Positions 1-64,000 of a DNA stretch of 64,000 bases are shown piece after piece. A program made the translations under genes and the position numbers. Positions within the stretch are counted from its first letter, which is position 1. Every line of letters starts with the position of its first letter. The notes beneath the pieces are model-generated. The model saw only the letters and a program-made list of their open reading frames with translations, was not told the origin of the DNA and made no database searches. The stretch comes from Halopseudomonas salegens (GTDB lineage: Bacteria > Pseudomonadota > Gammaproteobacteria > Pseudomonadales > Pseudomonadaceae), in assembly GCF_900105655.1 (NCBI RefSeq), contig NZ_LT629787.1, positions 3,472,001-3,536,000 of the forward strand, written 5' to 3'.

Positions 1-1358
1 GCACCGAGCGCGGCGAGCTGAGTCAGTGGTTCCTGGTCCGTGACGAGAACAACAATTACGACCTGGAGCATGTGCGCGACTTCCGCTCGCATTCTGCGGC
101 CATTACCAGTCTGGCGCCGGAATACAACCGCAAGGGTTTTGTTGCCGGTGATGCCGAGGGTCATATCGGCATCCATTACGGCACCTCGGCGCGTACCCTG
201 TATCTGCAACAGTACGTCGATCAGCCGATTACTCGAGTGACCATTTCACCGCTTAATGGCATGTTGCTGGCGAAAACGCCAGATGGAAATATCCACGTCG
301 CTGAAGTCTGGAACGAACACCCGCAATTGTCCCTCAATGCGTTGTGGAATCGTGTCTGGTATGAAGGACGCAGCGACCCGGAATTCATTTGGCAGTCGTC
401 ATCGGGGTCGGATGAATTCGAGTCCAAGTTCAGTTTGACGCCCTTGACCATTGGTACGCTGAAAGCCGCCTTCTATGCCATGCTGTTCGCCATGCCGCTG
501 GCGATTGCCGGGGCGATTTATACCGCCTACTTCATGACGCCCAAGCTGCGTGGCTTCGTCAAACCCAGCATCGAAATCATGGAAGCCTTGCCAACGGTTA
601 TTCTCGGCTTTCTGGCTGGTCTCTGGCTGGCACCTTTTGCAGAGGACCACTTGCCGGCAATCTTCAGTATTCTGCTGTTATTACCGCCCATCATGCTGTT
701 GTTTGCCTGGTTTTGGTCAACAGTAGTGCCTCGTTCAATCCGTCAGAGTATCCCCGATGGCTGGGAAGCGGCATTGCTGGTGCCGATTATTCTGGCCTTT
801 GGCTGGTTGGCGGTCACCATGAGCCCGCTGATCGAAGTCTGGTTCTTTGGCGGCAGCATGCGCCAGTGGTTTACCGATGTAGGCATTACCTATGATCAGC
901 GCAACGCCTTGATCGTCGGTATCGCCATGGGCTTTGCAGTGATTCCGACCATCTTTTCGATTGCTGAAGATGCCGTATTTACGGTGCCCAGACACTTGAC
1001 CCAGGGCTCGCTGGCACTCGGGGCTACCAGTTGGCAGACAGTCGTGGGTGTGGTGCTGCCCACTGCCAGCCCGGGGATTTTCTCCGCAGTGATGATGGGC
1101 TTCGGGCGTGCAGTGGGTGAAACCATGATCGTCTTGATGGCGACCGGTAACAGCCCGGTGGTCAACTTCAATATCTTTGAAGGGATGCGCACCCTGTCCG
1201 CCAATATTGCTGTCGAATTGCCGGAAACCGCAGTGGGCTCTTCTCACTTCCGCGTACTGTTCCTGGCTGCTCTGGTGCTGTTGGCGATGACCTTTGTGGT
1301 CAACACCGCGGCAGAAATCATTCGCCAGCGTCTGCGCACGCGCTACAGCAGCCTGTAA
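1..1358 (+). CDS. pstC: Phosphate ABC transporter permease PstC (5' end cut by window)
   Basis: Inner-membrane permease half of the PstSCAB high-affinity phosphate importer. The frame is open from base 3 to the stop at 1356-1358, so the N-terminus lies left of the window; 451 residues are visible. The first ~140 visible residues are a soluble, propeller-like segment ending in repeated 'P/S-L' stretches. They are followed by several hydrophobic segments and a binding-protein-dependent permease domain with the EAA-type loop ([11 protein letters not shown], near nt 1010-1130) that docks on PstB. Pseudomonas PstC proteins are known to be much longer than the E. coli protein because of such an extra soluble part. 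It is followed after 16 nt by pstA, then pstB and phoU, all co-directional. The family assignment is secure; the true start cannot be seen. Confidence 0.93.
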   Translation, partial: TERGELSQWFLVRDENNNYDLEHVRDFRSHSAAITSLAPEYNRKGFVAGDAEGHIGIHYGTSARTLYLQQYVDQPITRVTISPLNGMLLAKTPDGNIHVAEVWNEHPQLSLNALWNRVWYEGRSDPEFIWQSSSGSDEFESKFSLTPLTIGTLKAAFYAMLFAMPLAIAGAIYTAYFMTPKLRGFVKPSIEIMEALPTVILGFLAGLWLAPFAEDHLPAIFSILLLLPPIMLLFAWFWSTVVPRSIRQSIPDGWEAALLVPIILAFGWLAVTMSPLIEVWFFGGSMRQWFTDVGITYDQRNALIVGIAMGFAVIPTIFSIAEDAVFTVPRHLTQGSLALGATSWQTVVGVVLPTASPGIFSAVMMGFGRAVGETMIVLMATGNSPVVNFNIFEGMRTLSANIAVELPETAVGSSHFRVLFLAALVLLAMTFVVNTAAEIIRQRLRTRYSSL

Positions 1359-1374
1359 TCGGCCATAGGGGAAT

Positions 1375-3042
1375 ATGATGAAATCCTGGTTCAAGAGTGG
1401 TGCTCCCTGGATCTGGCTGAATGCCGGTGCGGTGGCAATATGCATGATCATGGTGGTAGGTCTGATCGGATTGATTGCGGTGCGCGGTTTTGCGCACTTC
1501 TGGCCGGCCGATGTCGCTCAGGTGGCCGTGGTCGAGACTGACGGTACGCGCAGTGAGATTCTTGGTGAGGTGGTGCGCTCGCAAACCATTCCGGCCGCTG
1601 TAGCGATTGACGCTGGTTACAAGGTGCCCGAGGACAAGGAGTTGGTCACCCGCTTTCTGTTCAAGCAGGGTAACCGTGATCAGACCGGCCGTGATTTTGC
1701 CTGGTATACCGAATTCGGTATGGGCGAATTCAAGTATCCGGACAACGTATGGGTAATCGAACGCCGCGAATGGGGCAATTTCTACGGCTATCCGGTCAGC
1801 CTGGAGTATGACGGTGAACGACTGACGCCACAGGATGAGAACTTCTGGACCGCTACCCAGGAAACCATTGATCGCAGCCTGCAGCTGCATGACAACATCA
1901 AGTCGATCGAGCGTGGCGAGATTGGCCGGATCAACGCAGGTATCGAGCAACTGCGTCTGGACCGGCGTAATCTGGATCTGCGCAATGTGACCGGCACCGA
2001 GCGTGCACTGGCTGAGGAGCGGATCGCTCAGCGCAAGGCGGAGCTGGATGCCGATTACGAAGTGTTGCGTGCCGAACTGGATATTCTGTACAACAGTACT
2101 CACCGTGACACCTTGCGCATGCGCATGAATGATGGCAATGAGCTGGATATCTCGTTGGCGGATGTCGTGCGAGTAACTGCGCCCAATGCCATGAGTACGC
2201 CGGACAAGCTGGGGCAGTATTTTGTCCGCATGGGCGAATTCATCGTTGATGAACCGCGTGAGGCCAATACCGAGGGGGGGATCTTCCCGGCGATTTTCGG
2301 GACTGTGATCATGGTCTTCGTGATGTCGATCATCGTCACGCCCTTCGGTATCTTCGCGGCCATTTATCTGCGCGAATATGCCAAGCAGGGTCTGATAACG
2401 CGGATCATACGCATCTCGGTGTATAACCTGGCCGGGGTACCGTCGATCGTCTACGGGGTTTTTGGTCTTGGCTTCTTCGTGTACTTCCTTGGTGGCAGCA
2501 TCGACCAGATGTTCTATGAAGCTGCCATGCCGGCACCCACGTTCGGTACTCCGGGTCTGTTCTGGGCTTCCTTGACTCTGGCCCTGTTGACCCTGCCAAT
2601 CGTGATCGTGTCGACCGAAGAAGGTCTGGCGCGGATTCCGAGCACCATCCGTCAGGGCAGTCTGGCGCTGGGTGCTACCAAGGCAGAGACTCTGTGGAAG
2701 GTCATTGTTCCGCTGGCTACTCCGGCGATGATGACCGGTCTGATTCTGGCCATTGCGCGGGCTGCCGGTGAAGTCGCTCCACTGATGCTGGTGGGTGTCG
2801 TGAAACTGGCTCCGACCCTGCCGGTGGATGCCGAATTCCCCTTTATCCACCTGGAACGCAAGATCATGCACCTGGGCTTCCATATCTACGACGTCGGCTT
2901 CCAGAGCCCCAACGTAGAAGCGGCTCGCCCGCTGGTCTATGCCACTGCGCTGGTACTGGTACTGCTGATCGTGGCGCTCAACCTGACCGCTATCTCGATC
3001 CGCAACCACCTGCGTGAACGCTACCGCAGCGCTTCCGACTAA
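1375..3042 (+). CDS. pstA: Phosphate ABC transporter permease PstA
   Basis: Second permease of the Pst phosphate importer, 555 residues. An N-terminal membrane helix (about residues 12-38) is followed by a long soluble insertion of roughly 250 residues. This insertion contains a charged, probably coiled-coil stretch (about residues 180-240, rich in R/E/L). The C-terminal ~270 residues are the usual multi-membrane permease domain with an EAA loop ([14 protein letters not shown], near nt 2655-2775). The insertion makes it about twice the length of E. coli PstA, a form known in Pseudomonas. Two ATG codons (1375 and 1378) are available behind the AGGGG at about 1367. The pstB start lies 25 nt downstream, so translation is probably coupled in one operon. 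Confidence 0.95.
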
Positions 3043-3067
3043 GCGCACTGACGACAGGAATTATCTT

Positions 3068-3940
3068 ATGACTACTGAGAGCACAGGCATGAACACACCG
3101 GCCAACCAGCCCGAGCAGAATCCGATTTCGATGTCCGCCAGCCAGGCGCTGGGACACAAAGGCGAGGTTTTGTCGCTGGCTGATGAAAAAATCAAGATTG
3201 AGGTCAACAACCTGGAATTGCACTACGGCAATGACCGGGCGTTGAACGGGATTGATCTGCGTATTCCGGAGAAAAAGGTCACTGCGTTTATCGGCCCGTC
3301 CGGCTGCGGCAAGTCAACGCTGTTGCGTTGCTTCAATCGCATGAATGACCTGGTCGATATTTGCCGTATCACCGGCGAAATCAACATGGACGGCAAGAAC
3401 ATCTATGGCCGCGATGTCGATGTTGCCGAGCTTCGTCGCAGTGTCGGCATGGTATTCCAGAAGCCTAACCCTTTCCCCAAGTCGATCTACGAGAACGTGG
3501 CCTATGGCTTGCGCCTGCAGGGCGTCAACTCCAAGCGTGATCTTGATGAAGTGGTCGAACGTTCGCTGCGTGCAGCGGCACTCTGGGATGAGGTCAAGGA
3601 CCGCCTGAACGACAACGCCTTCGGCATGTCCGGCGGCCAGCAACAGCGTCTGGTGATTGCCCGGGCCATTGCCATCGAACCGGAAGTGATTCTGCTCGAT
3701 GAGCCGGCTTCGGCCCTTGATCCGATCTCTACCCTGAAGATCGAGGAGCTGATCAACGAGCTGAAAAATGACTACACCATCGTCATTGTGACGCACAACA
3801 TGCAGCAGGCGGCGCGAGTGTCTGACTACACCGCCTTCATGTATATGGGTGATCTGATTGAATATGGTGACACCAACACCCTGTTCACCAACCCGAGCAA
3901 GAAGCAAACCGAAGACTACATCACCGGCCGTTACGGCTGA
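3068..3940 (+). CDS. pstB: Phosphate ABC transporter ATP-binding protein PstB
   Basis: Cytoplasmic ATPase that powers PstCA. The 290-residue protein has Walker A (GPSGCGKST, about residues 76-84), a Q-loop (VFQKPNPFP), the ABC signature (MSGGQQQR), Walker B with D-loop ([12 protein letters not shown]) and the H-loop (THN). The start at 3068 follows AGGAA and gives a ~55-residue N-terminal extension before the ABC core, which is longer than E. coli PstB. An in-frame GTG at 3014 inside pstA is unlikely because it would force a long overlap. Together with PhoU and PhoR it is part of the signalling complex that keeps PhoB inactive when phosphate is plentiful. Confidence 0.96.
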
Positions 3941-3959
3941 TCCCGAGGGGGGATGCACG

Positions 3960-4703
3960 ATGAACAAGGAAACCGAAGGTTTCAGCCAGCACATTTCCCA
4001 ACAGTTCAATGCCGAACTCGAGGAAGTCCGCACCCAGATGCTGGAGATGGGTGGGCTGGTGGAGAAGCAGATCAATGACGCGGTCAACGCACTGATCAAT
4101 GGTGATGGCAATCTGGCCGAAAAGGTGCGCGACAGTGATCAGGCGGTCAACCAGATGGAAGTGCAGATCGACGAGGAATGCATGCGCATTCTGGCCCGCC
4201 GTCAACCGGCGGCCAGTGATCTGCGTCTGGTCATGAGCATCAACAAGATCATTGTTGATCTGGAGCGGATTGGAGACGAAGCATCCAAGGTCGCCAAGCG
4301 CGCCCTGCATCTGGTCGATGAAGGTCAGTCGCCACGTGGTTACGTGGAATGTCGCCACATCGGCGCCCACGTGCGCAAGATGGTTCAGGATTCCCTGGAT
4401 GCCTTTGCTCGCCTGGATAGTGATCTGGCCTTTGCTGTAGCCCGCGAAGACAAGATTGTCGACCAGGAATACAAGACTGCCATGCGTGAACTGGTTACTT
4501 TCATGATGGAGGACCCGCGCTCCATCGGTCGAGTGCTGAATGTGCTCTGGGTGCTGCGCTCACTGGAAAGGGTAGGTGATCATGCGCGCAACATTGCCGA
4601 ACAGGTGATCTACCTGGTGATTGGTCGTGATGTCCGCTACAAGGGACTCAAGAGCATGGAGGCGACCATCCAGGAAGATCAGGGTGAGGTTGGCAAGTCC
4701 TGA
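3960..4703 (+). CDS. phoU: Phosphate signalling regulator PhoU
   Basis: Negative regulator linking Pst transport to the PhoR kinase, 247 residues. It is an all-helical, two-repeat protein: each half carries an acidic/helical motif typical of PhoU (for example NKIIVDLERIGDEASKVAK and LRSLERVGDHARNIAEQ), where E/D residues bind metal clusters in the family. The ATG at 3960 sits behind a strong GAGGGGGG Shine-Dalgarno sequence, 19 nt after the pstB stop. An upstream in-frame ATG (3858) lies inside pstB and has no such site. It is the last gene of the pst operon; a bidirectional terminator follows. Confidence 0.96.
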   Translation: MNKETEGFSQHISQQFNAELEEVRTQMLEMGGLVEKQINDAVNALINGDGNLAEKVRDSDQAVNQMEVQIDEECMRILARRQPAASDLRLVMSINKIIVDLERIGDEASKVAKRALHLVDEGQSPRGYVECRHIGAHVRKMVQDSLDAFARLDSDLAFAVAREDKIVDQEYKTAMRELVTFMMEDPRSIGRVLNVLWVLRSLERVGDHARNIAEQVIYLVIGRDVRYKGLKSMEATIQEDQGEVGKS

Positions 4704-4723
4704 CATGCTGGTAGCTTGTGAGT

Positions 4724-4752
4724 AAAAAAACCCGCATTAGCGGGTTTTTTTT
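4724..4752. terminator. Bidirectional rho-independent terminator, phoU / cytochrome c
   Basis: A short GC stem, CCCGC-attag-CGGG, is flanked by an A-run on the left and a T-run on the right. It can therefore end transcription from phoU (plus) and from the convergent cytochrome gene (minus). Confidence 0.88.
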
Positions 4753-4767
4753 ATCGCACAGCCTGAA

Positions 4768-5091
4768 TCAGCGGGTCATAACCCACTCGGCAAGAATTTT
4801 CGCCTGTTCTTCGGTAATGGCGGCGTTGGCAGGCATGGGAATCTGTCCCCAGTTGCCCACATTGCCGTTTTTGATGCGGCCTGCCAGGGTGGCGACAATG
4901 GCTTCCTGGTCCTCATCGGCATAGCGTGCCTGCACGGCAGCCATACCCGGACCCACGCGCTGGCTGTCATCCAGAGCGTGGCAGGCAGCGCAGGCTTTGG
5001 TGGCAAACAGTTGTTCGGGATCGTCGGCCATGACGACTGGAGCGGCCAACAGTGCGGCCAGAGACAGGGTAGACATCAGAATTTTCATCAT
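4768..5091 (-). CDS. Small periplasmic c-type cytochrome (cytochrome c-551/c8 type)
   Basis: Electron carrier of about 107 residues including a Sec signal peptide (residues 1-22, ending in VMA). The mature part starts near DDPEQLF and carries the single haem motif CAACH (residues 34-38). The probable axial Met is in the IPMPAN loop near the C-terminus. Size and layout match Pseudomonas c-551/NirM-type cytochromes. No nitrite reductase genes are nearby, so the electron partner is unknown. ATG-ATG at 5091/5088 follows TGAGGATAACC and is preferred over an upstream codon that would hide the signal peptide. It converges on phoU. It may work with the dehydrogenase upstream, but that gene runs the other way and makes NADH-type chemistry likely. 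Confidence 0.9.
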   Translation of the reverse strand: MMKILMSTLSLAALLAAPVVMADDPEQLFATKACAACHALDDSQRVGPGMAAVQARYADEDQEAIVATLAGRIKNGNVGNWGQIPMPANAAITEEQAKILAEWVMTR

Positions 5092-5286
5092 GGTTATCCT
5101 CAAGGCATTGAAGCGGATGCAAAATGCGCTGTGATCAGCGCTTATCAGCACGGCAAGCCAGGGATTACTGGTTTGGGCTTACCCGTATGCTCCAATACTT
5201 ACTGTCTGCAAGCCGGAAAGCAAGTGGCCAATTGTCGCAGCAGATGTTATCGGGCATGGACGTAGGCGGCAGTTTTGGGTATGTTG

Positions 5287-5313
5287 CGGGACACAAATCG
5301 GTTCTGTATCCCG
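5287..5313. promoter_or_regulatory. Imperfect inverted repeat, candidate operator upstream of the alcohol dehydrogenase
   Basis: CGGGACACA and TGTATCCCG form 9-bp arms with one mismatch around a 9-nt spacer, 78 bp before the dehydrogenase start. The position suits a regulator site, but no known regulator could be matched to it. The rest of the 5152-5390 gap between divergent genes shows nothing else recognisable. Confidence 0.3.
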
Positions 5314-5390
5314 GTAGTCAACTGGCCTGATTGACCGCCCGCAACCACACCGATACCCCCTTCCAATAACGAGCTTTTAGCGGAGACAGC

Positions 5391-6548
5391 ATGGACATCA
5401 CTTCTTACAGCATGAACTGGCATTACCCGACCTTGATGCGTGTTGGCCCTGGCCGCATCAGTGAGCTGCCCAAGGCCTGCAAGCAGTTGGGCATGAAAGC
5501 GCCCTTGCTGGTCACTGACCCGGGCCTGGCAGCGCTGCCAATGGTTGATGCAGCGATACAGTCATGCCGTGATGCCGGACTCCAAGCCGCTGTGTTCAGC
5601 GATGTCAAAGGGAACCCGAGCAGCGCCAACGTGCTCAACGGGGCTGCCGCACTGAAAGCCGGCAACCACGATGGCGTGATCGCTTTTGGTGGCGGTTCGG
5701 CGATTGATGCGGCCAAGGCGATTGCGCTGTTTGCCTATCAGGGTATCGACTTGTGGGATGCCTTCAAGCCCTCCAATGTCGATGCCAGCAAGATGCTGCC
5801 GGTGGTTGCCGTGCCGACCACGGCGGGTACCGGCTCTGAAGTGGGTCAGGCCTCGGTGATTACCGACGAAGAGAACCATGCCAAGCGGCTTATGTTCCAC
5901 GCCAAGCTGGTCCCGGGCATTGTCATTCTTGACCCCGAGCTGACGATTGGTCTGCCACCCAAAATGACCGCCGCCACGGGTATGGACGCGCTGGCGCACT
6001 GCCTGGAAGCCTTCTGTGTACCGCTGTTCCATCCCATGGCTGAAGGTATTGCTCTGGAAGGTATGCGCCTGGTCAAGGAAAACCTGCCGCGTGCCACCAG
6101 GCAAGGTACTGATATTGATGCGCGCATGCAGATGCTGGTTGCATCGACCATGGGCTGTACCGCCTTCCAGCGTGGCCTCGGCGCGATTCACGCGCTGTCG
6201 CACAGCCTGGGGGCGGTCTACGATGCGCACCATGGCACCCTGAACGCGATTGTGATGCCCTATGTGCTGCAAACCAACCGCAGTGCCATCGAGCCAGAGA
6301 TGGAGCGTGCCGCCCGTTACCTGGGGCTGCCCAAGCAGAACTTCGATGGCATGCTGGACTGGGTACTGGATCTGCGTCAGGAACTGGACATCCCGAATAC
6401 CCTGGCCGATATTGGTATCGACGATGCACAGGCGGAAACCCTGGGCGCCATGTCGGTCAAGGATCCGAGTGCCGGCACCAACCCGATCAAGCTGGATGCC
6501 GCGCAATACCAGCAACTGTTCCTGAATGCCTTGCAGGGCAAGCTCTGA
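5391..6548 (+). CDS. Iron-containing (group III) alcohol dehydrogenase
   Basis: Cytosolic NAD(P)-dependent alcohol/aldehyde oxidoreductase of the Fe-ADH family, 385 residues, the usual family length. The N-terminal Rossmann-like half has the nucleotide-binding GGGSAID (residues 100-106). The C-terminal helical half has the metal-site pattern: D/H in TGMDALAHCLEAF, then GAIHALSHSLG and DAHHG. The sequence alone does not fix the substrate. In Pseudomonas, related enzymes are found in ethanol/long-chain alcohol oxidation regulons. It stands alone: a divergent cytochrome gene lies upstream with an inverted repeat in the gap, and a strong terminator lies downstream. Confidence 0.92.
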   Translation: MDITSYSMNWHYPTLMRVGPGRISELPKACKQLGMKAPLLVTDPGLAALPMVDAAIQSCRDAGLQAAVFSDVKGNPSSANVLNGAAALKAGNHDGVIAFGGGSAIDAAKAIALFAYQGIDLWDAFKPSNVDASKMLPVVAVPTTAGTGSEVGQASVITDEENHAKRLMFHAKLVPGIVILDPELTIGLPPKMTAATGMDALAHCLEAFCVPLFHPMAEGIALEGMRLVKENLPRATRQGTDIDARMQMLVASTMGCTAFQRGLGAIHALSHSLGAVYDAHHGTLNAIVMPYVLQTNRSAIEPEMERAARYLGLPKQNFDGMLDWVLDLRQELDIPNTLADIGIDDAQAETLGAMSVKDPSAGTNPIKLDAAQYQQLFLNALQGKL

Positions 6549-6562
6549 GCTTGCGTTGAACG

Positions 6563-6596
6563 AACACAAAACCCGCCGATTGGCGGGTTTTGTGTT
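6563..6596. terminator. Bidirectional terminator after the alcohol dehydrogenase
   Basis: A perfect 15-bp stem (AACACAAAACCCGCC at 6563-6577 paired with 6582-6596) encloses a GATT loop. A/T-rich outer ends give a U-tract in both directions. It separates the dehydrogenase from the convergent phosphatase operon. Confidence 0.88.
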
Positions 6597-6605
6597 TCTG
6601 GCACT

Positions 6606-7499
6606 TCAGTCAGCAGTCGCCCAGGGTTGTATTCTGAAGCGGTAATCGAATTCCGCGATCGGCTCTAATGAGCCGTCGGCAATAAAGGTCTCGACGTCCA
6701 GTGTGCCGTCGGCATACAGAGCAAAGGTCCGAAACATCGGGGTGTGGTGTGACTCATCGGGAATCTTGGTGCGCTCCAGAGCCGGGATGTGCAGATAGTG
6801 AATATCGCCAATCTGCTTGGAGTGCTCGACTCTGGGCATGTCCATATGCAAGTCACCGGAAATGATCGCAGCCAGGTTGGGTTGGCGGATCACCCGGGCA
6901 AAATCCGGGTGAGTAATACCCTTGTCAGGATTTTCCGGATAAACCCCGGTCTGGGCGCCATGCACGACGAGTAACACGGGCTTTGGCGCCAGGGCTTGCA
7001 GCTGCTCGGTGACCCAGGCGATACCTTCATCCGCAAAATCGCGGCCATGGTCCGGTGAGGCCAGTACCACAGCAATGTGCTCGAATTCCAGCACATAGCT
7101 CGGGACTTCAAGGCCGGCCAGTTCCGGGTTCCAGCGTTGTGCAAACTCCAGGAAGCGCGCCACGGTGCTGCCGTGCTCTTCATTGCCCATGATCGGGTAA
7201 AACGCCAGTGACAGCCGTTCCAGCTCATGGCTGGCTGCCTGGTATTGCACCAGCGTCCCTTTGTGGGCGATGTCGCCGACGCCAATGGCAAAATCCAGCT
7301 GTTCTTGCTTCGCCAGCAGATTTACGTCATCGACGGCGGCAGCCAGACCCGGAAACCGGGCTTCCGGCTTGGGTTCGGCGTCACCGAGGGCGACAAAGCG
7401 CAGTATCGGTTCGCGCACTTGCGTAGCAGGCGCGCCCAGCGCGTGGCTGCCAGCAAATAATAAAACAAGGGTAACAACGAGCTGTTTCATGCTGAACAT
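6606..7499 (-). CDS. Exported calcineurin-like metallophosphoesterase with altered metal-site motifs
   Basis: Predicted periplasmic phosphoesterase, 297 residues with a signal peptide (about 1-24, ...SHALGAPA). The five-block calcineurin pattern is recognisable but eroded. LGDAEP stands where D-x-H is expected, GVGDIAHKG fits GDxx, GNEEH replaces GNH(D/E), VVHG keeps its His, and SGDLHMD replaces GHxH. Three metal-ligand histidines are therefore replaced by acidic residues, which may mean a different metal or lost activity. The ATG at 7499 follows AAGGA at 6-nt spacing. It is the last gene of the receptor-phytase-exbBD-tonB-phoX operon, so its role is probably in releasing phosphate from organic phosphate. 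The substrate is unknown. Confidence 0.8.
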   Translation of the reverse strand: MFSMKQLVVTLVLLFAGSHALGAPATQVREPILRFVALGDAEPKPEARFPGLAAAVDDVNLLAKQEQLDFAIGVGDIAHKGTLVQYQAASHELERLSLAFYPIMGNEEHGSTVARFLEFAQRWNPELAGLEVPSYVLEFEHIAVVLASPDHGRDFADEGIAWVTEQLQALAPKPVLLVVHGAQTGVYPENPDKGITHPDFARVIRQPNLAAIISGDLHMDMPRVEHSKQIGDIHYLHIPALERTKIPDESHHTPMFRTFALYADGTLDVETFIADGSLEPIAEFDYRFRIQPWATAD

Positions 7500-7522
7500 A
7501 GGAATTCCTTTGGGTAAGAAGG

Positions 7523-9493
7523 TCACGCGCCGATGATGCCGCCATCTTCGCGGGTGATCATGACGGTGGTTGAGCGAGGACGTGAGTGCCCGTCACTGGC
7601 CGGGTAGCTGATGCCCGGGTGTTGCACATTGATCCACAACGTCCGGTAATCCGGGCTCCAGGTAATGCCGGTGATCTCAGCCCCCCAGGGGCCAACCAGA
7701 AAGCGGCGCACCTCGCGGCTGTTGGGGTCGGCACACAGCAACTGATTGCAGCCCATGTTGTGGGTATGCGGGGCGCTCTCATCGGCATCGGTCTGAATCC
7801 ACAGCCGGCCATCAGCATCAAACGCCAGGCCATCGGGTGACGAGAAGCTATCGCCCCGGATAGTCCCGATCAGTTCCTCGGCTACCGGGTAGCCATCGGC
7901 ATCCAGTGCACCGGGTGCGTCGCCGGCAAGCAGGAAAAGCTCCCAGTCAAAGCTGAGTGCGGTCGGCAGGCCGCCATCTTCGCTCCAGCGCAGGATCTGG
8001 CCGTGTTGATTATTCGGTCGCGGGTTGGCGGCATCCAGCGCAAAGGTACTGCCGCGCTGATGATTGTTGGTCAGGCTGACATAGACATCGCGATTGAGCG
8101 GGCTGACGGCCACCCACTCAGGACGATCCATCGGGGTGGCGCCGAGCAGGTCGGCAGCGCCGCGGGCATTGAGTAGCACGGCCTGCTGGTCGGGAAAGCC
8201 GTTGGCGGCAGTCAGCGGCCCCTGGCCGTGGATCAAGGCCAGCCAATGGCCACGGCCGTCGGCATCAAAACGCGCGGCATAAAGGGTGCCTTTGTCCAGC
8301 AATGCGCGGCTGGCGCGCGGGTTATCCGGATCGTGGCGGCCATCGGGGATGAACTTCCAGACATATTCTCCCCGCGCATCATCGCCGGAATAGAACGCCA
8401 TGCTGCCGTCATCAGCCAGTGAACAGACGGAGCATTCACGACCCAGGCGGCCCATCGCGGTCAGCTTGCGCGGTGTGCTCTGCGGGTCGAAGGGGTCAAT
8501 CTCAACTACCCAGCCAAAGCGATTGGGTTCATTCACATGTCCCTGATGCGGTTGTTCTGGCTGGGGGGTAGCATCAAAGCGCGGATCGACAGATTCCCAG
8601 GCGTAGTAGCGGCTACTGGCACCATTGCCGATTCCATAGCGCTGGTGCTCCGGGCGAATGGCATGGTCATTCGGGTCGCGGTTAACGAAGTAGTTGTGGA
8701 AGTTTTCTTCGCAGGCCAGATAGGTGCCCCAGGGCGTGACGCCCATGGCGCAGTTGTTCAGGGTGCCGATCACGTCCCGGCCGCCAGGGTCGCTGGCAGT
8801 GCACATGCGCGGGTCACCGGCTAGCGGGCCGCTGAGACGCATGGGCGTCAGACTGCTGATACGCCGGTTATAGTCACCCAATACCCGCTGCCAACGGCCG
8901 GAATCGTTGCGCTTGAGCTCGATAATGCTGATGCCATGGGCGGCTTGCTCCTTGAGGACCTCTTGCAAGGTTCGTTGACGGCTACCGTCGGCATGCGGGT
9001 ACTCGGTTGCTCCGTCGGGGTGCAGGGTGGGGTTGATGTATTCATGATTGATCACCAACAGGCCGTGATTGTCCGGGTCACTGGCAAAAGGGAAAAAGTG
9101 CATGCCGTCGTGGTTGTCACCGGCTTGCAGCAACTGTGCCTGCCAGTCTTCGCTGGCATCTCCCCGCCAGATTGGCGCATTGGGCAGCACCGGATCACCC
9201 CAGGAAAAAAAGGGCTCGGCCCGGTAGCCAGCGGGTACCACGACCTGGTCGAAACTGTCCGAGGTCTGGGCGGCCACCGAGGCAAAGCCCAGCAGCGTGC
9301 TGGTTTGTGTGCCCGTCTGGTTTTGGCAGGCTGTCAGCAAGGGCGCGAACAACCCCATCATGCTCAGGGCCAGACCTCCCTTGAGGACCTGGCGCCGACC
9401 GAAACTGTCGGGTAGCCCGCGTGGGTTGAGAATACGATCATCACAGGCCTCGATGGCGTTGTGAAAATCCTGATGCTGTTGTCTATCAGGCAT
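7523..9493 (-). CDS. phoX: PhoX-type alkaline phosphatase (DUF839), Tat-exported lipoprotein
   Basis: Calcium/iron phosphatase that removes phosphate from a broad range of phosphomonoesters. The 656-residue protein carries a twin-arginine signal, FGRRQVLKGG (Arg 33-34), then a hydrophobic stretch ending in the lipobox LLTAC (Cys 56). It is probably a folded lipoprotein exported by Tat. The rest is the DUF839/PhoX beta-propeller fold with conserved segments such as GMHFFPF, GTYLACEEN, GWVVEIDPFD, FYSGDD and SSPDGLAFDADG. It lies between tonB (upstream, 11 nt) and the metallophosphoesterase (downstream) on the same strand. Naming as PhoX is by family; P. aeruginosa-type PhoA is a different enzyme. 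Regulation is inferred from the PHO box heading the operon. Confidence 0.93.
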   Translation of the reverse strand: MPDRQQHQDFHNAIEACDDRILNPRGLPDSFGRRQVLKGGLALSMMGLFAPLLTACQNQTGTQTSTLLGFASVAAQTSDSFDQVVVPAGYRAEPFFSWGDPVLPNAPIWRGDASEDWQAQLLQAGDNHDGMHFFPFASDPDNHGLLVINHEYINPTLHPDGATEYPHADGSRQRTLQEVLKEQAAHGISIIELKRNDSGRWQRVLGDYNRRISSLTPMRLSGPLAGDPRMCTASDPGGRDVIGTLNNCAMGVTPWGTYLACEENFHNYFVNRDPNDHAIRPEHQRYGIGNGASSRYYAWESVDPRFDATPQPEQPHQGHVNEPNRFGWVVEIDPFDPQSTPRKLTAMGRLGRECSVCSLADDGSMAFYSGDDARGEYVWKFIPDGRHDPDNPRASRALLDKGTLYAARFDADGRGHWLALIHGQGPLTAANGFPDQQAVLLNARGAADLLGATPMDRPEWVAVSPLNRDVYVSLTNNHQRGSTFALDAANPRPNNQHGQILRWSEDGGLPTALSFDWELFLLAGDAPGALDADGYPVAEELIGTIRGDSFSSPDGLAFDADGRLWIQTDADESAPHTHNMGCNQLLCADPNSREVRRFLVGPWGAEITGITWSPDYRTLWINVQHPGISYPASDGHSRPRSTTVMITREDGGIIGA

Positions 9494-9504
9494 GAGAGTT
9501 ACCT

Positions 9505-10320
9505 TTATTCGATGCGATAGCGGAAGGTGTTGCGCACGCCAGGCACGCGAATGGCCTCGCCGTTGACCCGATGTGGCTCGTAGCGAAACGCGGCTGCAGC
9601 ACGTAGCGAAGGGCGCTCGAACAGCGGGTCATCGCAGCTGACGATACTCGGCTGGCTGACACGGCCATTGGGGGTAACGTCGTACTGCACGGTACAATCG
9701 CCCTCAATGGAATGATCCAGAGCCCGCCGCGGGTAATCCGGTGCAATCTTTCTGACAGGCTGGTACTGGCTGATCTGCTGGCGTGCCCGGGCCTCTTGCT
9801 CGGCGGCCAGACGGGCCTGTTCAGCCTTGGCAGCCAATGCCTGTTGATGCTGCCGTTCCTGCTGACGCCGCTGCTCTTCACGGGCGCGCTCCCGCTCGCG
9901 TTCGGCCTGTTGCTCGCGCTCAAGAGCCTGCTGCTGGCGTTCGTGCTCCTTGAGCCGCTCCCGCTCTTGCTCCCGGGCCCGGCGCTCACGAGCAATCGCC
10001 GCCTGGTCAACTACCGGCTCGGGCGCCGGCTTGGTGACCGGTGCTGGCTGCGGTGGTGGTTCGACAACTGCTTCCGGCAAAGGTGGTGGCGGCGGGGGTG
10101 GCAGCGGCATACTCATCAGGGTCAGACTGACGCTGTCAGGTGCGTGCGCCGGAGCGGGCGCAACTGGAGCCCAGTTCACTGCCAGCGTGGCCAGCGCCAG
10201 GCCGTGAACCAGAAGCGTGGCACAGGCAGGCCAGCCCCATTGACGCCATAGCGCTGTGCCCGAGTACGGATTCGGTTGCCGGGTCAGGGAGTCATTGTGC
10301 AAGGCCATACGCATGGTCAT
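9505..10320 (-). CDS. tonB: TonB energy transducer dedicated to the phytate operon
   Basis: Transmits proton-motive force from ExbB/ExbD to the outer-membrane receptor. Of 271 residues, one N-terminal membrane anchor (about 28-49) is followed by a proline stretch (about 75-100, including eight consecutive prolines). Next comes a strongly charged, R/E/Q-rich coiled-coil rod (about 108-185). The last ~80 residues are the globular TonB C-terminal domain (PDYPRRALDHSIEGDCTVQYDV). The start follows the exbD stop by one base, so the two are translationally coupled. Housekeeping TonB proteins normally sit elsewhere. Its presence here with its own exbB/exbD suggests a private energiser for the receptor at 13.6-16.1 kb. 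Confidence 0.92.
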   Translation of the reverse strand: MTMRMALHNDSLTRQPNPYSGTALWRQWGWPACATLLVHGLALATLAVNWAPVAPAPAHAPDSVSLTLMSMPLPPPPPPPLPEAVVEPPPQPAPVTKPAPEPVVDQAAIARERRAREQERERLKEHERQQQALEREQQAERERERAREEQRRQQERQHQQALAAKAEQARLAAEQEARARQQISQYQPVRKIAPDYPRRALDHSIEGDCTVQYDVTPNGRVSQPSIVSCDDPLFERPSLRAAAAFRYEPHRVNGEAIRVPGVRNTFRYRIE

Positions 10321-10321
10321 C

Positions 10322-10762
10322 TCAAGGAGCCTCGGTGATCAGGCCGAGACGACTCACGCCACCTTGCTGCAATGCCCCGATGGCACTGGCGACATGACCA
10401 TAGTCGGCTGCGCTGTCAGCACGGATGAATACCTGGGTATCGGGGTTACTCTCGACCACGGCACCGATGCGCGCGCTCATGTCCTGGAGATCAGCACTGC
10501 TGTTGCTGTAGCTATCGGTATCGACGGTTTCACCCTGGTTCCAGTGAAACTGGCCATCAGCATCGATCGACAGGGTGACGATGGACAGGGGATCACTGTC
10601 ATCCAGGGTTTCAGCTGCTACCCTGGGCAGCTCGACCGGGATGCCCTGGGTCAGCATGGGTGCGGTAACCATGAAGATCACCAGCAGTACCAGCATGACA
10701 TCGATGTAGGGCACTACATTCATTTCTGCTTTGGGCTTGAGTACGGAGCGGGGTGGTCGCAT
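10322..10762 (-). CDS. exbD: ExbD-type biopolymer transport protein
   Basis: Proton-channel partner of ExbB. The 146-residue protein has one membrane helix with the essential acidic residue in PYIDVMLVLLVIFMVTAP (Asp 21), then a periplasmic domain. TolR and ExbD share this pattern. The adjacent tonB and receptor genes favour ExbD. It lies 5 nt after exbB. Confidence 0.92.
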   Translation of the reverse strand: MRPPRSVLKPKAEMNVVPYIDVMLVLLVIFMVTAPMLTQGIPVELPRVAAETLDDSDPLSIVTLSIDADGQFHWNQGETVDTDSYSNSSADLQDMSARIGAVVESNPDTQVFIRADSAADYGHVASAIGALQQGGVSRLGLITEAP

Positions 10763-10767
10763 GACAG

Positions 10768-11448
10768 TTACCCCCGACCCAGATGCAGTTGGCGGTGGAC
10801 ATTCGCGCTGAGCTCCCCCGCCAGGCTGTAATAGCGGGCAATCATCTCTTCACCGCGCGCAGCGAAGCGGTTGTAGGCGATCACGGCGGGAATCGCGGCA
10901 AACAGGCCAATAGCCGTAGCGATCAATGCTTCGGCAATCCCGGGAGCGACGGCGGCCAGCGTGGCCTGCTGTACCTGAGACAGGCCGATAAAGGAATTCA
11001 TGATCCCCCAGACGGTACCAAACAGGCCGATATAGGGACTGACCGAGCCCACGGTGGCAAGAAATGGCAGGTTGCGCCCGAGCCGCCGTTCCTCCCGCGA
11101 GATGGCCAGTTGCATGGCACGCTCTACGCCGTCCAGCACGACTTGCGGATTGCCATTGGGTTGTTGCTGATAGCGGTTGAATTCATGGCGGCCGGCCTGA
11201 ACGACTGTGCTGGCTCCCGTCTGGGCTTCAGCCGATTCAGCGTGGAATGTCAGCAGGTCAGCCTGCTGACACTGTTGTTCGATATTGTCCAGCGCTCGAC
11301 GTGATTGCTTGAACACTGTGCTGCGCTGGATGATCACGAACCAGGACAGCAGAGAGGCCAGAACCAGGGTCAGCATGACCAGTTGCACCAGAACACTGGC
11401 TTCTTCGACCAGCGCCCAGACATACATACTATCGACTGTGGTGGGCAT
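10768..11448 (-). CDS. exbB: ExbB/TolQ-type proton-channel protein
   Basis: Inner-membrane channel subunit of the ExbB-ExbD motor, 226 residues with three hydrophobic segments (about 16-40, 125-150 and 165-190). The MotA/TolQ/ExbB domain includes the pattern LPFLATVGSVSPYIGLFGTVWG followed by GIAEALIATAIGLFAAIPAV. This conserved core is diagnostic of the family. Context (exbD and tonB immediately downstream, receptor and phytase upstream) points to ExbB rather than TolQ. A GAGGAG ribosome site precedes the ATG at 11448, just after a hairpin in the gap behind the phytase gene. Confidence 0.92.
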   Translation of the reverse strand: MPTTVDSMYVWALVEEASVLVQLVMLTLVLASLLSWFVIIQRSTVFKQSRRALDNIEQQCQQADLLTFHAESAEAQTGASTVVQAGRHEFNRYQQQPNGNPQVVLDGVERAMQLAISREERRLGRNLPFLATVGSVSPYIGLFGTVWGIMNSFIGLSQVQQATLAAVAPGIAEALIATAIGLFAAIPAVIAYNRFAARGEEMIARYYSLAGELSANVHRQLHLGRG

Positions 11449-11466
11449 GGGACTTACTCCTCGCGT

Positions 11467-11485
11467 GGAGCGCCGAGGGCGCTCC
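11467..11485. other. Intercistronic hairpin between phytase and exbB
   Basis: GGAGCGCC-GAG-GGCGCTCC forms a perfect 8-bp stem with a 3-nt loop, without a U-tract in the reading direction of the operon. It could stabilise or separate the messages, giving different amounts of phytase and ExbB. It is unlikely to be a full terminator. Confidence 0.55.
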
Positions 11486-11537
11486 GTTTCATCAATGGAA
11501 TGGAAAAATGGTTACGCTTGTGTGATGCCGGGCCGGA

Positions 11538-13487
11538 TCAGGGCAGTTCGAGCAAGTCGGCGACTGCCTGCCAGGGCACATATTTGTAGTTCTGGTTGTC
11601 TTCCGGCATACGCTTGCGACCGTCCTGCACCACCAGCAAACCCTGCTGCCAGGGGCCACCCAGATTGCTGGAAGTAACCTCCAGGCCATCGGTTTCCGAG
11701 GCGCCGTCAATATTCAGCTCGGCATTGAGGCCGATGCGAAAGGCACCGCGCTTGGCATAAGGCGGTTCGGCATCAATGACTACATAGCTGTTGTTGCCCT
11801 GGCTGGAAATCACCAGGTAGGGGTGGTCAGCGTCCTGATACAGTGCCAGGCCTTCGATATCCGCCTGCACCAGGCCGCCGACATCGATCACCTTGTGCAG
11901 CTCGCTGTCAGCCTCGGCTGAGGCATCCAGGGCCCAGACGGCGACGTTTTCCTCACCAATGAATAACCGCTGACGCAGATCGTCGGCAACGCAGCCCTCC
12001 GGCTGACTGGCAACCTCGAATTCACGAACCAGCTCGCCGTGGGCCTGACCGTTCGGCGCGCTCAAGCGGTACTGCAGGAAGCGTCCATCCTTGTCATTGA
12101 CGATGGCGTAGATGTCGCCGGCGGGTGACTGGCTCATGCACAAGCCGTAGATTTCTCCGAGCGGTGTCTCGACCTGGCCGATATCGGTCAGCTCACCGCT
12201 GCTGCGGTCAATGCTGAACAGGTGCAGGCTATTGGCGTCACGGTTGCTGGCCACGGCCAGGTCGACCGTCTCTGCCGCAAGGCGAAAGCCGGAGCGGACA
12301 TCGACATTGTTCAGTCGACCACTGGACAGAAATTGCAGTTGCCGGCCGGCGAGATCATAGACACCCAGACCTGCGCGTTTGTCGGTACCCAGGACACGGC
12401 TGTGTTCAGGCTGTTCGGGATGCTGCCAGATGGCCGGGTCGTCGGCAGCGTCACCGACACTGGGTACCGGGTCGGTAGCGACCAGTGCCAGAACCGTTGG
12501 CAGCGGCGTGGCAGCCTGTTCGGATTGTGGCAAGTCAGACAATCGAGTCTGGTACAGGGCACCATCGGCATCGTCGACCAATAAAACGTCGACACCCTCG
12601 TCTGATGCGCGGCTACTCAGCCATTCCGGTTCTTCACTGACATTCAGATCCAACGGAGGCAGGGACGACCAGCCCTCGGCAGTGGCCTGATAGGTGCGTA
12701 ACTGACGCGCGCTGGGATCAGTTGCCAGCAGAATGCCCCGGCTCACACTCAGAGCGCCGGCACTGCCGGCGATTGAGCCAAAAGGCTGTCGCAGATCCAC
12801 CGGTTCGCGGCTCAGCTCTGCCTCAGGGTGGGCGCCATAAGCCCAGATACCGACATTTTCTTCGTTGACGTACAGCAGATGACGGTCATCGTCGACGGCG
12901 CAGAATTCGCTTTGCGGTGGCATGCTCAGGCTGCGCACGTGCTGTGCCTGGGCTAACAGGCCGTGTTGGCTGGCAACCAGCCATTGATCACCCAGCCCTT
13001 CCTCGCCCAGCGTGAACAGCAATAAATTGTTGGCGTCATCGCGGTACAGGCACAGGCTCTCGACCTTGTAAGGGCTGGGGGGGAGCAACAGTGGCTGGCC
13101 GAAACCATGCTGCTGGCTGTCGTAGCGCACCACCAAGGGTTGCTCTACACCGGTCGTTACGCTGGCCAGAATCAGCCCGTCACGGGTGCTACGCAGATCC
13201 AGGCCGGCCAGACTTCCGGGCATGTGGGCAATCGATTCGCCGTTGCTGTCGACCAGCCAGAGGCCATCGCTGTTGGCAGCGGCGCGATCAATCGAGCTGC
13301 CTGCGGGCACCAGGCGCCAGTGTTCGGACGCAATGACCGCTGACCATGGGCTCAGTGAATGACTGCTGGTGGCTGTTGCGGCGACAGCGGTTTCAGGGGT
13401 GTCGGCACTGGGACCGGAACAGGCGCTGAGCAGCAGGCCGCTCAACATCAGGCCGGGCAGCAGGCTGTATTTGTGTGACATAAACAT
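11538..13487 (-). CDS. Tandem beta-propeller phytase lipoprotein
   Basis: Predicted surface or periplasmic lipoprotein (lipobox LLLSAC, Cys 23) that releases phosphate from phytate. Of ~649 residues, the C-terminal ~330 match beta-propeller (3-)phytases: DAADDPAIWQHP, GTDKRAGLGVYDL, GRLNNVDVR, VNDKDG, EGCVADD, GEENVAVW, DIEGLALY, SSQGNNSYVV and ETDGLEV. The N-terminal half repeats part of the pattern (FCAVDDDRHLLYVNEENVGIWAYG) but lacks the DDPAIW block, so it is probably a degenerate first propeller, as in known dual-domain phytases. ATG 13487 is preferred because an upstream alternative is TTG. It is second in the operon after the receptor. Substrate is inferred from family; other inositol phosphates are possible. 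Confidence 0.88.
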   Translation of the reverse strand: MFMSHKYSLLPGLMLSGLLLSACSGPSADTPETAVAATATSSHSLSPWSAVIASEHWRLVPAGSSIDRAAANSDGLWLVDSNGESIAHMPGSLAGLDLRSTRDGLILASVTTGVEQPLVVRYDSQQHGFGQPLLLPPSPYKVESLCLYRDDANNLLLFTLGEEGLGDQWLVASQHGLLAQAQHVRSLSMPPQSEFCAVDDDRHLLYVNEENVGIWAYGAHPEAELSREPVDLRQPFGSIAGSAGALSVSRGILLATDPSARQLRTYQATAEGWSSLPPLDLNVSEEPEWLSSRASDEGVDVLLVDDADGALYQTRLSDLPQSEQAATPLPTVLALVATDPVPSVGDAADDPAIWQHPEQPEHSRVLGTDKRAGLGVYDLAGRQLQFLSSGRLNNVDVRSGFRLAAETVDLAVASNRDANSLHLFSIDRSSGELTDIGQVETPLGEIYGLCMSQSPAGDIYAIVNDKDGRFLQYRLSAPNGQAHGELVREFEVASQPEGCVADDLRQRLFIGEENVAVWALDASAEADSELHKVIDVGGLVQADIEGLALYQDADHPYLVISSQGNNSYVVIDAEPPYAKRGAFRIGLNAELNIDGASETDGLEVTSSNLGGPWQQGLLVVQDGRKRMPEDNQNYKYVPWQAVADLLELP

Positions 13488-13552
13488 GGAGTAATCCGTT
13501 TCCTGCAAAGTGACAGAGTCCCGCCGGGGTTACCCGGCGGGTGACTGGTGAA

Positions 13553-16072
13553 TCAGAAATGGCTGAGCGTCAGGCCCAGCTTGTAGCTCGGGCCGTATTC
13601 TTCGTACTGGGCGTTGAAATCATTGCGCCCGGTGAAGACGTAGTAGGATTCATCTGTCAGGTTCTGGGCTTCGAAGAACACCTGCAGTTGATCGGTGATG
13701 AAGTAGTTGGCACTGAAATCAACGAACAGCTGCTCATCGACCTGGTAGTCATAGCGTTTGTCGAGAACATCACCGACCTCGTCGAGATAGTCCGACTTGT
13801 AGTTGGCCGAGAGGCGCAGGCTCATGCGCCGATTTTCCCAGCCGAGAGTGAGGTTGCCGGTGACGTCCGACTGACCGGGCAGGCTGATGTCGCGCTTGCG
13901 TATTTGCCCCAGATCCTCGTCAAACTGTTCAATGCCGGCCCGCGATCGGGTCAGCGTGGTATTGGCGTTGAGCAGCAGGCCGTTCCAGGGTGCCGGCAGC
14001 CACTTGAACTGCTGTGCATAGGCCAGTTCCAGACCATAGACGCTGGCTTTGTCACCGTTGACGAAGGTAAAGGCTTCATCGAAATCAACATATTCACCGG
14101 TACCTGCCAGGTCGGCCTCGTAGACGAAGTGGCGGATGTCCTTGTAGAAAGCAAAGGCCGAAACGGTGCCGGCACGACCCATGAAGTGCTCGATACCGAT
14201 ATCCAGGTTGCTGGATTCCAGTGCTTTCAGGTCGGGGTTGCCGAATTCCGCTTCATCGCCATCCAGGACAAAGCCGGGGAACAGCTGGCCAAAGGTGGGT
14301 CGTACCACGGTGTTGGTCCAGGCGGCGCGTAACTGGGTAGTCGGGCTGACCTGGTAGATAGCGTGCAGGCCGGGTAGCCAGTGGTCGTAGTTGTTGTTGC
14401 GTTGAGTGGCCTCAAATTCACCTTCATTCAGGCCAGTACCTTTGGCTTTCAGGCGGGTGGATTCATAGCGTAAACCGGCAATCAGGCGCAGGTCGTCGAT
14501 ATCCAGCGTATTCATCAGGTAGGCGGCGTTGATGTTTTCGCGAATACTGAAGTCGTTGATGCGTGACTCTTCGTCATCGAAGAAGTCATCACGATTCAGG
14601 CCGCTGATCAGATGCCGGACTGCGGTGGGTGAAATAGTCGGTCCAAACTGCCCCAGGCCATAGTGGGCGCGGCCGGTGCTGACATTGCCCAGGTTGAGTT
14701 GTTCGTCCGTGAAGCCGAGGTCCGCAAAGTCTTCATAGACCCAGATATCCAGATCATTGTCCTTTATGCGTCGGCTGCCCTTGGCGCCAAATTTGAGCTG
14801 CGATGGCAGGCCGTTCCAGACAAAATCATGCTGAAGATCAATGCGCAGATTGCGTTCGGTATCGGTGGTGATCTGCTCTTCCCACTCGACGGCGTCCAGG
14901 CTGAAGTTGCCCGCCGCAAAGAAGCCCGGGTCGATACTCAGGCGAGGTGTGCGAGTGTTGCTGAAGCCAGCATTGGTGAAGTCGTCGTTGCCGGCAAAAT
15001 CGGCTCCGCCGATGCCGCCAGGCGAGTCTTCACTGGCCTGGCTATAGCCAGCCTGGCCAGACAGTGTCCAGTCGCCCCAGCGTTTTTTCCCGCCCAGCAC
15101 CAGGCTTTTGACTTCCTGGGTTTCTTCTCGGGCCTTGAGCGAGCGTTCGGCTTCCGCTGCACCGAATTCACCCGGCAATTGCGGATCGGCAAACTCGATG
15201 ACATTGCCGACGCGGACTTCATCATCCTTGAATCTGCTGTAGAGAGTCCGCAGGTAGAGCTCGCTGTCAGCGCTTGGGCGGTAGTCGAGGTTCAGGCCAA
15301 AGCCGGCCCGTTCGCGGGTAATGTCATAGCGACGCTGTTCGAGTTCTTCCAGCCGCGGTTCTCCGTCGAAGTCCCAGGCACCCCCGGTTTCCACATTGTC
15401 GGAGCCGAATTTGCGCTCTTGCCAGCTAATGGCGGCGGCCACACCAACGTTGTCGATGCCGTCGCCGAGACTGAACCGGTTGCTGAATGCGCCAGACAGC
15501 TTGGGGCTGTTCTTGCCGGTATTGTCGTCATGGCTGGCTTCGCCGTTAAGACTGTAAAACAGCCCGTCATGATCAAACGCGGAAAGGCTTTCCACTTCGA
15601 TGGTGCCGCCCAGCGAGTTGGCATCCATATCCGGTGTCAGCGTCTTGACCACTGACAGCGATTGGATCAGCTCACTGGGCAATACATCCATTGCTACTGC
15701 CCGACGATCATCTTCAGGTGCGGGAACCAGGGTGCCATTGATGGTGACGGCGTTGAGGTCAGAACCCAGTCCGCGTACCCGGACAAAACGCCCTTCCCCC
15801 TGATCGCGCTCAACGGATAGCCCGGGGATTCGTTGCAGTGCCTCGGCGGCATTGTCATCCGGCAACTGCCCAATTGCATCGGCATGCACCACACTGCGAA
15901 TGGCGTCCGATTTGCGCTGGTCATCCAGCGCCTGTTCTAGCTGGGCTGCCTGACCAATGACCTCGACAACTTCCGGTTGTTGGGCCCAGGTGTGTGTGCT
16001 GGTGGCGATGGCCAGCGCCAGGGCGCTGACCTTGAAGCTGAGCAAAGCGGTATTGCGGGCGTGCATAGCCAT
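13553..16072 (-). CDS. TonB-dependent outer-membrane receptor, probable phytate or phosphorylated-compound uptake
   Basis: Outer-membrane 22-strand barrel receptor, 839 residues. A signal peptide (about 1-26, ...STHTWAQQ) is followed by a TonB-box-like EVVEVIG. The plug domain has IPGLSVERDQGEGRFVRVRG, TINGTLVPAPEDDRR and SLGGTIEV, the signature of the large Xanthomonas/Caulobacter-type receptor group. The barrel ends in the expected aromatic (GLTLSHF). ATG 16072 follows a strong GGAGGGGG site. It is the first gene of a seven-gene operon with phytase, ExbBD, TonB, PhoX and a phosphoesterase, and a PHO-box-like site lies 73 bp upstream. The ligand is inferred from this context: phytate or its degradation products, possibly metal-bound. 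No direct ligand motif is known. Confidence 0.9.
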   Translation of the reverse strand: MAMHARNTALLSFKVSALALAIATSTHTWAQQPEVVEVIGQAAQLEQALDDQRKSDAIRSVVHADAIGQLPDDNAAEALQRIPGLSVERDQGEGRFVRVRGLGSDLNAVTINGTLVPAPEDDRRAVAMDVLPSELIQSLSVVKTLTPDMDANSLGGTIEVESLSAFDHDGLFYSLNGEASHDDNTGKNSPKLSGAFSNRFSLGDGIDNVGVAAAISWQERKFGSDNVETGGAWDFDGEPRLEELEQRRYDITRERAGFGLNLDYRPSADSELYLRTLYSRFKDDEVRVGNVIEFADPQLPGEFGAAEAERSLKAREETQEVKSLVLGGKKRWGDWTLSGQAGYSQASEDSPGGIGGADFAGNDDFTNAGFSNTRTPRLSIDPGFFAAGNFSLDAVEWEEQITTDTERNLRIDLQHDFVWNGLPSQLKFGAKGSRRIKDNDLDIWVYEDFADLGFTDEQLNLGNVSTGRAHYGLGQFGPTISPTAVRHLISGLNRDDFFDDEESRINDFSIRENINAAYLMNTLDIDDLRLIAGLRYESTRLKAKGTGLNEGEFEATQRNNNYDHWLPGLHAIYQVSPTTQLRAAWTNTVVRPTFGQLFPGFVLDGDEAEFGNPDLKALESSNLDIGIEHFMGRAGTVSAFAFYKDIRHFVYEADLAGTGEYVDFDEAFTFVNGDKASVYGLELAYAQQFKWLPAPWNGLLLNANTTLTRSRAGIEQFDEDLGQIRKRDISLPGQSDVTGNLTLGWENRRMSLRLSANYKSDYLDEVGDVLDKRYDYQVDEQLFVDFSANYFITDQLQVFFEAQNLTDESYYVFTGRNDFNAQYEEYGPSYKLGLTLSHF

Positions 16073-16128
16073 GTGAATCCCCCTCCCATTGGTAAAAGCG
16101 GCCGCTACTTGGCCGTCGTTGGCAGGGG

Positions 16129-16162
16129 ACATTAGGCAGAGTGAATTGCAGTTCTGTGACAG
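16129..16162 (-). promoter_or_regulatory. PHO-box-like PhoB site and -10 region of the receptor-phytase operon
   Basis: On the minus strand CTGTCAC-AGAA-CTGCAAT (16162 to 16145) forms two 7-mers 11 bp apart, the known PHO-box layout (CTGTCAT repeats with 4-bp spacer). A -10-like CCTAAT (16136-16131) follows 8 bp downstream. The operon's ATG is at 16072. The phoB site at 21.5 kb has the same architecture. Apart from this the 310-bp gap before the next gene holds only an AT-rich stretch and the receptor's ribosome site. Confidence 0.68.
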
Positions 16163-16382
16163 GTTGGCGAGTTACCTGCCTGAAAACCGCTTTTTTACCG
16201 GTTTTCAAGGCAAATATGAGCTATTTCGACCCGGTCTATCCGGCTCAATCAGCCGGAATGCTGGCTGTCTGGCTCAAGCTTGGGTGCGGTGCACCTTTGC
16301 AGCGGTTGTCGTCTGAGCTGAATTGACCCCCGAGGCTGCAACCGGGCTGTCACACGGGCTGTTTAGCCTGTGGACATTGCTC

Positions 16383-17315
16383 ATGGAGGTGGTTGGCGTG
16401 CCGTTCTGGATTCCACACAAAATAAAATTGCTGATATTGCTGGGCCTGACCAACCTCGGTTTGCTGACGCATTTGCTGTTGGGTGATTTGAAACTCTTTG
16501 CCGATTGGGACTGGCTGGATATTCTGGGTGAAGGCGGCTCGGCCTTGCTGGTCATGTTGTGGATCGCCTTGCTGTTGAAAAGCCGGCCAGCGGGTTTGGT
16601 CACCACCTTGTTGTTCGCCGGTCTCGGCTGTCTGTTTTTCTCCCTGTTCATGGACACTCTGGACGAGTTTATCGCTCAGTCACCAGCGGCGCGCTGGGAT
16701 GCCTGGCTGGAATCGGGACCGATGCCGTTGGGCTTTATTCTGTTGACGCTGGGGATCTATCACTGGCATCGGGAGCAATTGGCGATCAATGCCCAGATGC
16801 GCAATCGCGAACGGGTGTTTCGTGAGCACCGGCAGTTTGATCAGTTGACCCCGCTGGGGGATGCCAACTATTTGCGTGACCAGTTGGAGCTGGCTATGGA
16901 GCAGTCGCGTCAGCTGCAACAGCCGCTGTCTTTGGTGATGCTCGACCTGGATGAATTTTCCAGCTTGAACCGGGAAAATGGTCAGGCAGAGGGTGATCGG
17001 GTCCTGCAGGTCTTGACCCAACTGGTCCTGCTCAATTTGCGCGCGCACGACTTGCTGTGCCGATTGGCCGGTGATTGCTTTGTGGTATTGCTGCCGAATA
17101 CGGGGGAGCGTCAGGCGCGAGAAATTGCCACTGAACTGCAGGCTGCCGTGCAATCACTGGCCTATAAAACAGTGAATGAAGGTGAGCGGCTTTTTCTTCG
17201 CGCCAGTACTGTCGCGCTCATGGCCCGGCAGGGTGACGCGCACTCGCTGTTGGAGCGGCTTAATCTGGCGATGGCCAGATGCAAACAGTCTACCCAGATG
17301 CAGAGGGTTGTCTGA
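16383..17315 (+). CDS. Membrane-anchored protein with degenerate GGDEF domain
   Basis: About 310 residues. Three to four hydrophobic segments in the first ~130 residues are followed by a GGDEF-type domain (about 150-305). Core features remain (SLVMLDLDEFSSLNRENGQ, then EGDRVLQVL), but the signature reads LAGDCF at about 228-233 instead of GGDEF. The first Gly and the catalytic Glu are lost, so diguanylate cyclase activity is unlikely. It may be a GTP or c-di-GMP sensor or a partner-binding module. The start is uncertain: ATG 16383 is chosen, though a TTG at 16323 keeps the frame open. Its stop overlaps the ATG of the next gene (TGATG), so the two are coupled. How the c-di-GMP link relates to the PilZ protein Alg44 is unknown. 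Confidence 0.72.
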   Translation: MEVVGVPFWIPHKIKLLILLGLTNLGLLTHLLLGDLKLFADWDWLDILGEGGSALLVMLWIALLLKSRPAGLVTTLLFAGLGCLFFSLFMDTLDEFIAQSPAARWDAWLESGPMPLGFILLTLGIYHWHREQLAINAQMRNRERVFREHRQFDQLTPLGDANYLRDQLELAMEQSRQLQQPLSLVMLDLDEFSSLNRENGQAEGDRVLQVLTQLVLLNLRAHDLLCRLAGDCFVVLLPNTGERQAREIATELQAAVQSLAYKTVNEGERLFLRASTVALMARQGDAHSLLERLNLAMARCKQSTQMQRVV

Positions 17316-18340
17316 TGGAGTTCGGTCTGGAGTGTTCCAGTCCCTTTGTTCCGGCGCACTACCAGCCGGCATGCCTGCTGGATCTGGCGGTTAATCGCGG
17401 TGTAGACAGTCATCGACTGCTGCGCGGCACCGGCCTGTTCCATGACGATATACTGCAGGGGAACCGCGCGATCAGCCCGGCAGAGTTCTTTCAGCTGATT
17501 GCCAACCTGCGGCAGACGCTGGGCACTGATGACAGCAGCTTTCTGCTCGGTCAGCACTGGCTGCCTGGGCATTTCGGCCCCGCCAGTCATGCCATCCGGC
17601 ATGCCGACAACCTGCACATTGCATTGCAGCGACTGGAGGCATTGAGTTGTGTACTCAGTCCGCTGCAGAAGCCCCGATTGCGCGTCGACGAGCACTATGC
17701 CTATGTGTACTGGCTGGACAGCTATGGCTCAGGGGGGCAACGGGTTTTCCTGCTGGAAGCCTTGTCAGCGGCGCTGACAAGCATGTGCCGCTGGCTTTCC
17801 GGCCAGCGCCTGCCCTGGCAATATCAATTCCGTCATGCACAGCCACGTTATATCGAGCAATACTGGGTTCACCTGGGTGAGGATGTCAGGTTTGGCTGCC
17901 CGTTGGATCAGATGCGGATTCCGCGCGAGTATCTGAGTCAGCCCTGGAGCAGCGCCTCGGTAACTGCCGGGCAAGTGGCCGAACGTGAAGCCCATGCATG
18001 GCTGCAGCAGTTACCGGCTTCGGCGGGTTTTCTCGATCAATTGTATGACTACCTGCAGGAGAACCTGCGGCAACCGCTTGGCCTGGAGCGGGTGGCAGAG
18101 GTTTTTCAGGTGAGCCCGGCGACCTTCAAGCGCAAGCTGCACAAGCATGCTACGGGTTTTCAGGAGCAGCTGGATCAGGCCCGAACCAGCGTTGCGGTGT
18201 ATCTGTATCTGAGTCAGGGCTACAGCAACGACGAAGTGGCCAATTACCTGCATTTCAACGATAGTGCGAACTTTCGCCGTGCCTTCAAGCGCTGGACCGG
18301 AATGTTGCCAAGCGAGCTCAAGACGTTTCTGCTTCTCTAG
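17315..18340 (+). CDS. AraC-family transcriptional regulator
   Basis: DNA-binding regulator of 341 residues. The N-terminal ~200 residues resemble the 'arabinose-binding-like' domain of the Pseudomonas OruR/ArgR-like AraC subgroup (SPAEFFQLIANLRQTLG, QYWVHLGEDVRFGCP). The C-terminal ~100 residues are the double helix-turn-helix: LERVAEVFQVSPATFKRKL followed by SNDEVANYLHFNDSANFRR and AFKRWTG. The ATG overlaps the stop of the degenerate-GGDEF gene by one base, so the pair is co-translated and possibly acts in one pathway. Target genes are not evident from the sequence. Confidence 0.88.
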   Translation: MEFGLECSSPFVPAHYQPACLLDLAVNRGVDSHRLLRGTGLFHDDILQGNRAISPAEFFQLIANLRQTLGTDDSSFLLGQHWLPGHFGPASHAIRHADNLHIALQRLEALSCVLSPLQKPRLRVDEHYAYVYWLDSYGSGGQRVFLLEALSAALTSMCRWLSGQRLPWQYQFRHAQPRYIEQYWVHLGEDVRFGCPLDQMRIPREYLSQPWSSASVTAGQVAEREAHAWLQQLPASAGFLDQLYDYLQENLRQPLGLERVAEVFQVSPATFKRKLHKHATGFQEQLDQARTSVAVYLYLSQGYSNDEVANYLHFNDSANFRRAFKRWTGMLPSELKTFLLL

Positions 18341-18447
18341 GGCATCTGGCACTTGATGAAAATTGCAGCAGTTTTTACTGCTCGCCTGCGCTAAGCTAGT
18401 AGCCATAATCAGCCTTGCCCTGGCGGGCATCAGTGGATACGTGTGTT

Positions 18448-19407
18448 ATGGCAAAAGTTTCCGTCCTGGTTGTGGACGACGCCCCCTTTATTCGTGATCT
18501 GGTCAAGAAGGCCCTGCGGAGCTATTTCCCCGGCCTGCAGATCGAAGAGGCGACCAACGGCCGCAAAGCTCAGCAGCTGCTCAGTCGTGTCAGCTTTGAC
18601 CTGATTCTGTGTGATTGGGAAATGCCTGAAATGAGTGGCCTCGAGCTGCTGGAGTGGTTCCGTGCCCAACCGGACCAGGGCAAGGTGCCTTTTGTCATGG
18701 TGACCAGCCGCGGTGACAAGGACAATGTTGTCCAGGCCATTCAGGCCGGCGTGTCAGACTATGTCGGCAAGCCGTTCACCAATGAACAATTGATCGCCAA
18801 GGTAAAGAAAGCCCTGCATCGCGCCGGCAAGCTGGCTGATTTTCAGCAGCGCAGCGTGACCCCCAGTGGTGGTACGGCAAAAGACAGTGTGTCTGCACTG
18901 ATGGGTGGTCGGGCGCCGAGCAGCAAGCCGGCCAGTCCTCCAGCACCCAGTCCGGGTAGCAGTAGCGGCAGCATTGCTGCGTTGACCGGCGGCCCGTCAA
19001 CCAGTGCGGCCAAACCGGCACCAGCGGCGACCCCTGCAGCGCCGGCAGCGCCACCCAAAAGCAGCCAGCCGGTGCGTGGTCAGGGTCAGTTGCGGGTGGC
19101 CGGTGAGCAGTTTGCCTGCGTCGTCAAGACGCTGAGTCTGCGTGATGCACTGGTGGTGGTTCGCCGTGGTGAACGAATGCCGCAGGTGTTTGAAAGCGGT
19201 GTGCTGGATCTGGAGCAGGATGGTGACAAATCCGTCGCGCGGATCAATGGCTATATCCATGCCGTTGCTGCGATGGAGCCCAAGGTCGATAGCGAATGGC
19301 TCAAGGTCACGGTCAAGTTTGTTGACCAGGACCCGGAGAAGATGGAATACCTGTCGCGCCTGATTGCATCGGGTACCGCGCAATCGCACTATTCGCCCAG
19401 CGCCTAG
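18448..19407 (+). CDS. Response regulator with PilZ-like C-terminal domain (PA5364-like)
   Basis: 319 residues. A CheY-type receiver (1-125) has phospho-acceptor Asp 56 (LILCDWEMP), acidic pair VDDAPF and Lys in YVGKPF. A ~75-residue low-complexity linker rich in P/A/S follows, and then a C-terminal domain of ~95 residues (QLRVAGEQFACVVKTLS...) with a beta-rich, PilZ-like look. It lacks an obvious RxxxR, so c-di-GMP binding is doubtful. ATG 18448 gives the standard receiver N-terminus. A homologous gene lies between phoU and phoR in P. aeruginosa as I recall, which supports conserved linkage with the Pho genes. It has no DNA-binding domain, and its partner kinase is unknown. Confidence 0.78.
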   Translation: MAKVSVLVVDDAPFIRDLVKKALRSYFPGLQIEEATNGRKAQQLLSRVSFDLILCDWEMPEMSGLELLEWFRAQPDQGKVPFVMVTSRGDKDNVVQAIQAGVSDYVGKPFTNEQLIAKVKKALHRAGKLADFQQRSVTPSGGTAKDSVSALMGGRAPSSKPASPPAPSPGSSSGSIAALTGGPSTSAAKPAPAATPAAPAAPPKSSQPVRGQGQLRVAGEQFACVVKTLSLRDALVVVRRGERMPQVFESGVLDLEQDGDKSVARINGYIHAVAAMEPKVDSEWLKVTVKFVDQDPEKMEYLSRLIASGTAQSHYSPSA

Positions 19408-19416
19408 GCGGCCATT

Positions 19417-20721
19417 CTAGACAGTATCGATCAGCCGTGCTTCCGGGAGGTGACAGGTAAAGGTACTGCCCTTCTCCGGCGTGCTGGCAATGCTCAGGTA
19501 GCCCTGGTGGCGCAGCATGACATGCTTGACGATAGCCAGACCGAGTCCGGTACCGCCGGTGCTGCTGTTGCGGCTGGCATCAACCCGGTAGAAGCGCTCG
19601 GTCAACCGGTTCAGGTGCTCCGGGGCAATGCCGGCGCCGTTGTCACTGACGCTCAGATGCCCACCGTGCACATCTTCCCACCAACGGATACTGATCTGGC
19701 CGCCATCCTGGGTGTACTTCACCGCATTGAACACCAGGTTGGAAAAGGCGCTGCGCAACTCGGCCTCAACACCCTTGAACAGGGCGCCCCCCTGAATCTC
19801 CAGCTTGATCTGATGGCCGCGCTCGCCGGACACGTCTCGGGCATCCTGATGGATGCTGTGCAGTAACGGGGCCAGTTGAATCACTTCCTCGTCGCGCCCC
19901 AATTCATCATTTTCCAGCCTGGCCAGCAACAGCAGATCAGTCAGCAGCGCCTGCATGCGTCGGGCTTGCTGTTGCATCTGATCCAGTGCCCGTTTCCAGC
20001 GCGGGTTGATGGCATCGGCATTGTCGCTGAGGGTTTCCAGGTAACCGACAATCACGGTCAGTGGAGTTCGCAGCTCGTGGGAGACGTTGGCAACGAAATC
20101 CTTGCGCATCTGTTCCAGGTTATGCAGCCGGGTCACGTCGCGCACCACCATCAGGCGCTCGCCACGGCCATAGCGGGTGAGGGAAAACATCAGCTGTACA
20201 TTGGGGTCGATATGCGAAGGGATGTCGAGTCCTTCACGGGCATGATGGGTCAGCTCGAAATAATCGACAAATCGCGGATCACGAATCAGATTGGTTACAT
20301 GCTGGCCGGCATCGTCCGGACTGCGCAGGCCCAGCAGAGTGTTGGCTGCCTGATTCCACCATTCCAGGTGGCCGTCGCGGTCAATCATGACAACGGCATC
20401 ACTGAGCGCCGTGGTGGAGCTCTGAATGCGGTTGATCACCGACTGCATGCGTTTGCGCACTTCGTGCTCGCGCCGGCGCATGTGGTGCAAGGAGTCGAAG
20501 ACTTCACCCCAGAGTCCGCGTGCCTCCGGGACCTGACTTTTGTAAGGACTGTTCAGCCAGTGGAGCAGGCGTTGCAGCTGGTGCAAGTGCCAGACCAGGC
20601 AAAGCAGCAGTGCCCCTGCCAGCCCGAGGCCGATATGACCGAGCAGGCCGCCCAGCAAGGCGCCGGCAAGGCTGATCTTGAGCAATTGCAGAATGGCAGA
20701 ACGCAAGGAACTTGGGGTCAC
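19417..20721 (-). CDS. phoR: Phosphate-regulon sensor histidine kinase PhoR
   Basis: Inner-membrane kinase/phosphatase controlling PhoB, 434 residues. N-terminal membrane segments (about 12-48) are followed by a PAS domain (about 100-200). The HisKA motif FVANVSHELRTPL has His 215. The ATPase domain has an N box (FSNLVFNAVKYT), a G1 box (VSDNGAGIAPEH), FYRVDASR and a G2 box (GGTGLGLAIVKH). Like other PhoR proteins it lacks a large periplasmic sensor and takes its signal from Pst and PhoU. The likely start is GTG 20721, 32 nt after phoB. Confidence 0.95.
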   Translation of the reverse strand: MTPSSLRSAILQLLKISLAGALLGGLLGHIGLGLAGALLLCLVWHLHQLQRLLHWLNSPYKSQVPEARGLWGEVFDSLHHMRRREHEVRKRMQSVINRIQSSTTALSDAVVMIDRDGHLEWWNQAANTLLGLRSPDDAGQHVTNLIRDPRFVDYFELTHHAREGLDIPSHIDPNVQLMFSLTRYGRGERLMVVRDVTRLHNLEQMRKDFVANVSHELRTPLTVIVGYLETLSDNADAINPRWKRALDQMQQQARRMQALLTDLLLLARLENDELGRDEEVIQLAPLLHSIHQDARDVSGERGHQIKLEIQGGALFKGVEAELRSAFSNLVFNAVKYTQDGGQISIRWWEDVHGGHLSVSDNGAGIAPEHLNRLTERFYRVDASRNSSTGGTGLGLAIVKHVMLRHQGYLSIASTPEKGSTFTCHLPEARLIDTV

Positions 20722-20753
20722 ACAGAGTCCAGTCGCCAGCAGTTAAACAACAC

Positions 20754-21443
20754 TCAGCTTCGCGTTGAAAAGCGATAGCCGGTACCGCGTACAGTTTGTA
20801 CCAGATGTTCGTATTTGTCGCCCAGGGCCTTGCGCAGGCGACGGATATGCACATCCACCGTGCGTTCCTCGACGTAGACATTGCCGCCCCAGACCTGGTC
20901 CAGCAGCTGCCCGCGCGTATAGGCACGTTCCTGATGGGTCATGAAGAATTGCAGCAAACGGTATTCGGTCGGCCCCATATCCGCTGGCGATTCGTCGATA
21001 GTGACCCGGTGGCTGACCGGATCGAGGATCAGCCCGTCAACCTCGATCGGCGATTCGCTGTCTGCGGGGCCCGCTCGGCGCAACACGGCTTTCAGGCGAG
21101 CCACCAGTTCACGCGGCGAGAAGGGTTTGGTGATGTAGTCATCGGCGCCGACTTCCAGGCCCTGGATCTTGTTGTCTTCCTCGCCCTTGGCAGTGAGCAT
21201 GATGATCGGCATTTCACTGGTCATTTCTTCGCGCTTGAGGCGGCGCGCCAGCTCAATACCGGTGGTGCCGGGCAACATCCAGTCGAGCAGCAGCAGGTCG
21301 GGCTGGCGATCAACAATCAGTGCATGCGCGGCCTGGGCATTTTCGGCTTCCAGGCACTCGTAGCCGGCCATTTCAAGGGCCACGGCGATCATTTCACGGA
21401 TCGGGGTTTCGTCATCGACAATAAGAATGGTCTTGCCAGCCAT
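20754..21443 (-). CDS. phoB: Phosphate-regulon response regulator PhoB
   Basis: OmpR-family transcription factor that activates phosphate-starvation genes, 229 residues. The receiver domain has Asp 54 ([10 protein letters not shown]), acidic pair VDDE and Lys in YITKPF. The C-terminal winged helix includes [32 protein letters not shown] and VRGTGYRFS. It is first in the phoB-phoR operon, with its own PHO-box-like sequence upstream (autoregulation). Probable targets here are phoB itself, the receptor-phytase operon and the pst operon, whose promoter is outside the window. Confidence 0.97.
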
Positions 21444-21481
21444 GCGTCTGTGTCCTGTTACAGGGTTTCCAATACTGCACG

Positions 21482-21515
21482 ATTAGATAACACCAATGTT
21501 GCAGTTATATGACGG
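21482..21515 (-). promoter_or_regulatory. PHO box and -10 element of phoB-phoR
   Basis: On the minus strand CCGTCAT-ATAA-CTGCAAC (21515 to 21498) matches the PHO-box layout of two 7-mers with a 4-bp spacer. A -10 element, TCTAAT (21487 to 21482; 5 of 6 to consensus), follows exactly 10 bp later. This is the standard architecture of PhoB-activated promoters. The ATG of phoB is at 21443, leaving a leader of about 30 nt. Confidence 0.75.
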
Positions 21516-21553
21516 TTAGGCAAAAGCGTCCATTTCTGGCGCATTGCAGCGCC

Positions 21554-22441
21554 CTATAACGCATGATCCAGGACAATGCCGATAAATACGACAAGACCGC
21601 TCCAATGGTTGAACAGAAAAGCCTGCAGGCAGGCCTGGGGTTCCCGTTCGCGCAATAGCCAGTGTTGCCAACCAAAGGAGACAGCCATGGCAACCAAGCC
21701 GAGATGGAAATACAGGCCCAGATCGAAACGTGCGCCGATCAGCAGCAGGCAGATCAGCGTCAGCCCCTGCAACAGGCCGATAATTGCCCGATCGGCTTCA
21801 CCAAAAATAATGGCAGTGGATTTGACCCCGATCTTCAGGTCATCTTCACGATCACACATGGCGTATTCGGTATCATAGGCCACTGTCCACAGCAGGTTGG
21901 CAATATAGATCAGCCAGAGGGTAACCGGCAGAGTGTTGCTCTGGGCGGCAAACGCCATGGGAATCGCCCAGGAAAATGCCGCGCCAAGAACAATCTGCGG
22001 ATAAAAGGTAAAGCGTTTACAGAACGGGTACAGCGTAGCCAGGAAGACCCCGCCCAATGACAGCAGCGCCGTCAGCCAGTTGGTAAACAGCAGCAGGCTG
22101 GCGCTGGCAACGAGCAGGATGACAAACAGTATCAGTGCTTCACGTGGCTGGATTTTCCCGGTTGCCAGCGGGCGTGACCGGGTACGACTGACATGGCCGT
22201 CAATATGGCGATCGGCGAAGTCGTTGATCACGCAGCCAGCAGCGCGCATGAGAATTACGCCAAACACGAAGACGGCCAGCAAGTGCCAGTCGGGCACCCC
22301 TTCGGCCGCCAGCCACAAAGCCCAGAGCGTCGGCCAGAGGAGCAAGTAGGTGCCGATCGGGCGATCCAGCCGCATCAGCTGGATAAAATCGGTGGCACGT
22401 GGATGTACGTGATGCAAAGGTTTGATCAACAGGCCAAGCAT
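21554..22441 (-). CDS. ubiA: 4-hydroxybenzoate octaprenyltransferase UbiA
   Basis: Membrane prenyltransferase of ubiquinone synthesis, joining the polyprenyl tail to 4-hydroxybenzoate. It has 295 residues and about eight hydrophobic segments. Both Mg/prenyl-diphosphate motifs are present: NDFADRHID (NDxxDxxxD) and [15 protein letters not shown] 22441 is used, 8 nt after the ubiC stop. Upstream in-frame ATGs lie within ubiC. Confidence 0.96.
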
Positions 22442-22449
22442 GCAAGCAC

Positions 22450-23034
22450 CTAATGAGAAGAAAGTGGGGTAGAAACCAGCTGCTGCCAAGCGCCCAAGAA
22501 TACTTCACAGACCAGCAACTGCAAGCCACTGCGCCGAAACAGCGAACGCCGGGCCCAGCAACCCTGCTCCTGCCGGCCGATGGGTAACCAGTCTGCAGGA
22601 TAGCGGCTGATTTCCAGTGGCCCGCGTTGAATCTCCGGGTGACTGAACAGCAGTTCACCCAGGCTGCGCGTACCCAGGCGCTGCAGGTCAAGACCGGCGG
22701 CGCTGACACTGGCAGTAGTGGCGGCACTGCGAGCGAATACGCGCGGCTGGCCAGCCGACCAGAGCATTACTTCGCGAATCCATAGCGGACTACCAGTGGG
22801 TACGCCGAGGGCCGCCGCTTCGTCAGCACGCGCCGGTGCCTCGCACTGACGCAGAAGTTCGACGGCAAACTCGCCATCGCCCGCTGCGGTCAGACGTTGC
22901 GTCAAAGAGCCCTGGTCGGTCAGCCAGTCAATCAGCGGTGAGTCCGGGGCGTCGGAATGGTGGTCGGCGGCAAGCCAGCAGGGTTCAGTCACGGCAATCG
23001 AATTCGGGTTATCGCGGGATGCCAAGGGTAGCAT
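22450..23034 (-). CDS. ubiC: Chorismate--pyruvate lyase UbiC
   Basis: Makes 4-hydroxybenzoate from chorismate, the first committed step of ubiquinone synthesis. The 194-residue protein has the expected catalytic pattern: Arg in LWIREVML, a GELLF segment and the Glu near the C-terminus (LLVCEVFLG). It forms an operon with ubiA directly downstream. In P. aeruginosa I recall rubredoxin genes between ubiC and the HU gene; none are here. Confidence 0.93.
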
Positions 23035-23262
23035 GCCAGCGGTCGAACTGCTGCGCGCACTGCCAGACCGTCATCAGTACCGGCATTTGGTCGGGAAAAC
23101 CAGCCCGGAAGGCCCTGTTTCCGTGGCTGCAGGCTGGCATAAGCGCGCAAGTCATGCCATGCTGACCGGGTTGCCTTGTGTGGCTCGGCAGTCACTTTGG
23201 CAGCGCGCCGTCGGCTCGGCGGTAAAACAACAACAACAGTCATACAATACGAGGCATTTTCT

Positions 23263-23535
23263 ATGCGTAAACCGGATCTCGCCCAGGCGATTGCCGACAA
23301 GGCCGATCTCAGTAAGGATCAGGCTAATCGGGTACTCAACGCCGTGCTTGATGAGATTACTCAGGCTCTCAGCAAAAAAGACACCGTTACCCTGGTGGGT
23401 TTCGGTACCTTCCTCCAGCGTCACCGTGGCGCGCGTACCGGCAAGAACCCGCAAACCGGGGCACCGGTCACTATCAAAGCCAGCAACACCGTATCTTTCA
23501 AACCGGGCAAAAGCCTGAAGGATGCCGTCAACTGA
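23263..23535 (+). CDS. hup: HU-family nucleoid DNA-binding protein
   Basis: A 90-residue histone-like protein that bends DNA. The dimerisation part is MRKPDLAQAIADKADLS, then TLVGFGTF, and the DNA-binding arm with RTGKNPQTG and a conserved Pro. It ends FKPGKSLKDAVN. ATG 23263 follows ACGAGG. It is transcribed away from ubiC, and the 228-bp gap between them holds the two divergent promoters but no clear motif. Which HU paralogue (HupA or HupB type) this is cannot be decided from one window. Confidence 0.93.
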   Translation: MRKPDLAQAIADKADLSKDQANRVLNAVLDEITQALSKKDTVTLVGFGTFLQRHRGARTGKNPQTGAPVTIKASNTVSFKPGKSLKDAVN

Positions 23536-23542
23536 GTCCCGT

Positions 23543-23569
23543 GACCGGAGACCGTCACGGTCTCCGGTC
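23543..23569. terminator. Terminator hairpin after hup
   Basis: GACCGGAGACCG-TCA-CGGTCTCCGGTC is a perfect 12-bp stem with a 3-nt loop, 8 nt after the hup stop. The following T-tract is weak (CCTTGTCC). It lies between convergent genes (hup and the HDOD gene). Confidence 0.7.
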
Positions 23570-23604
23570 CTTGTCCTGCCGGGCGCTCAGCCCGTTACCC
23601 TGAC

Positions 23605-25005
23605 TCAGCCGCGTTGATACTGGTTGACCAGCGTTTTCAGCGCATCTTCCGCAGCAAGCACCTTGTCGACCGCCGCTATGGCATCGGCCCGCTCGATCCC
23701 CAGACGTTCCAGCAAGTCATCGCTGATCGGCATGTCCGGTCCGGCACCAATGCCGTTCTCGCGCAGCAGTGCCTGTGCCAGATAGACCAGATTGGCATAG
23801 GCGGCATGCTCGCCGGTGTAGCCCGCGCTGTGCTGATGGCGCAGCGCGGTCGCCACTTCTGCGGGCATGTCCCAGTAGCGCATCAGCCAGCTGCCGATCT
23901 GATCCCGGGTGACTCCGATCAGGTGTTGATCGATCAGGTGCGGCGGAACGTGCGGATTGGCTTCCTGATGCCGACAGATGGTGCGGAAGTAGGGCGGAAA
24001 AATATACGCCAGAACCAGATAGCCGAAGTTGTGCAGCAGCCCGGCCAGGTAGGTCAGGCCCAGTTCCGGGCGCTGTGCCCGTGGAATCTTGCGTGCCAGG
24101 CCTTCGATGGTGGCGGCGGTATAGATTGCCTGCTTCCAGTAGGGCGTGGTGCGCTCGGCGCTGTCGGCCGGTAGTTTGAAGGTTTTGCCGAGAGCCAGAC
24201 CCACAGCCAGGTTGATCACCAGATCAAACCCCAGCACGCGGCCGATGGCATCTTCAACCGAACGGATCTTGCCGGGTGCCGCATAGAAGGGCGACGCCGC
24301 CCAGCTGACTACCTGCGCGGCCAGGCTGGGATCGGTTTCTACCACATCAGCCAGGTCATCTACCGTAGCATCCGGGTTGACGCGCAGCTTCATGACCCGC
24401 TGAGCGGTTTCCGGCAGCGGCGGAATCTCGATGGTTTCTTCCAGCCGCTGGCGCATGCGCAGGGCGGTGAAATTGGTCATGGCCTGATGCAGGTCAGCGC
24501 TGTCTTGCTGCGGGTCATCCGGCAACGGAGGAATACTGCTCAAGGGTACGCCCAGTTTGGCGGCGCTGGCTTTGGCCACCAGCTTTTCCGCATCGGCTTG
24601 CTGGATTTGCAGGACCCAGCCATCCAGGCCGCTATCCAGCCAGACTTCATCGTGCTGCAGCAGGCTTTGCTCGTACACGCAGGGCGAACTGAACAGAACG
24701 GGCAGGGCAGGTAGCTGATTCAGCTGATGCTTGGCCAGTGTGCGTTGCAGTTCGACATCACGTACCGGCACCAGCTCACGCCCCAGCAGCTCATGCAGAC
24801 GCTTCAGGTCAAGCAGATGGTCTTTGGGAATCAGCGTCAGCACGTTGCCAATGTTGTCCGAGAGCAGGCAGGCCTGGACTTGGCGAGATGCCGGGCCGGC
24901 ATGCTGCTGAAGCCGGAGCTGGTAGGCTATGTCCTGATCTTGCAACAGTTTTTCGATCAGTTGTGGCAGGGTGGTCGGGCTATCTTCCAGCGGCAGGGTA
25001 TTCAT
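23605..25005 (-). CDS. HDOD-domain protein with N-terminal YbaK-like domain
   Basis: 466 residues. The first ~160 look like a YbaK/aminoacyl-tRNA deacylase-type domain (LIEKLLQDQDIAYQLR ... LTLIPKDHLLDLKRLHELLG). From about 185 to 400 follows an HDOD domain: IPPLPETAQRVMKLRVNP, DPSLAAQVVSWA and LTYLAGLLHNFGYLVLAY. HN replaces the catalytic HD pair, as usual for HDOD. Such proteins act in signalling or regulation, not as phosphohydrolases. In Pseudomonas a homologue sits next to recG, matching this location. Its exact function is unknown. Confidence 0.82.
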   Translation of the reverse strand: MNTLPLEDSPTTLPQLIEKLLQDQDIAYQLRLQQHAGPASRQVQACLLSDNIGNVLTLIPKDHLLDLKRLHELLGRELVPVRDVELQRTLAKHQLNQLPALPVLFSSPCVYEQSLLQHDEVWLDSGLDGWVLQIQQADAEKLVAKASAAKLGVPLSSIPPLPDDPQQDSADLHQAMTNFTALRMRQRLEETIEIPPLPETAQRVMKLRVNPDATVDDLADVVETDPSLAAQVVSWAASPFYAAPGKIRSVEDAIGRVLGFDLVINLAVGLALGKTFKLPADSAERTTPYWKQAIYTAATIEGLARKIPRAQRPELGLTYLAGLLHNFGYLVLAYIFPPYFRTICRHQEANPHVPPHLIDQHLIGVTRDQIGSWLMRYWDMPAEVATALRHQHSAGYTGEHAAYANLVYLAQALLRENGIGAGPDMPISDDLLERLGIERADAIAAVDKVLAAEDALKTLVNQYQRG

Positions 25006-25114
25006 GGTCCATCCTTTTCACTGCGGGCGGCATGCGGAACGCAGTGTTCTGTATTGTTGGTAACTGCATGGGCTGATACTAGCATGCTGTTTATGCACGT
25101 GCCGTTATCGCTGG

Positions 25115-27199
25115 TCAGACCTGGGCAAATTGCTGACCGGTGGCCAACCAGCGGTCGATCAGTGGCTGTACCACCTCGGGATGCGCTTGTTGCAGCTGGC
25201 GGGCGGCCTGCTGAACGGCGGGTAAAAGATCGGCATCGCGTTGCAGATCGGCAATGCGAAACTGCACCAGACCGGTCTGCCTTGTGCCCAATACCTCACC
25301 GGGGCCGCGAAGTGCCAGGTCGCGTTCGGCAATGACGAAGCCATCACTGCTTTCGCGCATGATACCCAGGCGCTCGCGGCCGAGTGCCGACAACGGCGAT
25401 TGATACAGCAACACGCAGTGGCTGGCAGTATTGCCACGGCCGACGCGCCCGCGCAGCTGATGCAGCTGAGCCAGACCCAGGCGTTCCGGATTTTCGATGA
25501 TCATCAGGCTGGCATTGGGGACATCGACACCGACCTCGATTACCGTGGTGGCGACCAGCAGATGCAGATCGCCAGCCTTGAAGGCGGCCATGATCTCGAC
25601 TTTTTCAGCCGCTTTCATGCGCCCGTGAATCAGTCCGATGGACAGTTCGGGCAAGCTGTCACACAGGGTTTGCCAGGTCGCTTCGGCGGCCTGAGCCTGT
25701 AATTGCTCGGACTCTTCGATCAGGGTGCAGACCCAGTAGGCCTGTCGCCCTTCGGCGCAGCCAGCCTGCACGCGGGCAATCACTTCTTCGCGACGGTGGT
25801 CGGCGACCAGAACGGTGTTGACCGGGGTACGGCCCGGCGGCAACTCGTCGAGTACCGAGGTATCCAGGTCAGCATAGGCACTCATGGCCAGGGTGCGTGG
25901 AATGGGTGTGGCGGTCATGATCAGCTGATGCGGGCAGTAGCGGCCGGCCGCACCCTTGTCACGCAGGGCCAGGCGCTGCTGCACGCCAAAGCGGTGTTGC
26001 TCGTCAATAATCGCCAGGCCCAGGCGCTGGAACTGCACCTCGGCCTGGAACAGTGCATGGGTGCCGACCACCATGGCCGCATCACCGCTGGCGATCAATT
26101 GTAATTGATTGGTGCGTGTCTTGCCCTTGAGCTTGCCACTCAGCCAGGCAACGGAAATACCCAGCGGCGTCAGCCAGTGCTGAAAGTTGTTGAAGTGCTG
26201 CTCTGCGAGAATTTCGGTGGGTGCCATCAAGGCGACCTGCCAGCCAGCTTCAATCGCCTGCAACGCCGCCAGCGCGGCGACCACGGTTTTACCCGCACCA
26301 ACATCGCCCTGTACCAGGCGCAGCATGGGTTTGGGTTGTTGCAGGTCGAGACTGATTTCTTCCCCAACCCGTGCCTGAGCCCCGGTCGGAGCAAAGCCCA
26401 GGCGCTGTAAAAACTCCCTGGCCAGTGTGCGGCTCGGTTGCATCGCCGGAGCCTGATGCTGTCGAATCTGCGCGCGCAATTTGCGCATGACCAGCTGATG
26501 CGCCAGCAATTCTTCAAAAGCCAGCCGGTGCTGGGACCAGTGGCGACCTTCGTGCAGGGCTTCAAGGTCCACCGAGGCAGGTGGACGATGCAGGGTGTGA
26601 ATGGCATCCGTCAGGTTGCCCAGCTGGTAGTCAGCACGCAGATCGTCGGGTAGCAACTCAACCAGGCTGTTGCCTTGCTCCAGCCAGGCCAGTGCGGCTT
26701 CGCTGAGCGCGCGCAGACGCTGTTGCGACAGGCCTTCGGTGGTCGGGTAGATGGGCGTCAGGGTGGTGCTGACAGGTATGCTGTGCGCACCCTCGGCGGC
26801 TTGCAGTTCCGGGTGGTAGATTTCCAGACCGGAGGCGCCGGGACGCACTTCGCCATAGCAGCGCACACGGCTACCGGGGGCCAGTCGCGCCTTGAGCGCG
26901 GCAGTGAAGTAGTAGAAGCGCAGGCTGAGGATGCCGCTGCCATCCTGCAGGCGACAGAGCAGGCTGCGCCGGCGCCCCATGACCACATCGCAGGCCGCAA
27001 CCACGCCTTCTACCACGGCATCGGTGCCGGGGCGCAGCGCACCGATCGGGGTAATGCGAGTGCGGTCCTGGTAGCGCAGCGGCAGGTGAAACAGGATGTC
27101 CTGCACGCTGTGCAATTGCAGGCGCTGGAGTTTTTCCGCCAGCGCCGGGCCAACACCCTTGAGCGCAGTCAGCTCGGTTGCGGTGCGCGGGGTGCTCAC
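25115..27199 (-). CDS. recG: ATP-dependent DNA helicase RecG
   Basis: Branch-migration helicase that remodels stalled forks and Holliday junctions. The 694-residue protein has an N-terminal wedge domain (TELTALKGVGPALAEKLQRL, later an OB fold). The helicase domains have Walker A (GDVGAGKTVVA), the DEQH box (IIDEQHRFGVQQR), TATPIPRTLA, HGRMKAAEK and QLRGRVGRG. The C-terminus includes RDLALRGPGEVLGTRQTG. The start is GTG 27199, giving the canonical N-terminus STPRTATE; the frame stays open for 31 more codons upstream but overlaps oxyR. Confidence 0.96.
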   Translation of the reverse strand: MSTPRTATELTALKGVGPALAEKLQRLQLHSVQDILFHLPLRYQDRTRITPIGALRPGTDAVVEGVVAACDVVMGRRRSLLCRLQDGSGILSLRFYYFTAALKARLAPGSRVRCYGEVRPGASGLEIYHPELQAAEGAHSIPVSTTLTPIYPTTEGLSQQRLRALSEAALAWLEQGNSLVELLPDDLRADYQLGNLTDAIHTLHRPPASVDLEALHEGRHWSQHRLAFEELLAHQLVMRKLRAQIRQHQAPAMQPSRTLAREFLQRLGFAPTGAQARVGEEISLDLQQPKPMLRLVQGDVGAGKTVVAALAALQAIEAGWQVALMAPTEILAEQHFNNFQHWLTPLGISVAWLSGKLKGKTRTNQLQLIASGDAAMVVGTHALFQAEVQFQRLGLAIIDEQHRFGVQQRLALRDKGAAGRYCPHQLIMTATPIPRTLAMSAYADLDTSVLDELPPGRTPVNTVLVADHRREEVIARVQAGCAEGRQAYWVCTLIEESEQLQAQAAEATWQTLCDSLPELSIGLIHGRMKAAEKVEIMAAFKAGDLHLLVATTVIEVGVDVPNASLMIIENPERLGLAQLHQLRGRVGRGNTASHCVLLYQSPLSALGRERLGIMRESSDGFVIAERDLALRGPGEVLGTRQTGLVQFRIADLQRDADLLPAVQQAARQLQQAHPEVVQPLIDRWLATGQQFAQV

Positions 27200-27203
27200 C
27201 ACA

Positions 27204-28124
27204 TCAAGCCTGTTGCTGCGGTTTACCAATGGAGCACAATCGAATCGAGTCGCTGAGCATTTCAATGGCTTTTGGCCGCGGGAAGCTGGCACGCCAGGCT
27301 ATCGCCACGGTACGGTAGGGAGCCGGGCTGGCGAAGGGCTTGGTGATCAGCAGGTCAGAGCTGTAGTAGCGGTCATCGGCTGCGGACATCGGCAAAACCG
27401 TCATGCCAATCCCGGAGGCCACCATATGCCTGATGGTTTCCAGTGAGCTGGACTCCACCGTGGTGTGCCTGTGCTGCTCTTCACCCTTGCGCACGCTGGG
27501 GCAGGCTTCCAGCACCTGGTCACGGAAGCAGTGGCCCTCACCCAGCAGTATCAGCTTGTTGTCGTCCAGTTCGTCCAGGGTCACGCTGTCGCGCTTGGCC
27601 CAGGCGTGTCTGGCCGGCATCAGCAGGCTGAAAGGTTCGTCATACAGTGGCCTGGTCAGGACATCCGGTTCGTTGAACGGCAGTGCAATAATGATCGCAT
27701 CGAGATCGCCATTGCGCAGCTTGTCACGCAGGATGTGGGTGAAATTCTCTTCGATATACAGCGGCATTTCCGGCGCTACGCGATTCAGTTGCGGCACCAG
27801 ATGCGGGAACATATAAGGCCCGATGGTATAGATGGCGCCCACCTTGAGTGGCGCGGCCAGTTGATTCTTGCCAGCGGTAGCCAGTTCGCGAATGGCCAGT
27901 GACTCTTCCAGCACCTTTTGTGCCTGGGCAACAATCTTTTCGCCGATCGGGGTAACCCGCACAGCGCTTTTGCTGCGCTCGAAAATCATGACGCCGAGCT
28001 CGTCTTCCAGCTTTTTCACGCCGACGCTGAGCGTCGGTTGGGACACATGGCAACGTTCGGCAGCATGGCCAAAATGTTGCTCCTGGGCCAGGGTCACGAT
28101 GTAGCGCAGTTCGGTCAGGGTCAT
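27204..28124 (-). CDS. oxyR: Hydrogen-peroxide sensor and regulator OxyR
   Basis: LysR-type regulator, 306 residues. The N-terminal helix-turn-helix (HFGHAAERCHVSQPTLSVGVKKLE) is followed by the peroxide-sensing substrate domain. The redox cysteines fall at the classical positions, Cys 199 (GEGHC) and Cys 208 (LEACP), so disulfide-based sensing is expected. The stop is 4 nt before the recG start, matching the known recG-oxyR neighbourhood. Confidence 0.97.
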   Translation of the reverse strand: MTLTELRYIVTLAQEQHFGHAAERCHVSQPTLSVGVKKLEDELGVMIFERSKSAVRVTPIGEKIVAQAQKVLEESLAIRELATAGKNQLAAPLKVGAIYTIGPYMFPHLVPQLNRVAPEMPLYIEENFTHILRDKLRNGDLDAIIIALPFNEPDVLTRPLYDEPFSLLMPARHAWAKRDSVTLDELDDNKLILLGEGHCFRDQVLEACPSVRKGEEQHRHTTVESSSLETIRHMVASGIGMTVLPMSAADDRYYSSDLLITKPFASPAPYRTVAIAWRASFPRPKAIEMLSDSIRLCSIGKPQQQA

Positions 28125-28201
28125 GGCAGCGTCTGTGGCTAATGATTCAGTCGTACTAGCATAGCTGCTTGATCAATAGAGGAAAACAATGATTCAGCGT
28201 A

Positions 28202-29962
28202 TCAAGCAGTGGAACTGGTCGTGACTGGTTGTTCCAGCCAGCCCAGCGCCCGTCTGCCGGCATGCTCGAGATCCCGGGCGAATCCCAGCTGACCGGGGAT
28301 TTTGCGGACCCCTGCGCGCAGCAGCTTGCGCCGAATATGCGGTGCCATTCCGGCAAGAATCAGCTGAATATCGGCTGCCTGCAGGTCGGCAATCAGTGTT
28401 TGCAGAGCGACCATGGCGCTGGCATCCATGCTGGGCACGTCATGCAGATCGAGGATGATGACCTTGACCTGTGGCTCGATACGGTGCAGCAGGCGCAGAG
28501 CTTTTTCGGCGACCGCAAAGAACAGCGGGCCGTTGATGTCGTAAACGGCAACGCTCTTGGGCAGTGCTGCAATCATCGGGTGTTGCGCGTCGGCCAGCAA
28601 GTCGGTCCGGGTTAACTGTGCCATGCGGCGGATAAACAGCGCCGCGGCAAGGCCGACCCCCACGGCCACGGCCAGCACCATGTCGAAGAGCACCGTCAGG
28701 CTGAAACAGGTCAGCAGAACGGCCACATCGCCAACCGGGGCCGAACGTATGGTATGCCACACATGACGGGCTTCGCTCATGTTCCAGGCGACGATCAGTA
28801 GCAGGGCGGCCAGAGCAGCCATGGGCACCAGCCCCAGCAGTCCGGCCAGCGCCACCACGGCGAGCAAGACGACCAGAGAGTGGATGACCGCTGCAATGGG
28901 TGAGCGAGCACCGCTTCGTACATTGGTGGCGGTGCGGGCAATTGCGGCGGTCGCAGTGATACCGCCAAACAGTGGGGCAAGAATATTGCCCAGGCCCTGA
29001 CCAATCAGCTCGGCATTCGGGTCATGCCGGGTCTTGCTCAGCCCGTCGGCAACGACTGCGCAGAGCAAGGACTCGATTGCTCCCAGCATGGCTATGGCAA
29101 AGGCCGGACCGAGCAGGGCACGGAACAGCGCATAATCAATAACCAGCGGCTCGCCGTTCGGTCCGGGTAACTGCCAGGGCGCGATCAGGGTTGGGGGTAT
29201 GGGGGGAATACCCGTGCCGCTCTCACCCCCTGCCTGCCAGGTAAAACGGGAAGCGATGGTATCGACGACATTGCCGCCGAACCAGTGATTCAGTGCGTAG
29301 GCTGCCAGGGCGCCAGCGACCAGGCCGACCAGGGGCGCCGGCAACGGAATGTTCAGGCGCGGCCAGATGAGCATCAGTCCGAGACAGAAAAATGCAAGGG
29401 TCAGCTCAAGCGGGTTCAGGGTCGGCAATGCGGCGGCAATCAGGGTGATGTTGTGCAGGAAGTGCTCGCCCAGCTGGCGGGTTTCCAGCCCGAGCAGATC
29501 AGGGATCTGCAGCACGGCAATCACCACGGCAATGCCGGCGGTAAAGCCGAGCACCACCGGGTAGGGAACGAACTGTATCAGGCGCCCAAGGCGCGCGACC
29601 CCCATGGCCAGCAAAATGACGCCGGCCATCATGCTGGCCAACAGCAAACCACCCAGCCCGAACTGTTTGACGACAGGAAACAGGATGACCACGAAAGCGG
29701 CGGTGGGGCCGGACACATTGAAACGTGTCCCGCCGGTAAGCGCGATTATCACCCCGGCAACAATGGCGGTATACAGACCGTGCTGTGGCGGCACCCCGGT
29801 CGCAATGGCCAGTGCCATGGACAGGGGGACGGCAACCGTGCCGATAGTCAGGCCAGCCAACACGTCCTGGCGCAGGTCGTTCAGCCCGTAACCCGCCTGC
29901 CAGGCAGCACGCATCCCGCTGGCAATGGGCGGCAAGGAAATCGAAAAGCGTCGGCGTGCCAT
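28202..29962 (-). CDS. SulP-family anion transporter with STAS domain (DauA-like)
   Basis: 586 residues. The membrane domain (about 35-430, ~10-12 helices) has SulP features: ADLRQDVLAGLTIGTVAVPLSMALAIA-like start, GLYTAIVAGVI and VSGPTAAFVVILFPV. The STAS domain (about 455-565) contains VYDINGPLFFAVA and DVPSMDASAMVAL. The GPTAAFVVIL segment resembles the dicarboxylate transporter DauA more than sulfate-selective members. Substrate could be sulfate, bicarbonate or C4-dicarboxylates. It has no operon partner. Confidence 0.88.
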   Translation of the reverse strand: MARRRFSISLPPIASGMRAAWQAGYGLNDLRQDVLAGLTIGTVAVPLSMALAIATGVPPQHGLYTAIVAGVIIALTGGTRFNVSGPTAAFVVILFPVVKQFGLGGLLLASMMAGVILLAMGVARLGRLIQFVPYPVVLGFTAGIAVVIAVLQIPDLLGLETRQLGEHFLHNITLIAAALPTLNPLELTLAFFCLGLMLIWPRLNIPLPAPLVGLVAGALAAYALNHWFGGNVVDTIASRFTWQAGGESGTGIPPIPPTLIAPWQLPGPNGEPLVIDYALFRALLGPAFAIAMLGAIESLLCAVVADGLSKTRHDPNAELIGQGLGNILAPLFGGITATAAIARTATNVRSGARSPIAAVIHSLVVLLAVVALAGLLGLVPMAALAALLLIVAWNMSEARHVWHTIRSAPVGDVAVLLTCFSLTVLFDMVLAVAVGVGLAAALFIRRMAQLTRTDLLADAQHPMIAALPKSVAVYDINGPLFFAVAEKALRLLHRIEPQVKVIILDLHDVPSMDASAMVALQTLIADLQAADIQLILAGMAPHIRRKLLRAGVRKIPGQLGFARDLEHAGRRALGWLEQPVTTSSTA

Positions 29963-30136
29963 GTGCTCCCCCTGTAGTCAGTCAACTGATGACGAAAGAT
30001 CATCGGTGGTTGCCGGATCCTGTGATAACGTCGTTTTCAGTTTGATCCGCTCGCCCTTGCCGCACGACCAGACCTTGGTCGGTGTCAGCTGCCCGGGCGG
30101 CCTTCACTATCAACTTATCACGCGGACATTATGTAT

Positions 30137-30997
30137 ATGCAGCATTTGCTTATCGCCGGTTGTGGCGACCTTGGATCGGAGCTGGCCCGGCGCATGTTGG
30201 CGCACGGCTGGCACGTGACCGGACTGCGGCGGGATACGGCACAATTACCGGCTGGGGTAATCCCGCTGGCTGCTGACCTGTGCCAGGACCACCAGCCAGC
30301 TGACTGGCCGGCCAAAGTCGACTATATCGTGTACTGCCCGGCGGCCGGCAAGCGCGATGCCGAGTTGTATCAGCAGCTCTATGTCAGCGGACTGCAGCGT
30401 CTGCTTGGGTGGTTGCAGGCAGCCGGTCAGCATCCGCGCTATTTATTGCAGGTCTCCAGCACCGGGGTCTATGCCCAGCAAGCCGGCGAATGGGTGACTG
30501 AAAACAGCCCGGCGCTGGCGAGCAGCGAAACCGCCAAGGCGTTGGTTGCAGCAGAGGATGTTGCCTTGCGCAGTGGAATTCCGGCGTCGGTTGTACGTTT
30601 GGCCGGTATTTATGGTCCAGGGCGTAACCGGCTGATCGAAGCGGTACGTCAAGGTGTGAATGTCCACGCTGAGCCAGCACAATACAGCAATCGTATCCAC
30701 CGTGATGATGCCGCCAGCCTGCTTGAACATCTGTTGCTGGAAGCGAAAGACGATGAACTGCTGGCACCCTGTTATCTCGGCGTAGATGACGAGCCTGCCC
30801 CTTTGCATGAGGTGTGTAGTTGGCTGGCCGAACAGCTGGGCACACAGCTTGACCCGCAGGGCAAGCCCCTGGGTCGTGCGGGCAGCAAACGCTGCAGCAA
30901 TGAGCTGGCGCGGGAGAGCGGTTGGGAGCCTCGGTACCCGAGTTACAGGGAAGGTTACGCGAGTCTTCTCGAGCTCTCGGCTTCAAGCGACAGCTGA
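30137..30997 (+). CDS. NAD(P)-dependent epimerase/dehydratase-like protein (extended SDR)
   Basis: 286 residues, cytosolic. A Rossmann fold with AGCGDLGSELA near the N-terminus is followed by VYCPAAGKRD and VSSTGVYAQQAGEW. RLAGIYGPGRN and NRIHRDDAASLLEHLL are typical of the YeeZ-like SDR group. The classical YxxxK is replaced (KALVAAED region), as in other YeeZ-like members, so catalysis is uncertain. It lies alone on the plus strand between the divergent SulP gene and the convergent ridA. Substrate is unknown. A start at 30131 is equally possible. Confidence 0.8.
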   Translation: MQHLLIAGCGDLGSELARRMLAHGWHVTGLRRDTAQLPAGVIPLAADLCQDHQPADWPAKVDYIVYCPAAGKRDAELYQQLYVSGLQRLLGWLQAAGQHPRYLLQVSSTGVYAQQAGEWVTENSPALASSETAKALVAAEDVALRSGIPASVVRLAGIYGPGRNRLIEAVRQGVNVHAEPAQYSNRIHRDDAASLLEHLLLEAKDDELLAPCYLGVDDEPAPLHEVCSWLAEQLGTQLDPQGKPLGRAGSKRCSNELARESGWEPRYPSYREGYASLLELSASSDS

Positions 30998-31112
30998 AAG
31001 CTAAACGCTGAAAGGCTTGATCAAGGTTGCGTTGTCAGGCTATGAGCGCTGGTCAGCATCGGTTAAACCAGCTTGACGCTAATTGTCGAGACAGGGCTGC
31101 TGATTCGCTTCA

Positions 31113-31144
31113 AGCGGCAAGCAAGGTTAACCCTGCTTGCCGCT
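31113..31144. terminator. Long palindrome between the SDR gene and ridA
   Basis: AGCGGCAAGCA (31113-31123) pairs perfectly with TGCTTGCCGCT (31134-31144). The loop contains the further palindrome GGTTAACC, so the whole 32 bp is nearly self-complementary. It lies between convergent genes and lacks a T-run. It is either a bidirectional terminator hairpin or a protein-binding/repeat element. Confidence 0.55.
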
Positions 31145-31157
31145 GTTGGCCAGCCGG

Positions 31158-31538
31158 CTAGCCAACCACCATCACCCCATCCATTTCTACCGGCACACCT
31201 TTGGGCAGGCTGGCGACGCCGATGGCGGCGCGGGCCGGGTAAGGCTGTTTGAAATAGCGGGCCATGACTTCGTTGACCAGGCCGAAGTGGCTCAGATCGG
31301 TGAGGAAGATGTTCAGCTTGACGATGTCTTGCAGGGTGCCGCCGGCGGCTTCGGCCACTGCGGTCAGGTTGTCGAACACACGACAGATTTGCGCTTCGAT
31401 GCCGTCCACCACTTCCATGGTCGCGGGGTCCAGCGGAATCTGGCCGGACAGGTAGACGGTATTGCCGACCTTGATGGCCTGGGAATAGGTACCAATAGCC
31501 GCAGGGGCCAGATCACTGGTAATGACTTGCTTGTTCAT
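31158..31538 (-). CDS. ridA: RidA-family enamine/imine deaminase
   Basis: A 126-residue protein that hydrolyses reactive 2-aminoacrylate-type enamines. Family motifs are [25 protein letters not shown], the conserved Arg in [13 protein letters not shown] and the C-terminal [11 protein letters not shown]. It sits 18 nt after spoT and is probably co-transcribed with spoT-rpoZ, as in other Pseudomonas. Confidence 0.95.
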
Positions 31539-31556
31539 CGGAGCTCCGGAGGGAAT

Positions 31557-33695
31557 CTAGTTTTTAAGGCGGGTAATACGCATCACGCCATTGAGCGCGC
31601 GCAAACGTTTGATAAGTTGTGACAGGTGCAGGCGGTCGCGAACGCGAACCACCAGTTGTACGACGCTGACGCGACCGTCACGCTCATCGACACTGATCTT
31701 GTCGATGCTGGCGTCGGCCATGTTGGTGCTGGCGGCCAGTTGCGCGATGATACCGCGTTGTTGTTCCAGCTCGACTTGCAGCTCGACGGTAAATTCACCG
31801 CTGACGTCCTTGTCCCAGGTCAGGTGCAGGGCGCTGTCGGGATGAATCTTGCGCAGGCTGAGTTCGCGGCAGTTTTCCTGGTGAATCTCAAGACCGCGGC
31901 CAACCGAGGTCAGGCCGATAATCGGGTCGCCGGGAATCGGGTTGCAGCAGCGGGCAAAGCTGACCACCATGCCCTCGGTGCCCTTGATCGCCAGGGCGGG
32001 TTCTTCTTCGCTGTCAGGTTGGGCGCTGTCATCGGCCATGGCCTGATCGTGCTGACTGTCATTCAGAAGCAAGCGGCGGGCTACCACATAAGCCATGCGG
32101 TTACCCAGGCCGATATCGGCCAGCAGATCTTCCATCAGATTGAGGCCATATTCGGCCAGTACCGCATTGATGCGCTGTTCGGTGATATCCGCCAGACAGG
32201 TCTCGAAACCGGCCAGCACCTTGTCCAGCAGGCGCTCGCCGAGAGCAACGGATTCGGCGTGACGCTGGTGTTTCAGGAAGTGGCGAATATTGCTGCGCGC
32301 CTTGCCGGTGGTGACAAAGGTCAACCAGGCCGGATTGGGTCGTGCGCCGGGGGCGGTAATGATTTCTACCGTCTGGCCGCTTTGCAGGGGTTCGGACAGG
32401 GGGGCCAGCCGGCGGTTGACCCGGCAGGCAATGCAGCTGTTGCCGATGTCCGTATGCACGGCATAGGCAAAATCGACCGGGGTCGACCCCTTGGCCAGTT
32501 CCATGATGCGGCCTTTGGGCGTGAAGATGTAGACCTCGTCCGGAAACAGGTCAATCTTCACGTTTTCGATAAATTCCAGCGAGTTGCCTGCCCGCTCCTG
32601 CATTTCCAGCACGCCTTTCAACCACTTGCGTGTGCGCGCATGGTGGCCATTGATGACGTCATCCTTGGATTTGTACAGCCAGTGCGCGGCAATGCCACTG
32701 TTGGCGGTTTCTTCCATTTCCTCGGTACGGATCTGGATTTCGATAGGGACGCCATGCAGGCCGAACAGGGTGGTATGCAGGGACTGGTAACCATTCGCCT
32801 TGGGGATTGCTATGTAGTCCTTGAAGCGGCCGGGGAAAGGCTTGTACAGGCTATGCACGGCACCCAGAACGCGGTAACAGGTGTCAGGGCTGTCGACGAT
32901 AATGCGGAAGGCATATACGTCCATGATTTCGTTGAAGGCTTTACGCTTGCCGCGCATCTTCTGATAAATGCCGTACAGGTGTTTTTCGCGGCCCATTACC
33001 TTGCCCGGCAGGCCGTGCCGATCAAGCAGTTCCTGCAGCGCATCAAGAATCTTGTTCAGCAGTTCCTTGCGGTTGCCCCGGGCGCTGCGCACGGCGCGAT
33101 CGATCATGGTCGATCGCATCGGATGCATGGCCTTGAAGCCCAGGTCTTCGAAATCGGTACTCAGGGTATGCATGCCGAGGCGGTGGGCAATGGGCGCATA
33201 GATTTCCAGGGTTTCCTTGGCAATGCGGCGGCGTTTGTCCGGGCGCAGTGCACCCAGCGTACGCATGTTGTGCAGTCGGTCAGCCAGCTTGACCAGGATG
33301 ACGCGAATATCCTTGGCCATCGCCAGGGCCATTTTCTGGAAGTTCTCCGCTTGTGCTTCGGCCTTGGTCTCGAAATCCATCTGGGTCAGCTTGCTGACCC
33401 CGTCGACCAGCTCGGCCACGGTGGCGCCGAACTGTTTTTCCAGGGCATTCTTGGGGATGCCGGTATCTTCAATGACGTCATGCAGCATGGCGGCCATCAG
33501 GCTCTGATAGTCCATGTGCATGTCGGCAAGAATATTGGCTACCGCCAGGGGGTGGGTCACATAGGGCTCGCCACTGCGGCGTGTCTGACCGTCATGGGCC
33601 TGTTCGGCGTAATAGTAGGCGCGACGGACCAGATTGATCTGCTCCGGCTCAAGATAGCTGGTGAGACGGTCGGCAAAGACCTCGATATCGGACAT
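31557..33695 (-). CDS. spoT: Bifunctional (p)ppGpp synthetase/hydrolase SpoT
   Basis: Controls the stringent response by making and degrading (p)ppGpp, 712 residues. The N-terminal HD hydrolase has YVTHPLAVANILADMHMD and MLHDVIEDTG. The synthetase domain has REKHLYGIYQKM, YRVLGAVHSLYKPFPGRFKD and NGYQSLHTTLFG. TGS (IFTPKGRIMELAKG) and a C-terminal ACT domain follow. The start at 33695 gives the family-standard N-terminus (MSDIEVFADRL) instead of the 20-residue-longer open frame. It follows rpoZ by 66 nt. Confidence 0.97.
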   Translation of the reverse strand: MSDIEVFADRLTSYLEPEQINLVRRAYYYAEQAHDGQTRRSGEPYVTHPLAVANILADMHMDYQSLMAAMLHDVIEDTGIPKNALEKQFGATVAELVDGVSKLTQMDFETKAEAQAENFQKMALAMAKDIRVILVKLADRLHNMRTLGALRPDKRRRIAKETLEIYAPIAHRLGMHTLSTDFEDLGFKAMHPMRSTMIDRAVRSARGNRKELLNKILDALQELLDRHGLPGKVMGREKHLYGIYQKMRGKRKAFNEIMDVYAFRIIVDSPDTCYRVLGAVHSLYKPFPGRFKDYIAIPKANGYQSLHTTLFGLHGVPIEIQIRTEEMEETANSGIAAHWLYKSKDDVINGHHARTRKWLKGVLEMQERAGNSLEFIENVKIDLFPDEVYIFTPKGRIMELAKGSTPVDFAYAVHTDIGNSCIACRVNRRLAPLSEPLQSGQTVEIITAPGARPNPAWLTFVTTGKARSNIRHFLKHQRHAESVALGERLLDKVLAGFETCLADITEQRINAVLAEYGLNLMEDLLADIGLGNRMAYVVARRLLLNDSQHDQAMADDSAQPDSEEEPALAIKGTEGMVVSFARCCNPIPGDPIIGLTSVGRGLEIHQENCRELSLRKIHPDSALHLTWDKDVSGEFTVELQVELEQQRGIIAQLAASTNMADASIDKISVDERDGRVSVVQLVVRVRDRLHLSQLIKRLRALNGVMRITRLKN

Positions 33696-33761
33696 GACGA
33701 GGCCAGCCTCTGCGGTCTGCAGAGTGGCTGGCGACTGGTCGGTCACGATACCCAAGGGCGC

Positions 33762-34022
33762 TTATTCCTCAGGCAGTTCGGCGTCCATTACGTAGAGGCT
33801 GTCAGCCTGATCCTGCAGCGCTTCGGCGGCAATGATGTCATTGTTGATCAGGTTCTCAGCGATCTCGCGCAGGGCGACGACGGTCGGCTTGTCATTTTCC
33901 CAGGCTACCTTGGGCTCTTTGCCGCCGGTGGCCAGTTGGCGCGAACGCTTGGTCGCCAGCATGACCAGTTCAAAGCGGTTTTCAACATTATCCAGGCAGT
34001 CTTCAACGGTGACGCGGGCCAT
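33762..34022 (-). CDS. rpoZ: RNA polymerase omega subunit
   Basis: An 86-residue omega subunit, which helps assemble RNA polymerase and contributes to the ppGpp site. It begins [20 protein letters not shown] and has the [13 protein letters not shown] and [11 protein letters not shown] core. In related Pseudomonas gmk lies directly upstream of rpoZ. Here gmk is ~18 kb away, on the other side of the alginate cluster. A promoter of its own must therefore lie in the 34.0-34.5 kb gap. Confidence 0.96.
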
Positions 34023-34346
34023 GGGCAGTTCTCCGGGGCGGCAAACAAGAATTGGAATAGATTGCATTCCGGCACAACGCCGGACCTGACAGTTTACTGA
34101 AGGTGGGCGCAGCCTGACAAGGGCGCAGCGATGAACGACGCCTGTCACGCAAATCTATCGATAAAATACAGCGCCAATGCTGCAGTGCGTTGGTTGATTG
34201 GCGCCAATTTTTAGTTTCTGGTGCTCATTGCGCACAAAAAATGCGCATTATCTTTTATTGAGACTGATTGGTCATGAAGTCGTCGCCAATTTTACGGCTA
34301 ATTTCCAGCCAAGCAAAGCCATAGTCAAAAAAATAGCCTTTTGTGC

Positions 34347-34375
34347 TTGCGCAATAATAAATGCTGGGATATAAA
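34347..34375 (+). promoter_or_regulatory. Candidate sigma-70 promoter of the alginate cluster, in an AT-rich leader
   Basis: TTGCGC (34347-34352) and TATAAA (34370-34375) are separated by exactly 17 bp and point towards algD, leaving a ~140-nt leader. The 34023-34519 gap also holds the rpoZ upstream region and long A/T-rich tracts; it is visibly more AT-rich than the flanking genes. No convincing GAACTT-N16-TCTGA (AlgU/sigma-22) promoter was found on the plus strand, although the classical algD promoter depends on one. Confidence 0.4.
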
Positions 34376-34406
34376 TTGACCATAAACCTGCTGAATACTG
34401 TTTGAT

Positions 34407-34420
34407 GTATCGCCCGATAC
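34407..34420. promoter_or_regulatory. Short perfect palindrome upstream of algD
   Basis: GTATCG-CC-CGATAC lies 100 bp upstream of the algD ATG and just downstream of the candidate promoter, where it could serve as an operator. On the minus strand it forms the spacer of a GAACTG-N16-TCAAA pair resembling a sigma-E-type promoter directed at rpoZ. Regulator unknown. Confidence 0.3.
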
Positions 34421-34519
34421 GCAGTTCACATAAAAAAATTCAAACCAAACCAGACTAAAACAAAACCAACAAGGCTGTTGGGTTTGGCGTTTGCCATTTT
34501 TAAGCTATGGAGAGTGACA

Positions 34520-35830
34520 ATGAGAATCAGCATATTTGGTTTGGGGTATGTAGGTGCGGTGTGTGCGGGCTGCTTGTCCTCGCGTGGCCACCAGGTAATA
34601 GGTGTCGATGTATCTCAGGTGAAGATTGACCTGATAAATCAGGGCAAGTCGCCCATCGTCGAGCCTGGCCTGGAAGAATTGTTGCAACAAGGGTTGCAGC
34701 GCGGTCTGCTGAAAGGCAGTACCGAGGTCGAGCAGGCGGTGCTCGATACCGATATATCTTTTATCGCCGTAGGTACCCCGAGCCTGCGCAACGGCGACCT
34801 GGATCTGGGCTACATGACGATTGTCTGTGAGCAGATAGGCCAGGCCCTGCGTAACAAGAGCAAGCGGCATACCGTGGTGGTGCGCAGTACCGTGTTGCCG
34901 GGCACCGTGATGAAGGTGGTTATTCCCGCTCTCGAGAAAGCGTCCGGCAAGCAAGCCGGGACTGACTTCGGCGTGGCCGTGAATCCTGAGTTTCTGCGTG
35001 AAAGTACTGCCATCAAGGATTACGACTTTCCGGCCATGACAGTGATTGGCGAGCTGGACACCCAGTCCGGTGATCTGCTCGAGGAGCTGTACAGCGAACT
35101 TGATGCGCCGATTTTCCGCCGTCCGATTCCAGTGGCGGAAATGATCAAGTACACCTGCAATGTCTGGCATGCGGTCAAGGTGACCTTTGCCAACGAGATT
35201 GGCAACATTGCCAAGGCCTGCGGCGTAGATGGGCGGGAAGTCATGCAGATTGTCTGTGAAGACAAGAAACTGAATATCTCTTCCTATTATATGCGTCCCG
35301 GCTTTGCCTTTGGTGGCTCATGCCTGCCCAAGGATGTGCGAGCGCTGACCTATCGGGCCGGCCAAATGGACGTTGAACACCCGATGCTGGCAGGCGTCAT
35401 GGCCAGCAATCGGCACCAGGTACGGGCTGCCTTCGAGCTGCTGGAGAGTTATGACAAGCGCAAGGTCGGCATGCTGGGCCTGAGCTTCAAGGCCGGTACT
35501 GATGATTTGCGCGAAAGCCCGCTGGTCGAGTTGGCCGAAATGCTCATAGGCAAAGGCTTTGAACTGCGTATTTTCGACCAGAACGTTGAATATGCCCGCG
35601 TCTTCGGCGCCAACAAAGCCTATATAGAATCCAAAATACCCCATGTTTCCTCACTTTTGCACCCAGACCTGCAACAGGTAATCGAGGCCTCTGATGTCAT
35701 CGTGATCGGCAATGCTGATCCGGTGTTTGCCGAGATTGTCAAAAATCCCCCGCCCGGCAAACAGATCCTTGATCTGATTGGCTTCATGGACAAGCCCACC
35801 GAGGGCTTGCTGGAAGGCATTTGCTGGTAA
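34520..35830 (+). CDS. algD: GDP-mannose 6-dehydrogenase AlgD
   Basis: Oxidises GDP-mannose to GDP-mannuronate, the committed step of alginate synthesis. The 436-residue protein has the NAD-binding GLGYVGAVCAG at the N-terminus and VNPEFLRESTA in the middle. The catalytic Cys 268 in GGSCLPKDVRALTY falls at the same number as in P. aeruginosa AlgD. The C-terminal nucleotide-binding domain has GLSFKAGTDDLRESPLV. ATG 34520 follows GGAGAG. It leads the cluster, and a 142-bp gap with a small hairpin separates it from algA. UDP-glucose dehydrogenase is a related family, but the downstream algA/8/44 genes settle the assignment. Confidence 0.95.
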   Translation: MRISIFGLGYVGAVCAGCLSSRGHQVIGVDVSQVKIDLINQGKSPIVEPGLEELLQQGLQRGLLKGSTEVEQAVLDTDISFIAVGTPSLRNGDLDLGYMTIVCEQIGQALRNKSKRHTVVVRSTVLPGTVMKVVIPALEKASGKQAGTDFGVAVNPEFLRESTAIKDYDFPAMTVIGELDTQSGDLLEELYSELDAPIFRRPIPVAEMIKYTCNVWHAVKVTFANEIGNIAKACGVDGREVMQIVCEDKKLNISSYYMRPGFAFGGSCLPKDVRALTYRAGQMDVEHPMLAGVMASNRHQVRAAFELLESYDKRKVGMLGLSFKAGTDDLRESPLVELAEMLIGKGFELRIFDQNVEYARVFGANKAYIESKIPHVSSLLHPDLQQVIEASDVIVIGNADPVFAEIVKNPPPGKQILDLIGFMDKPTEGLLEGICW

Positions 35831-35845
35831 TGCTGGGCAAAGTAC

Positions 35846-35864
35846 GGGCTTTCTGAAGAAGCCC
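35846..35864 (+). other. Hairpin in the algD-algA gap
   Basis: GGGCTT and AAGCCC form a 6-bp stem with a 7-nt loop, 16 nt after algD. No U-tract follows, so at most it is a weak attenuator that could raise algD relative to the rest. The remaining gap to 35972 shows only the GGGAGAA ribosome site of algA. Confidence 0.35.
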
Positions 35865-35972
35865 TGCGTTGTCGAGGGATGCTTTGAACGGGACGCATAT
35901 CGATAAACCAATATCAGTTTGACAGTTTGTGCGCACCAGAAAGGCGGTGTGTAGCGGACAGGGAGAAATGAC

Positions 35973-37400
35973 ATGATTCCTCTGGTTCTTTCAGGTGGTA
36001 ACGGAACGCGTTTGTGGCCATTGTCGCGCAAACAGTTTCCCAAGCAGTTTCATGCTCTGACCGGTGACCTGACCCTTTTTCAGCAGACGCTGAAACGTCT
36101 GGAAGGCTGTGTGGATGAGGCGCCCATGGTGGTCTGCAATCACCAGCACCGTTTTGTGGTCAATGAGCAGTTGAGAGCACTTGGAATGGATGCCCACAGC
36201 ATCCTGCTTGAGCCATTTGGCCGCAATACTGCGCCAGCGGTGGCGCTGGCCGCCATGCAGTTGTTGGCCGACGGGCGTGACGAATTGATACTGGTGTTGC
36301 CGGCAGATCACCTGATCGCCGATGGCCACAGCTTCCGCGCGGCACTCAAATTGGCCAGTGAAGCAGCCGAGACCGGCGCCATGGTCCTGTTTGGTGTGCC
36401 GGCCCGGCATCCGGAAACCGGTTACGGTTACATCAAGGGTGGTCAGTCGGGCAGTGGCCCGGTCAAGGGGTCGGTAGGGGTTGAGGCGTTTGTCGAGAAA
36501 CCTGACCACGAACGGGCCAGGCAATACGTTGCCGATGGCGGCTACTACTGGAACAGCGGCATGTTTGTATTCCGCGCCAGTCGTTTCCTCGATGAATTGC
36601 GCGAGCACTCACCGGATATCTATGACACCTGTCAGCTGGCGCTGAGCTGCAGCAAGCATGATGGTCATCACATCGAGATTGATAGCCAGGCTTTTCAATG
36701 CTGCCCGGATGATTCCATCGATTACGCCGTGATGGAAAAAACCCGCTCGGCCTGTGTTGTCCCCCTGATTGCCGGTTGGACCGATGTTGGCTCATGGTCA
36801 GCCTTGTGGGAAGTGCAGCCCAAGGATGCCCAGGGCAATGTGGTGCGCGGGGATGTCACCCTGCAGGATTGCCGCAACAACTATGTGCACAGCACCAACA
36901 AGCTGGTCTCCTTGGTTGGGCTGGAAGATGTGGTGGTCGTGGAAACCAAGGATGCGGTAATGGTGGCACACAAGGATCGGGTGCAGGACATCAAACAAAC
37001 CGTCAGCGGCCTGGAAAAGCGGCAGCGACCGGAAGTCATGAACCACACTCAGGTTTACCGTCCCTGGGGCAGTTTTGACTCGGTTGATCTGGGCAGTCGT
37101 TTTCAGGTCAAGCGCATTACCGTGAAGCCGGGCGCACGTCTGTCGTTGCAGATGCATCATCACCGTGCCGAGCACTGGGTTGTGGTCTCGGGTACCGCGC
37201 AGGTGACCTGTGATGACAAGGTCTTTCTGTTGACCGAGAACCAGTCGACCTACATTCCGGTTGCCTCGGTGCACCGCCTGGCCAATCCGGGCAAGATCCC
37301 GCTGGAAATCATCGAAGTACAGTCCGGTGGCTATTTGGGCGAGGACGATATCGAGCGGTTTGAAGATGTCTATGGACGGACTGAGGCGTTGACGCAGTGA
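35973..37400 (+). CDS. algA: Bifunctional phosphomannose isomerase / mannose-1-phosphate guanylyltransferase AlgA
   Basis: Supplies GDP-mannose: converts fructose-6-phosphate to mannose-6-phosphate and later mannose-1-phosphate to GDP-mannose. It has 475 residues. The N-terminal nucleotidyltransferase starts with LSGGNGTRLWPLSRKQFPKQ and has FVEKPDHERA and DYAVMEKT. The C-terminal cupin isomerase has PWGSFDSVDLGSRFQVKRI and the metal ligands in LQMHHHRAEHW with later H in VHRLANPG. In classical Pseudomonas clusters algA is the last gene. Here it is second, after algD. Its stop overlaps the GTG of alg8 by 3 nt. Confidence 0.95.
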   Translation: MIPLVLSGGNGTRLWPLSRKQFPKQFHALTGDLTLFQQTLKRLEGCVDEAPMVVCNHQHRFVVNEQLRALGMDAHSILLEPFGRNTAPAVALAAMQLLADGRDELILVLPADHLIADGHSFRAALKLASEAAETGAMVLFGVPARHPETGYGYIKGGQSGSGPVKGSVGVEAFVEKPDHERARQYVADGGYYWNSGMFVFRASRFLDELREHSPDIYDTCQLALSCSKHDGHHIEIDSQAFQCCPDDSIDYAVMEKTRSACVVPLIAGWTDVGSWSALWEVQPKDAQGNVVRGDVTLQDCRNNYVHSTNKLVSLVGLEDVVVVETKDAVMVAHKDRVQDIKQTVSGLEKRQRPEVMNHTQVYRPWGSFDSVDLGSRFQVKRITVKPGARLSLQMHHHRAEHWVVVSGTAQVTCDDKVFLLTENQSTYIPVASVHRLANPGKIPLEIIEVQSGGYLGEDDIERFEDVYGRTEALTQ

Positions 37401-38959
37401 TACAAGAACCTGTTCGGGGTGTCGAGACGGTTGAGCTCGGCCCCCGTGATTTCATGGAAACAGAGTTTCACAAGCCGGGTTGGCGCAGCCTGTGCGGCTG
37501 GGCCTGTTTGTTTGCCCTGATTGCACTGGCCTCGAACATGGTCGATCCAGACCGTCTGGATCCGGCGCATCACACATTCATCTTTCTCATTGGCACCTTG
37601 GGGATCTGGCGGTACAGCAACGCCATTACCCATTATCTGCGCGGCATGTATTTTTTACATTGGCGTTTTCCGCAAATCCGTCGTGCGGTCGAGAAAATGG
37701 GTGATGCGGCCCTGCCTTCGCACATGTACATGGTGGTTACCAGCTTTCGTATTCCAACGGAAACCACTTTCAAGGTCTATCGCTCGGTGTTTCGCGAGCT
37801 GCAGCAATTGCCGGTCCCCAGCACCATTATTGCCTCGATCGTGGAAAAGGCGGACGAGAACTTCATCAAGCAGCTCATGCGTGAGGAGATCACGGACCGC
37901 GACGATATTCAGCTGGTCATAGTCCGGGCGCGAGGCACCGGTAAGCGTGATGGTCTGGCGCACGCCTTCCGGGCACTGTCCAGACGTATGCCGGTAGAGG
38001 ATGCGGTGGTCGGTGTTGTGGATGGCGATACCATCATGCTGCCCGGCTGCATTGAGCGGGCAGTAAAGCTGTTCGCTTATATGCCAAGCGTCGGCGGCGT
38101 GACCACCAACGAGTTCTGTGAGGTGGAAGGCGGCAGAATGATGCGCGAATGGCACGCCATGCGGTTTGTGCAGCGGCATATCAATATGTGCTCCATGTCA
38201 CTGTCCAGGCGGGTGCTGACGCTGACTGGGCGTCTGTCATTCTTTCGCGCCAGCATCATGACCGAGCCGGAGTTCATCAAGGATGTCGAGGCGGATTTTC
38301 TCGCGCATTGGCGACTGGGGCGTTTCCAGTTTCTGACCGGCGATGACAAATCATCCTGGTTCAGCTTGATGCGCGCCGGCTGGGATACCTTCTATGTTCC
38401 CGACAGCCATACCCTGACGGTGGAGCATCCACCGGACAACAACTTTTTCCGTGCCACGCGGCAATTGATGTACCGCTGGTATGGCAATTCCCTCAGGCAG
38501 AACTTCCGTGCCACCCGCGAGCTGGGTTGGTCACGTCTGGGGCTGTTCGCCAGTTATGTACTGTATGACCAACGGATATCCATGTGGACCTGTCTGGTGG
38601 GCCTGACCGGCTCCATCGTCGCGGGTTTGTTCCTGGGCATCCAGTATCTGCTGATTTACCTGTTCTGGATTCTGTTGTCGCGCACCCTGGTGTGCCTGTT
38701 GTTTTTCCTGACGCGGCATCCGGTGCATCCGCTGTATCCATTTGTTCTTTATTACAACCAGATAGTCGGGTCGTTAATGAAGGTGTACTCGATGTTCCAC
38801 ATGGATCAGCAAAGTTGGACCCGGCAAAAAACCACCTTGGGAAACAGTAATGATTTTGATGCGGGGCTGAACCGCTGGACCTCGAAAATGATGCTGGTGT
38901 CATCCATCGCCATTTTCTTCGCTGTCATTTCGGCGCTGTTGGATATTTCGCAACTCTGA
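37397..38959 (+). CDS. alg8: Alginate polymerase catalytic subunit Alg8
   Basis: Inner-membrane GT2 glycosyltransferase that polymerises mannuronate from GDP-mannuronate. The 520-residue protein has N-terminal membrane helices (about 30-75), a cytoplasmic GT-A domain (about 105-370) and further C-terminal helices (about 395-460 and 495-515). Motifs are VDGDT (D209, D211), TNEFCEVEGG, TGDDKSSW (D316-317) and the processivity-type RQLMYRWYGNSLRQN. GTG start at 37397 overlaps the algA stop. It is slightly longer than the ~494-residue P. aeruginosa protein, with a divergent N-terminus. It acts with Alg44. Confidence 0.94.
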   Translation: MIQEPVRGVETVELGPRDFMETEFHKPGWRSLCGWACLFALIALASNMVDPDRLDPAHHTFIFLIGTLGIWRYSNAITHYLRGMYFLHWRFPQIRRAVEKMGDAALPSHMYMVVTSFRIPTETTFKVYRSVFRELQQLPVPSTIIASIVEKADENFIKQLMREEITDRDDIQLVIVRARGTGKRDGLAHAFRALSRRMPVEDAVVGVVDGDTIMLPGCIERAVKLFAYMPSVGGVTTNEFCEVEGGRMMREWHAMRFVQRHINMCSMSLSRRVLTLTGRLSFFRASIMTEPEFIKDVEADFLAHWRLGRFQFLTGDDKSSWFSLMRAGWDTFYVPDSHTLTVEHPPDNNFFRATRQLMYRWYGNSLRQNFRATRELGWSRLGLFASYVLYDQRISMWTCLVGLTGSIVAGLFLGIQYLLIYLFWILLSRTLVCLLFFLTRHPVHPLYPFVLYYNQIVGSLMKVYSMFHMDQQSWTRQKTTLGNSNDFDAGLNRWTSKMMLVSSIAIFFAVISALLDISQL

Positions 38960-38982
38960 ATAATGGATTAGGGGCATAGGAC

Positions 38983-40146
38983 ATGAGTACATCAATTCTC
39001 AAAGAACAGGTTGTCCATGAGGCAATCGACGAGCGTCAGCATATTCGTACCCGCATACCGGCGCAGGCAAGACTGACGGGCAGCCAGGGCGAAAGTATTT
39101 CCTGTGATGTGCAGGATATCTCGCTGGGCGGCATCGGGCTGATCTATCCCGAGCCACTGAAACTGGGCAGCCTGTATGAGGTGGCCATCACTCTGGGCAT
39201 GAGCCGGGTTGACCTGAGCTTCAAGGCCAAGGTCAAGGTGGTATCTCAGAAAGGTGATCAGGTCGGCACCCAGTTTGTTGATCTGGACCCACAGAAAGCG
39301 GACATCCTGCGCTATCTCATTTCCTCCTATATGTCCGGTGAAATCGCTGATATCAATGGTCTGTTCAATGTCATGCAGCGGGAAAACTACATCAAGGAGC
39401 GCAAGCAGAAACACAGTACCCAGCGCACCCCGGGGGAAAGGCTGAAAGCTGCCGCGGGGTCGTTGCTGTTTCTGTTGATAGGTTTGCTGGCGCTGGCGTA
39501 TGTGCTGTTCAAGGCCTATGAACTGATGTTCCGCATTCCGGCCAGTCAGGCGCTGGTCAGCAGCAACAGCTTTATCGTCAGCATGCCGGAGAATGGCAAT
39601 GTGCGTTTTCTGGTTCCTGAAGGTCAGACCCAGGTCACCACCGGACAGCCGCTGGCAAGCATTTCCACTCAGCTTGGCACCAGCATCACCTCGCCAGCAG
39701 ATGTTGCCGCAATGATGGACCTGGCCCCGGGTGATATCGAAACATTGCTGGGGCAAACCAATATTGAAACGGTTATTTCCAGCCCCTGTGATTGCACGAT
39801 TTATTATCCGGGTAGCCATTTGAGTGGCTTTGGTTACAAGGGTGACCCACTGTTGCACCTGTTGCCGAATGACCAGCCGTTGTTCGTACAGGCCAGCGTA
39901 CCTTTCGAAAAGCTCGATACCTTGCGTCGCACCCAGCGCGTCAGCTTGCGCCCCTACGGCGCAGAGCAGGCGATCACCGGCCGCTTGGTCAGCGCTTCGA
40001 TCAATCAGCAAAACCAGATGGTATTGCTGAATATCGAACCGGAAACGGCCCTGTCCATCGAGGACTACCAAAAGCCCGTGTGGGTTGAGTTTGTCCTTGG
40101 GCTGCCCGGAATGCCGGGCTCGGACATCATCAGTGAATTGCGCTAG
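38983..40146 (+). CDS. alg44: Alginate co-polymerase Alg44 with PilZ domain
   Basis: c-di-GMP-binding partner of Alg8, 387 residues. An N-terminal PilZ domain has the RxxxR motif (Arg 18 and Arg 22 in RQHIR) and DISLGG (Asp 45, Ser 47, Gly 50). All the expected ligand residues are therefore present, and polymerisation should depend on c-di-GMP. A single membrane helix (about 155-180) follows, then a periplasmic membrane-fusion-like domain. It is co-directional with alg8 (23-nt gap) and algK (9-nt gap). Confidence 0.94.
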   Translation: MSTSILKEQVVHEAIDERQHIRTRIPAQARLTGSQGESISCDVQDISLGGIGLIYPEPLKLGSLYEVAITLGMSRVDLSFKAKVKVVSQKGDQVGTQFVDLDPQKADILRYLISSYMSGEIADINGLFNVMQRENYIKERKQKHSTQRTPGERLKAAAGSLLFLLIGLLALAYVLFKAYELMFRIPASQALVSSNSFIVSMPENGNVRFLVPEGQTQVTTGQPLASISTQLGTSITSPADVAAMMDLAPGDIETLLGQTNIETVISSPCDCTIYYPGSHLSGFGYKGDPLLHLLPNDQPLFVQASVPFEKLDTLRRTQRVSLRPYGAEQAITGRLVSASINQQNQMVLLNIEPETALSIEDYQKPVWVEFVLGLPGMPGSDIISELR

Positions 40147-40155
40147 GTAACGACT

Positions 40156-41586
40156 ATGCGCTTATTCAATCTGGTATTGCCGCTTGCCCTGGTGGGCGTA
40201 TTGCTGAGCTTGCCGGTCCAGGCCCGGGGCCTTGAACAGATTCGTTACGAGCTGTTCAAGAACCCGCAGGCAGATGTCGAGGCTGATTTGCGCAGGTTGG
40301 TGGCGCGTGGTGATCATGCGGCCATGCACCTGCTTGGCGATGTATTGTCCAAGGCAGAGGTTTCGGGTCACGGGGAAACCATATCACTGTTCAAGGCTGC
40401 GTTTGATCGTGGGCAGGGAGAGGTGACTGCGTTGGGGGCACTGGCCAGTCTCATGGAGCGCTATCCCTACTGGCGTGAGCAGTACCGGGAGTATTTTCGG
40501 CAGGCTTTGCAGCTTTATCCTCACGACCGAGACCGCCAGACACTGGCTGCAACCCTGAGTGTTTTTCTCACCTATCCGGAGCTCTTTGCAGCGGATGACG
40601 CCGAGCGTCTGATCGTACTACACCAACGCTCATGTCTGATCGATTGTGGCACTGAGCTGTATTGGGCGATTCTGGCCGAGCGCCAGGGTGATATGCAGAC
40701 CGCCGATCACCACTACCGCACAGCCATGTTTACCGATGCGCGTGCCGCCGAGCGTTACTACAACTTTCTGGGGCCGCAACAGGATCAGGTATTCCCCCGC
40801 GTCGCTCGTGAACTGGAGCCCCACGTTGAGGAGATGTCAGCTGATGCAATCAATCAGATCGGCAGGGTGCTCGATCGTATCAGTGATCTATACCGGATCG
40901 ATGAAGACGTTGCCGAGTGGAAACGGCGCGAGCAGGCGGAGTTGTTGGGTATCGAGCTGGAGCCCAGCCCACCCGGTTACGTAGCCGAGTCCGAGCGTTT
41001 GCGCCATGAAGCGCTGCGCTGGGCCGAGCATGCTGCAGCACGCAACTGGCTGCCGGCCCTGATCTCGCGATTCTACTTCATGACCTCGATGCCGGATAAT
41101 TTCAGCGGCGCCGAAGCCATGGAGCTGATTGATCGGATCAGCTTGCAGGACCCGGTCCGTGCCCGTTCATTGCGGGCCAGCGCCCTGATGGTGACCAACT
41201 GGAAAACACTCAATCCGGGCAAGGCGCATGAGTTGATTCAGGCACTGATTGCTGAAGGCAATACCGAAGGATATATGTTGCTTGCTGATCTCCATACCCG
41301 GGGCGGGCTGGATGAGCCGGATCAGCAAGCGGCGCTGAAGCTGTACCAGCAGATGGCCGAACGCGGTTCGGCGGCAGCCTACTACCGGCAGGCGGCATTG
41401 TTTACATCGGGTAGGGCGATCTGCCACGACCACACAAGAGCATACGCCTATGCAATGGTCGCCGTCGATTTTGGAACCGTGCGCGCGCGTGGCCTGATGC
41501 GTCAACTCGAATCGCATCTGAGTGAAGCCGAGAAGTCCAGAGCGCTGGCCATTCGCAACAGCATTATCAGGGAGTTCGGTATATGA
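40156..41586 (+). CDS. algK: Alginate export scaffold AlgK (TPR/Sel1 repeats), without lipobox
   Basis: Periplasmic TPR protein that joins the synthase to the AlgE porin, 476 residues. Helical TPR/Sel1-like repeats fill the chain; the clearest are at the C-terminus (LLADLHTRGGLDEPDQQAALKLYQQMA, YRQAALFTSGR). The N-terminus is a signal peptide (about 1-23, ending VQARG) that contains no cysteine. Classical AlgK is a lipoprotein, so this one is probably soluble or held only by protein contacts. The identification rests on position between alg44 and algE, length and repeats; sequence similarity is modest. The stop overlaps the algE start (ATGA). Confidence 0.82.
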   Translation: MRLFNLVLPLALVGVLLSLPVQARGLEQIRYELFKNPQADVEADLRRLVARGDHAAMHLLGDVLSKAEVSGHGETISLFKAAFDRGQGEVTALGALASLMERYPYWREQYREYFRQALQLYPHDRDRQTLAATLSVFLTYPELFAADDAERLIVLHQRSCLIDCGTELYWAILAERQGDMQTADHHYRTAMFTDARAAERYYNFLGPQQDQVFPRVARELEPHVEEMSADAINQIGRVLDRISDLYRIDEDVAEWKRREQAELLGIELEPSPPGYVAESERLRHEALRWAEHAAARNWLPALISRFYFMTSMPDNFSGAEAMELIDRISLQDPVRARSLRASALMVTNWKTLNPGKAHELIQALIAEGNTEGYMLLADLHTRGGLDEPDQQAALKLYQQMAERGSAAAYYRQAALFTSGRAICHDHTRAYAYAMVAVDFGTVRARGLMRQLESHLSEAEKSRALAIRNSIIREFGI

Positions 41587-42965
41587 AGGGATTATCACGC
41601 AGCCAGGTGATGGTTGCAGGGGTGCTGTTGGTCACTGGCTCCAGCGTCTGGGCACAGGATGAGGCTGCACGGCCTATGGGTGAGCTGCCGTTTGCCGACC
41701 AGGTCGTTACCTATGAAGTACGCAACAAGGTGACAGTTCAAGGCGGTATTGGACCTGAGGATTCGTTGCTTGGTGCAGATCGTGAAAGCTTCTACAGCTT
41801 GCGATATGAGCCGACGTTCATCTGGTACTCTCCGGAAAAACGCTGGCCACGCTGGCAGGTTTTCACCCGGGGTTGGCTGGCCTATGACTCAAGCTCATCC
41901 GTCACCCCCCTGCAGGAAGAAAACCAGGAAAGGGTAGAGGGCTTGAATGCGGAGCTGCGAGAGTTCTATGTACGCCGTAATCTGCTAGGTGATGACCCGC
42001 GTTTTGCCGTGACGGTAGGCCGTCAGCGTTTTGCCGACCGGCTGGGCATCTGGTGGGATGATACCTTCGAAGCCGTTCGTTTTGATTACACCGATAGTTA
42101 CTCACGCGGCTTTGCTGCGGCCGGACAAAAATTCTACTACTACAACTCGGACGTCAATCAGCTGGACCCCCGCGACAAGGATGTATTTTATGCCATGGGC
42201 GAGTATGCCTGGGGCTGGCAGAATCGGCATTGGCTCGGTGTGCGAATGCTGTACGAGCATGACTATTCCGGGCGCCAGGCGGACGATCCGGAAGACTTTA
42301 CCGGCATTCGCTATGGCCTGTTTGCCAGTGGTGACGGCATCCTCTCGCCCTGGCTCAGTGACTACCATGTTGAACTGGCTGCAGTGTACGGAGAGCGCGA
42401 GACACCCAGTCTCTCGGGTACGGAGTCTACCGACATCCGTGGTTGGGCCTTGTTGACCGAACTGGGCAAACGGTTTGATGACCGCCCCTGGAGCCCCAGA
42501 CTGGTCATGCGCGCCGGCTTGACCGACAAGCCGAAAGAAGAAGCTGACGGCTTCTATCTCAACCGTATCCAGTCGGACCGACTGATCAACCAGGAAACCT
42601 ATAGCACACGCCTGGTCAGTTCCTTCGTGCGCCTGGATATTCGCAACCTGGTGTATGTCGGTCTGGCCGCCGAATTGCAACCGACGGCAAGGACCAGCCT
42701 GGATGTGCGGGCCAGTCAGCTCTGGTTGCGCAATCGCGAGCGTGGTCTGCCGGTATTCACCAATACACTGCAGGATACCGGCAGCAAATCGGTTGGTCAG
42801 GTACTGGATCTGAACTACTACTGGCAAAGCTTTCCATTGGCCTACCGTGGACGGCACTTTGATATGAACACACTGCTCAGTGCCAGTTACTTTCGTGCGG
42901 GTTCAGCCACAGGAGATCTGGATGACGATTACCAGGTTTCCCTGGGCATCGTAATGCGTTACTGA
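41583..42965 (+). CDS. algE: Outer-membrane alginate porin AlgE
   Basis: Outer-membrane beta-barrel through which alginate leaves the cell, 460 residues including a signal peptide (about 1-24, SSVWAQ). The chain alternates polar and aromatic residues as in beta-strands and contains AlgE-like blocks: FYSLRYEPTFIWY, VTVGRQRFADRLGIWWDD, FEAVRFDY and GVRMLYEHDYSG. It ends in an aromatic (VMRY), as barrels do. It overlaps algK by 4 nt and precedes algI by 14 nt. Confidence 0.93.
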   Translation: MKGLSRSQVMVAGVLLVTGSSVWAQDEAARPMGELPFADQVVTYEVRNKVTVQGGIGPEDSLLGADRESFYSLRYEPTFIWYSPEKRWPRWQVFTRGWLAYDSSSSVTPLQEENQERVEGLNAELREFYVRRNLLGDDPRFAVTVGRQRFADRLGIWWDDTFEAVRFDYTDSYSRGFAAAGQKFYYYNSDVNQLDPRDKDVFYAMGEYAWGWQNRHWLGVRMLYEHDYSGRQADDPEDFTGIRYGLFASGDGILSPWLSDYHVELAAVYGERETPSLSGTESTDIRGWALLTELGKRFDDRPWSPRLVMRAGLTDKPKEEADGFYLNRIQSDRLINQETYSTRLVSSFVRLDIRNLVYVGLAAELQPTARTSLDVRASQLWLRNRERGLPVFTNTLQDTGSKSVGQVLDLNYYWQSFPLAYRGRHFDMNTLLSASYFRAGSATGDLDDDYQVSLGIVMRY

Positions 42966-42979
42966 CAGGGACGTCGGCC

Positions 42980-44407
42980 ATGGTCTTCAGCTCAAACATA
43001 TTCTTGTTCATGTTTCTGCCAGCCTTCCTGTTGCTGTATTACGTGGTGGGCAGCCGCTGGCGTTCACTGGTCATTGTGTTGGGCAGCTACCTGTTCTATT
43101 CCTGGTGGCGGCCGGATTTTCTGTTGTTGTTTGTCGGCATAACCTACTGGAATTACTGGTTCGGGCTGCGGATCAAGGCCAATCTGGATAGCGACAACAA
43201 ACAACGGGCGTTTCGCTGGCTGACCGTCGGGGTCATTGGCAACCTGGCGACCCTCGGTTACTTCAAATATGCCAATTTTGGCGTGGATGTCATAACTGCA
43301 GCGCTTGAGCCGCTGGGCATCAACACGTTCACCCTGGAGCGAATAATCCTGCCGCTGGGGATTTCGTTCTATGTGTTCCAGGCGATCAGTTACATTGTCG
43401 ATATTTATCGCAAACAGGCGGAGCCAACCCGCAGCCTGATTGATTTCGCAGCCTATATCGCGTTGTTTCCGCAGCTGATTGCCGGGCCTATTGTGCGCTA
43501 CAAGCTGATAGATCTGCAGCTCAAACAGCGAACACACTCCATGGAGCTGTTCTCGTTGGGCGTCAGCCGTTTCATGGTGGGTTTTATTCAAAAGGTATTG
43601 ATTGCTGACTCGCTGGCGCCGCTGAGCGCTATGTTCCTCAGTGAAAGCGAGCCGCAAGTCGTTGATGCCTGGTTGGGATTGCTGGCTTCCGTCGTGCAGC
43701 TGACTTTCGATTTCTCTGGATACAGCAATATGGCTATTGGTCTGGGGATGATGATGGGTTTCCGTTTTCCGGAAAACTTCAATCAGCCTTTTATGGCCCA
43801 GAGCATTACCGAGTTCTGGCAACGCTGGCACATGACCCTTGGAGACTTCTTGCGTGACTATGTGTATATGCCCATAGTCCGACGTCGCATGGCCGGCCCC
43901 TTGGTTGCTTTGGTCTATACCATGTTGTTGTCCGGTTTTTGGCATGGCGCAAGCTTCGCTTTCATTTTATGGGGCTTGTTTTTTGGTGTCACCATGGTGG
44001 TGGAACGACGCTTGGGGATAGCCACCAAAATCAATACGCCTTACAACGTCTGGCGCAATGCCCGCACTTTCTTGCTACTCAATTTGAGCATGCCGCTATT
44101 CCATACGGGTGATCTTCGCCACAGCCTGGATATTTATGCCGGTTTGTTCGGTTTCAATGGTCTGGGCAATCTTGAAGGCTATGTTTACGGAGCTTCTCTG
44201 ATGAGCATAAGTTTCCTGGTGGTGGCCCTGACCTGGTGGTTTTTTACCGGACGAATAAATCTGCGCTACTACGCAGGTGAGCAAGAGGGGTACTTCATGC
44301 AGCACGTGAGCAGTTTAAGTGCGCTGTTTCTTTGGGCCGGATTTGTGCTTGCACTCACCCGGCTGGCGGCCAATTCATTTTCACCGTTCCTGTATTTCCA
44401 GTTTTAG
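42980..44407 (+). CDS. algI: Alginate O-acetyltransferase AlgI (MBOAT)
   Basis: Multi-membrane acyl-transfer protein that brings acetyl groups to the periplasm, 475 residues. MBOAT features are FSSNIFLFMFLPAF, LPLGISFYVFQAISYIVD, FPQLIAGPIVRY and the invariant His in SGFWHGASF. That His is residue 322, the same number as the essential His of P. aeruginosa AlgI. The ATG at 42980 is 14 nt after algE. In the classical order algG, algX and algL lie between algE and algI; here they come later. Confidence 0.95.
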   Translation: MVFSSNIFLFMFLPAFLLLYYVVGSRWRSLVIVLGSYLFYSWWRPDFLLLFVGITYWNYWFGLRIKANLDSDNKQRAFRWLTVGVIGNLATLGYFKYANFGVDVITAALEPLGINTFTLERIILPLGISFYVFQAISYIVDIYRKQAEPTRSLIDFAAYIALFPQLIAGPIVRYKLIDLQLKQRTHSMELFSLGVSRFMVGFIQKVLIADSLAPLSAMFLSESEPQVVDAWLGLLASVVQLTFDFSGYSNMAIGLGMMMGFRFPENFNQPFMAQSITEFWQRWHMTLGDFLRDYVYMPIVRRRMAGPLVALVYTMLLSGFWHGASFAFILWGLFFGVTMVVERRLGIATKINTPYNVWRNARTFLLLNLSMPLFHTGDLRHSLDIYAGLFGFNGLGNLEGYVYGASLMSISFLVVALTWWFFTGRINLRYYAGEQEGYFMQHVSSLSALFLWAGFVLALTRLAANSFSPFLYFQF

Positions 44408-44416
44408 GGGGCCAAT

Positions 44417-45532
44417 ATGTTTCCTGTGATGCGTACGGCCAGCAAAGTTAACGGATATATCTTCATCGTGATGTTGGCGGGCATGCTGGTGTATTCGTTG
44501 CCTGCCGTATTTGGTTTTGCCCGAACCCAGACGCAGTCTGTCAGCCTGTTTGTCGATGGTCAGTTACTGCGGCAGTTCGAGCAGTTCTACGACAAGCGCT
44601 TTTTTCTGCGCGACTTGTCTGTTCGGCATTGGGCCAATCTGCAGTATCTGTTGTTCCGGGAAGGATCCAGTGGCGTGGTATTGGGGCGCGATGGCTGGTT
44701 GTTCACCAACCAGGAGTACCATTCGCCCAATGACTTGCAGAGCAATATTGACAACCAGTTGGCAGATATCGATCGGGTCAGGTTACAGCTGCAAGCGGCC
44801 GGCAAGCAGCTGATACTCCTTCCGGTGCCGATGAAACTGGATGTGTACCGGCAGCACGCGCTGCAGCAGCCTGATGCCAGACTGGTCAATCTGCATGACG
44901 AGTTTGTTGCTGACTTGCAGGCCAGGGGCGTGGCAGTCAGTCCGGTGCGGGCGGCCTTCCTCGAGCAGGGTACCGACGGGGCGCTTTTTGTCCGCAACGA
45001 CACACACTGGAGCCCGGCCGGTGCCCGCCTGGCGGCCAATGAACTGGCTCGTCAGTACCCGGACTTGCTGGGGCAAAGTGACTATGTCAGTGAAGCGGTG
45101 GGTGAAAAGGCCCTGAAGGGCGACCTGGTCAACTTTCTGAATTTTGACCCCCGGCTGGCCCCGGTGTTTTTCCGGACCGAACCGGTGGTGCTCTACGAAA
45201 CGCTGCAACGTCAGCAGAGCTTTGACGCTGCTGATCTGTTTGGTGAGGTCAAGCATAGCTTGCTGGTAGTGGGTACCAGTTACACCGCCATGGATGACTG
45301 GAACTTCGTCGGTTTTCTCAAACAGGCTCTGCAATCCGATCTGCTGGATGTTGCGCTGGAGGCGCGCGGACCTTTCCATGCCATGGATGTCTTCCTCGAC
45401 AGTGAGGCTTTCGCCAGCCCGGAACTGAAGACGGTCATCTGGGAGTTTCCCGTTCGAACCCTGCTGGCACACCGGACAAACCTGCGCGATTCAAGCCTGG
45501 ATCCACAGCCCACCCTTGCTACCGAGAGGTAA
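44417..45532 (+). CDS. algJ: Alginate O-acetyltransferase AlgJ
   Basis: Periplasmic SGNH-like transferase of the acetylation complex, membrane-anchored near residues 12-35, 371 residues. Catalytic signature: D-x-H in NDTHWSP (Asp 195, His 197) and the Ser in GTSYTA (Ser 288). GRDGWLFTNQEYH is a further AlgJ/AlgX marker. It lies 9 nt after algI and abuts algF. Confidence 0.94.
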   Translation: MFPVMRTASKVNGYIFIVMLAGMLVYSLPAVFGFARTQTQSVSLFVDGQLLRQFEQFYDKRFFLRDLSVRHWANLQYLLFREGSSGVVLGRDGWLFTNQEYHSPNDLQSNIDNQLADIDRVRLQLQAAGKQLILLPVPMKLDVYRQHALQQPDARLVNLHDEFVADLQARGVAVSPVRAAFLEQGTDGALFVRNDTHWSPAGARLAANELARQYPDLLGQSDYVSEAVGEKALKGDLVNFLNFDPRLAPVFFRTEPVVLYETLQRQQSFDAADLFGEVKHSLLVVGTSYTAMDDWNFVGFLKQALQSDLLDVALEARGPFHAMDVFLDSEAFASPELKTVIWEFPVRTLLAHRTNLRDSSLDPQPTLATER

Positions 45533-45537
45533 TGACA

Positions 45538-46185
45538 ATGAACAAGTGCGTATTTTTTTCCTGTGTTATGGCTTGCTGGATGCTGATCTTCAGCTCCCTG
45601 GCGACAGCGCAGGACGCCAATGCCGACCTCTATGATGCGGTGGCGCCGGCTGATTCTGCCTATATCCGCGTACTCAATCTGAGCGACATCAGCATCGAGG
45701 TCGGTTTGACCAGCAAAACCCGGTCCCAGCGCGTGCCGGCGGGGCAGTTCGGTGGTTACCGATTTGTGCCTCCGGGAAGTCATCGCATCAGTATCGGTGA
45801 AAAGACGCTGGAAGCCGAGCTGAAAGCCAATACCGCCAGCACCCTGATTTACCGCGACGGGCAGCTGCAGTTGCTTGACGATGCCTTCATCAACGAGCCA
45901 CGGCGGGCTCAGATCGCTTTTTACAACCTGACCGGGACAGACGCCACGCTGAAAACCGCAGATGGTCAGCACACAGTAGTCGATACCCTGGGGCAGAACC
46001 AGACCGGCAGCCGCATGGTCAACGAGGTCAAGATAGGTTTTGCTGCCTATCAGGGTGAGCGCCTGCTGGCCAGCTACGAAGAGCTGCTGCTGCGCAAGGG
46101 GCGTTCCTACAGTTATGCGTTGATGCCGGATGCCAGTGGTTATCGAGCCGTGATGTTGGCGAACAGCATTGACCCTTCTGAATAA
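45538..46185 (+). CDS. algF: Alginate acetylation adaptor AlgF
   Basis: Periplasmic helper of alginate acetylation with no known catalytic motif, 215 residues. A signal peptide (about 1-25, SSLATAQ) is followed by two similar beta-rich modules (AYIRVLNLSDISIEVGL and AQIAFYNLTGTDATLKT). ATG 45538 lies 8 nt behind GAGAGG; an ATG at 45532 overlapping the algJ stop is less well placed. Assignment comes from the module pattern and its place next to algJ. Confidence 0.9.
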   Translation: MNKCVFFSCVMACWMLIFSSLATAQDANADLYDAVAPADSAYIRVLNLSDISIEVGLTSKTRSQRVPAGQFGGYRFVPPGSHRISIGEKTLEAELKANTASTLIYRDGQLQLLDDAFINEPRRAQIAFYNLTGTDATLKTADGQHTVVDTLGQNQTGSRMVNEVKIGFAAYQGERLLASYEELLLRKGRSYSYALMPDASGYRAVMLANSIDPSE

Positions 46186-46210
46186 TGATCAGAATACAAG
46201 GATGACAACT

Positions 46211-47626
46211 GTGGTGAGTAAAGCCCTGTGTAGAACAGCTGTATTTCTGAGTCTGGGTTTCCTGGCCCAGACAGTACTGGCCAGCGAGCCGGCGGAAAAT
46301 TGTACCAGCCTGGATTGTCTGCTCTGCCCGGCAATGCAGGACCCGGACAGCTACCTTGAAGGCAACATGAAGCTGATCAATCAGCTGACCCCGGGCACTG
46401 ACCGCTGGTTGTTCCGTTCGGATGTCGACCTGACCAACGAATTTGGCATGCCAGCCCGTATGCAGCCAGAATTTGCCCGCCTGGTGGAAACCTTTTCAGC
46501 GCAAGGCACCCGTTTGGCGATGGTTGTGCAGCCAACCCGGGGTTTGATGCATCGCGACAAGATTCGGCCAGATTTTACCCAGGGTTTTGATTACGCGACA
46601 GCAGCCGACAATCTGCGCACTTACCTGCAACAAATGCGTGATGCCGGGGCCATAGTGCCGGACATCATGCAACTGGTGGAAAATCCGCCGGCTGAAGAGT
46701 ATTTCTTTCGCCGCGATCACCACTGGACGTCGGCTGGCGCCCGCAACACCGCACGATTGCTGGCCGATCACCTGATGCAGCAGCCGGTATATGCCGAATT
46801 GCCACGCAAAGCCTATCGGACTGAAACGGGCGTCACCCTGTTCAAGGACGGCACCCTGAATCTGGCGTTATCCAGTCTGTGCGGCAACAACTATGGCTTT
46901 CAGTACGTGCAAGGCTATCGAACAGTGCCCGAAATCAGTGATGCCAGCGCCTTGTTTGATGAGGAGCCGGTGCCCGAAGTGATTCTTGTCGGCACCAGTA
47001 ACTCGGCCACACGTGACGAGGAAAACAAGCAATTCAATTTTGATGGCTTCATCAAGGAGTTCCTCAGTGTTGATCTGCTCAACTTTGCCATGCCGGGTGC
47101 GGGTGAGTACGGCGCATTGATTGAGTATCTGCATTCGGACAGCTACTCGGCGGCTGCTCCGCCCAAATTGATCGTCTGGGAGTTACCGGCCAATTACCGA
47201 CTGGCTGACCCACTGATGTATCGCCAGTTGATTCCAGCCATCGAAGGTCAGTGCAGTAATGAGGCTGCGCTGCTCAGCAATCAACTGGAAAAAACCAGTG
47301 TGCAGGTCAACGAGCGTATCGAGTTACTGAGCAATACCGGGGATGAACGGCTTGAGATGGCGGGACATGACGTGTACCTGGATATTCGTTTGAGTAACGG
47401 CAATCTCAAGCATTTTTATCTGATCGTTTACTACGACAATGGCAAGCGAGACAAGGTGTGGATTCGCCGCGAGGCCATCGTCAGTGGCGGCCAGTACTAC
47501 CTGGAACTGAGCAAGGACCCTGAGTTTCGCAACGCCAACCTGTTGTCGGTGTTCATGGAGCCAACCGAAGCCTTGCAAGCGCCGGTCAACATGGAGGTGC
47601 GATTATGCGGGTCAAGAACCTATTGA
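46211..47626 (+). CDS. algX: Alginate O-acetyltransferase and export protein AlgX
   Basis: Periplasmic terminal acetyltransferase with an N-terminal SGNH-like domain and a C-terminal carbohydrate-binding module, about 471 residues. A signal peptide (~20 residues, TVLASEP) precedes a Cys-rich segment (CTSLDCLLC). Catalytic residues: D-x-H in RRDHHWTS (about Asp 169, His 171) and Ser in GTSNSA (about 263). The start is ambiguous: GTG 46211 lies 8 nt after AAGGA, while ATG 46202 overlaps that site. The 3' end overlaps algL by 22 nt, and a degraded copy of this 3' end sits before the second algL. Confidence 0.93.
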   Translation: MVSKALCRTAVFLSLGFLAQTVLASEPAENCTSLDCLLCPAMQDPDSYLEGNMKLINQLTPGTDRWLFRSDVDLTNEFGMPARMQPEFARLVETFSAQGTRLAMVVQPTRGLMHRDKIRPDFTQGFDYATAADNLRTYLQQMRDAGAIVPDIMQLVENPPAEEYFFRRDHHWTSAGARNTARLLADHLMQQPVYAELPRKAYRTETGVTLFKDGTLNLALSSLCGNNYGFQYVQGYRTVPEISDASALFDEEPVPEVILVGTSNSATRDEENKQFNFDGFIKEFLSVDLLNFAMPGAGEYGALIEYLHSDSYSAAAPPKLIVWELPANYRLADPLMYRQLIPAIEGQCSNEAALLSNQLEKTSVQVNERIELLSNTGDERLEMAGHDVYLDIRLSNGNLKHFYLIVYYDNGKRDKVWIRREAIVSGGQYYLELSKDPEFRNANLLSVFMEPTEALQAPVNMEVRLCGSRTY

Positions 47627-48717
47627 GCGTCAGTGGCGTGTTGCTGTGTGGCCTGAGCCTGGCATTGCCTGCCGCCGCGACCACGAGTATCTGGCCCGCT
47701 CGGGAAACTACCCAGTCGGCCATGATTGTCGACGACTACCTCACCCTGACTTGCCCCAGGACTCCGCCTGCGGCCTACACGGGTCACCTGCAACTGGACA
47801 GCAAATATGATCAGTCCGATGCCACCAAGACCACGCTGACTCCCCTCTCCCGGGATACGCGGCGGGTTCGAGATCACATCACCAGCTTCAACCGCGGACT
47901 GGTTGAAATCGTCAGCCGGTTTGAACGCGCTGACAATCCGATGGAGGCCAATATTGCCCTGGCTTGCCTGCATGTTTGGCTCGAAGCCTGGGCGCAAGGC
48001 AAAGCGTTGCTGAGTACCGATGTCAGCGGCACTGGCCGTGCCGTGCGCAAATGGTCCCTCGCTGCCATCAGCAGTAGCCTGCTCAAGGTCCGGGCCCTCA
48101 GCAACCAGCGTTACAGCTTGTCGAGCAGTCAGCTGAGCTGGTTGCAGCAGCTCAGCGAGGCGGTAATGCATGATTACGGTCCACGGCAAACCCTCGATTA
48201 CGCCTGGTTCAACAATCATGATTATTGGGCGGCCTGGGCGATCAGTGCTACCGGCATGCTGCTGGAGCGTGATGACTATATGCGCTTTTCGGATAAAACC
48301 TTGCGTCTGGCGCTGCAGCAGATGCGGCCGGGTGATGGGGATTACCGCTATCTGCCGCTGGAAATGGACCGCGGCAAGCTGGCGATTGAATACACCCATT
48401 ATGCATTGGTGCCATTGGTGTTCCTGGCTGAAGCTGCCGAGGTCAATGGCGCCAGGCTGACTGCGGACGAATGGACGCGCCTGGGGCAACTCGTCAATCT
48501 GGCTGCTTTGGGAGTACTGCGTGAGGAGTCGATAGCCGAATTGACCCATGCACAGAGTGAGGTTCCTGCGCACAAAATGATCTGGTTGCTGCCCTTTATG
48601 GCCAGGCAGCCTGAGCATGCTCTGGCGCAGGAACTGTTCGGAGAGTTGGGTAGCAGCATCGGCCACTATGGTCAGGTTGGCGGCGATTTGCGTCACTTAT
48701 ATCCGGGTATCGATTGA
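47605..48717 (+). CDS. algL: Alginate lyase AlgL, copy 1
   Basis: Periplasmic PL5 poly-mannuronate lyase that clears alginate misdirected to the periplasm, 370 residues. A signal peptide (about 1-25, LPAAATT) precedes an (alpha/alpha) toroid. Active-site markers: KYDQSD (Lys 67) and WFNNHDYWAAW (Asn 203, His 205), plus a conserved Arg/Tyr region, EMDRGKLAIEYTHYALVPL. It overlaps algX by 22 nt, with GGAGGTGCG as ribosome site. All catalytic positions are intact. A paralogue with similar sequence over its whole length is at 50657. Confidence 0.94.
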   Translation: MRVKNLLSVSGVLLCGLSLALPAAATTSIWPARETTQSAMIVDDYLTLTCPRTPPAAYTGHLQLDSKYDQSDATKTTLTPLSRDTRRVRDHITSFNRGLVEIVSRFERADNPMEANIALACLHVWLEAWAQGKALLSTDVSGTGRAVRKWSLAAISSSLLKVRALSNQRYSLSSSQLSWLQQLSEAVMHDYGPRQTLDYAWFNNHDYWAAWAISATGMLLERDDYMRFSDKTLRLALQQMRPGDGDYRYLPLEMDRGKLAIEYTHYALVPLVFLAEAAEVNGARLTADEWTRLGQLVNLAALGVLREESIAELTHAQSEVPAHKMIWLLPFMARQPEHALAQELFGELGSSIGHYGQVGGDLRHLYPGID

Positions 48718-48735
48718 TTTCGAGGGAATGACAGC

Positions 48736-50226
48736 ATGGGTGTTTCGAGTATGTTCAAGAGTGGCCTGAGTAGCATTATCGCCTGCATGTTGAGTACCTC
48801 AATGGCATTGGCCGAGGTCTCGACCCCCTTGGCAGTGGTGGACCCGGGTGCTCATCAGCAGGCACTGGAGAATTATCGTGAACTGACGGATCAGGCCATA
48901 CAGCTGAACCTGGCCATGCGCGCGGCACCTGCCGGTCGTGCACAGGCATCCTTGCAACCTATGTTTTCTGCCCAGCAGGGCAGTTGGCCCTTTGAACCCT
49001 TTGTGCACAATGGCTTGTTCCGCGCCATTGCCGGCTATCAGAATCAGCATCCGCGTGCTGTCGTCATTCGCGGCGGCACAATCAGTCTCGCGCAGCTCCA
49101 TGCACAGCTGGATAACGAGCGGGTTCTGTCACGCCACGACAATGGCTATCTGTTGCATTTTCCACTGATGATCGAGCCCGATGCGGCCCTGTTGGTGGAA
49201 AACACCCAGCTTCACCTCTACAGCAATTCGGGTACCGCCCTGATCAACCGGGGGCAACTGATTCTGCGTCAGGCTGGTTTGCATGGCTACAATGACGGCC
49301 AGCCGCACACCACAGATCGCCCATATCGCCCCTTTGTGATCAACTGGGCGGGCAGTCAATTGCAGATAGAGGGGGCCGAACTCAGTCGGTTGGGTTATAA
49401 CGAGCATCTTTCCCGAGGCATCAGCTCCGCCCGCAGCACTCAGCAGGGCAGCGATATTTCCCCGGCCAGGGTAATGGTCACTGATAGCCGCTTCAGCGAC
49501 ATGTCGGTTGGACTCGAGTTGAGTCAGGCGCTGGCCCGGGTCGAGACAAGCGCTTTTGAGGACATGCAGCAGTATGCGCTGGATCTGGCCGACAGCGGCT
49601 TTGTTCTGGCCCACAATCGTGTTGCCGGAGTCCGCAACAATAGCGGTATCCGGATCAGTGGGCGAAGCGATGGTCTGGTTGAGCACAACCGGGTTCTGAA
49701 AGCCAGCAAGAGCGCCATTGAGGTCAGCCTGCTGAACGGTAATATCATCGTGCGCAGCAATCAGATAGGCGGCAATTCGGGCTATGGTCTGCTGTTGCGC
49801 GATCTGTCGGCCAGCAGCCGGCTGGTGTTCGAGAACAACCTGATCGGCAATACGCAGCTGACCGCCATTGATGGCGGTGGTCTGCATCAGGGCATGCTGG
49901 TCAATAATCGCATCATGGGCACGCCGGAATATGCCATCAGTATTCGGAATGAGCAGCGGCTCAGCGGTCCCTTGCAATTGACCGGCAATCACCTTGAGCA
50001 GGTGGGCAAAGCCATGATCCGTATTGAAGGTGTCAACCACCTGGTGCTGGGAGAGAATCGCTACCTTGCGAATCCCCTGCAGCAGAACTTGCTGATTGGC
50101 GACCTGTTGCCATTTCAGGCCGAATTACTTGAGGCTACCCTGAAACAGGGTTGCCTGGTTGCGGTAGACATGGCCCAGCGCGCAGCACAAGACAGGCCGC
50201 CATTGGTGTGTCCGGGGCGTAGCTGA
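48736..50226 (+). CDS. AlgG-like right-handed beta-helix protein lacking the epimerase DPHD motif
   Basis: Periplasmic protein of 496 residues with signal peptide (about 1-26, SMALAEV). GGTISLAQLHAQL, RPFVINWAGSQLQIEGAELSRLGY and the repeats VLAHNRVAGVRNNSGIRISG / LVEHNRVLKAS align with AlgG, the mannuronan C5-epimerase. Where AlgG has the catalytic YGIDPHDRS, this protein reads YALDLADSG (residues 280-288): the Pro, the catalytic His and the DRS are gone. It may be an inactive scaffold that protects the polymer during export, or an enzyme with changed chemistry. It sits after algL, not after algE, and is followed by the duplicated algL. Assigning it to AlgG rests on partial alignment from memory. 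Confidence 0.75.
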   Translation: MGVSSMFKSGLSSIIACMLSTSMALAEVSTPLAVVDPGAHQQALENYRELTDQAIQLNLAMRAAPAGRAQASLQPMFSAQQGSWPFEPFVHNGLFRAIAGYQNQHPRAVVIRGGTISLAQLHAQLDNERVLSRHDNGYLLHFPLMIEPDAALLVENTQLHLYSNSGTALINRGQLILRQAGLHGYNDGQPHTTDRPYRPFVINWAGSQLQIEGAELSRLGYNEHLSRGISSARSTQQGSDISPARVMVTDSRFSDMSVGLELSQALARVETSAFEDMQQYALDLADSGFVLAHNRVAGVRNNSGIRISGRSDGLVEHNRVLKASKSAIEVSLLNGNIIVRSNQIGGNSGYGLLLRDLSASSRLVFENNLIGNTQLTAIDGGGLHQGMLVNNRIMGTPEYAISIRNEQRLSGPLQLTGNHLEQVGKAMIRIEGVNHLVLGENRYLANPLQQNLLIGDLLPFQAELLEATLKQGCLVAVDMAQRAAQDRPPLVCPGRS

Positions 50227-50519
50227 ACGCTGAGTCCCGTTCGATGCAGCGACGCCTGTCTGCCGTCGTCTGCATCCCCTCTTGCTCAATTGATTCCCTC
50301 CGTTTTATGCCTGGCCAGGATTACCCCCCCCCCTCGCACTGACATCCCCTGAAACGGTCCAGATTCTCGTTCGGTCTGCAGGTCACCGCGGCATAGTGGC
50401 GTTTTGATCCGTTGTATACCAGTCATCGGGATATTCAAAAACAATCAAAGAAAAATTTTTGACGTCAATATTTTTACGCTACTCTGTCTGTGCGCTAGCG
50501 AACAAAGGCTGAGGAAATC
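50227..50519. other. Gap between the AlgG-like gene and the algX remnant
   Basis: No gene is seen. The gap holds a run of ten C (50324-50333), then a very AT-rich stretch (about 50430-50475). A weak promoter-like pair, TTGACG (50459) and TACTCT (50480), is spaced 15 bp apart; it could drive algL copy 2 separately. Confidence 0.4.
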
Positions 50520-50678
50520 CCCCGGCCTGCATCGATAGCGGCTGATATTTCTTTAATTGAGCAAGGAACCCGAGTTTCGCAATACCAAGATGCAGTCGGT
50601 ATGCAAGGAGAGCCCAGCGAAGCGCTGCCAATCCTGCTACCCATAGAGGTAAGACTATGCCGACGAAGCACCCACTGA
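50520..50678 (+). pseudogene. Degraded 3' remnant of algX
   Basis: Translation shows SKEPEFRNTKMQSVC in one frame against SKDPEFRNANLLSVF at the end of intact AlgX (9 of 15 identical). It continues two bases shifted with EPSEALPILLPIEVRLC against EPTEALQAPVNMEVRLC. The frameshift is at about 50607-50614, where GGAGCC of algX has become GGAGAGCC. The homologous stop codon at 50676 keeps the same 22-nt overlap with the following algL as intact algX has with algL copy 1. Similarity starts near 50520-50530, so only ~50 codons survive. Confidence 0.88.
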
Positions 50679-51766
50679 CAGCTGGTGTCACCCTGCTGTT
50701 GTGCCTTGGAATTACACTGCCTGCCGCTGCGGCCAATACTATCTGGCCTGCCCGTGAAACCCCTCAATCTGCAATGATTGGCGATTACCGCGCGGTGAGC
50801 TGTCCGCTGCCCCCGCCTGAGCCCTACACGGGTCATCTCCAACTGGACAGCAAGTATGACCAGTCAGATGCGAGCAAAACCACATTAACTGATCTGTCGC
50901 ACGACACCCGGCTCATTCGTGAGCACATCAAGAGCTATCACAACGGACTGAATGAAGGCATCAGGCTCTTTGAAGGGGCCAGGAGTCCGGCGGAGGCCAA
51001 TATTGCCCTGGCCTGTCTGCACACCTGGCTGGAAAGCTGGGCCATGGAAGGGGCATTGTTGAGCTCCAACGTCAGTAGTACCGGGCGAGCCGAGCGAAAA
51101 TGGTCGCTGGCAGCCATCAGCGGTCGCCTGCTCAAACTCCAGGCCCTGACCAATAATCGCTATAGCCTGACAGCCGCCCAGCGAGACTGGTTACAGCAAC
51201 TCAGTGGAGCGGTGATGGACGACTATACCCCACGGCAAAGCCTCGATTTTGCCTGGTTCAATAATCATGACTATTGGGCCGCCTGGGCTGTCGCTGCTAC
51301 CGGCATGCTGGTTGACCGTAACGACTATCTGCATTGGTCGGCAAAAACCTTTGGCCTTGCGCTGAAGCAGATGCAGCCGGGCGTGGGTGACTATCGATAC
51401 CTGCCACTGGAGATGGACCGCGACAACCTGGCAATCGATTATCACCACTATGCACTGGTGCCGCTGGTGCTTATGACCCAAACCGCTGAGGCCCATGGCC
51501 GGAAACTGACGCGCGATGAATGGTCGCGGCTTGGGCAATTGGTCAATCTGGCTGCCTTGGGTGCACTGCGAGAGGAAGAAGTCACCGAGCTGACCAGTCG
51601 TCAGGATGAAGTGTCCCGTCACAAGATGGTCTGGTTATTGCCCTTTCTGTCGATGCAGCCCGACCATGCTCTGGCCTTGGAGTTGTACAGCAAGGTGAAG
51701 CAGGATGTCGGTTATTACGGCCAGGTAGGGGGCGATTTGCGCCCATTTTATCCGGATATCGATTGA
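50657..51766 (+). CDS. algL: Alginate lyase AlgL, copy 2 (segmental duplicate)
   Basis: Second PL5 lyase, 369 residues, with signal peptide (about 1-25) and the same active-site blocks (KYDQSD at Lys 66; FNNHDYWAAW at Asn 202, His 204; EMDRDNLAIDYHHYALVPL). It is alignable with copy 1 from end to end without gaps of note, but clearly diverged, with many conservative substitutions. It is intact and under apparent selection. AGAGGTAAG precedes the ATG. Similarity to copy 1 also covers the algX remnant upstream and ~12 bp after the stop (TGATTTCG). It may degrade a different block pattern or be secreted for dispersal; neither can be told from sequence. Confidence 0.93.
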   Translation: MPTKHPLTAGVTLLLCLGITLPAAAANTIWPARETPQSAMIGDYRAVSCPLPPPEPYTGHLQLDSKYDQSDASKTTLTDLSHDTRLIREHIKSYHNGLNEGIRLFEGARSPAEANIALACLHTWLESWAMEGALLSSNVSSTGRAERKWSLAAISGRLLKLQALTNNRYSLTAAQRDWLQQLSGAVMDDYTPRQSLDFAWFNNHDYWAAWAVAATGMLVDRNDYLHWSAKTFGLALKQMQPGVGDYRYLPLEMDRDNLAIDYHHYALVPLVLMTQTAEAHGRKLTRDEWSRLGQLVNLAALGALREEEVTELTSRQDEVSRHKMVWLLPFLSMQPDHALALELYSKVKQDVGYYGQVGGDLRPFYPDID

Positions 51767-51790
51767 TTTCGCGGATTTTACCGTCTTGGT

Positions 51791-51824
51791 GGCGCGGACC
51801 TGACGCAGTCGGCAGGTCCGTGCC
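51791..51824. terminator. Terminator-like hairpin ending the alginate cluster
   Basis: A 12-bp stem, GGCGCGGACCTG with CAGGTCCGTGCC (one G-T pair), encloses a 10-nt loop between convergent algL copy 2 and gmk. A U-tract is lacking, so rho-independence is uncertain. Confidence 0.6.
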
Positions 51825-51836
51825 GTAACCAGGTAT

Positions 51837-53627
<1,791 letters not shown>

Positions 53628-53631
<4 letters not shown>

Positions 53632-55658
53632 CAGTCAAGCACAGCCAGGACGCCCCGCAACAGACCGCCGAGCAGGGCGTCAGTATCACCTTGCCGGATG
53701 GCTCGCAGCGTCACTTCGAACATCCGGTCAGCGTAGCCGAGGTTGCGGCAGCCGTTGGCCCTGGCCTGGCACGGCAAACCCTGGCCGGCCGACTGGATGG
53801 CCAACTGGTGGATGCCTGCGACCTGATCAGCAGTGATGCCAGCCTGCAGCTGATCACCCCGCGCGATGCCGAAGGACTGGCGATTATTCGTCACTCCTGT
53901 GCCCACCTGCTCGGCCACGCGGTCAAGCAGCTCTACCCGCAGGCGCGCATGGTGATTGGCCCGGTTATCGAAAATGGCTTCTACTACGATATTGCCCATG
54001 AGCGACCCTTTACCCCGGATGATCTGGCGGCCATTGAAGCGCGCATGGCCGAGCTGATCGCACGTGATTACGACGTCATCAAACGCATCACGCCGCGCGC
54101 TGAGGTGATGGCGCTGTTCCGTCAGCGTGGTGAAGATTACAAGCTGCGTCTGATTGACGACATGCCGGAGCAGGCCGCCATGGGCCTGTACTTCCACGAA
54201 GAGTACGTGGATATGTGCCGCGGCCCGCACGTGCCCAATACCCGTTTTCTCAAGGCATTCAAACTGACCCGTCTGGCCGGTGCCTATTGGCGCGGTGACG
54301 CCAGGAAAGAGCAGTTGCAGCGCATCTATGGCACCGCCTGGGCGGATCGCAAGCAGCTCAAGGCTTACCTGCAACGTATCGAAGAAGCCGAGCAACGTGA
54401 TCATCGCCGCCTGGGCCGACAGCTGGATCTGTTCCATTTCCAGGACGACGCCCCCGGCGCGGTATTCTGGCATCCGCGTGGCTGGACCCTGTTTCAGCAA
54501 TTGATTGCCTATATGCGCCGCCGACAGCAGGACGCCGGCTATGTCGAGGTCAATTCCCCGGATGTGATGGACCGCAGTCTGTGGGAGATTTCCGGGCATT
54601 GGCACAATTACCGCGATCACATGTTCACCACCGAGACCGAAGACGGTCGCGCCCTGGCGCTCAAGCCGATGAATTGCCCCGGTAGTGTCTTGCTCTACCG
54701 CCATGGCCTGAAAAGCTACCGTGATCTGCCGATTCGCATGGGGGAGTTCGGCAAGGTGCACCGTTACGAGCCTTCTGGCGCGCTGCATGGCCTGCTGCGC
54801 GTGCGCCATTTCACCCAGGACGACGCCCACATCTACTGCACCCCGGCACAAATGGATGGCGAGTGCCGCGCCATTATCGAGCTGGTGCTGGATATCTATC
54901 GTCAGTTCGGCTTTGACGATGTGCGCATCAAACTGTCGACCCGACCGGATAACCGCATGGGGGATGATGCCAGTTGGGACCTGCTGGAAAATGCCCTGGT
55001 CAACGCCTTGGAGGGTATGGGCCTGGCCTGTCAGTTGAACCCGGGTGAGGGCGCCTTCTATGGTCCCAAACTCGAGTTCGTGCTGCGTGATGCCATTGGC
55101 CGCGACTGGCAGTGCGGTACCTTGCAGGTCGATATGAACCTGCCCGAGCGCTTTGGCATTGAGTATGTCGCCGAAGATGGCCAGCGCAAGCGCCCGGTCA
55201 TGCTGCACCGGGCACTGTTTGGTTCGCTTGAGCGCTTCACCGGCATCCTGATTGAACACCACGCCGGCAAATTGCCGGCATGGCTGTCGCCGCTGCAGGT
55301 CATGGTGCTGTCGATTACCGATGGCCAGACCGACTATGTCAACGAGGTTGCGCAGTGGCTGGCGGCTGCCGGCGTACGCGCCGACGCCGATGTGCGCAAC
55401 GAGAAAATCGGCTACAAGGTCCGTGAACAGACCCTCGCGCGTATCCCCTACCTGCTGGTAGCGGGTGCCCGTGAGTGCGCCGCCGGCACTATCGCCATCC
55501 GCAGTCGTGATGGTGAGGATCTTGGCGTCATGCCCTTGCAGCAGGCCCTGGACTTTTTACGCCAGCACACCGCAGCGCCGGATCAGGCGGCGCGGCAACA
55601 GGCCCAGCAAGCCCGTTTTCAGCGGCTGACCCAGACCATGGCGGTCGAACATGAGTGA
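53628..55658 (+). CDS. thrS2: Threonyl-tRNA synthetase, zinc-regulated paralogue
   Basis: Charges tRNA-Thr; 676 residues, ~35 longer than the housekeeping enzyme. Domains: TGS (about 15-80); editing domain with HxxxH in [16 protein letters not shown] and the Cys of YVDMCRGPH; class II catalytic core with [13 protein letters not shown] (Cys about 350), [19 protein letters not shown] and [14 protein letters not shown]; then the anticodon-binding domain. The three zinc ligands (Cys and two His) are still present, so the enzyme is not obviously zinc-free. Unusually, MNCPGH of the family is MNCPGS here. Its place after folE2 and behind a Zur box indicates a backup role in zinc limitation. The pyrC2 start overlaps its 3' end by 8 nt. 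Confidence 0.92.
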
Positions 55659-57033
55659 TGCCATGGACGCTGCAGTGCAGCAACGCCTGGACCGCCGCCA
55701 CGCGGACCTGCTGGTGCTCGGCGGCACCCTGCTGACGCCCAGTGGCGCCGAGCGGCTGGATCTGGCGTGCCTGGCGGGTCGCATAGTTGCGCTCGGCACC
55801 TTGGCCGGGCGATGGACTGCAGACGACACCCTGGATGCCACGGGTTTGCATGTGTTGCCGGGTGTCATTGACAGCCAGGTGCACTTTCGCGAGCCGGGTC
55901 TGACGCACAAGGAAACCCTGGAAGCGGGTACCCGTGGTGCGGTACTTGGCGGCGTTACCGGGATTTTCGAGATGCCCAACACCCAGCCATTGACCCTCAA
56001 GGCTGAGGATTTGCAGGCCAAACTGGACCGCGCCCGGGGCCGCGCCTGGTGCGATCACGCCTTCTACATCGGTGGCTCGGCGGTGAATGCCGACCGTTTG
56101 CCGCTGCTGGAAGCACTGCCCGGGTGTGCCGGGGTAAAAGTCTTTATGGGCAGCTCTTTTGGCGATTTGCTCGCGGACGAAGAGGAAGTACTGCGCAATA
56201 TCTTGCGCAATGGACGGCGACGTCTGGCGGTACATGCCGAAGATGAGGCGCGCCTGAAGCAACGCAAGGCCCTGGTCGAGGGGTGCGGCGATGTGACCCT
56301 GCATCCGGTCTGGCGCGACGAACAGAGTGCCCTGTTGGCGACGCAGCGGATTCTGCGTCTGGCGGCGGAGGCAAACCGCAAGCTGCACGTGCTGCATGTG
56401 TCGACAGCGGAAGAAATGGCGCTGTTGGCCCGGCACAAGCGGCGCGCCACCGTGGAGGTAACCCCGCACCATCTCAGCCTGTGCGCGCCCGAATGCTATC
56501 AGCGCCTGGGTACGCTGGCGCAGATGAACCCGCCAGTTCGTGAGCAGCGTCATCAGGATGCGCTCTGGCAGGCGATTGCCGAGGGTGTGGTGGATGTGGT
56601 CGGCAGCGATCATGCGCCGCACACGCTGGAAGAAAAAGCCCGGCCCTATCCGGATTCGCCGAGCGGTATGACCGGGGTGCAAACCCTGTTACCCCTGCTG
56701 CTGAACCATGTGCATGCCGGGCGCCTGAGCCTGCAGCGGCTGGTCGACCTGACCAGTGCCGGGCCGGCGCGTATTTTCGGTATCGCCGGCAAGGGCCGGA
56801 TTGCACTGGGCTATGACGCCGACCTGACCCTGGTGGATCTGGCCGCGCAACGCACCATCACCAACCAGTGGATTGCCAGCGTCAGTGGCTGGACCCCCTA
56901 TGACGGCCTGCCGGTCACCGGCTGGCCACTGCATACCGTGGTGCGCGGACACCCGGTGGTCCGCGATGAAGCACTGGTTGGCCAGCCGATTGGCCAGCCG
57001 ATTGAATTTCTTGATGCCGCGGCATCGCTTTGA
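55651..57033 (+). CDS. pyrC2: Dihydroorotase paralogue (PyrC2/PyrQ type) with D-x-Q-x-H metal motif
   Basis: Amidohydrolase of pyrimidine synthesis, 460 residues. The first metal motif reads [11 protein letters not shown] (Asp 74, Gln 76, His 78), with Gln replacing the usual first His. The other ligands are present: carbamylated Lys in [24 protein letters not shown] and GSDHAPHT. The Gln form is known in a dihydroorotase subfamily and may alter metal need. The position in a Zur-box operon, as for PyrQ near folE2 in P. aeruginosa, suggests it substitutes for zinc-dependent PyrC. A related hydantoinase or allantoinase role is less likely. Confidence 0.9.
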
Positions 57034-57047
57034 ACAGGAAAATGGCC

Positions 57048-57560
57048 ATGAACAGCAATGCCGACAACCCACACAAGGCAACGACCGAGGTAGCCTTTGC
57101 CGCGCGCAAATCCATCGAACAAGTGGAAGAAGGCCACGAGCTGGCGCCGAAATTTGACCGTGATGGCCTGATCAGCTGTATCACCTGCGATGCCGACAGC
57201 GGTGATGTGCTGATGCTCGGTTATATGAACGCCGAGGCGCTGGCCAGCACCATCGAGACCGGTGAGGCGCACTACTGGAGCCGATCACGGCAGGTACTCT
57301 GGCACAAGGGTGCCACCAGTGGACTGACCCAGCAGGTCGAGGACATGCTGATCGACGACGATCAGGATGCGGTCTGGTTGCGCGTTCGCGTCGCCGGCAG
57401 CGGCGCCAGTTGCCATGTCGGCTATCGCTCTTGTTTCTACCGCCGCGTGCCGGTCGGTGCCCAGCGTCAGCAGGGCACGGCGTTGGTCTTTACCGAAACC
57501 GACAAGACCTTTGATCCGCTTGTGGTCTATGGCGACCTGCCCAATCCGACTATTCTCTAG
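57048..57560 (+). CDS. hisI2: Phosphoribosyl-AMP cyclohydrolase paralogue (HisI type)
   Basis: Histidine-pathway cyclohydrolase, 170 residues including a ~40-residue N-terminal extension. Family blocks: [35 protein letters not shown], and the Cys pair in [13 protein letters not shown]. The zinc cysteines are retained. ATG 57048 is 7 nt after AGGAA; earlier TTG/ATG codons are poorly spaced. It is the last gene of the Zur-box operon and converges on dksA2. A lone copy away from his genes implies a second, stress-induced version. Confidence 0.88.
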
Positions 57561-57592
57561 CGCGACGTCTGCGTGTTCGAGCCAGGGGCTGA

Positions 57593-58012
57593 TCAGGCTT
57601 CGCGCTGATGCTTTTCGCGTAGCTCCTGGCGCTCCTTGGCTTCAATGCTCAAGGTCGCCGTCGGGCGCAGCAACAGGCGGGGCAAGCCGATCGGTTCACC
57701 GGTTTCATCACACCAGCCGTAATCCCCTTTGGCCAGACGATCCAGCGCCTGGTCGATCTTGTCGAGCAGTTTTTTCTCGCGTTCCAGCATGCGCAGCTGC
57801 CATTGGCGTTGCTCTTCGGCGCTGCCGACATCAATCGGGTCGCTTTCCGGCTGCATATCGCGCAGGCCCTGGAACTCTTCACCGATACGATCCTGCAATT
57901 CCTTGCGTTGTTGCAGCAGCAGGTCGCGGAAGAAGGCCTGCTGGTCAGGGTTCATGTAGTTCTTTTTCGGTTGCGCCAGCAGTTGCTCGCGCGTCAGTAG
58001 GGGTGTTGTCAT
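57593..58012 (-). CDS. dksA2: DksA2, zinc-independent DksA paralogue
   Basis: RNA-polymerase secondary-channel factor acting with ppGpp, 139 residues. The coiled coil (about 22-95) has the tip-type DPIDVGSAEEQRQ. The globular end reads KGDYGWCDETGEPIG and later ATLSIEAKER. Only one of the four zinc cysteines of canonical DksA remains (C-x-E-T-G instead of C-x-x-C, and S/A instead of the second pair). This pattern is known for Pseudomonas DksA2, which works without zinc. ATG 58012 lies 28 nt inside a Zur box. Confidence 0.95.
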   Translation of the reverse strand: MTTPLLTREQLLAQPKKNYMNPDQQAFFRDLLLQQRKELQDRIGEEFQGLRDMQPESDPIDVGSAEEQRQWQLRMLEREKKLLDKIDQALDRLAKGDYGWCDETGEPIGLPRLLLRPTATLSIEAKERQELREKHQREA

Positions 58013-58039
58013 GGCTAAAGTTTCATCCGGGGTGTTATG

Positions 58040-58052
58040 GTTATAATATAAC
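58040..58052. promoter_or_regulatory. Zur box upstream of dksA2
   Basis: GTTATAATATAAC is identical to the core before folE2. It is nested in a wider dyad, GTGTTAT (58032-58038) and ATAACAC (58048-58054). It lies 27 bp before the dksA2 ATG, so Zur would block the promoter. Confidence 0.92.
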
Positions 58053-58087
58053 ACGGTAATTGAAGTGTTCTGGTTTATTGCAACGCC

Positions 58088-59839
58088 TCAGTTATTTTCA
58101 AGAACGCCTTGATTGACATAGTAGCGGCCCATGCTGGGGTTGTTGATACTGAGCCCGCCGATTGCCAGTGATTGCCCTGGTGGGCAGTGGAACTCAATCA
58201 GCAGCTTGCCTGTTTCTGCCAGATAGCCCAACCAATGCCCACCAATGTGCAGGGTTCGGGGAAAACTCAGATGTCGGGTTTCCAGCCAGTAATCATGAAC
58301 CTCTCCGTTATCGCGGTGATAAGCGAAGGTTATCCCGCTGCATTGGTCGCCGAGTCTGTTTATGTCCAGACTCACAACGGGGGTTCCTCCTATCACGGGC
58401 ACCTCCAGTTCAGGCCAGATCAACTGGGCCGGTGACTTTTGTACCCGGCTCTCGGTCAGCATAGGGTCCTCAGTCAATCCCGCGAAATTGACTTGATTGC
58501 CGTTGGCCCGCAGTTGCTCAATAGCATGTCCGGTCTCCAGGCGCGGCAGCAGCGGCCCGGCATGACGCAATTGCCAATGACCGAGGAAGATCAGCAGGCT
58601 GCATGCCCCCAGTATCAAACCAATCCCGAGATAGCGGTGGTGAGTCTGCCAGATATGAACGGTGCCCATTCCGGCGAGAATGATCAAAGGCAGGTCAAGT
58701 GCGCCATGGCTGTACCGTGGGTTGTGCATCACCAGGCTCAGCAGGAGCAACAGAAAAATGCTGATGCCAAACAGCATCCAACCGATCAGGTGCTTGCGAC
58801 CATGCCAGCAACCGATGAGGGCCAGAAGTAACAACACCAGACGATTGCTGCGGTCGTTGAACAGCTCTGTTGTGAGGTTCGCCTGGCTGAAAAAGAGATT
58901 GGCACCCAGCTTGTGGCTATACAGATCCAGCAGTACAGGTAGTGGCATATCCAGCAGCATGGCTTTGGCTACCCGGACCAATTTTGCATCAGAGGCCAAG
59001 GTGAGATGGCTTTCCACTCCGCCGGTCACCATCCATTCGTCATACCCCAATCCGCTATACAACGGCTCATAACCGAATGTAATCGGGTTGCTGCCCAGGT
59101 AGAGAGCAATACCACCACCCGTAGAGATACCGGCAAAGTCGAAGCGCAACTGATTATGGGTAATGAAGGCAAGTACTGGCAGTACAGCCAGGGCATGCAT
59201 CAGCAATAACTTGCCTGCACGTTGACGGCTTGCGTCCCGAAGCAGAATGGCAAGTACCGCCAATATGACCAGTGCAATCGGTAGCCAGTACAGATAAAGG
59301 CCTCTGGTCAAGACAGAGGCACTCAGAGTCAGCGCCCCCAGCCAGAGCGGCCAGATTCGGTCAGGGTTGGACCAGACCAGCACGCAGCTCCAGAGCCAAC
59401 AGGCCGTCAAAAACAGGTAGGGAGCCTCGCTGAGTGGCAAGGCCATCAAGGGAGGCAGGCCGCTAAGCGCAACATAGAACCAGCTCATCATGGTACCGGC
59501 GAGGAATCCGGACAACCGGCGACCACAATCAAACAGCAGCACAATGATTCCAGCTGACAGCGTCAGATTTGCCCACAGAATGGCGGGTAGATTGGCTTTG
59601 AGCAATGCCATGTAAATGGGGGTGCCCGGTGGTACGTAGAGATGCTCGGGATTGGAAAAATAGCCGATGGGGTCTTCAAGCAAGCGTTCAGCATAGGGTA
59701 GATAGGTGAGCCGGGTATCGGTGGGCAAGGGGCTTGACTGGGCCAGTTGCCACAGTTCCGGCAGGTGCCAAAGGCCTGGCAATAGAACACCCAGCAGACA
59801 CCAGCCGAGTACTATCAGCTTCTGCTCAGGTGTTTTCAT
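58088..59839 (-). CDS. Multi-membrane GT-C-like glycosyltransferase, unidentified
   Basis: 583 residues with about ten hydrophobic segments in the first ~420 residues and a ~160-residue soluble C-terminal tail. The layout of a first periplasmic loop with acidic residues (PLPTDTRLTYLPYAERLLEDP) and YVPPGTPIYMALL resembles ArnT/PMT-like enzymes that use polyprenyl-phosphate sugars. No exact family match is recognised. It overlaps the upstream GT2 gene by 14 nt, so they are coupled. It probably transfers a sugar that the GT2 protein loads on a lipid carrier, onto an unknown acceptor (lipid A, O-antigen, exopolysaccharide or protein). Confidence 0.65.
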   Translation of the reverse strand: MKTPEQKLIVLGWCLLGVLLPGLWHLPELWQLAQSSPLPTDTRLTYLPYAERLLEDPIGYFSNPEHLYVPPGTPIYMALLKANLPAILWANLTLSAGIIVLLFDCGRRLSGFLAGTMMSWFYVALSGLPPLMALPLSEAPYLFLTACWLWSCVLVWSNPDRIWPLWLGALTLSASVLTRGLYLYWLPIALVILAVLAILLRDASRQRAGKLLLMHALAVLPVLAFITHNQLRFDFAGISTGGGIALYLGSNPITFGYEPLYSGLGYDEWMVTGGVESHLTLASDAKLVRVAKAMLLDMPLPVLLDLYSHKLGANLFFSQANLTTELFNDRSNRLVLLLLALIGCWHGRKHLIGWMLFGISIFLLLLLSLVMHNPRYSHGALDLPLIILAGMGTVHIWQTHHRYLGIGLILGACSLLIFLGHWQLRHAGPLLPRLETGHAIEQLRANGNQVNFAGLTEDPMLTESRVQKSPAQLIWPELEVPVIGGTPVVSLDINRLGDQCSGITFAYHRDNGEVHDYWLETRHLSFPRTLHIGGHWLGYLAETGKLLIEFHCPPGQSLAIGGLSINNPSMGRYYVNQGVLENN

Positions 59840-60809
59840 GGTGACAATTGGTGTTCAGGTGCGGGTGTAATGGTTGGTTTGGGACGCGCTCGATGTCGAT
59901 ATGAATAAATGCGAGCAAAAGTTGTATGCCGATGAGCACCGGCAAGGCCGAGAGCATGACGGTACCGCTGGTCGCGGCGACGCCGGTGCTTACACTCTCC
60001 ATCCATTGCTGGATGCCGAACAGGCTGCCGCCAGTCAGGAGCAGGAGCCCGAGAAAGCTGTACAGGCTACCCGCATTGAAATCACGCAACCAGTAGTTGT
60101 AGGCGTAGCGCTTGAAGAAGCGGCTCAGGTGCTTGCCAAGAAAATCAGGAAGAATCCGGTGGATCTTCAGGCCGGATTTTTCGTCGGCATAGACTGAATC
60201 AATGGGTACATCCTGAACGACTGCCCGCAGGGTATTCAATCGAAACAGCATGTCTGTCTCAAAGAAATAACGCTGGGCGAGCTTGTCGAGAGGTACTTCG
60301 CGGAGCACGCTGGCGTGAATGGCAGTATAGCCATTGGTCGGGTCCATTATATTCCAGTAGCCACAACTGAGCTTGCTGAGAAAAGACAGGCCGGCGTTGC
60401 CTATCAGGCGCAGCACAGGCATGCCACGCAGGGATTCGAGACGATAGAACCTGTTTCCCTTGGTGTAGTCTGCGCGCTCCTGCACGATCGGACGCACAAT
60501 GCGCGGAATCAATCCGGGATCCATTTGGCCGTCACCGTCAAGTTTGACCACGATGTCCATGCCTTCCTGCAAGGCCTGCTGATACCCGGCAATGACCGCA
60601 CCGCCGACGCCAAGGTTGGTCTCATTTCGCAAGATGCTCAGGCGTGGATCGATACAGCTGCCTTCAACCAGATCGGCCGTCTTTTCCGGGCAGTCATCAT
60701 CAACCAGATAGATACGCTCAACCTGCGCTGGAACCCTGGCCAGGACCTCAAGAATATGGCTGGCAACATTGAAGCAGGGAATAACTACGGCAATTCTGGG
60801 CTCGGCCAC
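59826..60809 (-). CDS. Polyprenyl-phosphate glycosyltransferase, GT2 (DPM1/GtrB-like)
   Basis: 327 residues. The GT-A domain (about 5-235) has VVIPCFNVASHI, YLVDDDCPE, ETNLGVGGAVIAGYQQAL, the D-x-D in VVKLDGDGQMDP, and DPTNGYTAIH. Two C-terminal membrane helices (about 250-310) follow, as in GtrB-type enzymes. It is predicted to link a nucleotide sugar to undecaprenyl phosphate. Neighbours are a GtrA-like protein and two GT-C-like proteins. The sugar is unknown. Confidence 0.86.
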   Translation of the reverse strand: MAEPRIAVVIPCFNVASHILEVLARVPAQVERIYLVDDDCPEKTADLVEGSCIDPRLSILRNETNLGVGGAVIAGYQQALQEGMDIVVKLDGDGQMDPGLIPRIVRPIVQERADYTKGNRFYRLESLRGMPVLRLIGNAGLSFLSKLSCGYWNIMDPTNGYTAIHASVLREVPLDKLAQRYFFETDMLFRLNTLRAVVQDVPIDSVYADEKSGLKIHRILPDFLGKHLSRFFKRYAYNYWLRDFNAGSLYSFLGLLLLTGGSLFGIQQWMESVSTGVAATSGTVMLSALPVLIGIQLLLAFIHIDIERVPNQPLHPHLNTNCHHENT

Positions 60810-60831
60810 TGACGATCTCCTTGTGTGCGGC

Positions 60832-61239
60832 TCATTGCCGGGAATAAACCAGCGTGCGTTGCAGGAAAAAGCTGGCTACTGCAATCAATAGTTCAATGAT
60901 GCTCTTGATCAGGGTTTGTACCCAGGTCTCGGCATCCGCTACCCAGATAACGGCAAGGGCTATCAAGCCGGCACTGACCAGGGTTTGCAGGCACCACAGG
61001 CCGGCAAAACGCTGCAATACCGGGCGTATGACCGGCCAACGGATGGGCTGGCCAGAGGACCAATACCTGAAGGTATATCGTCCGTTGAGATAAAAGCCGA
61101 GCAGAGCAGCCAATGCGCGAGAAATCACGGTAGCGCCAATGGCGATGATGCCGCTGCTGACCAGAAGGTGAAACAGCAGAACATCAAGTACAAACTGTAT
61201 GCCACCGATGATGAAAAAAAACAGTAACTGTCGACGCAC
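60832..61239 (-). CDS. GtrA-like membrane protein
   Basis: 135 residues, four membrane helices (about 5-25, 32-50, 75-98 and 110-130). GtrA hallmarks are FFIIGGIQFVLDVLLFHLL and GFYLNGRYTFRY. In phage-type glucosylation systems GtrA is thought to flip the lipid-linked sugar. Placed next to the GT2 gene, it fits the same role. Confidence 0.85.
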   Translation of the reverse strand: MRRQLLFFFIIGGIQFVLDVLLFHLLVSSGIIAIGATVISRALAALLGFYLNGRYTFRYWSSGQPIRWPVIRPVLQRFAGLWCLQTLVSAGLIALAVIWVADAETWVQTLIKSIIELLIAVASFFLQRTLVYSRQ

Positions 61240-61319
61240 AGAAAACTCCGCAAAGCAGGGTGTTGATCTTCAGCTACACCAGTACTGGAATCCTGGCCAT
61301 GCAGGCGCAGCAGGAGTCT

Positions 61320-63077
61320 TTACATCGGGCAAGCATTCGCCGGAAAACGTGACCAGAGTAGTTGAACGCCGGTTTCTCCTGCTTTCACCGCGTCGGTAAT
61401 ATTGCGGAAGTTGCCAGAGTCTGCGTCATACTCGAAAACGATATCACCATCCGAGGCAACCAGTTCGCTGCCATTCTCACCAAAAGACAAGTACTGTACC
61501 AGAGCGCTGCCGACTGTTTGCAGCCCCAGCGGTTGGCCATCCTTGCAGATTGGCCTGAAGGGTCCGCTTCGTGGCACCTGTAATTGCTCGGCGTCACTGG
61601 CGCTGTGAATGTTGTACCACGGTGTGCGTTCGGTAGCGATCAGGCAATGGCTGATCGCATGGGCTTGCGCATTCGTCACCAGTGCTTTGATGGTGTTGTC
61701 CGAGTAATGCCAGAACTTGTCGGTGAACTGCTCCGTCCCGATAAAGTAGAGCCGGCAAGGAGTCTCCGAGTCGATTTCAGTCAGGTTATCCACGGCTCGG
61801 GCTGCGGCCAGGGCTATTCGTTTATCGTCGGCTGCGGTGAACGCCGTCAGGATCATGCCCTGCTCGCGACTGGCCAATGCCCAGTGCCCGCATAAAACTA
61901 TCAGCAACAGGCCCAGAGCTGCAGTGCCCAGTGGGTGCCGTCGGGTGTGCTCGCGGCTGGTTGACGGGGCTGCTTCGATGAGCAAGTTCAGTAGCCCGGC
62001 AAGCCCGATCAGAACGCCGGCGATGGCGAGGTAGTAGAAACGGGCAGCGTAGTAAAACGTGTCATCGAATGGCCCGGTATTGGGGGCGTGCAACGTAACC
62101 CAGGACGTAATCGGCGTCTGTATCAGCATTGCCAGCAGTACAATCAGGATACCTGAGAACAAGCTGACCAGATGGCTTCTGGATAAGTGCGGTTTCTTTT
62201 GCCGCCCCAGCTGGATCGCCAGTGTTACGCAGCTGATGAGGACCGCCAGAGCAAGCAAACCGGCACCCCAGCCGGGTTGAGCCGGGCTGAAGCCGACATA
62301 ATAAGGCAAATGCTGCAGCCAGTTGCTGGCGCCACGGATCAGCTGCAAAACAGCGCCGTCAACCGCAAGCAGGCCGCTTTCCGCACCTTGCAAAAGATAT
62401 AGGCGCATGCCGAGCGCGGCGCATGCAATGGCCAGGGTTAACAGCCAGGGAGCGGTCAACAGGCGCCGCAACAGATTACCTTTGCCATAGCCCAAAGCGA
62501 GCAGTGTGACGACGACGGGGACCAGATAGCCCAGCTCTTTTGACGTCACCGCCAACGCAGTACCCAGGCCGGCCAACAGCAACGACGTACGTCTGGTTGC
62601 GTCTTGTCGGTACCAGCCAGTGCAGCCGAGCAATGCCAGCAAAATACCAACCGTAGCCAACAAATCGAAGCGGTTGGAAAGCCAACCGGCGGTCATCACG
62701 GTGATCGGATGAATTACAAACAGCAAGCCACAGGCACAGGCGATCAGGCGTCGGGAGCCCAGCTTGAGTAACAATGAGGTCAGCAGCCCGCCGGCACTGA
62801 GCAGCAACAACCAGTTGACCATCAGGTGGGCTGTCATACTGAATTCCAGCCTGGTGGTCAGCCACCATAATACAAAGACGCTGGGGCGATAAAAGTAACT
62901 GCCGGGGAAATGCGAGCTGGTAAAGTAAACCCAGGGGTTGTCGGTATAGCGGGCCAGAGTGATGAAGGCATAATCATCCAGATAGAAGAAACTGCCCAGG
63001 GTCGTCCAGAAGCTGAACGCAGACATACTGACTGCGATAAGCAGAAACAGGCTCCAATAGAGAATAGGCTTGCTCAT
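61320..63077 (-). CDS. Second multi-membrane GT-C-like glycosyltransferase
   Basis: 585 residues, about ten to eleven hydrophobic segments (first ~420 residues) and a soluble C-terminal domain of ~160. The N-terminal loop has the acidic pair FYLDDYAFITLARY and HFPGSYFYRPSVF, the D-D pattern of GT-C enzymes. HPITVMTAGWLSNRFDLLAT and SKELGYLVP also look GT-C-like. It lies 80 bp upstream of gtrA on the same strand. Two such proteins in one cassette suggest two acceptors or a two-step transfer. Exact function is unknown. Confidence 0.68.
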   Translation of the reverse strand: MSKPILYWSLFLLIAVSMSAFSFWTTLGSFFYLDDYAFITLARYTDNPWVYFTSSHFPGSYFYRPSVFVLWWLTTRLEFSMTAHLMVNWLLLLSAGGLLTSLLLKLGSRRLIACACGLLFVIHPITVMTAGWLSNRFDLLATVGILLALLGCTGWYRQDATRRTSLLLAGLGTALAVTSKELGYLVPVVVTLLALGYGKGNLLRRLLTAPWLLTLAIACAALGMRLYLLQGAESGLLAVDGAVLQLIRGASNWLQHLPYYVGFSPAQPGWGAGLLALAVLISCVTLAIQLGRQKKPHLSRSHLVSLFSGILIVLLAMLIQTPITSWVTLHAPNTGPFDDTFYYAARFYYLAIAGVLIGLAGLLNLLIEAAPSTSREHTRRHPLGTAALGLLLIVLCGHWALASREQGMILTAFTAADDKRIALAAARAVDNLTEIDSETPCRLYFIGTEQFTDKFWHYSDNTIKALVTNAQAHAISHCLIATERTPWYNIHSASDAEQLQVPRSGPFRPICKDGQPLGLQTVGSALVQYLSFGENGSELVASDGDIVFEYDADSGNFRNITDAVKAGETGVQLLWSRFPANACPM

Positions 63078-63288
63078 GCTGTCTGTAGTTGCCTGTCCAT
63101 GCTGGTATGGATATCCATCGGTCGTCGCGACTGGCTGGCATCATATAGTGATTGCAGGTTGCGAACAACGCAGGCTGGTTTCGCACAGCCTCGCCAGATG
63201 ATGCCGGCACCTGCTCTGAATTTCTTGAACCGGCGCCAAGATACTTGCACTATGCGGACCTCTTATTGCATTGAAGATATGACAGCTG

Positions 63289-64000
63289 ATGTTACGCAAG
63301 TTACTCAAGCGCTGGAGCCGTTCCGGGCAGCCACAGCCCGTTGAAGACATGACCGATGCCTTTGGCTTTGTCGATTTGCTGGCTTTTGCCGACGGTCAAT
63401 TGAGCATCAAGGGCTGGGCGCTGGCTGAGCAAGGCGTGCAAGGATTGGAGCTGAAGCTGGCCGGGCAGGAGATGTCGGTTGCCTATGGCGCACTGCGCCC
63501 GGATGTCGCCGCCGCTTTCCCTGGCTATGCCTGTGGCGATGCCTGCGGCTTCGAACAGCGCTTTCCACTGGACTTGCCCCCGGGGCTGCATACTGCCTGT
63601 TTGAGCGTGATAGGTCTGCGCGGTGGTCGCAAACTGATTGCCGAGCAATTGTTGCCAGGCCCCAGGGCCCTGTTGCCCTGGCATCAATATCAAACACAAG
63701 AGGCGGCGAACGAGCAGGCGCGCTTTCACCTGGTATTTGCTACCAGCGGCGTCGTTCAGGGCGGCACCCAGGGTATTCTCGAAGCCTATCGCCCGTTTGA
63801 AAGCCGAACCCTGCGTATCGGCGTACGCTTGCCGGTGCTCTACATGCGCACCACGCATGGGTCGTCACAGGATTACGCCTTTGATCCCGATTTTGACATC
63901 CAGCGACAGGCAGCTGGCAGGCCTCTGGTGGATGACAACCTGAGTACGGTGTTGCAGCACTGCGCCGAGCAGCAGCTACCCTTGTTGCTGACGCTGAACG
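63289..64000 (+). CDS. Unidentified protein, 3' end cut by window (probable surface-glycan gene)
   Basis: The frame is open from ATG 63289 (alternative 63349) to the window end, 237 residues visible. The first part is LRKLLKRWSRSG; a compact beta-rich domain with FADGQLSIKGWAL and FGFVDLLAF follows. The later part has RFHLVFATSGVVQGGTQGILEAY and the acidic DYAFDPDFDIQRQ. No family is recognised with confidence; the pattern resembles N-terminal domains attached to glycosyltransferases in Pseudomonas surface-polysaccharide loci. It is divergent from the GT-C gene; the 211-bp gap shows no recognisable motif. Confidence 0.6.
   Translation, partial: MLRKLLKRWSRSGQPQPVEDMTDAFGFVDLLAFADGQLSIKGWALAEQGVQGLELKLAGQEMSVAYGALRPDVAAAFPGYACGDACGFEQRFPLDLPPGLHTACLSVIGLRGGRKLIAEQLLPGPRALLPWHQYQTQEAANEQARFHLVFATSGVVQGGTQGILEAYRPFESRTLRIGVRLPVLYMRTTHGSSQDYAFDPDFDIQRQAAGRPLVDDNLSTVLQHCAEQQLPLLLTLN

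Follow-up and report, generated by a model that had tools for sequence, protein, structure and literature searches.

Introduction

The genes of the canonical alginate (alg) operon stand in the order D-8-44-K-E-G-X-L-I-J-F-A. For the epm cluster of Pseudomonas alkylphenolia, the work of Lee from 2014 reportedly described 11 ORFs and a 'substituted polymannuronic acid', and the multicellular (aerial) structures are said to require epmG and epmJ.

On AlgG, the review by Ertesvag (2015) assigns roles to the His of the DPHD motif, to Tyr314 and to an Arg. It also states that AlgG is needed for export, that AlgG mutants yield mannuronan, and that no organism was known at that time to produce mannuronan naturally. 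As for epm, a description in PMC5890197, citing Lee 2014, has the cluster of P. alkylphenolia making an alginate-like polysaccharide, and a title in the reference list of PMC5851621 presents this organism as a platform for poly-beta-D-mannuronates. Here we analyzed a related cluster in Halopseudomonas salegens, which ends in a gene for an AlgG-like protein without the DPHD motif.

Results

Content and order of the cluster

The window, i.e. the whole stretch of DNA that was analyzed, comprises 64,000 nucleotides (NZ_LT629787.1, positions 3,472,001 to 3,536,000). Its relevant features are as follows:

31557-34148, flank of the cluster on the spoT side
34478..35830, plus strand, AlgD-like nucleotide-sugar dehydrogenase (ATG for MRISIF at 34520)
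35973..37400, plus strand, AlgA-like GMP/PMI (TIGR01479, 724 bits)
37397..38959, plus strand, Alg8-like GT2 synthase
38983..40146, plus strand, Alg44-like PilZ and HlyD co-polymerase
40156..41586, plus strand, AlgK-like TPR protein (NCBIfam AlgK, 41.5 bits; cut-off 700)
41583..42965, plus strand, AlgE-like export porin (PF13372, 44.3 bits)
42980..44407, plus strand, AlgI-like MBOAT acyltransferase
44417..45532, plus strand, AlgJ-like SGNH protein (DTHW and GTSY segments align with AlgJ 4o8v)
45532..46185, plus strand, AlgF (PF11182)
46169..47626, plus strand, AlgX-like acetyltransferase with C-terminal CBM (DHHW and GTSNS segments align with AlgX 4knc)
47605..48717, plus strand, AlgL-like PL5 lyase (aligns with AlgL)
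48736..50226, plus strand, AlgG-like (EpmG-type) periplasmic beta-helix protein, 496 aa, the central feature
49567..49722, plus strand, codons of residues 278-329 of the AlgG-like protein (QQYALDLAD, R306, G309, K325, E329)
50657..51766, plus strand, second PL5 lyase copy (protein 65% identical to the first)
51837-52808, flank of the cluster on the gmk side

A small frame beside spoT is presumably rpoZ-like. The original prediction described a complete alginate cluster with all other genes intact. This holds for the content, as the set of enzyme types is that of the canonical alg operon and the other genes are open with the expected domains, but the AlgK-like and AlgE-like proteins are recognized weakly. 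The order, 8-44-K-E-I-J-F-X-L-G, differs from that of the alg operon: the AlgG-like gene is the last of the cluster, whereas algG lies beside algE. The predicted N-terminus of the AlgK-like protein (40156-41586) lacks a lipobox Cys, unlike that of the lipoprotein AlgK. An Rfam scan of 33000-53000 gave no match, and a promoter/terminator scan behind the AlgG-like gene gave nothing above chance. The second PL5 lyase gene is preceded by a remnant of the algX tail (about 50548-50610), the trace that a tandem duplication covering the algX tail and algL would leave. Among the fetched loci, this arrangement appeared only in H. salegens and HGW-Gammaproteobacteria-11 (L084/L085).

The same gene order is a fixed property of the family. 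By tblastn with the H. salegens genes, the order alg8-44-K-E-I-J-F-X-L-G was found in all 19 family loci fetched, and the 69 named loci all agree with it, some genomes being common to the two sets; 65 of the named loci reach back to alg44, and the other four are cut off by contig ends or by the fetched range. AlgD- and AlgA-like genes precede the cluster in many loci. In three loci (L066, L067 and L084), gmk adjoins algD rather than the far end of the cluster, indicating that the cluster or its surroundings are inverted.

Two loci of P. alkylphenolica (L099/L102) share the genes and the order 44-K-E-I-J-F-X-L-G, and their AlgG-like proteins are 51-52% identical to that of H. salegens and fall in the same clade; the H. 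salegens locus differs by its second PL5 copy. From the species and the description in PMC5890197, we infer that these two loci are the published epm genes. The 'distinct alginate-like polymer system' that had been put forward as new is therefore very probably the epm cluster described there for Pseudomonas alkylphenolia, a known, little-studied cousin of the alginate cluster.

A remote AlgG without His319 and Arg345

The predicted frame was recovered exactly (48736-50226, plus strand, 496 aa), together with the segments quoted for it, YALDLADSG at residues 280-288 and RPFVINWAG at residues 198-206. Judged by its sequence, the product is a remote AlgG. It scores 82.4 bits against the NCBIfam AlgG model, below the equivalog cut-off of 700 bits, and its Pfam matches are Beta_helix and NosD, while in the PDB only AlgG crystal structures (four of four) match its sequence with E values of 1 or below. 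The alignment to the solved AlgG 4nk6 (E 3e-17) pairs 'yaldlad' with 'YGIDPHD', and profile-profile alignment (HHalign) puts the YALDLAD segment in the same register with a probability of 99.5. The catalytic His of DPHD, H319, is thus replaced with A285, which bears out the predicted loss of the motif. There is also a second loss, absent from that prediction: Arg345 of AlgG is G309 here. Two residues of the AlgG site, Y314 and D317, are retained as Y280 and D283.

The predicted model of residues 41-445 matches residues 69-492 of AlgG 4nk6, N-terminal part included, and has the right-handed beta-helix fold of AlgG. Overall, the protein resembles AlgG (4nk6; NF038177) in fold, in Y314 and D317 and in its linkage to an alginate-type synthase/export cluster, but it is only 20% identical, has lost H319 and R345, and has gained a set of Asp, Arg, Lys and Glu residues described below.

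State of the site across the family

A protein search gave 123 relatives, of which the best 120 were combined with 88 loci into a family alignment of 208 sequences; 27 of these, identical over the last 430 residues, were left out, so that 181 distinct relatives were compared. For canonical comparison, 30 AlgGs were chosen by the YGIDPHD motif from the 30 highest-scoring loci. All 30 had the motif and none was dropped; this set leans to top-scoring Pseudomonas AlgGs.

At the H319 site, the relatives carry R (77), Q (23), S (19) or G (16), and His in only 7 of 181, compared with 30 of 30 in the motif-chosen canonical set. At the R345 site they have G (174), D (4), N (2) or A (1) and in no case Arg, which is present in all 30 canonical AlgGs. 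By contrast, Y280 (178/181) and D283 (181/181) are retained. New conserved residues have appeared: R306 and K325 in every relative and E329 in 180, at positions where canonical AlgGs have I, L and V respectively (30/30). S303 (180/181), Q278 and Q279 (174/181 each) are conserved as well. The residue swap across the family is more than chance. It was not found in print in our literature searches on the site and on EpmG, which covered few subscription papers.

Several simpler accounts of the site were rejected. A sequencing or annotation slip is rejected because the site is in the same state throughout the family. The seven relatives with His at the H319 site are no revertants, as none of them has Arg at the R345 site. 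According to the original prediction, another His/Asp pair at this 3D site would have spoken against it. No new invariant His occurs in the groove among the 181 relatives, and a relocated catalytic His was rejected, the sole invariant His in the 120-protein alignment being H105 in the N-terminal part. What is found is the invariant Asp-Arg-Lys-Glu set, so that a changed chemistry could still be at work.

The split from AlgG is deep. A tree was built from 50 rows, 15 of them AlgG and 35 Epm-type (20 of the latter drawn at random). It separates the two groups by long branches with 100/100 support, a result that comes with the program's warning about long-branch effects and midpoint rooting; P0030 and L099 fall within the Epm-type side. 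Five more AlgGs, taken from other families within the order, have both DPHD and the Arg. Six distant cluster members from the order-wide sample all lack DPHD. Only L160 has all four residues of the quartet; D and R are present in L161, D and K in L162, and L163-L165, from one further family, have just the Arg. As the quartet is whole in one of six distant members, the wider family does not depend on it. In L163-L165 (L186-L188), the distant AlgG-like gene is on the strand opposite to the alginate-type cluster.

A rebuilt groove and its possible roles

In the model, strands 280-285, 305-309 and 326-333 form successive rungs, which places D283, R306 and E329 as a predicted ladder on the sheet where AlgG has DPHD; the ladder is derived from predicted secondary structure and a 23-residue period, not from coordinates. 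The register past residue 309 appears less sure. K325 and E329 stand opposite L362 and V366 in MAFFT, while HHalign slips one rung and sets them opposite Thr residues; neither register gives AlgG a charge opposite them.

The AlgG mechanism would be impossible for this protein, because both the base (His319) and the carboxylate neutralizer (Arg345) are gone. We consider it probable, on balance, that the locus is an Epm cluster in which an AlgG-fold protein guides the polymer, with a non-epimerized, O-acetylated mannuronan as the product. The Alg8/Alg44 pair would polymerize a GDP-mannuronate-type precursor, AlgI/J/F/X would add O-acetyl groups, export would run through AlgK/AlgE, and the PL5 lyase would clear strayed polymer. 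The AlgG-type subunit, having kept the AlgG beta-helix, would sit in the same assembly, guiding and shielding the polymer; its groove would have been rebuilt long ago around the invariant Asp283-Arg306-Lys325-Glu329, taken as polymer-binding. The proposed product chemistry is deduced from the reference title on P. alkylphenolia and from what Lee 2014 reportedly described. The non-epimerized mannuronan proposed originally for the locus and a changed groove are both plausible; the system itself is not new. The family would also offer a natural case in which the roles of AlgG as export scaffold and as epimerase come apart, with a defined residue set for mutation. Non-epimerized acetylated mannuronan has practical use as an epimerase substrate.

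Several observations speak against the guide reading. An invariant charged quartet exceeds the needs of a passive scaffold and could have a catalytic role; the set may bind, stabilize or catalyze. Moreover, 131 of 181 relatives have Arg at residue 308, adjoining the lost R345 site, and a one-residue shift of the alignment would set Arg345 opposite it, though H. salegens itself has S308. The loss of part of the quartet in all but one of the six distant members also counts against it. It is conceivable, if rather doubtful, that EpmG, instead of being a disabled AlgG, is a separate enzyme family, an AlgG beta-helix re-equipped with D-R-K-E that would modify mannuronan during export, and that organisms such as H. 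salegens, which have no other epimerase, would be natural makers of guluronate-free bacterial alginate.

PL6 lyases have catalytic Lys/Arg pairs, and beta-helix lyases and polygalacturonases (RbmB 9ozl, 3jur) are among the further fold matches of the model. Together with the near-complete invariance of the quartet and the modeled placing of D283, R306 and E329 on matching strands of three consecutive rungs, this would speak for an active site with non-epimerizing chemistry, such as a chain-length lyase or hydrolase, or an enzyme acting on substituted mannuronan. We regard this as unlikely, however: function does not follow from a fold match, Asp and Glu on adjoining rungs with an Arg in between could form a plain salt-bridge ladder, and the cluster already has a PL5 lyase. 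It is quite improbable that the protein is still a C5-epimerase, with R306 as neutralizer, K325 as base and Y280 on the proton donor side. The AlgG fold and the retained Y280 and D283 would suit such an enzyme, but H319 and R345 are both lost, and the poly-mannuronate reported for P. alkylphenolia, going by the title, would oppose bulk epimerization there. Finally, a decaying AlgG copy without function, to which the lost catalytic residues might point, is hardly credible: the frame is open, a dN/dS of 0.096 rules out a pseudogene, and the gene has a fixed position in the cluster, its own invariant residues and a deep, fully supported split from AlgG.

Distribution and coexistence with canonical AlgG

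The H. salegens genome (one contig, 100% complete) gave one AlgG-model match, one NosD match and two Beta_helix matches, the second of which, a 180-aa frame, scores 17.6 bits against a cut-off of 25.9. The search for a second epimerase, proposed with the original prediction, thus revealed no other epimerase-like protein above cut-off with these three models in this one-contig genome. As H. salegens carries a cluster of the alginate type and its sole AlgG is non-canonical, the question of a natural mannuronan producer is directly testable in it.

In the genus sample, the AlgG-like gene was present in 5 of 37 genomes, and none has a canonical AlgG. In a family sample of 248 genomes, 19 have the gene, with scores of at least 351 bits, and the match after these scores 104 bits; in a second family sample, 14 of 198 genomes had an Epm-type match, and 7 of the 14 also a canonical AlgG. 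Among 35 named genomes checked for canonical AlgG, taken from 36 of the 69 named loci, 28 also have one above cut-off, both P. alkylphenolica strains included, so that Epm-type and canonical alg clusters exist side by side there. The seven without it are HGW-Gammaproteobacteria-11, WN033, P. neustonica, Marinobacterium lutimaris, P. guryensis, P. mangrovi and Shewanella jiangmenensis. Order-wide, the family profile matched in 24 of 390 genomes, comprising three clear members, canonical AlgGs and the six distant ones; each of the six genomes with distant members had a single match, with no canonical AlgG among the top three candidates scored per genome.

Pseudomonas mangrovi (L144, L148) has two diverged Epm-type AlgG copies, one of them followed directly by a second algD-algA-alg8-44-K start, i.e. 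two clusters in tandem. In another genome (G191, C1:2177078-2178502), the Epm-type AlgG gene has an in-frame TAG.
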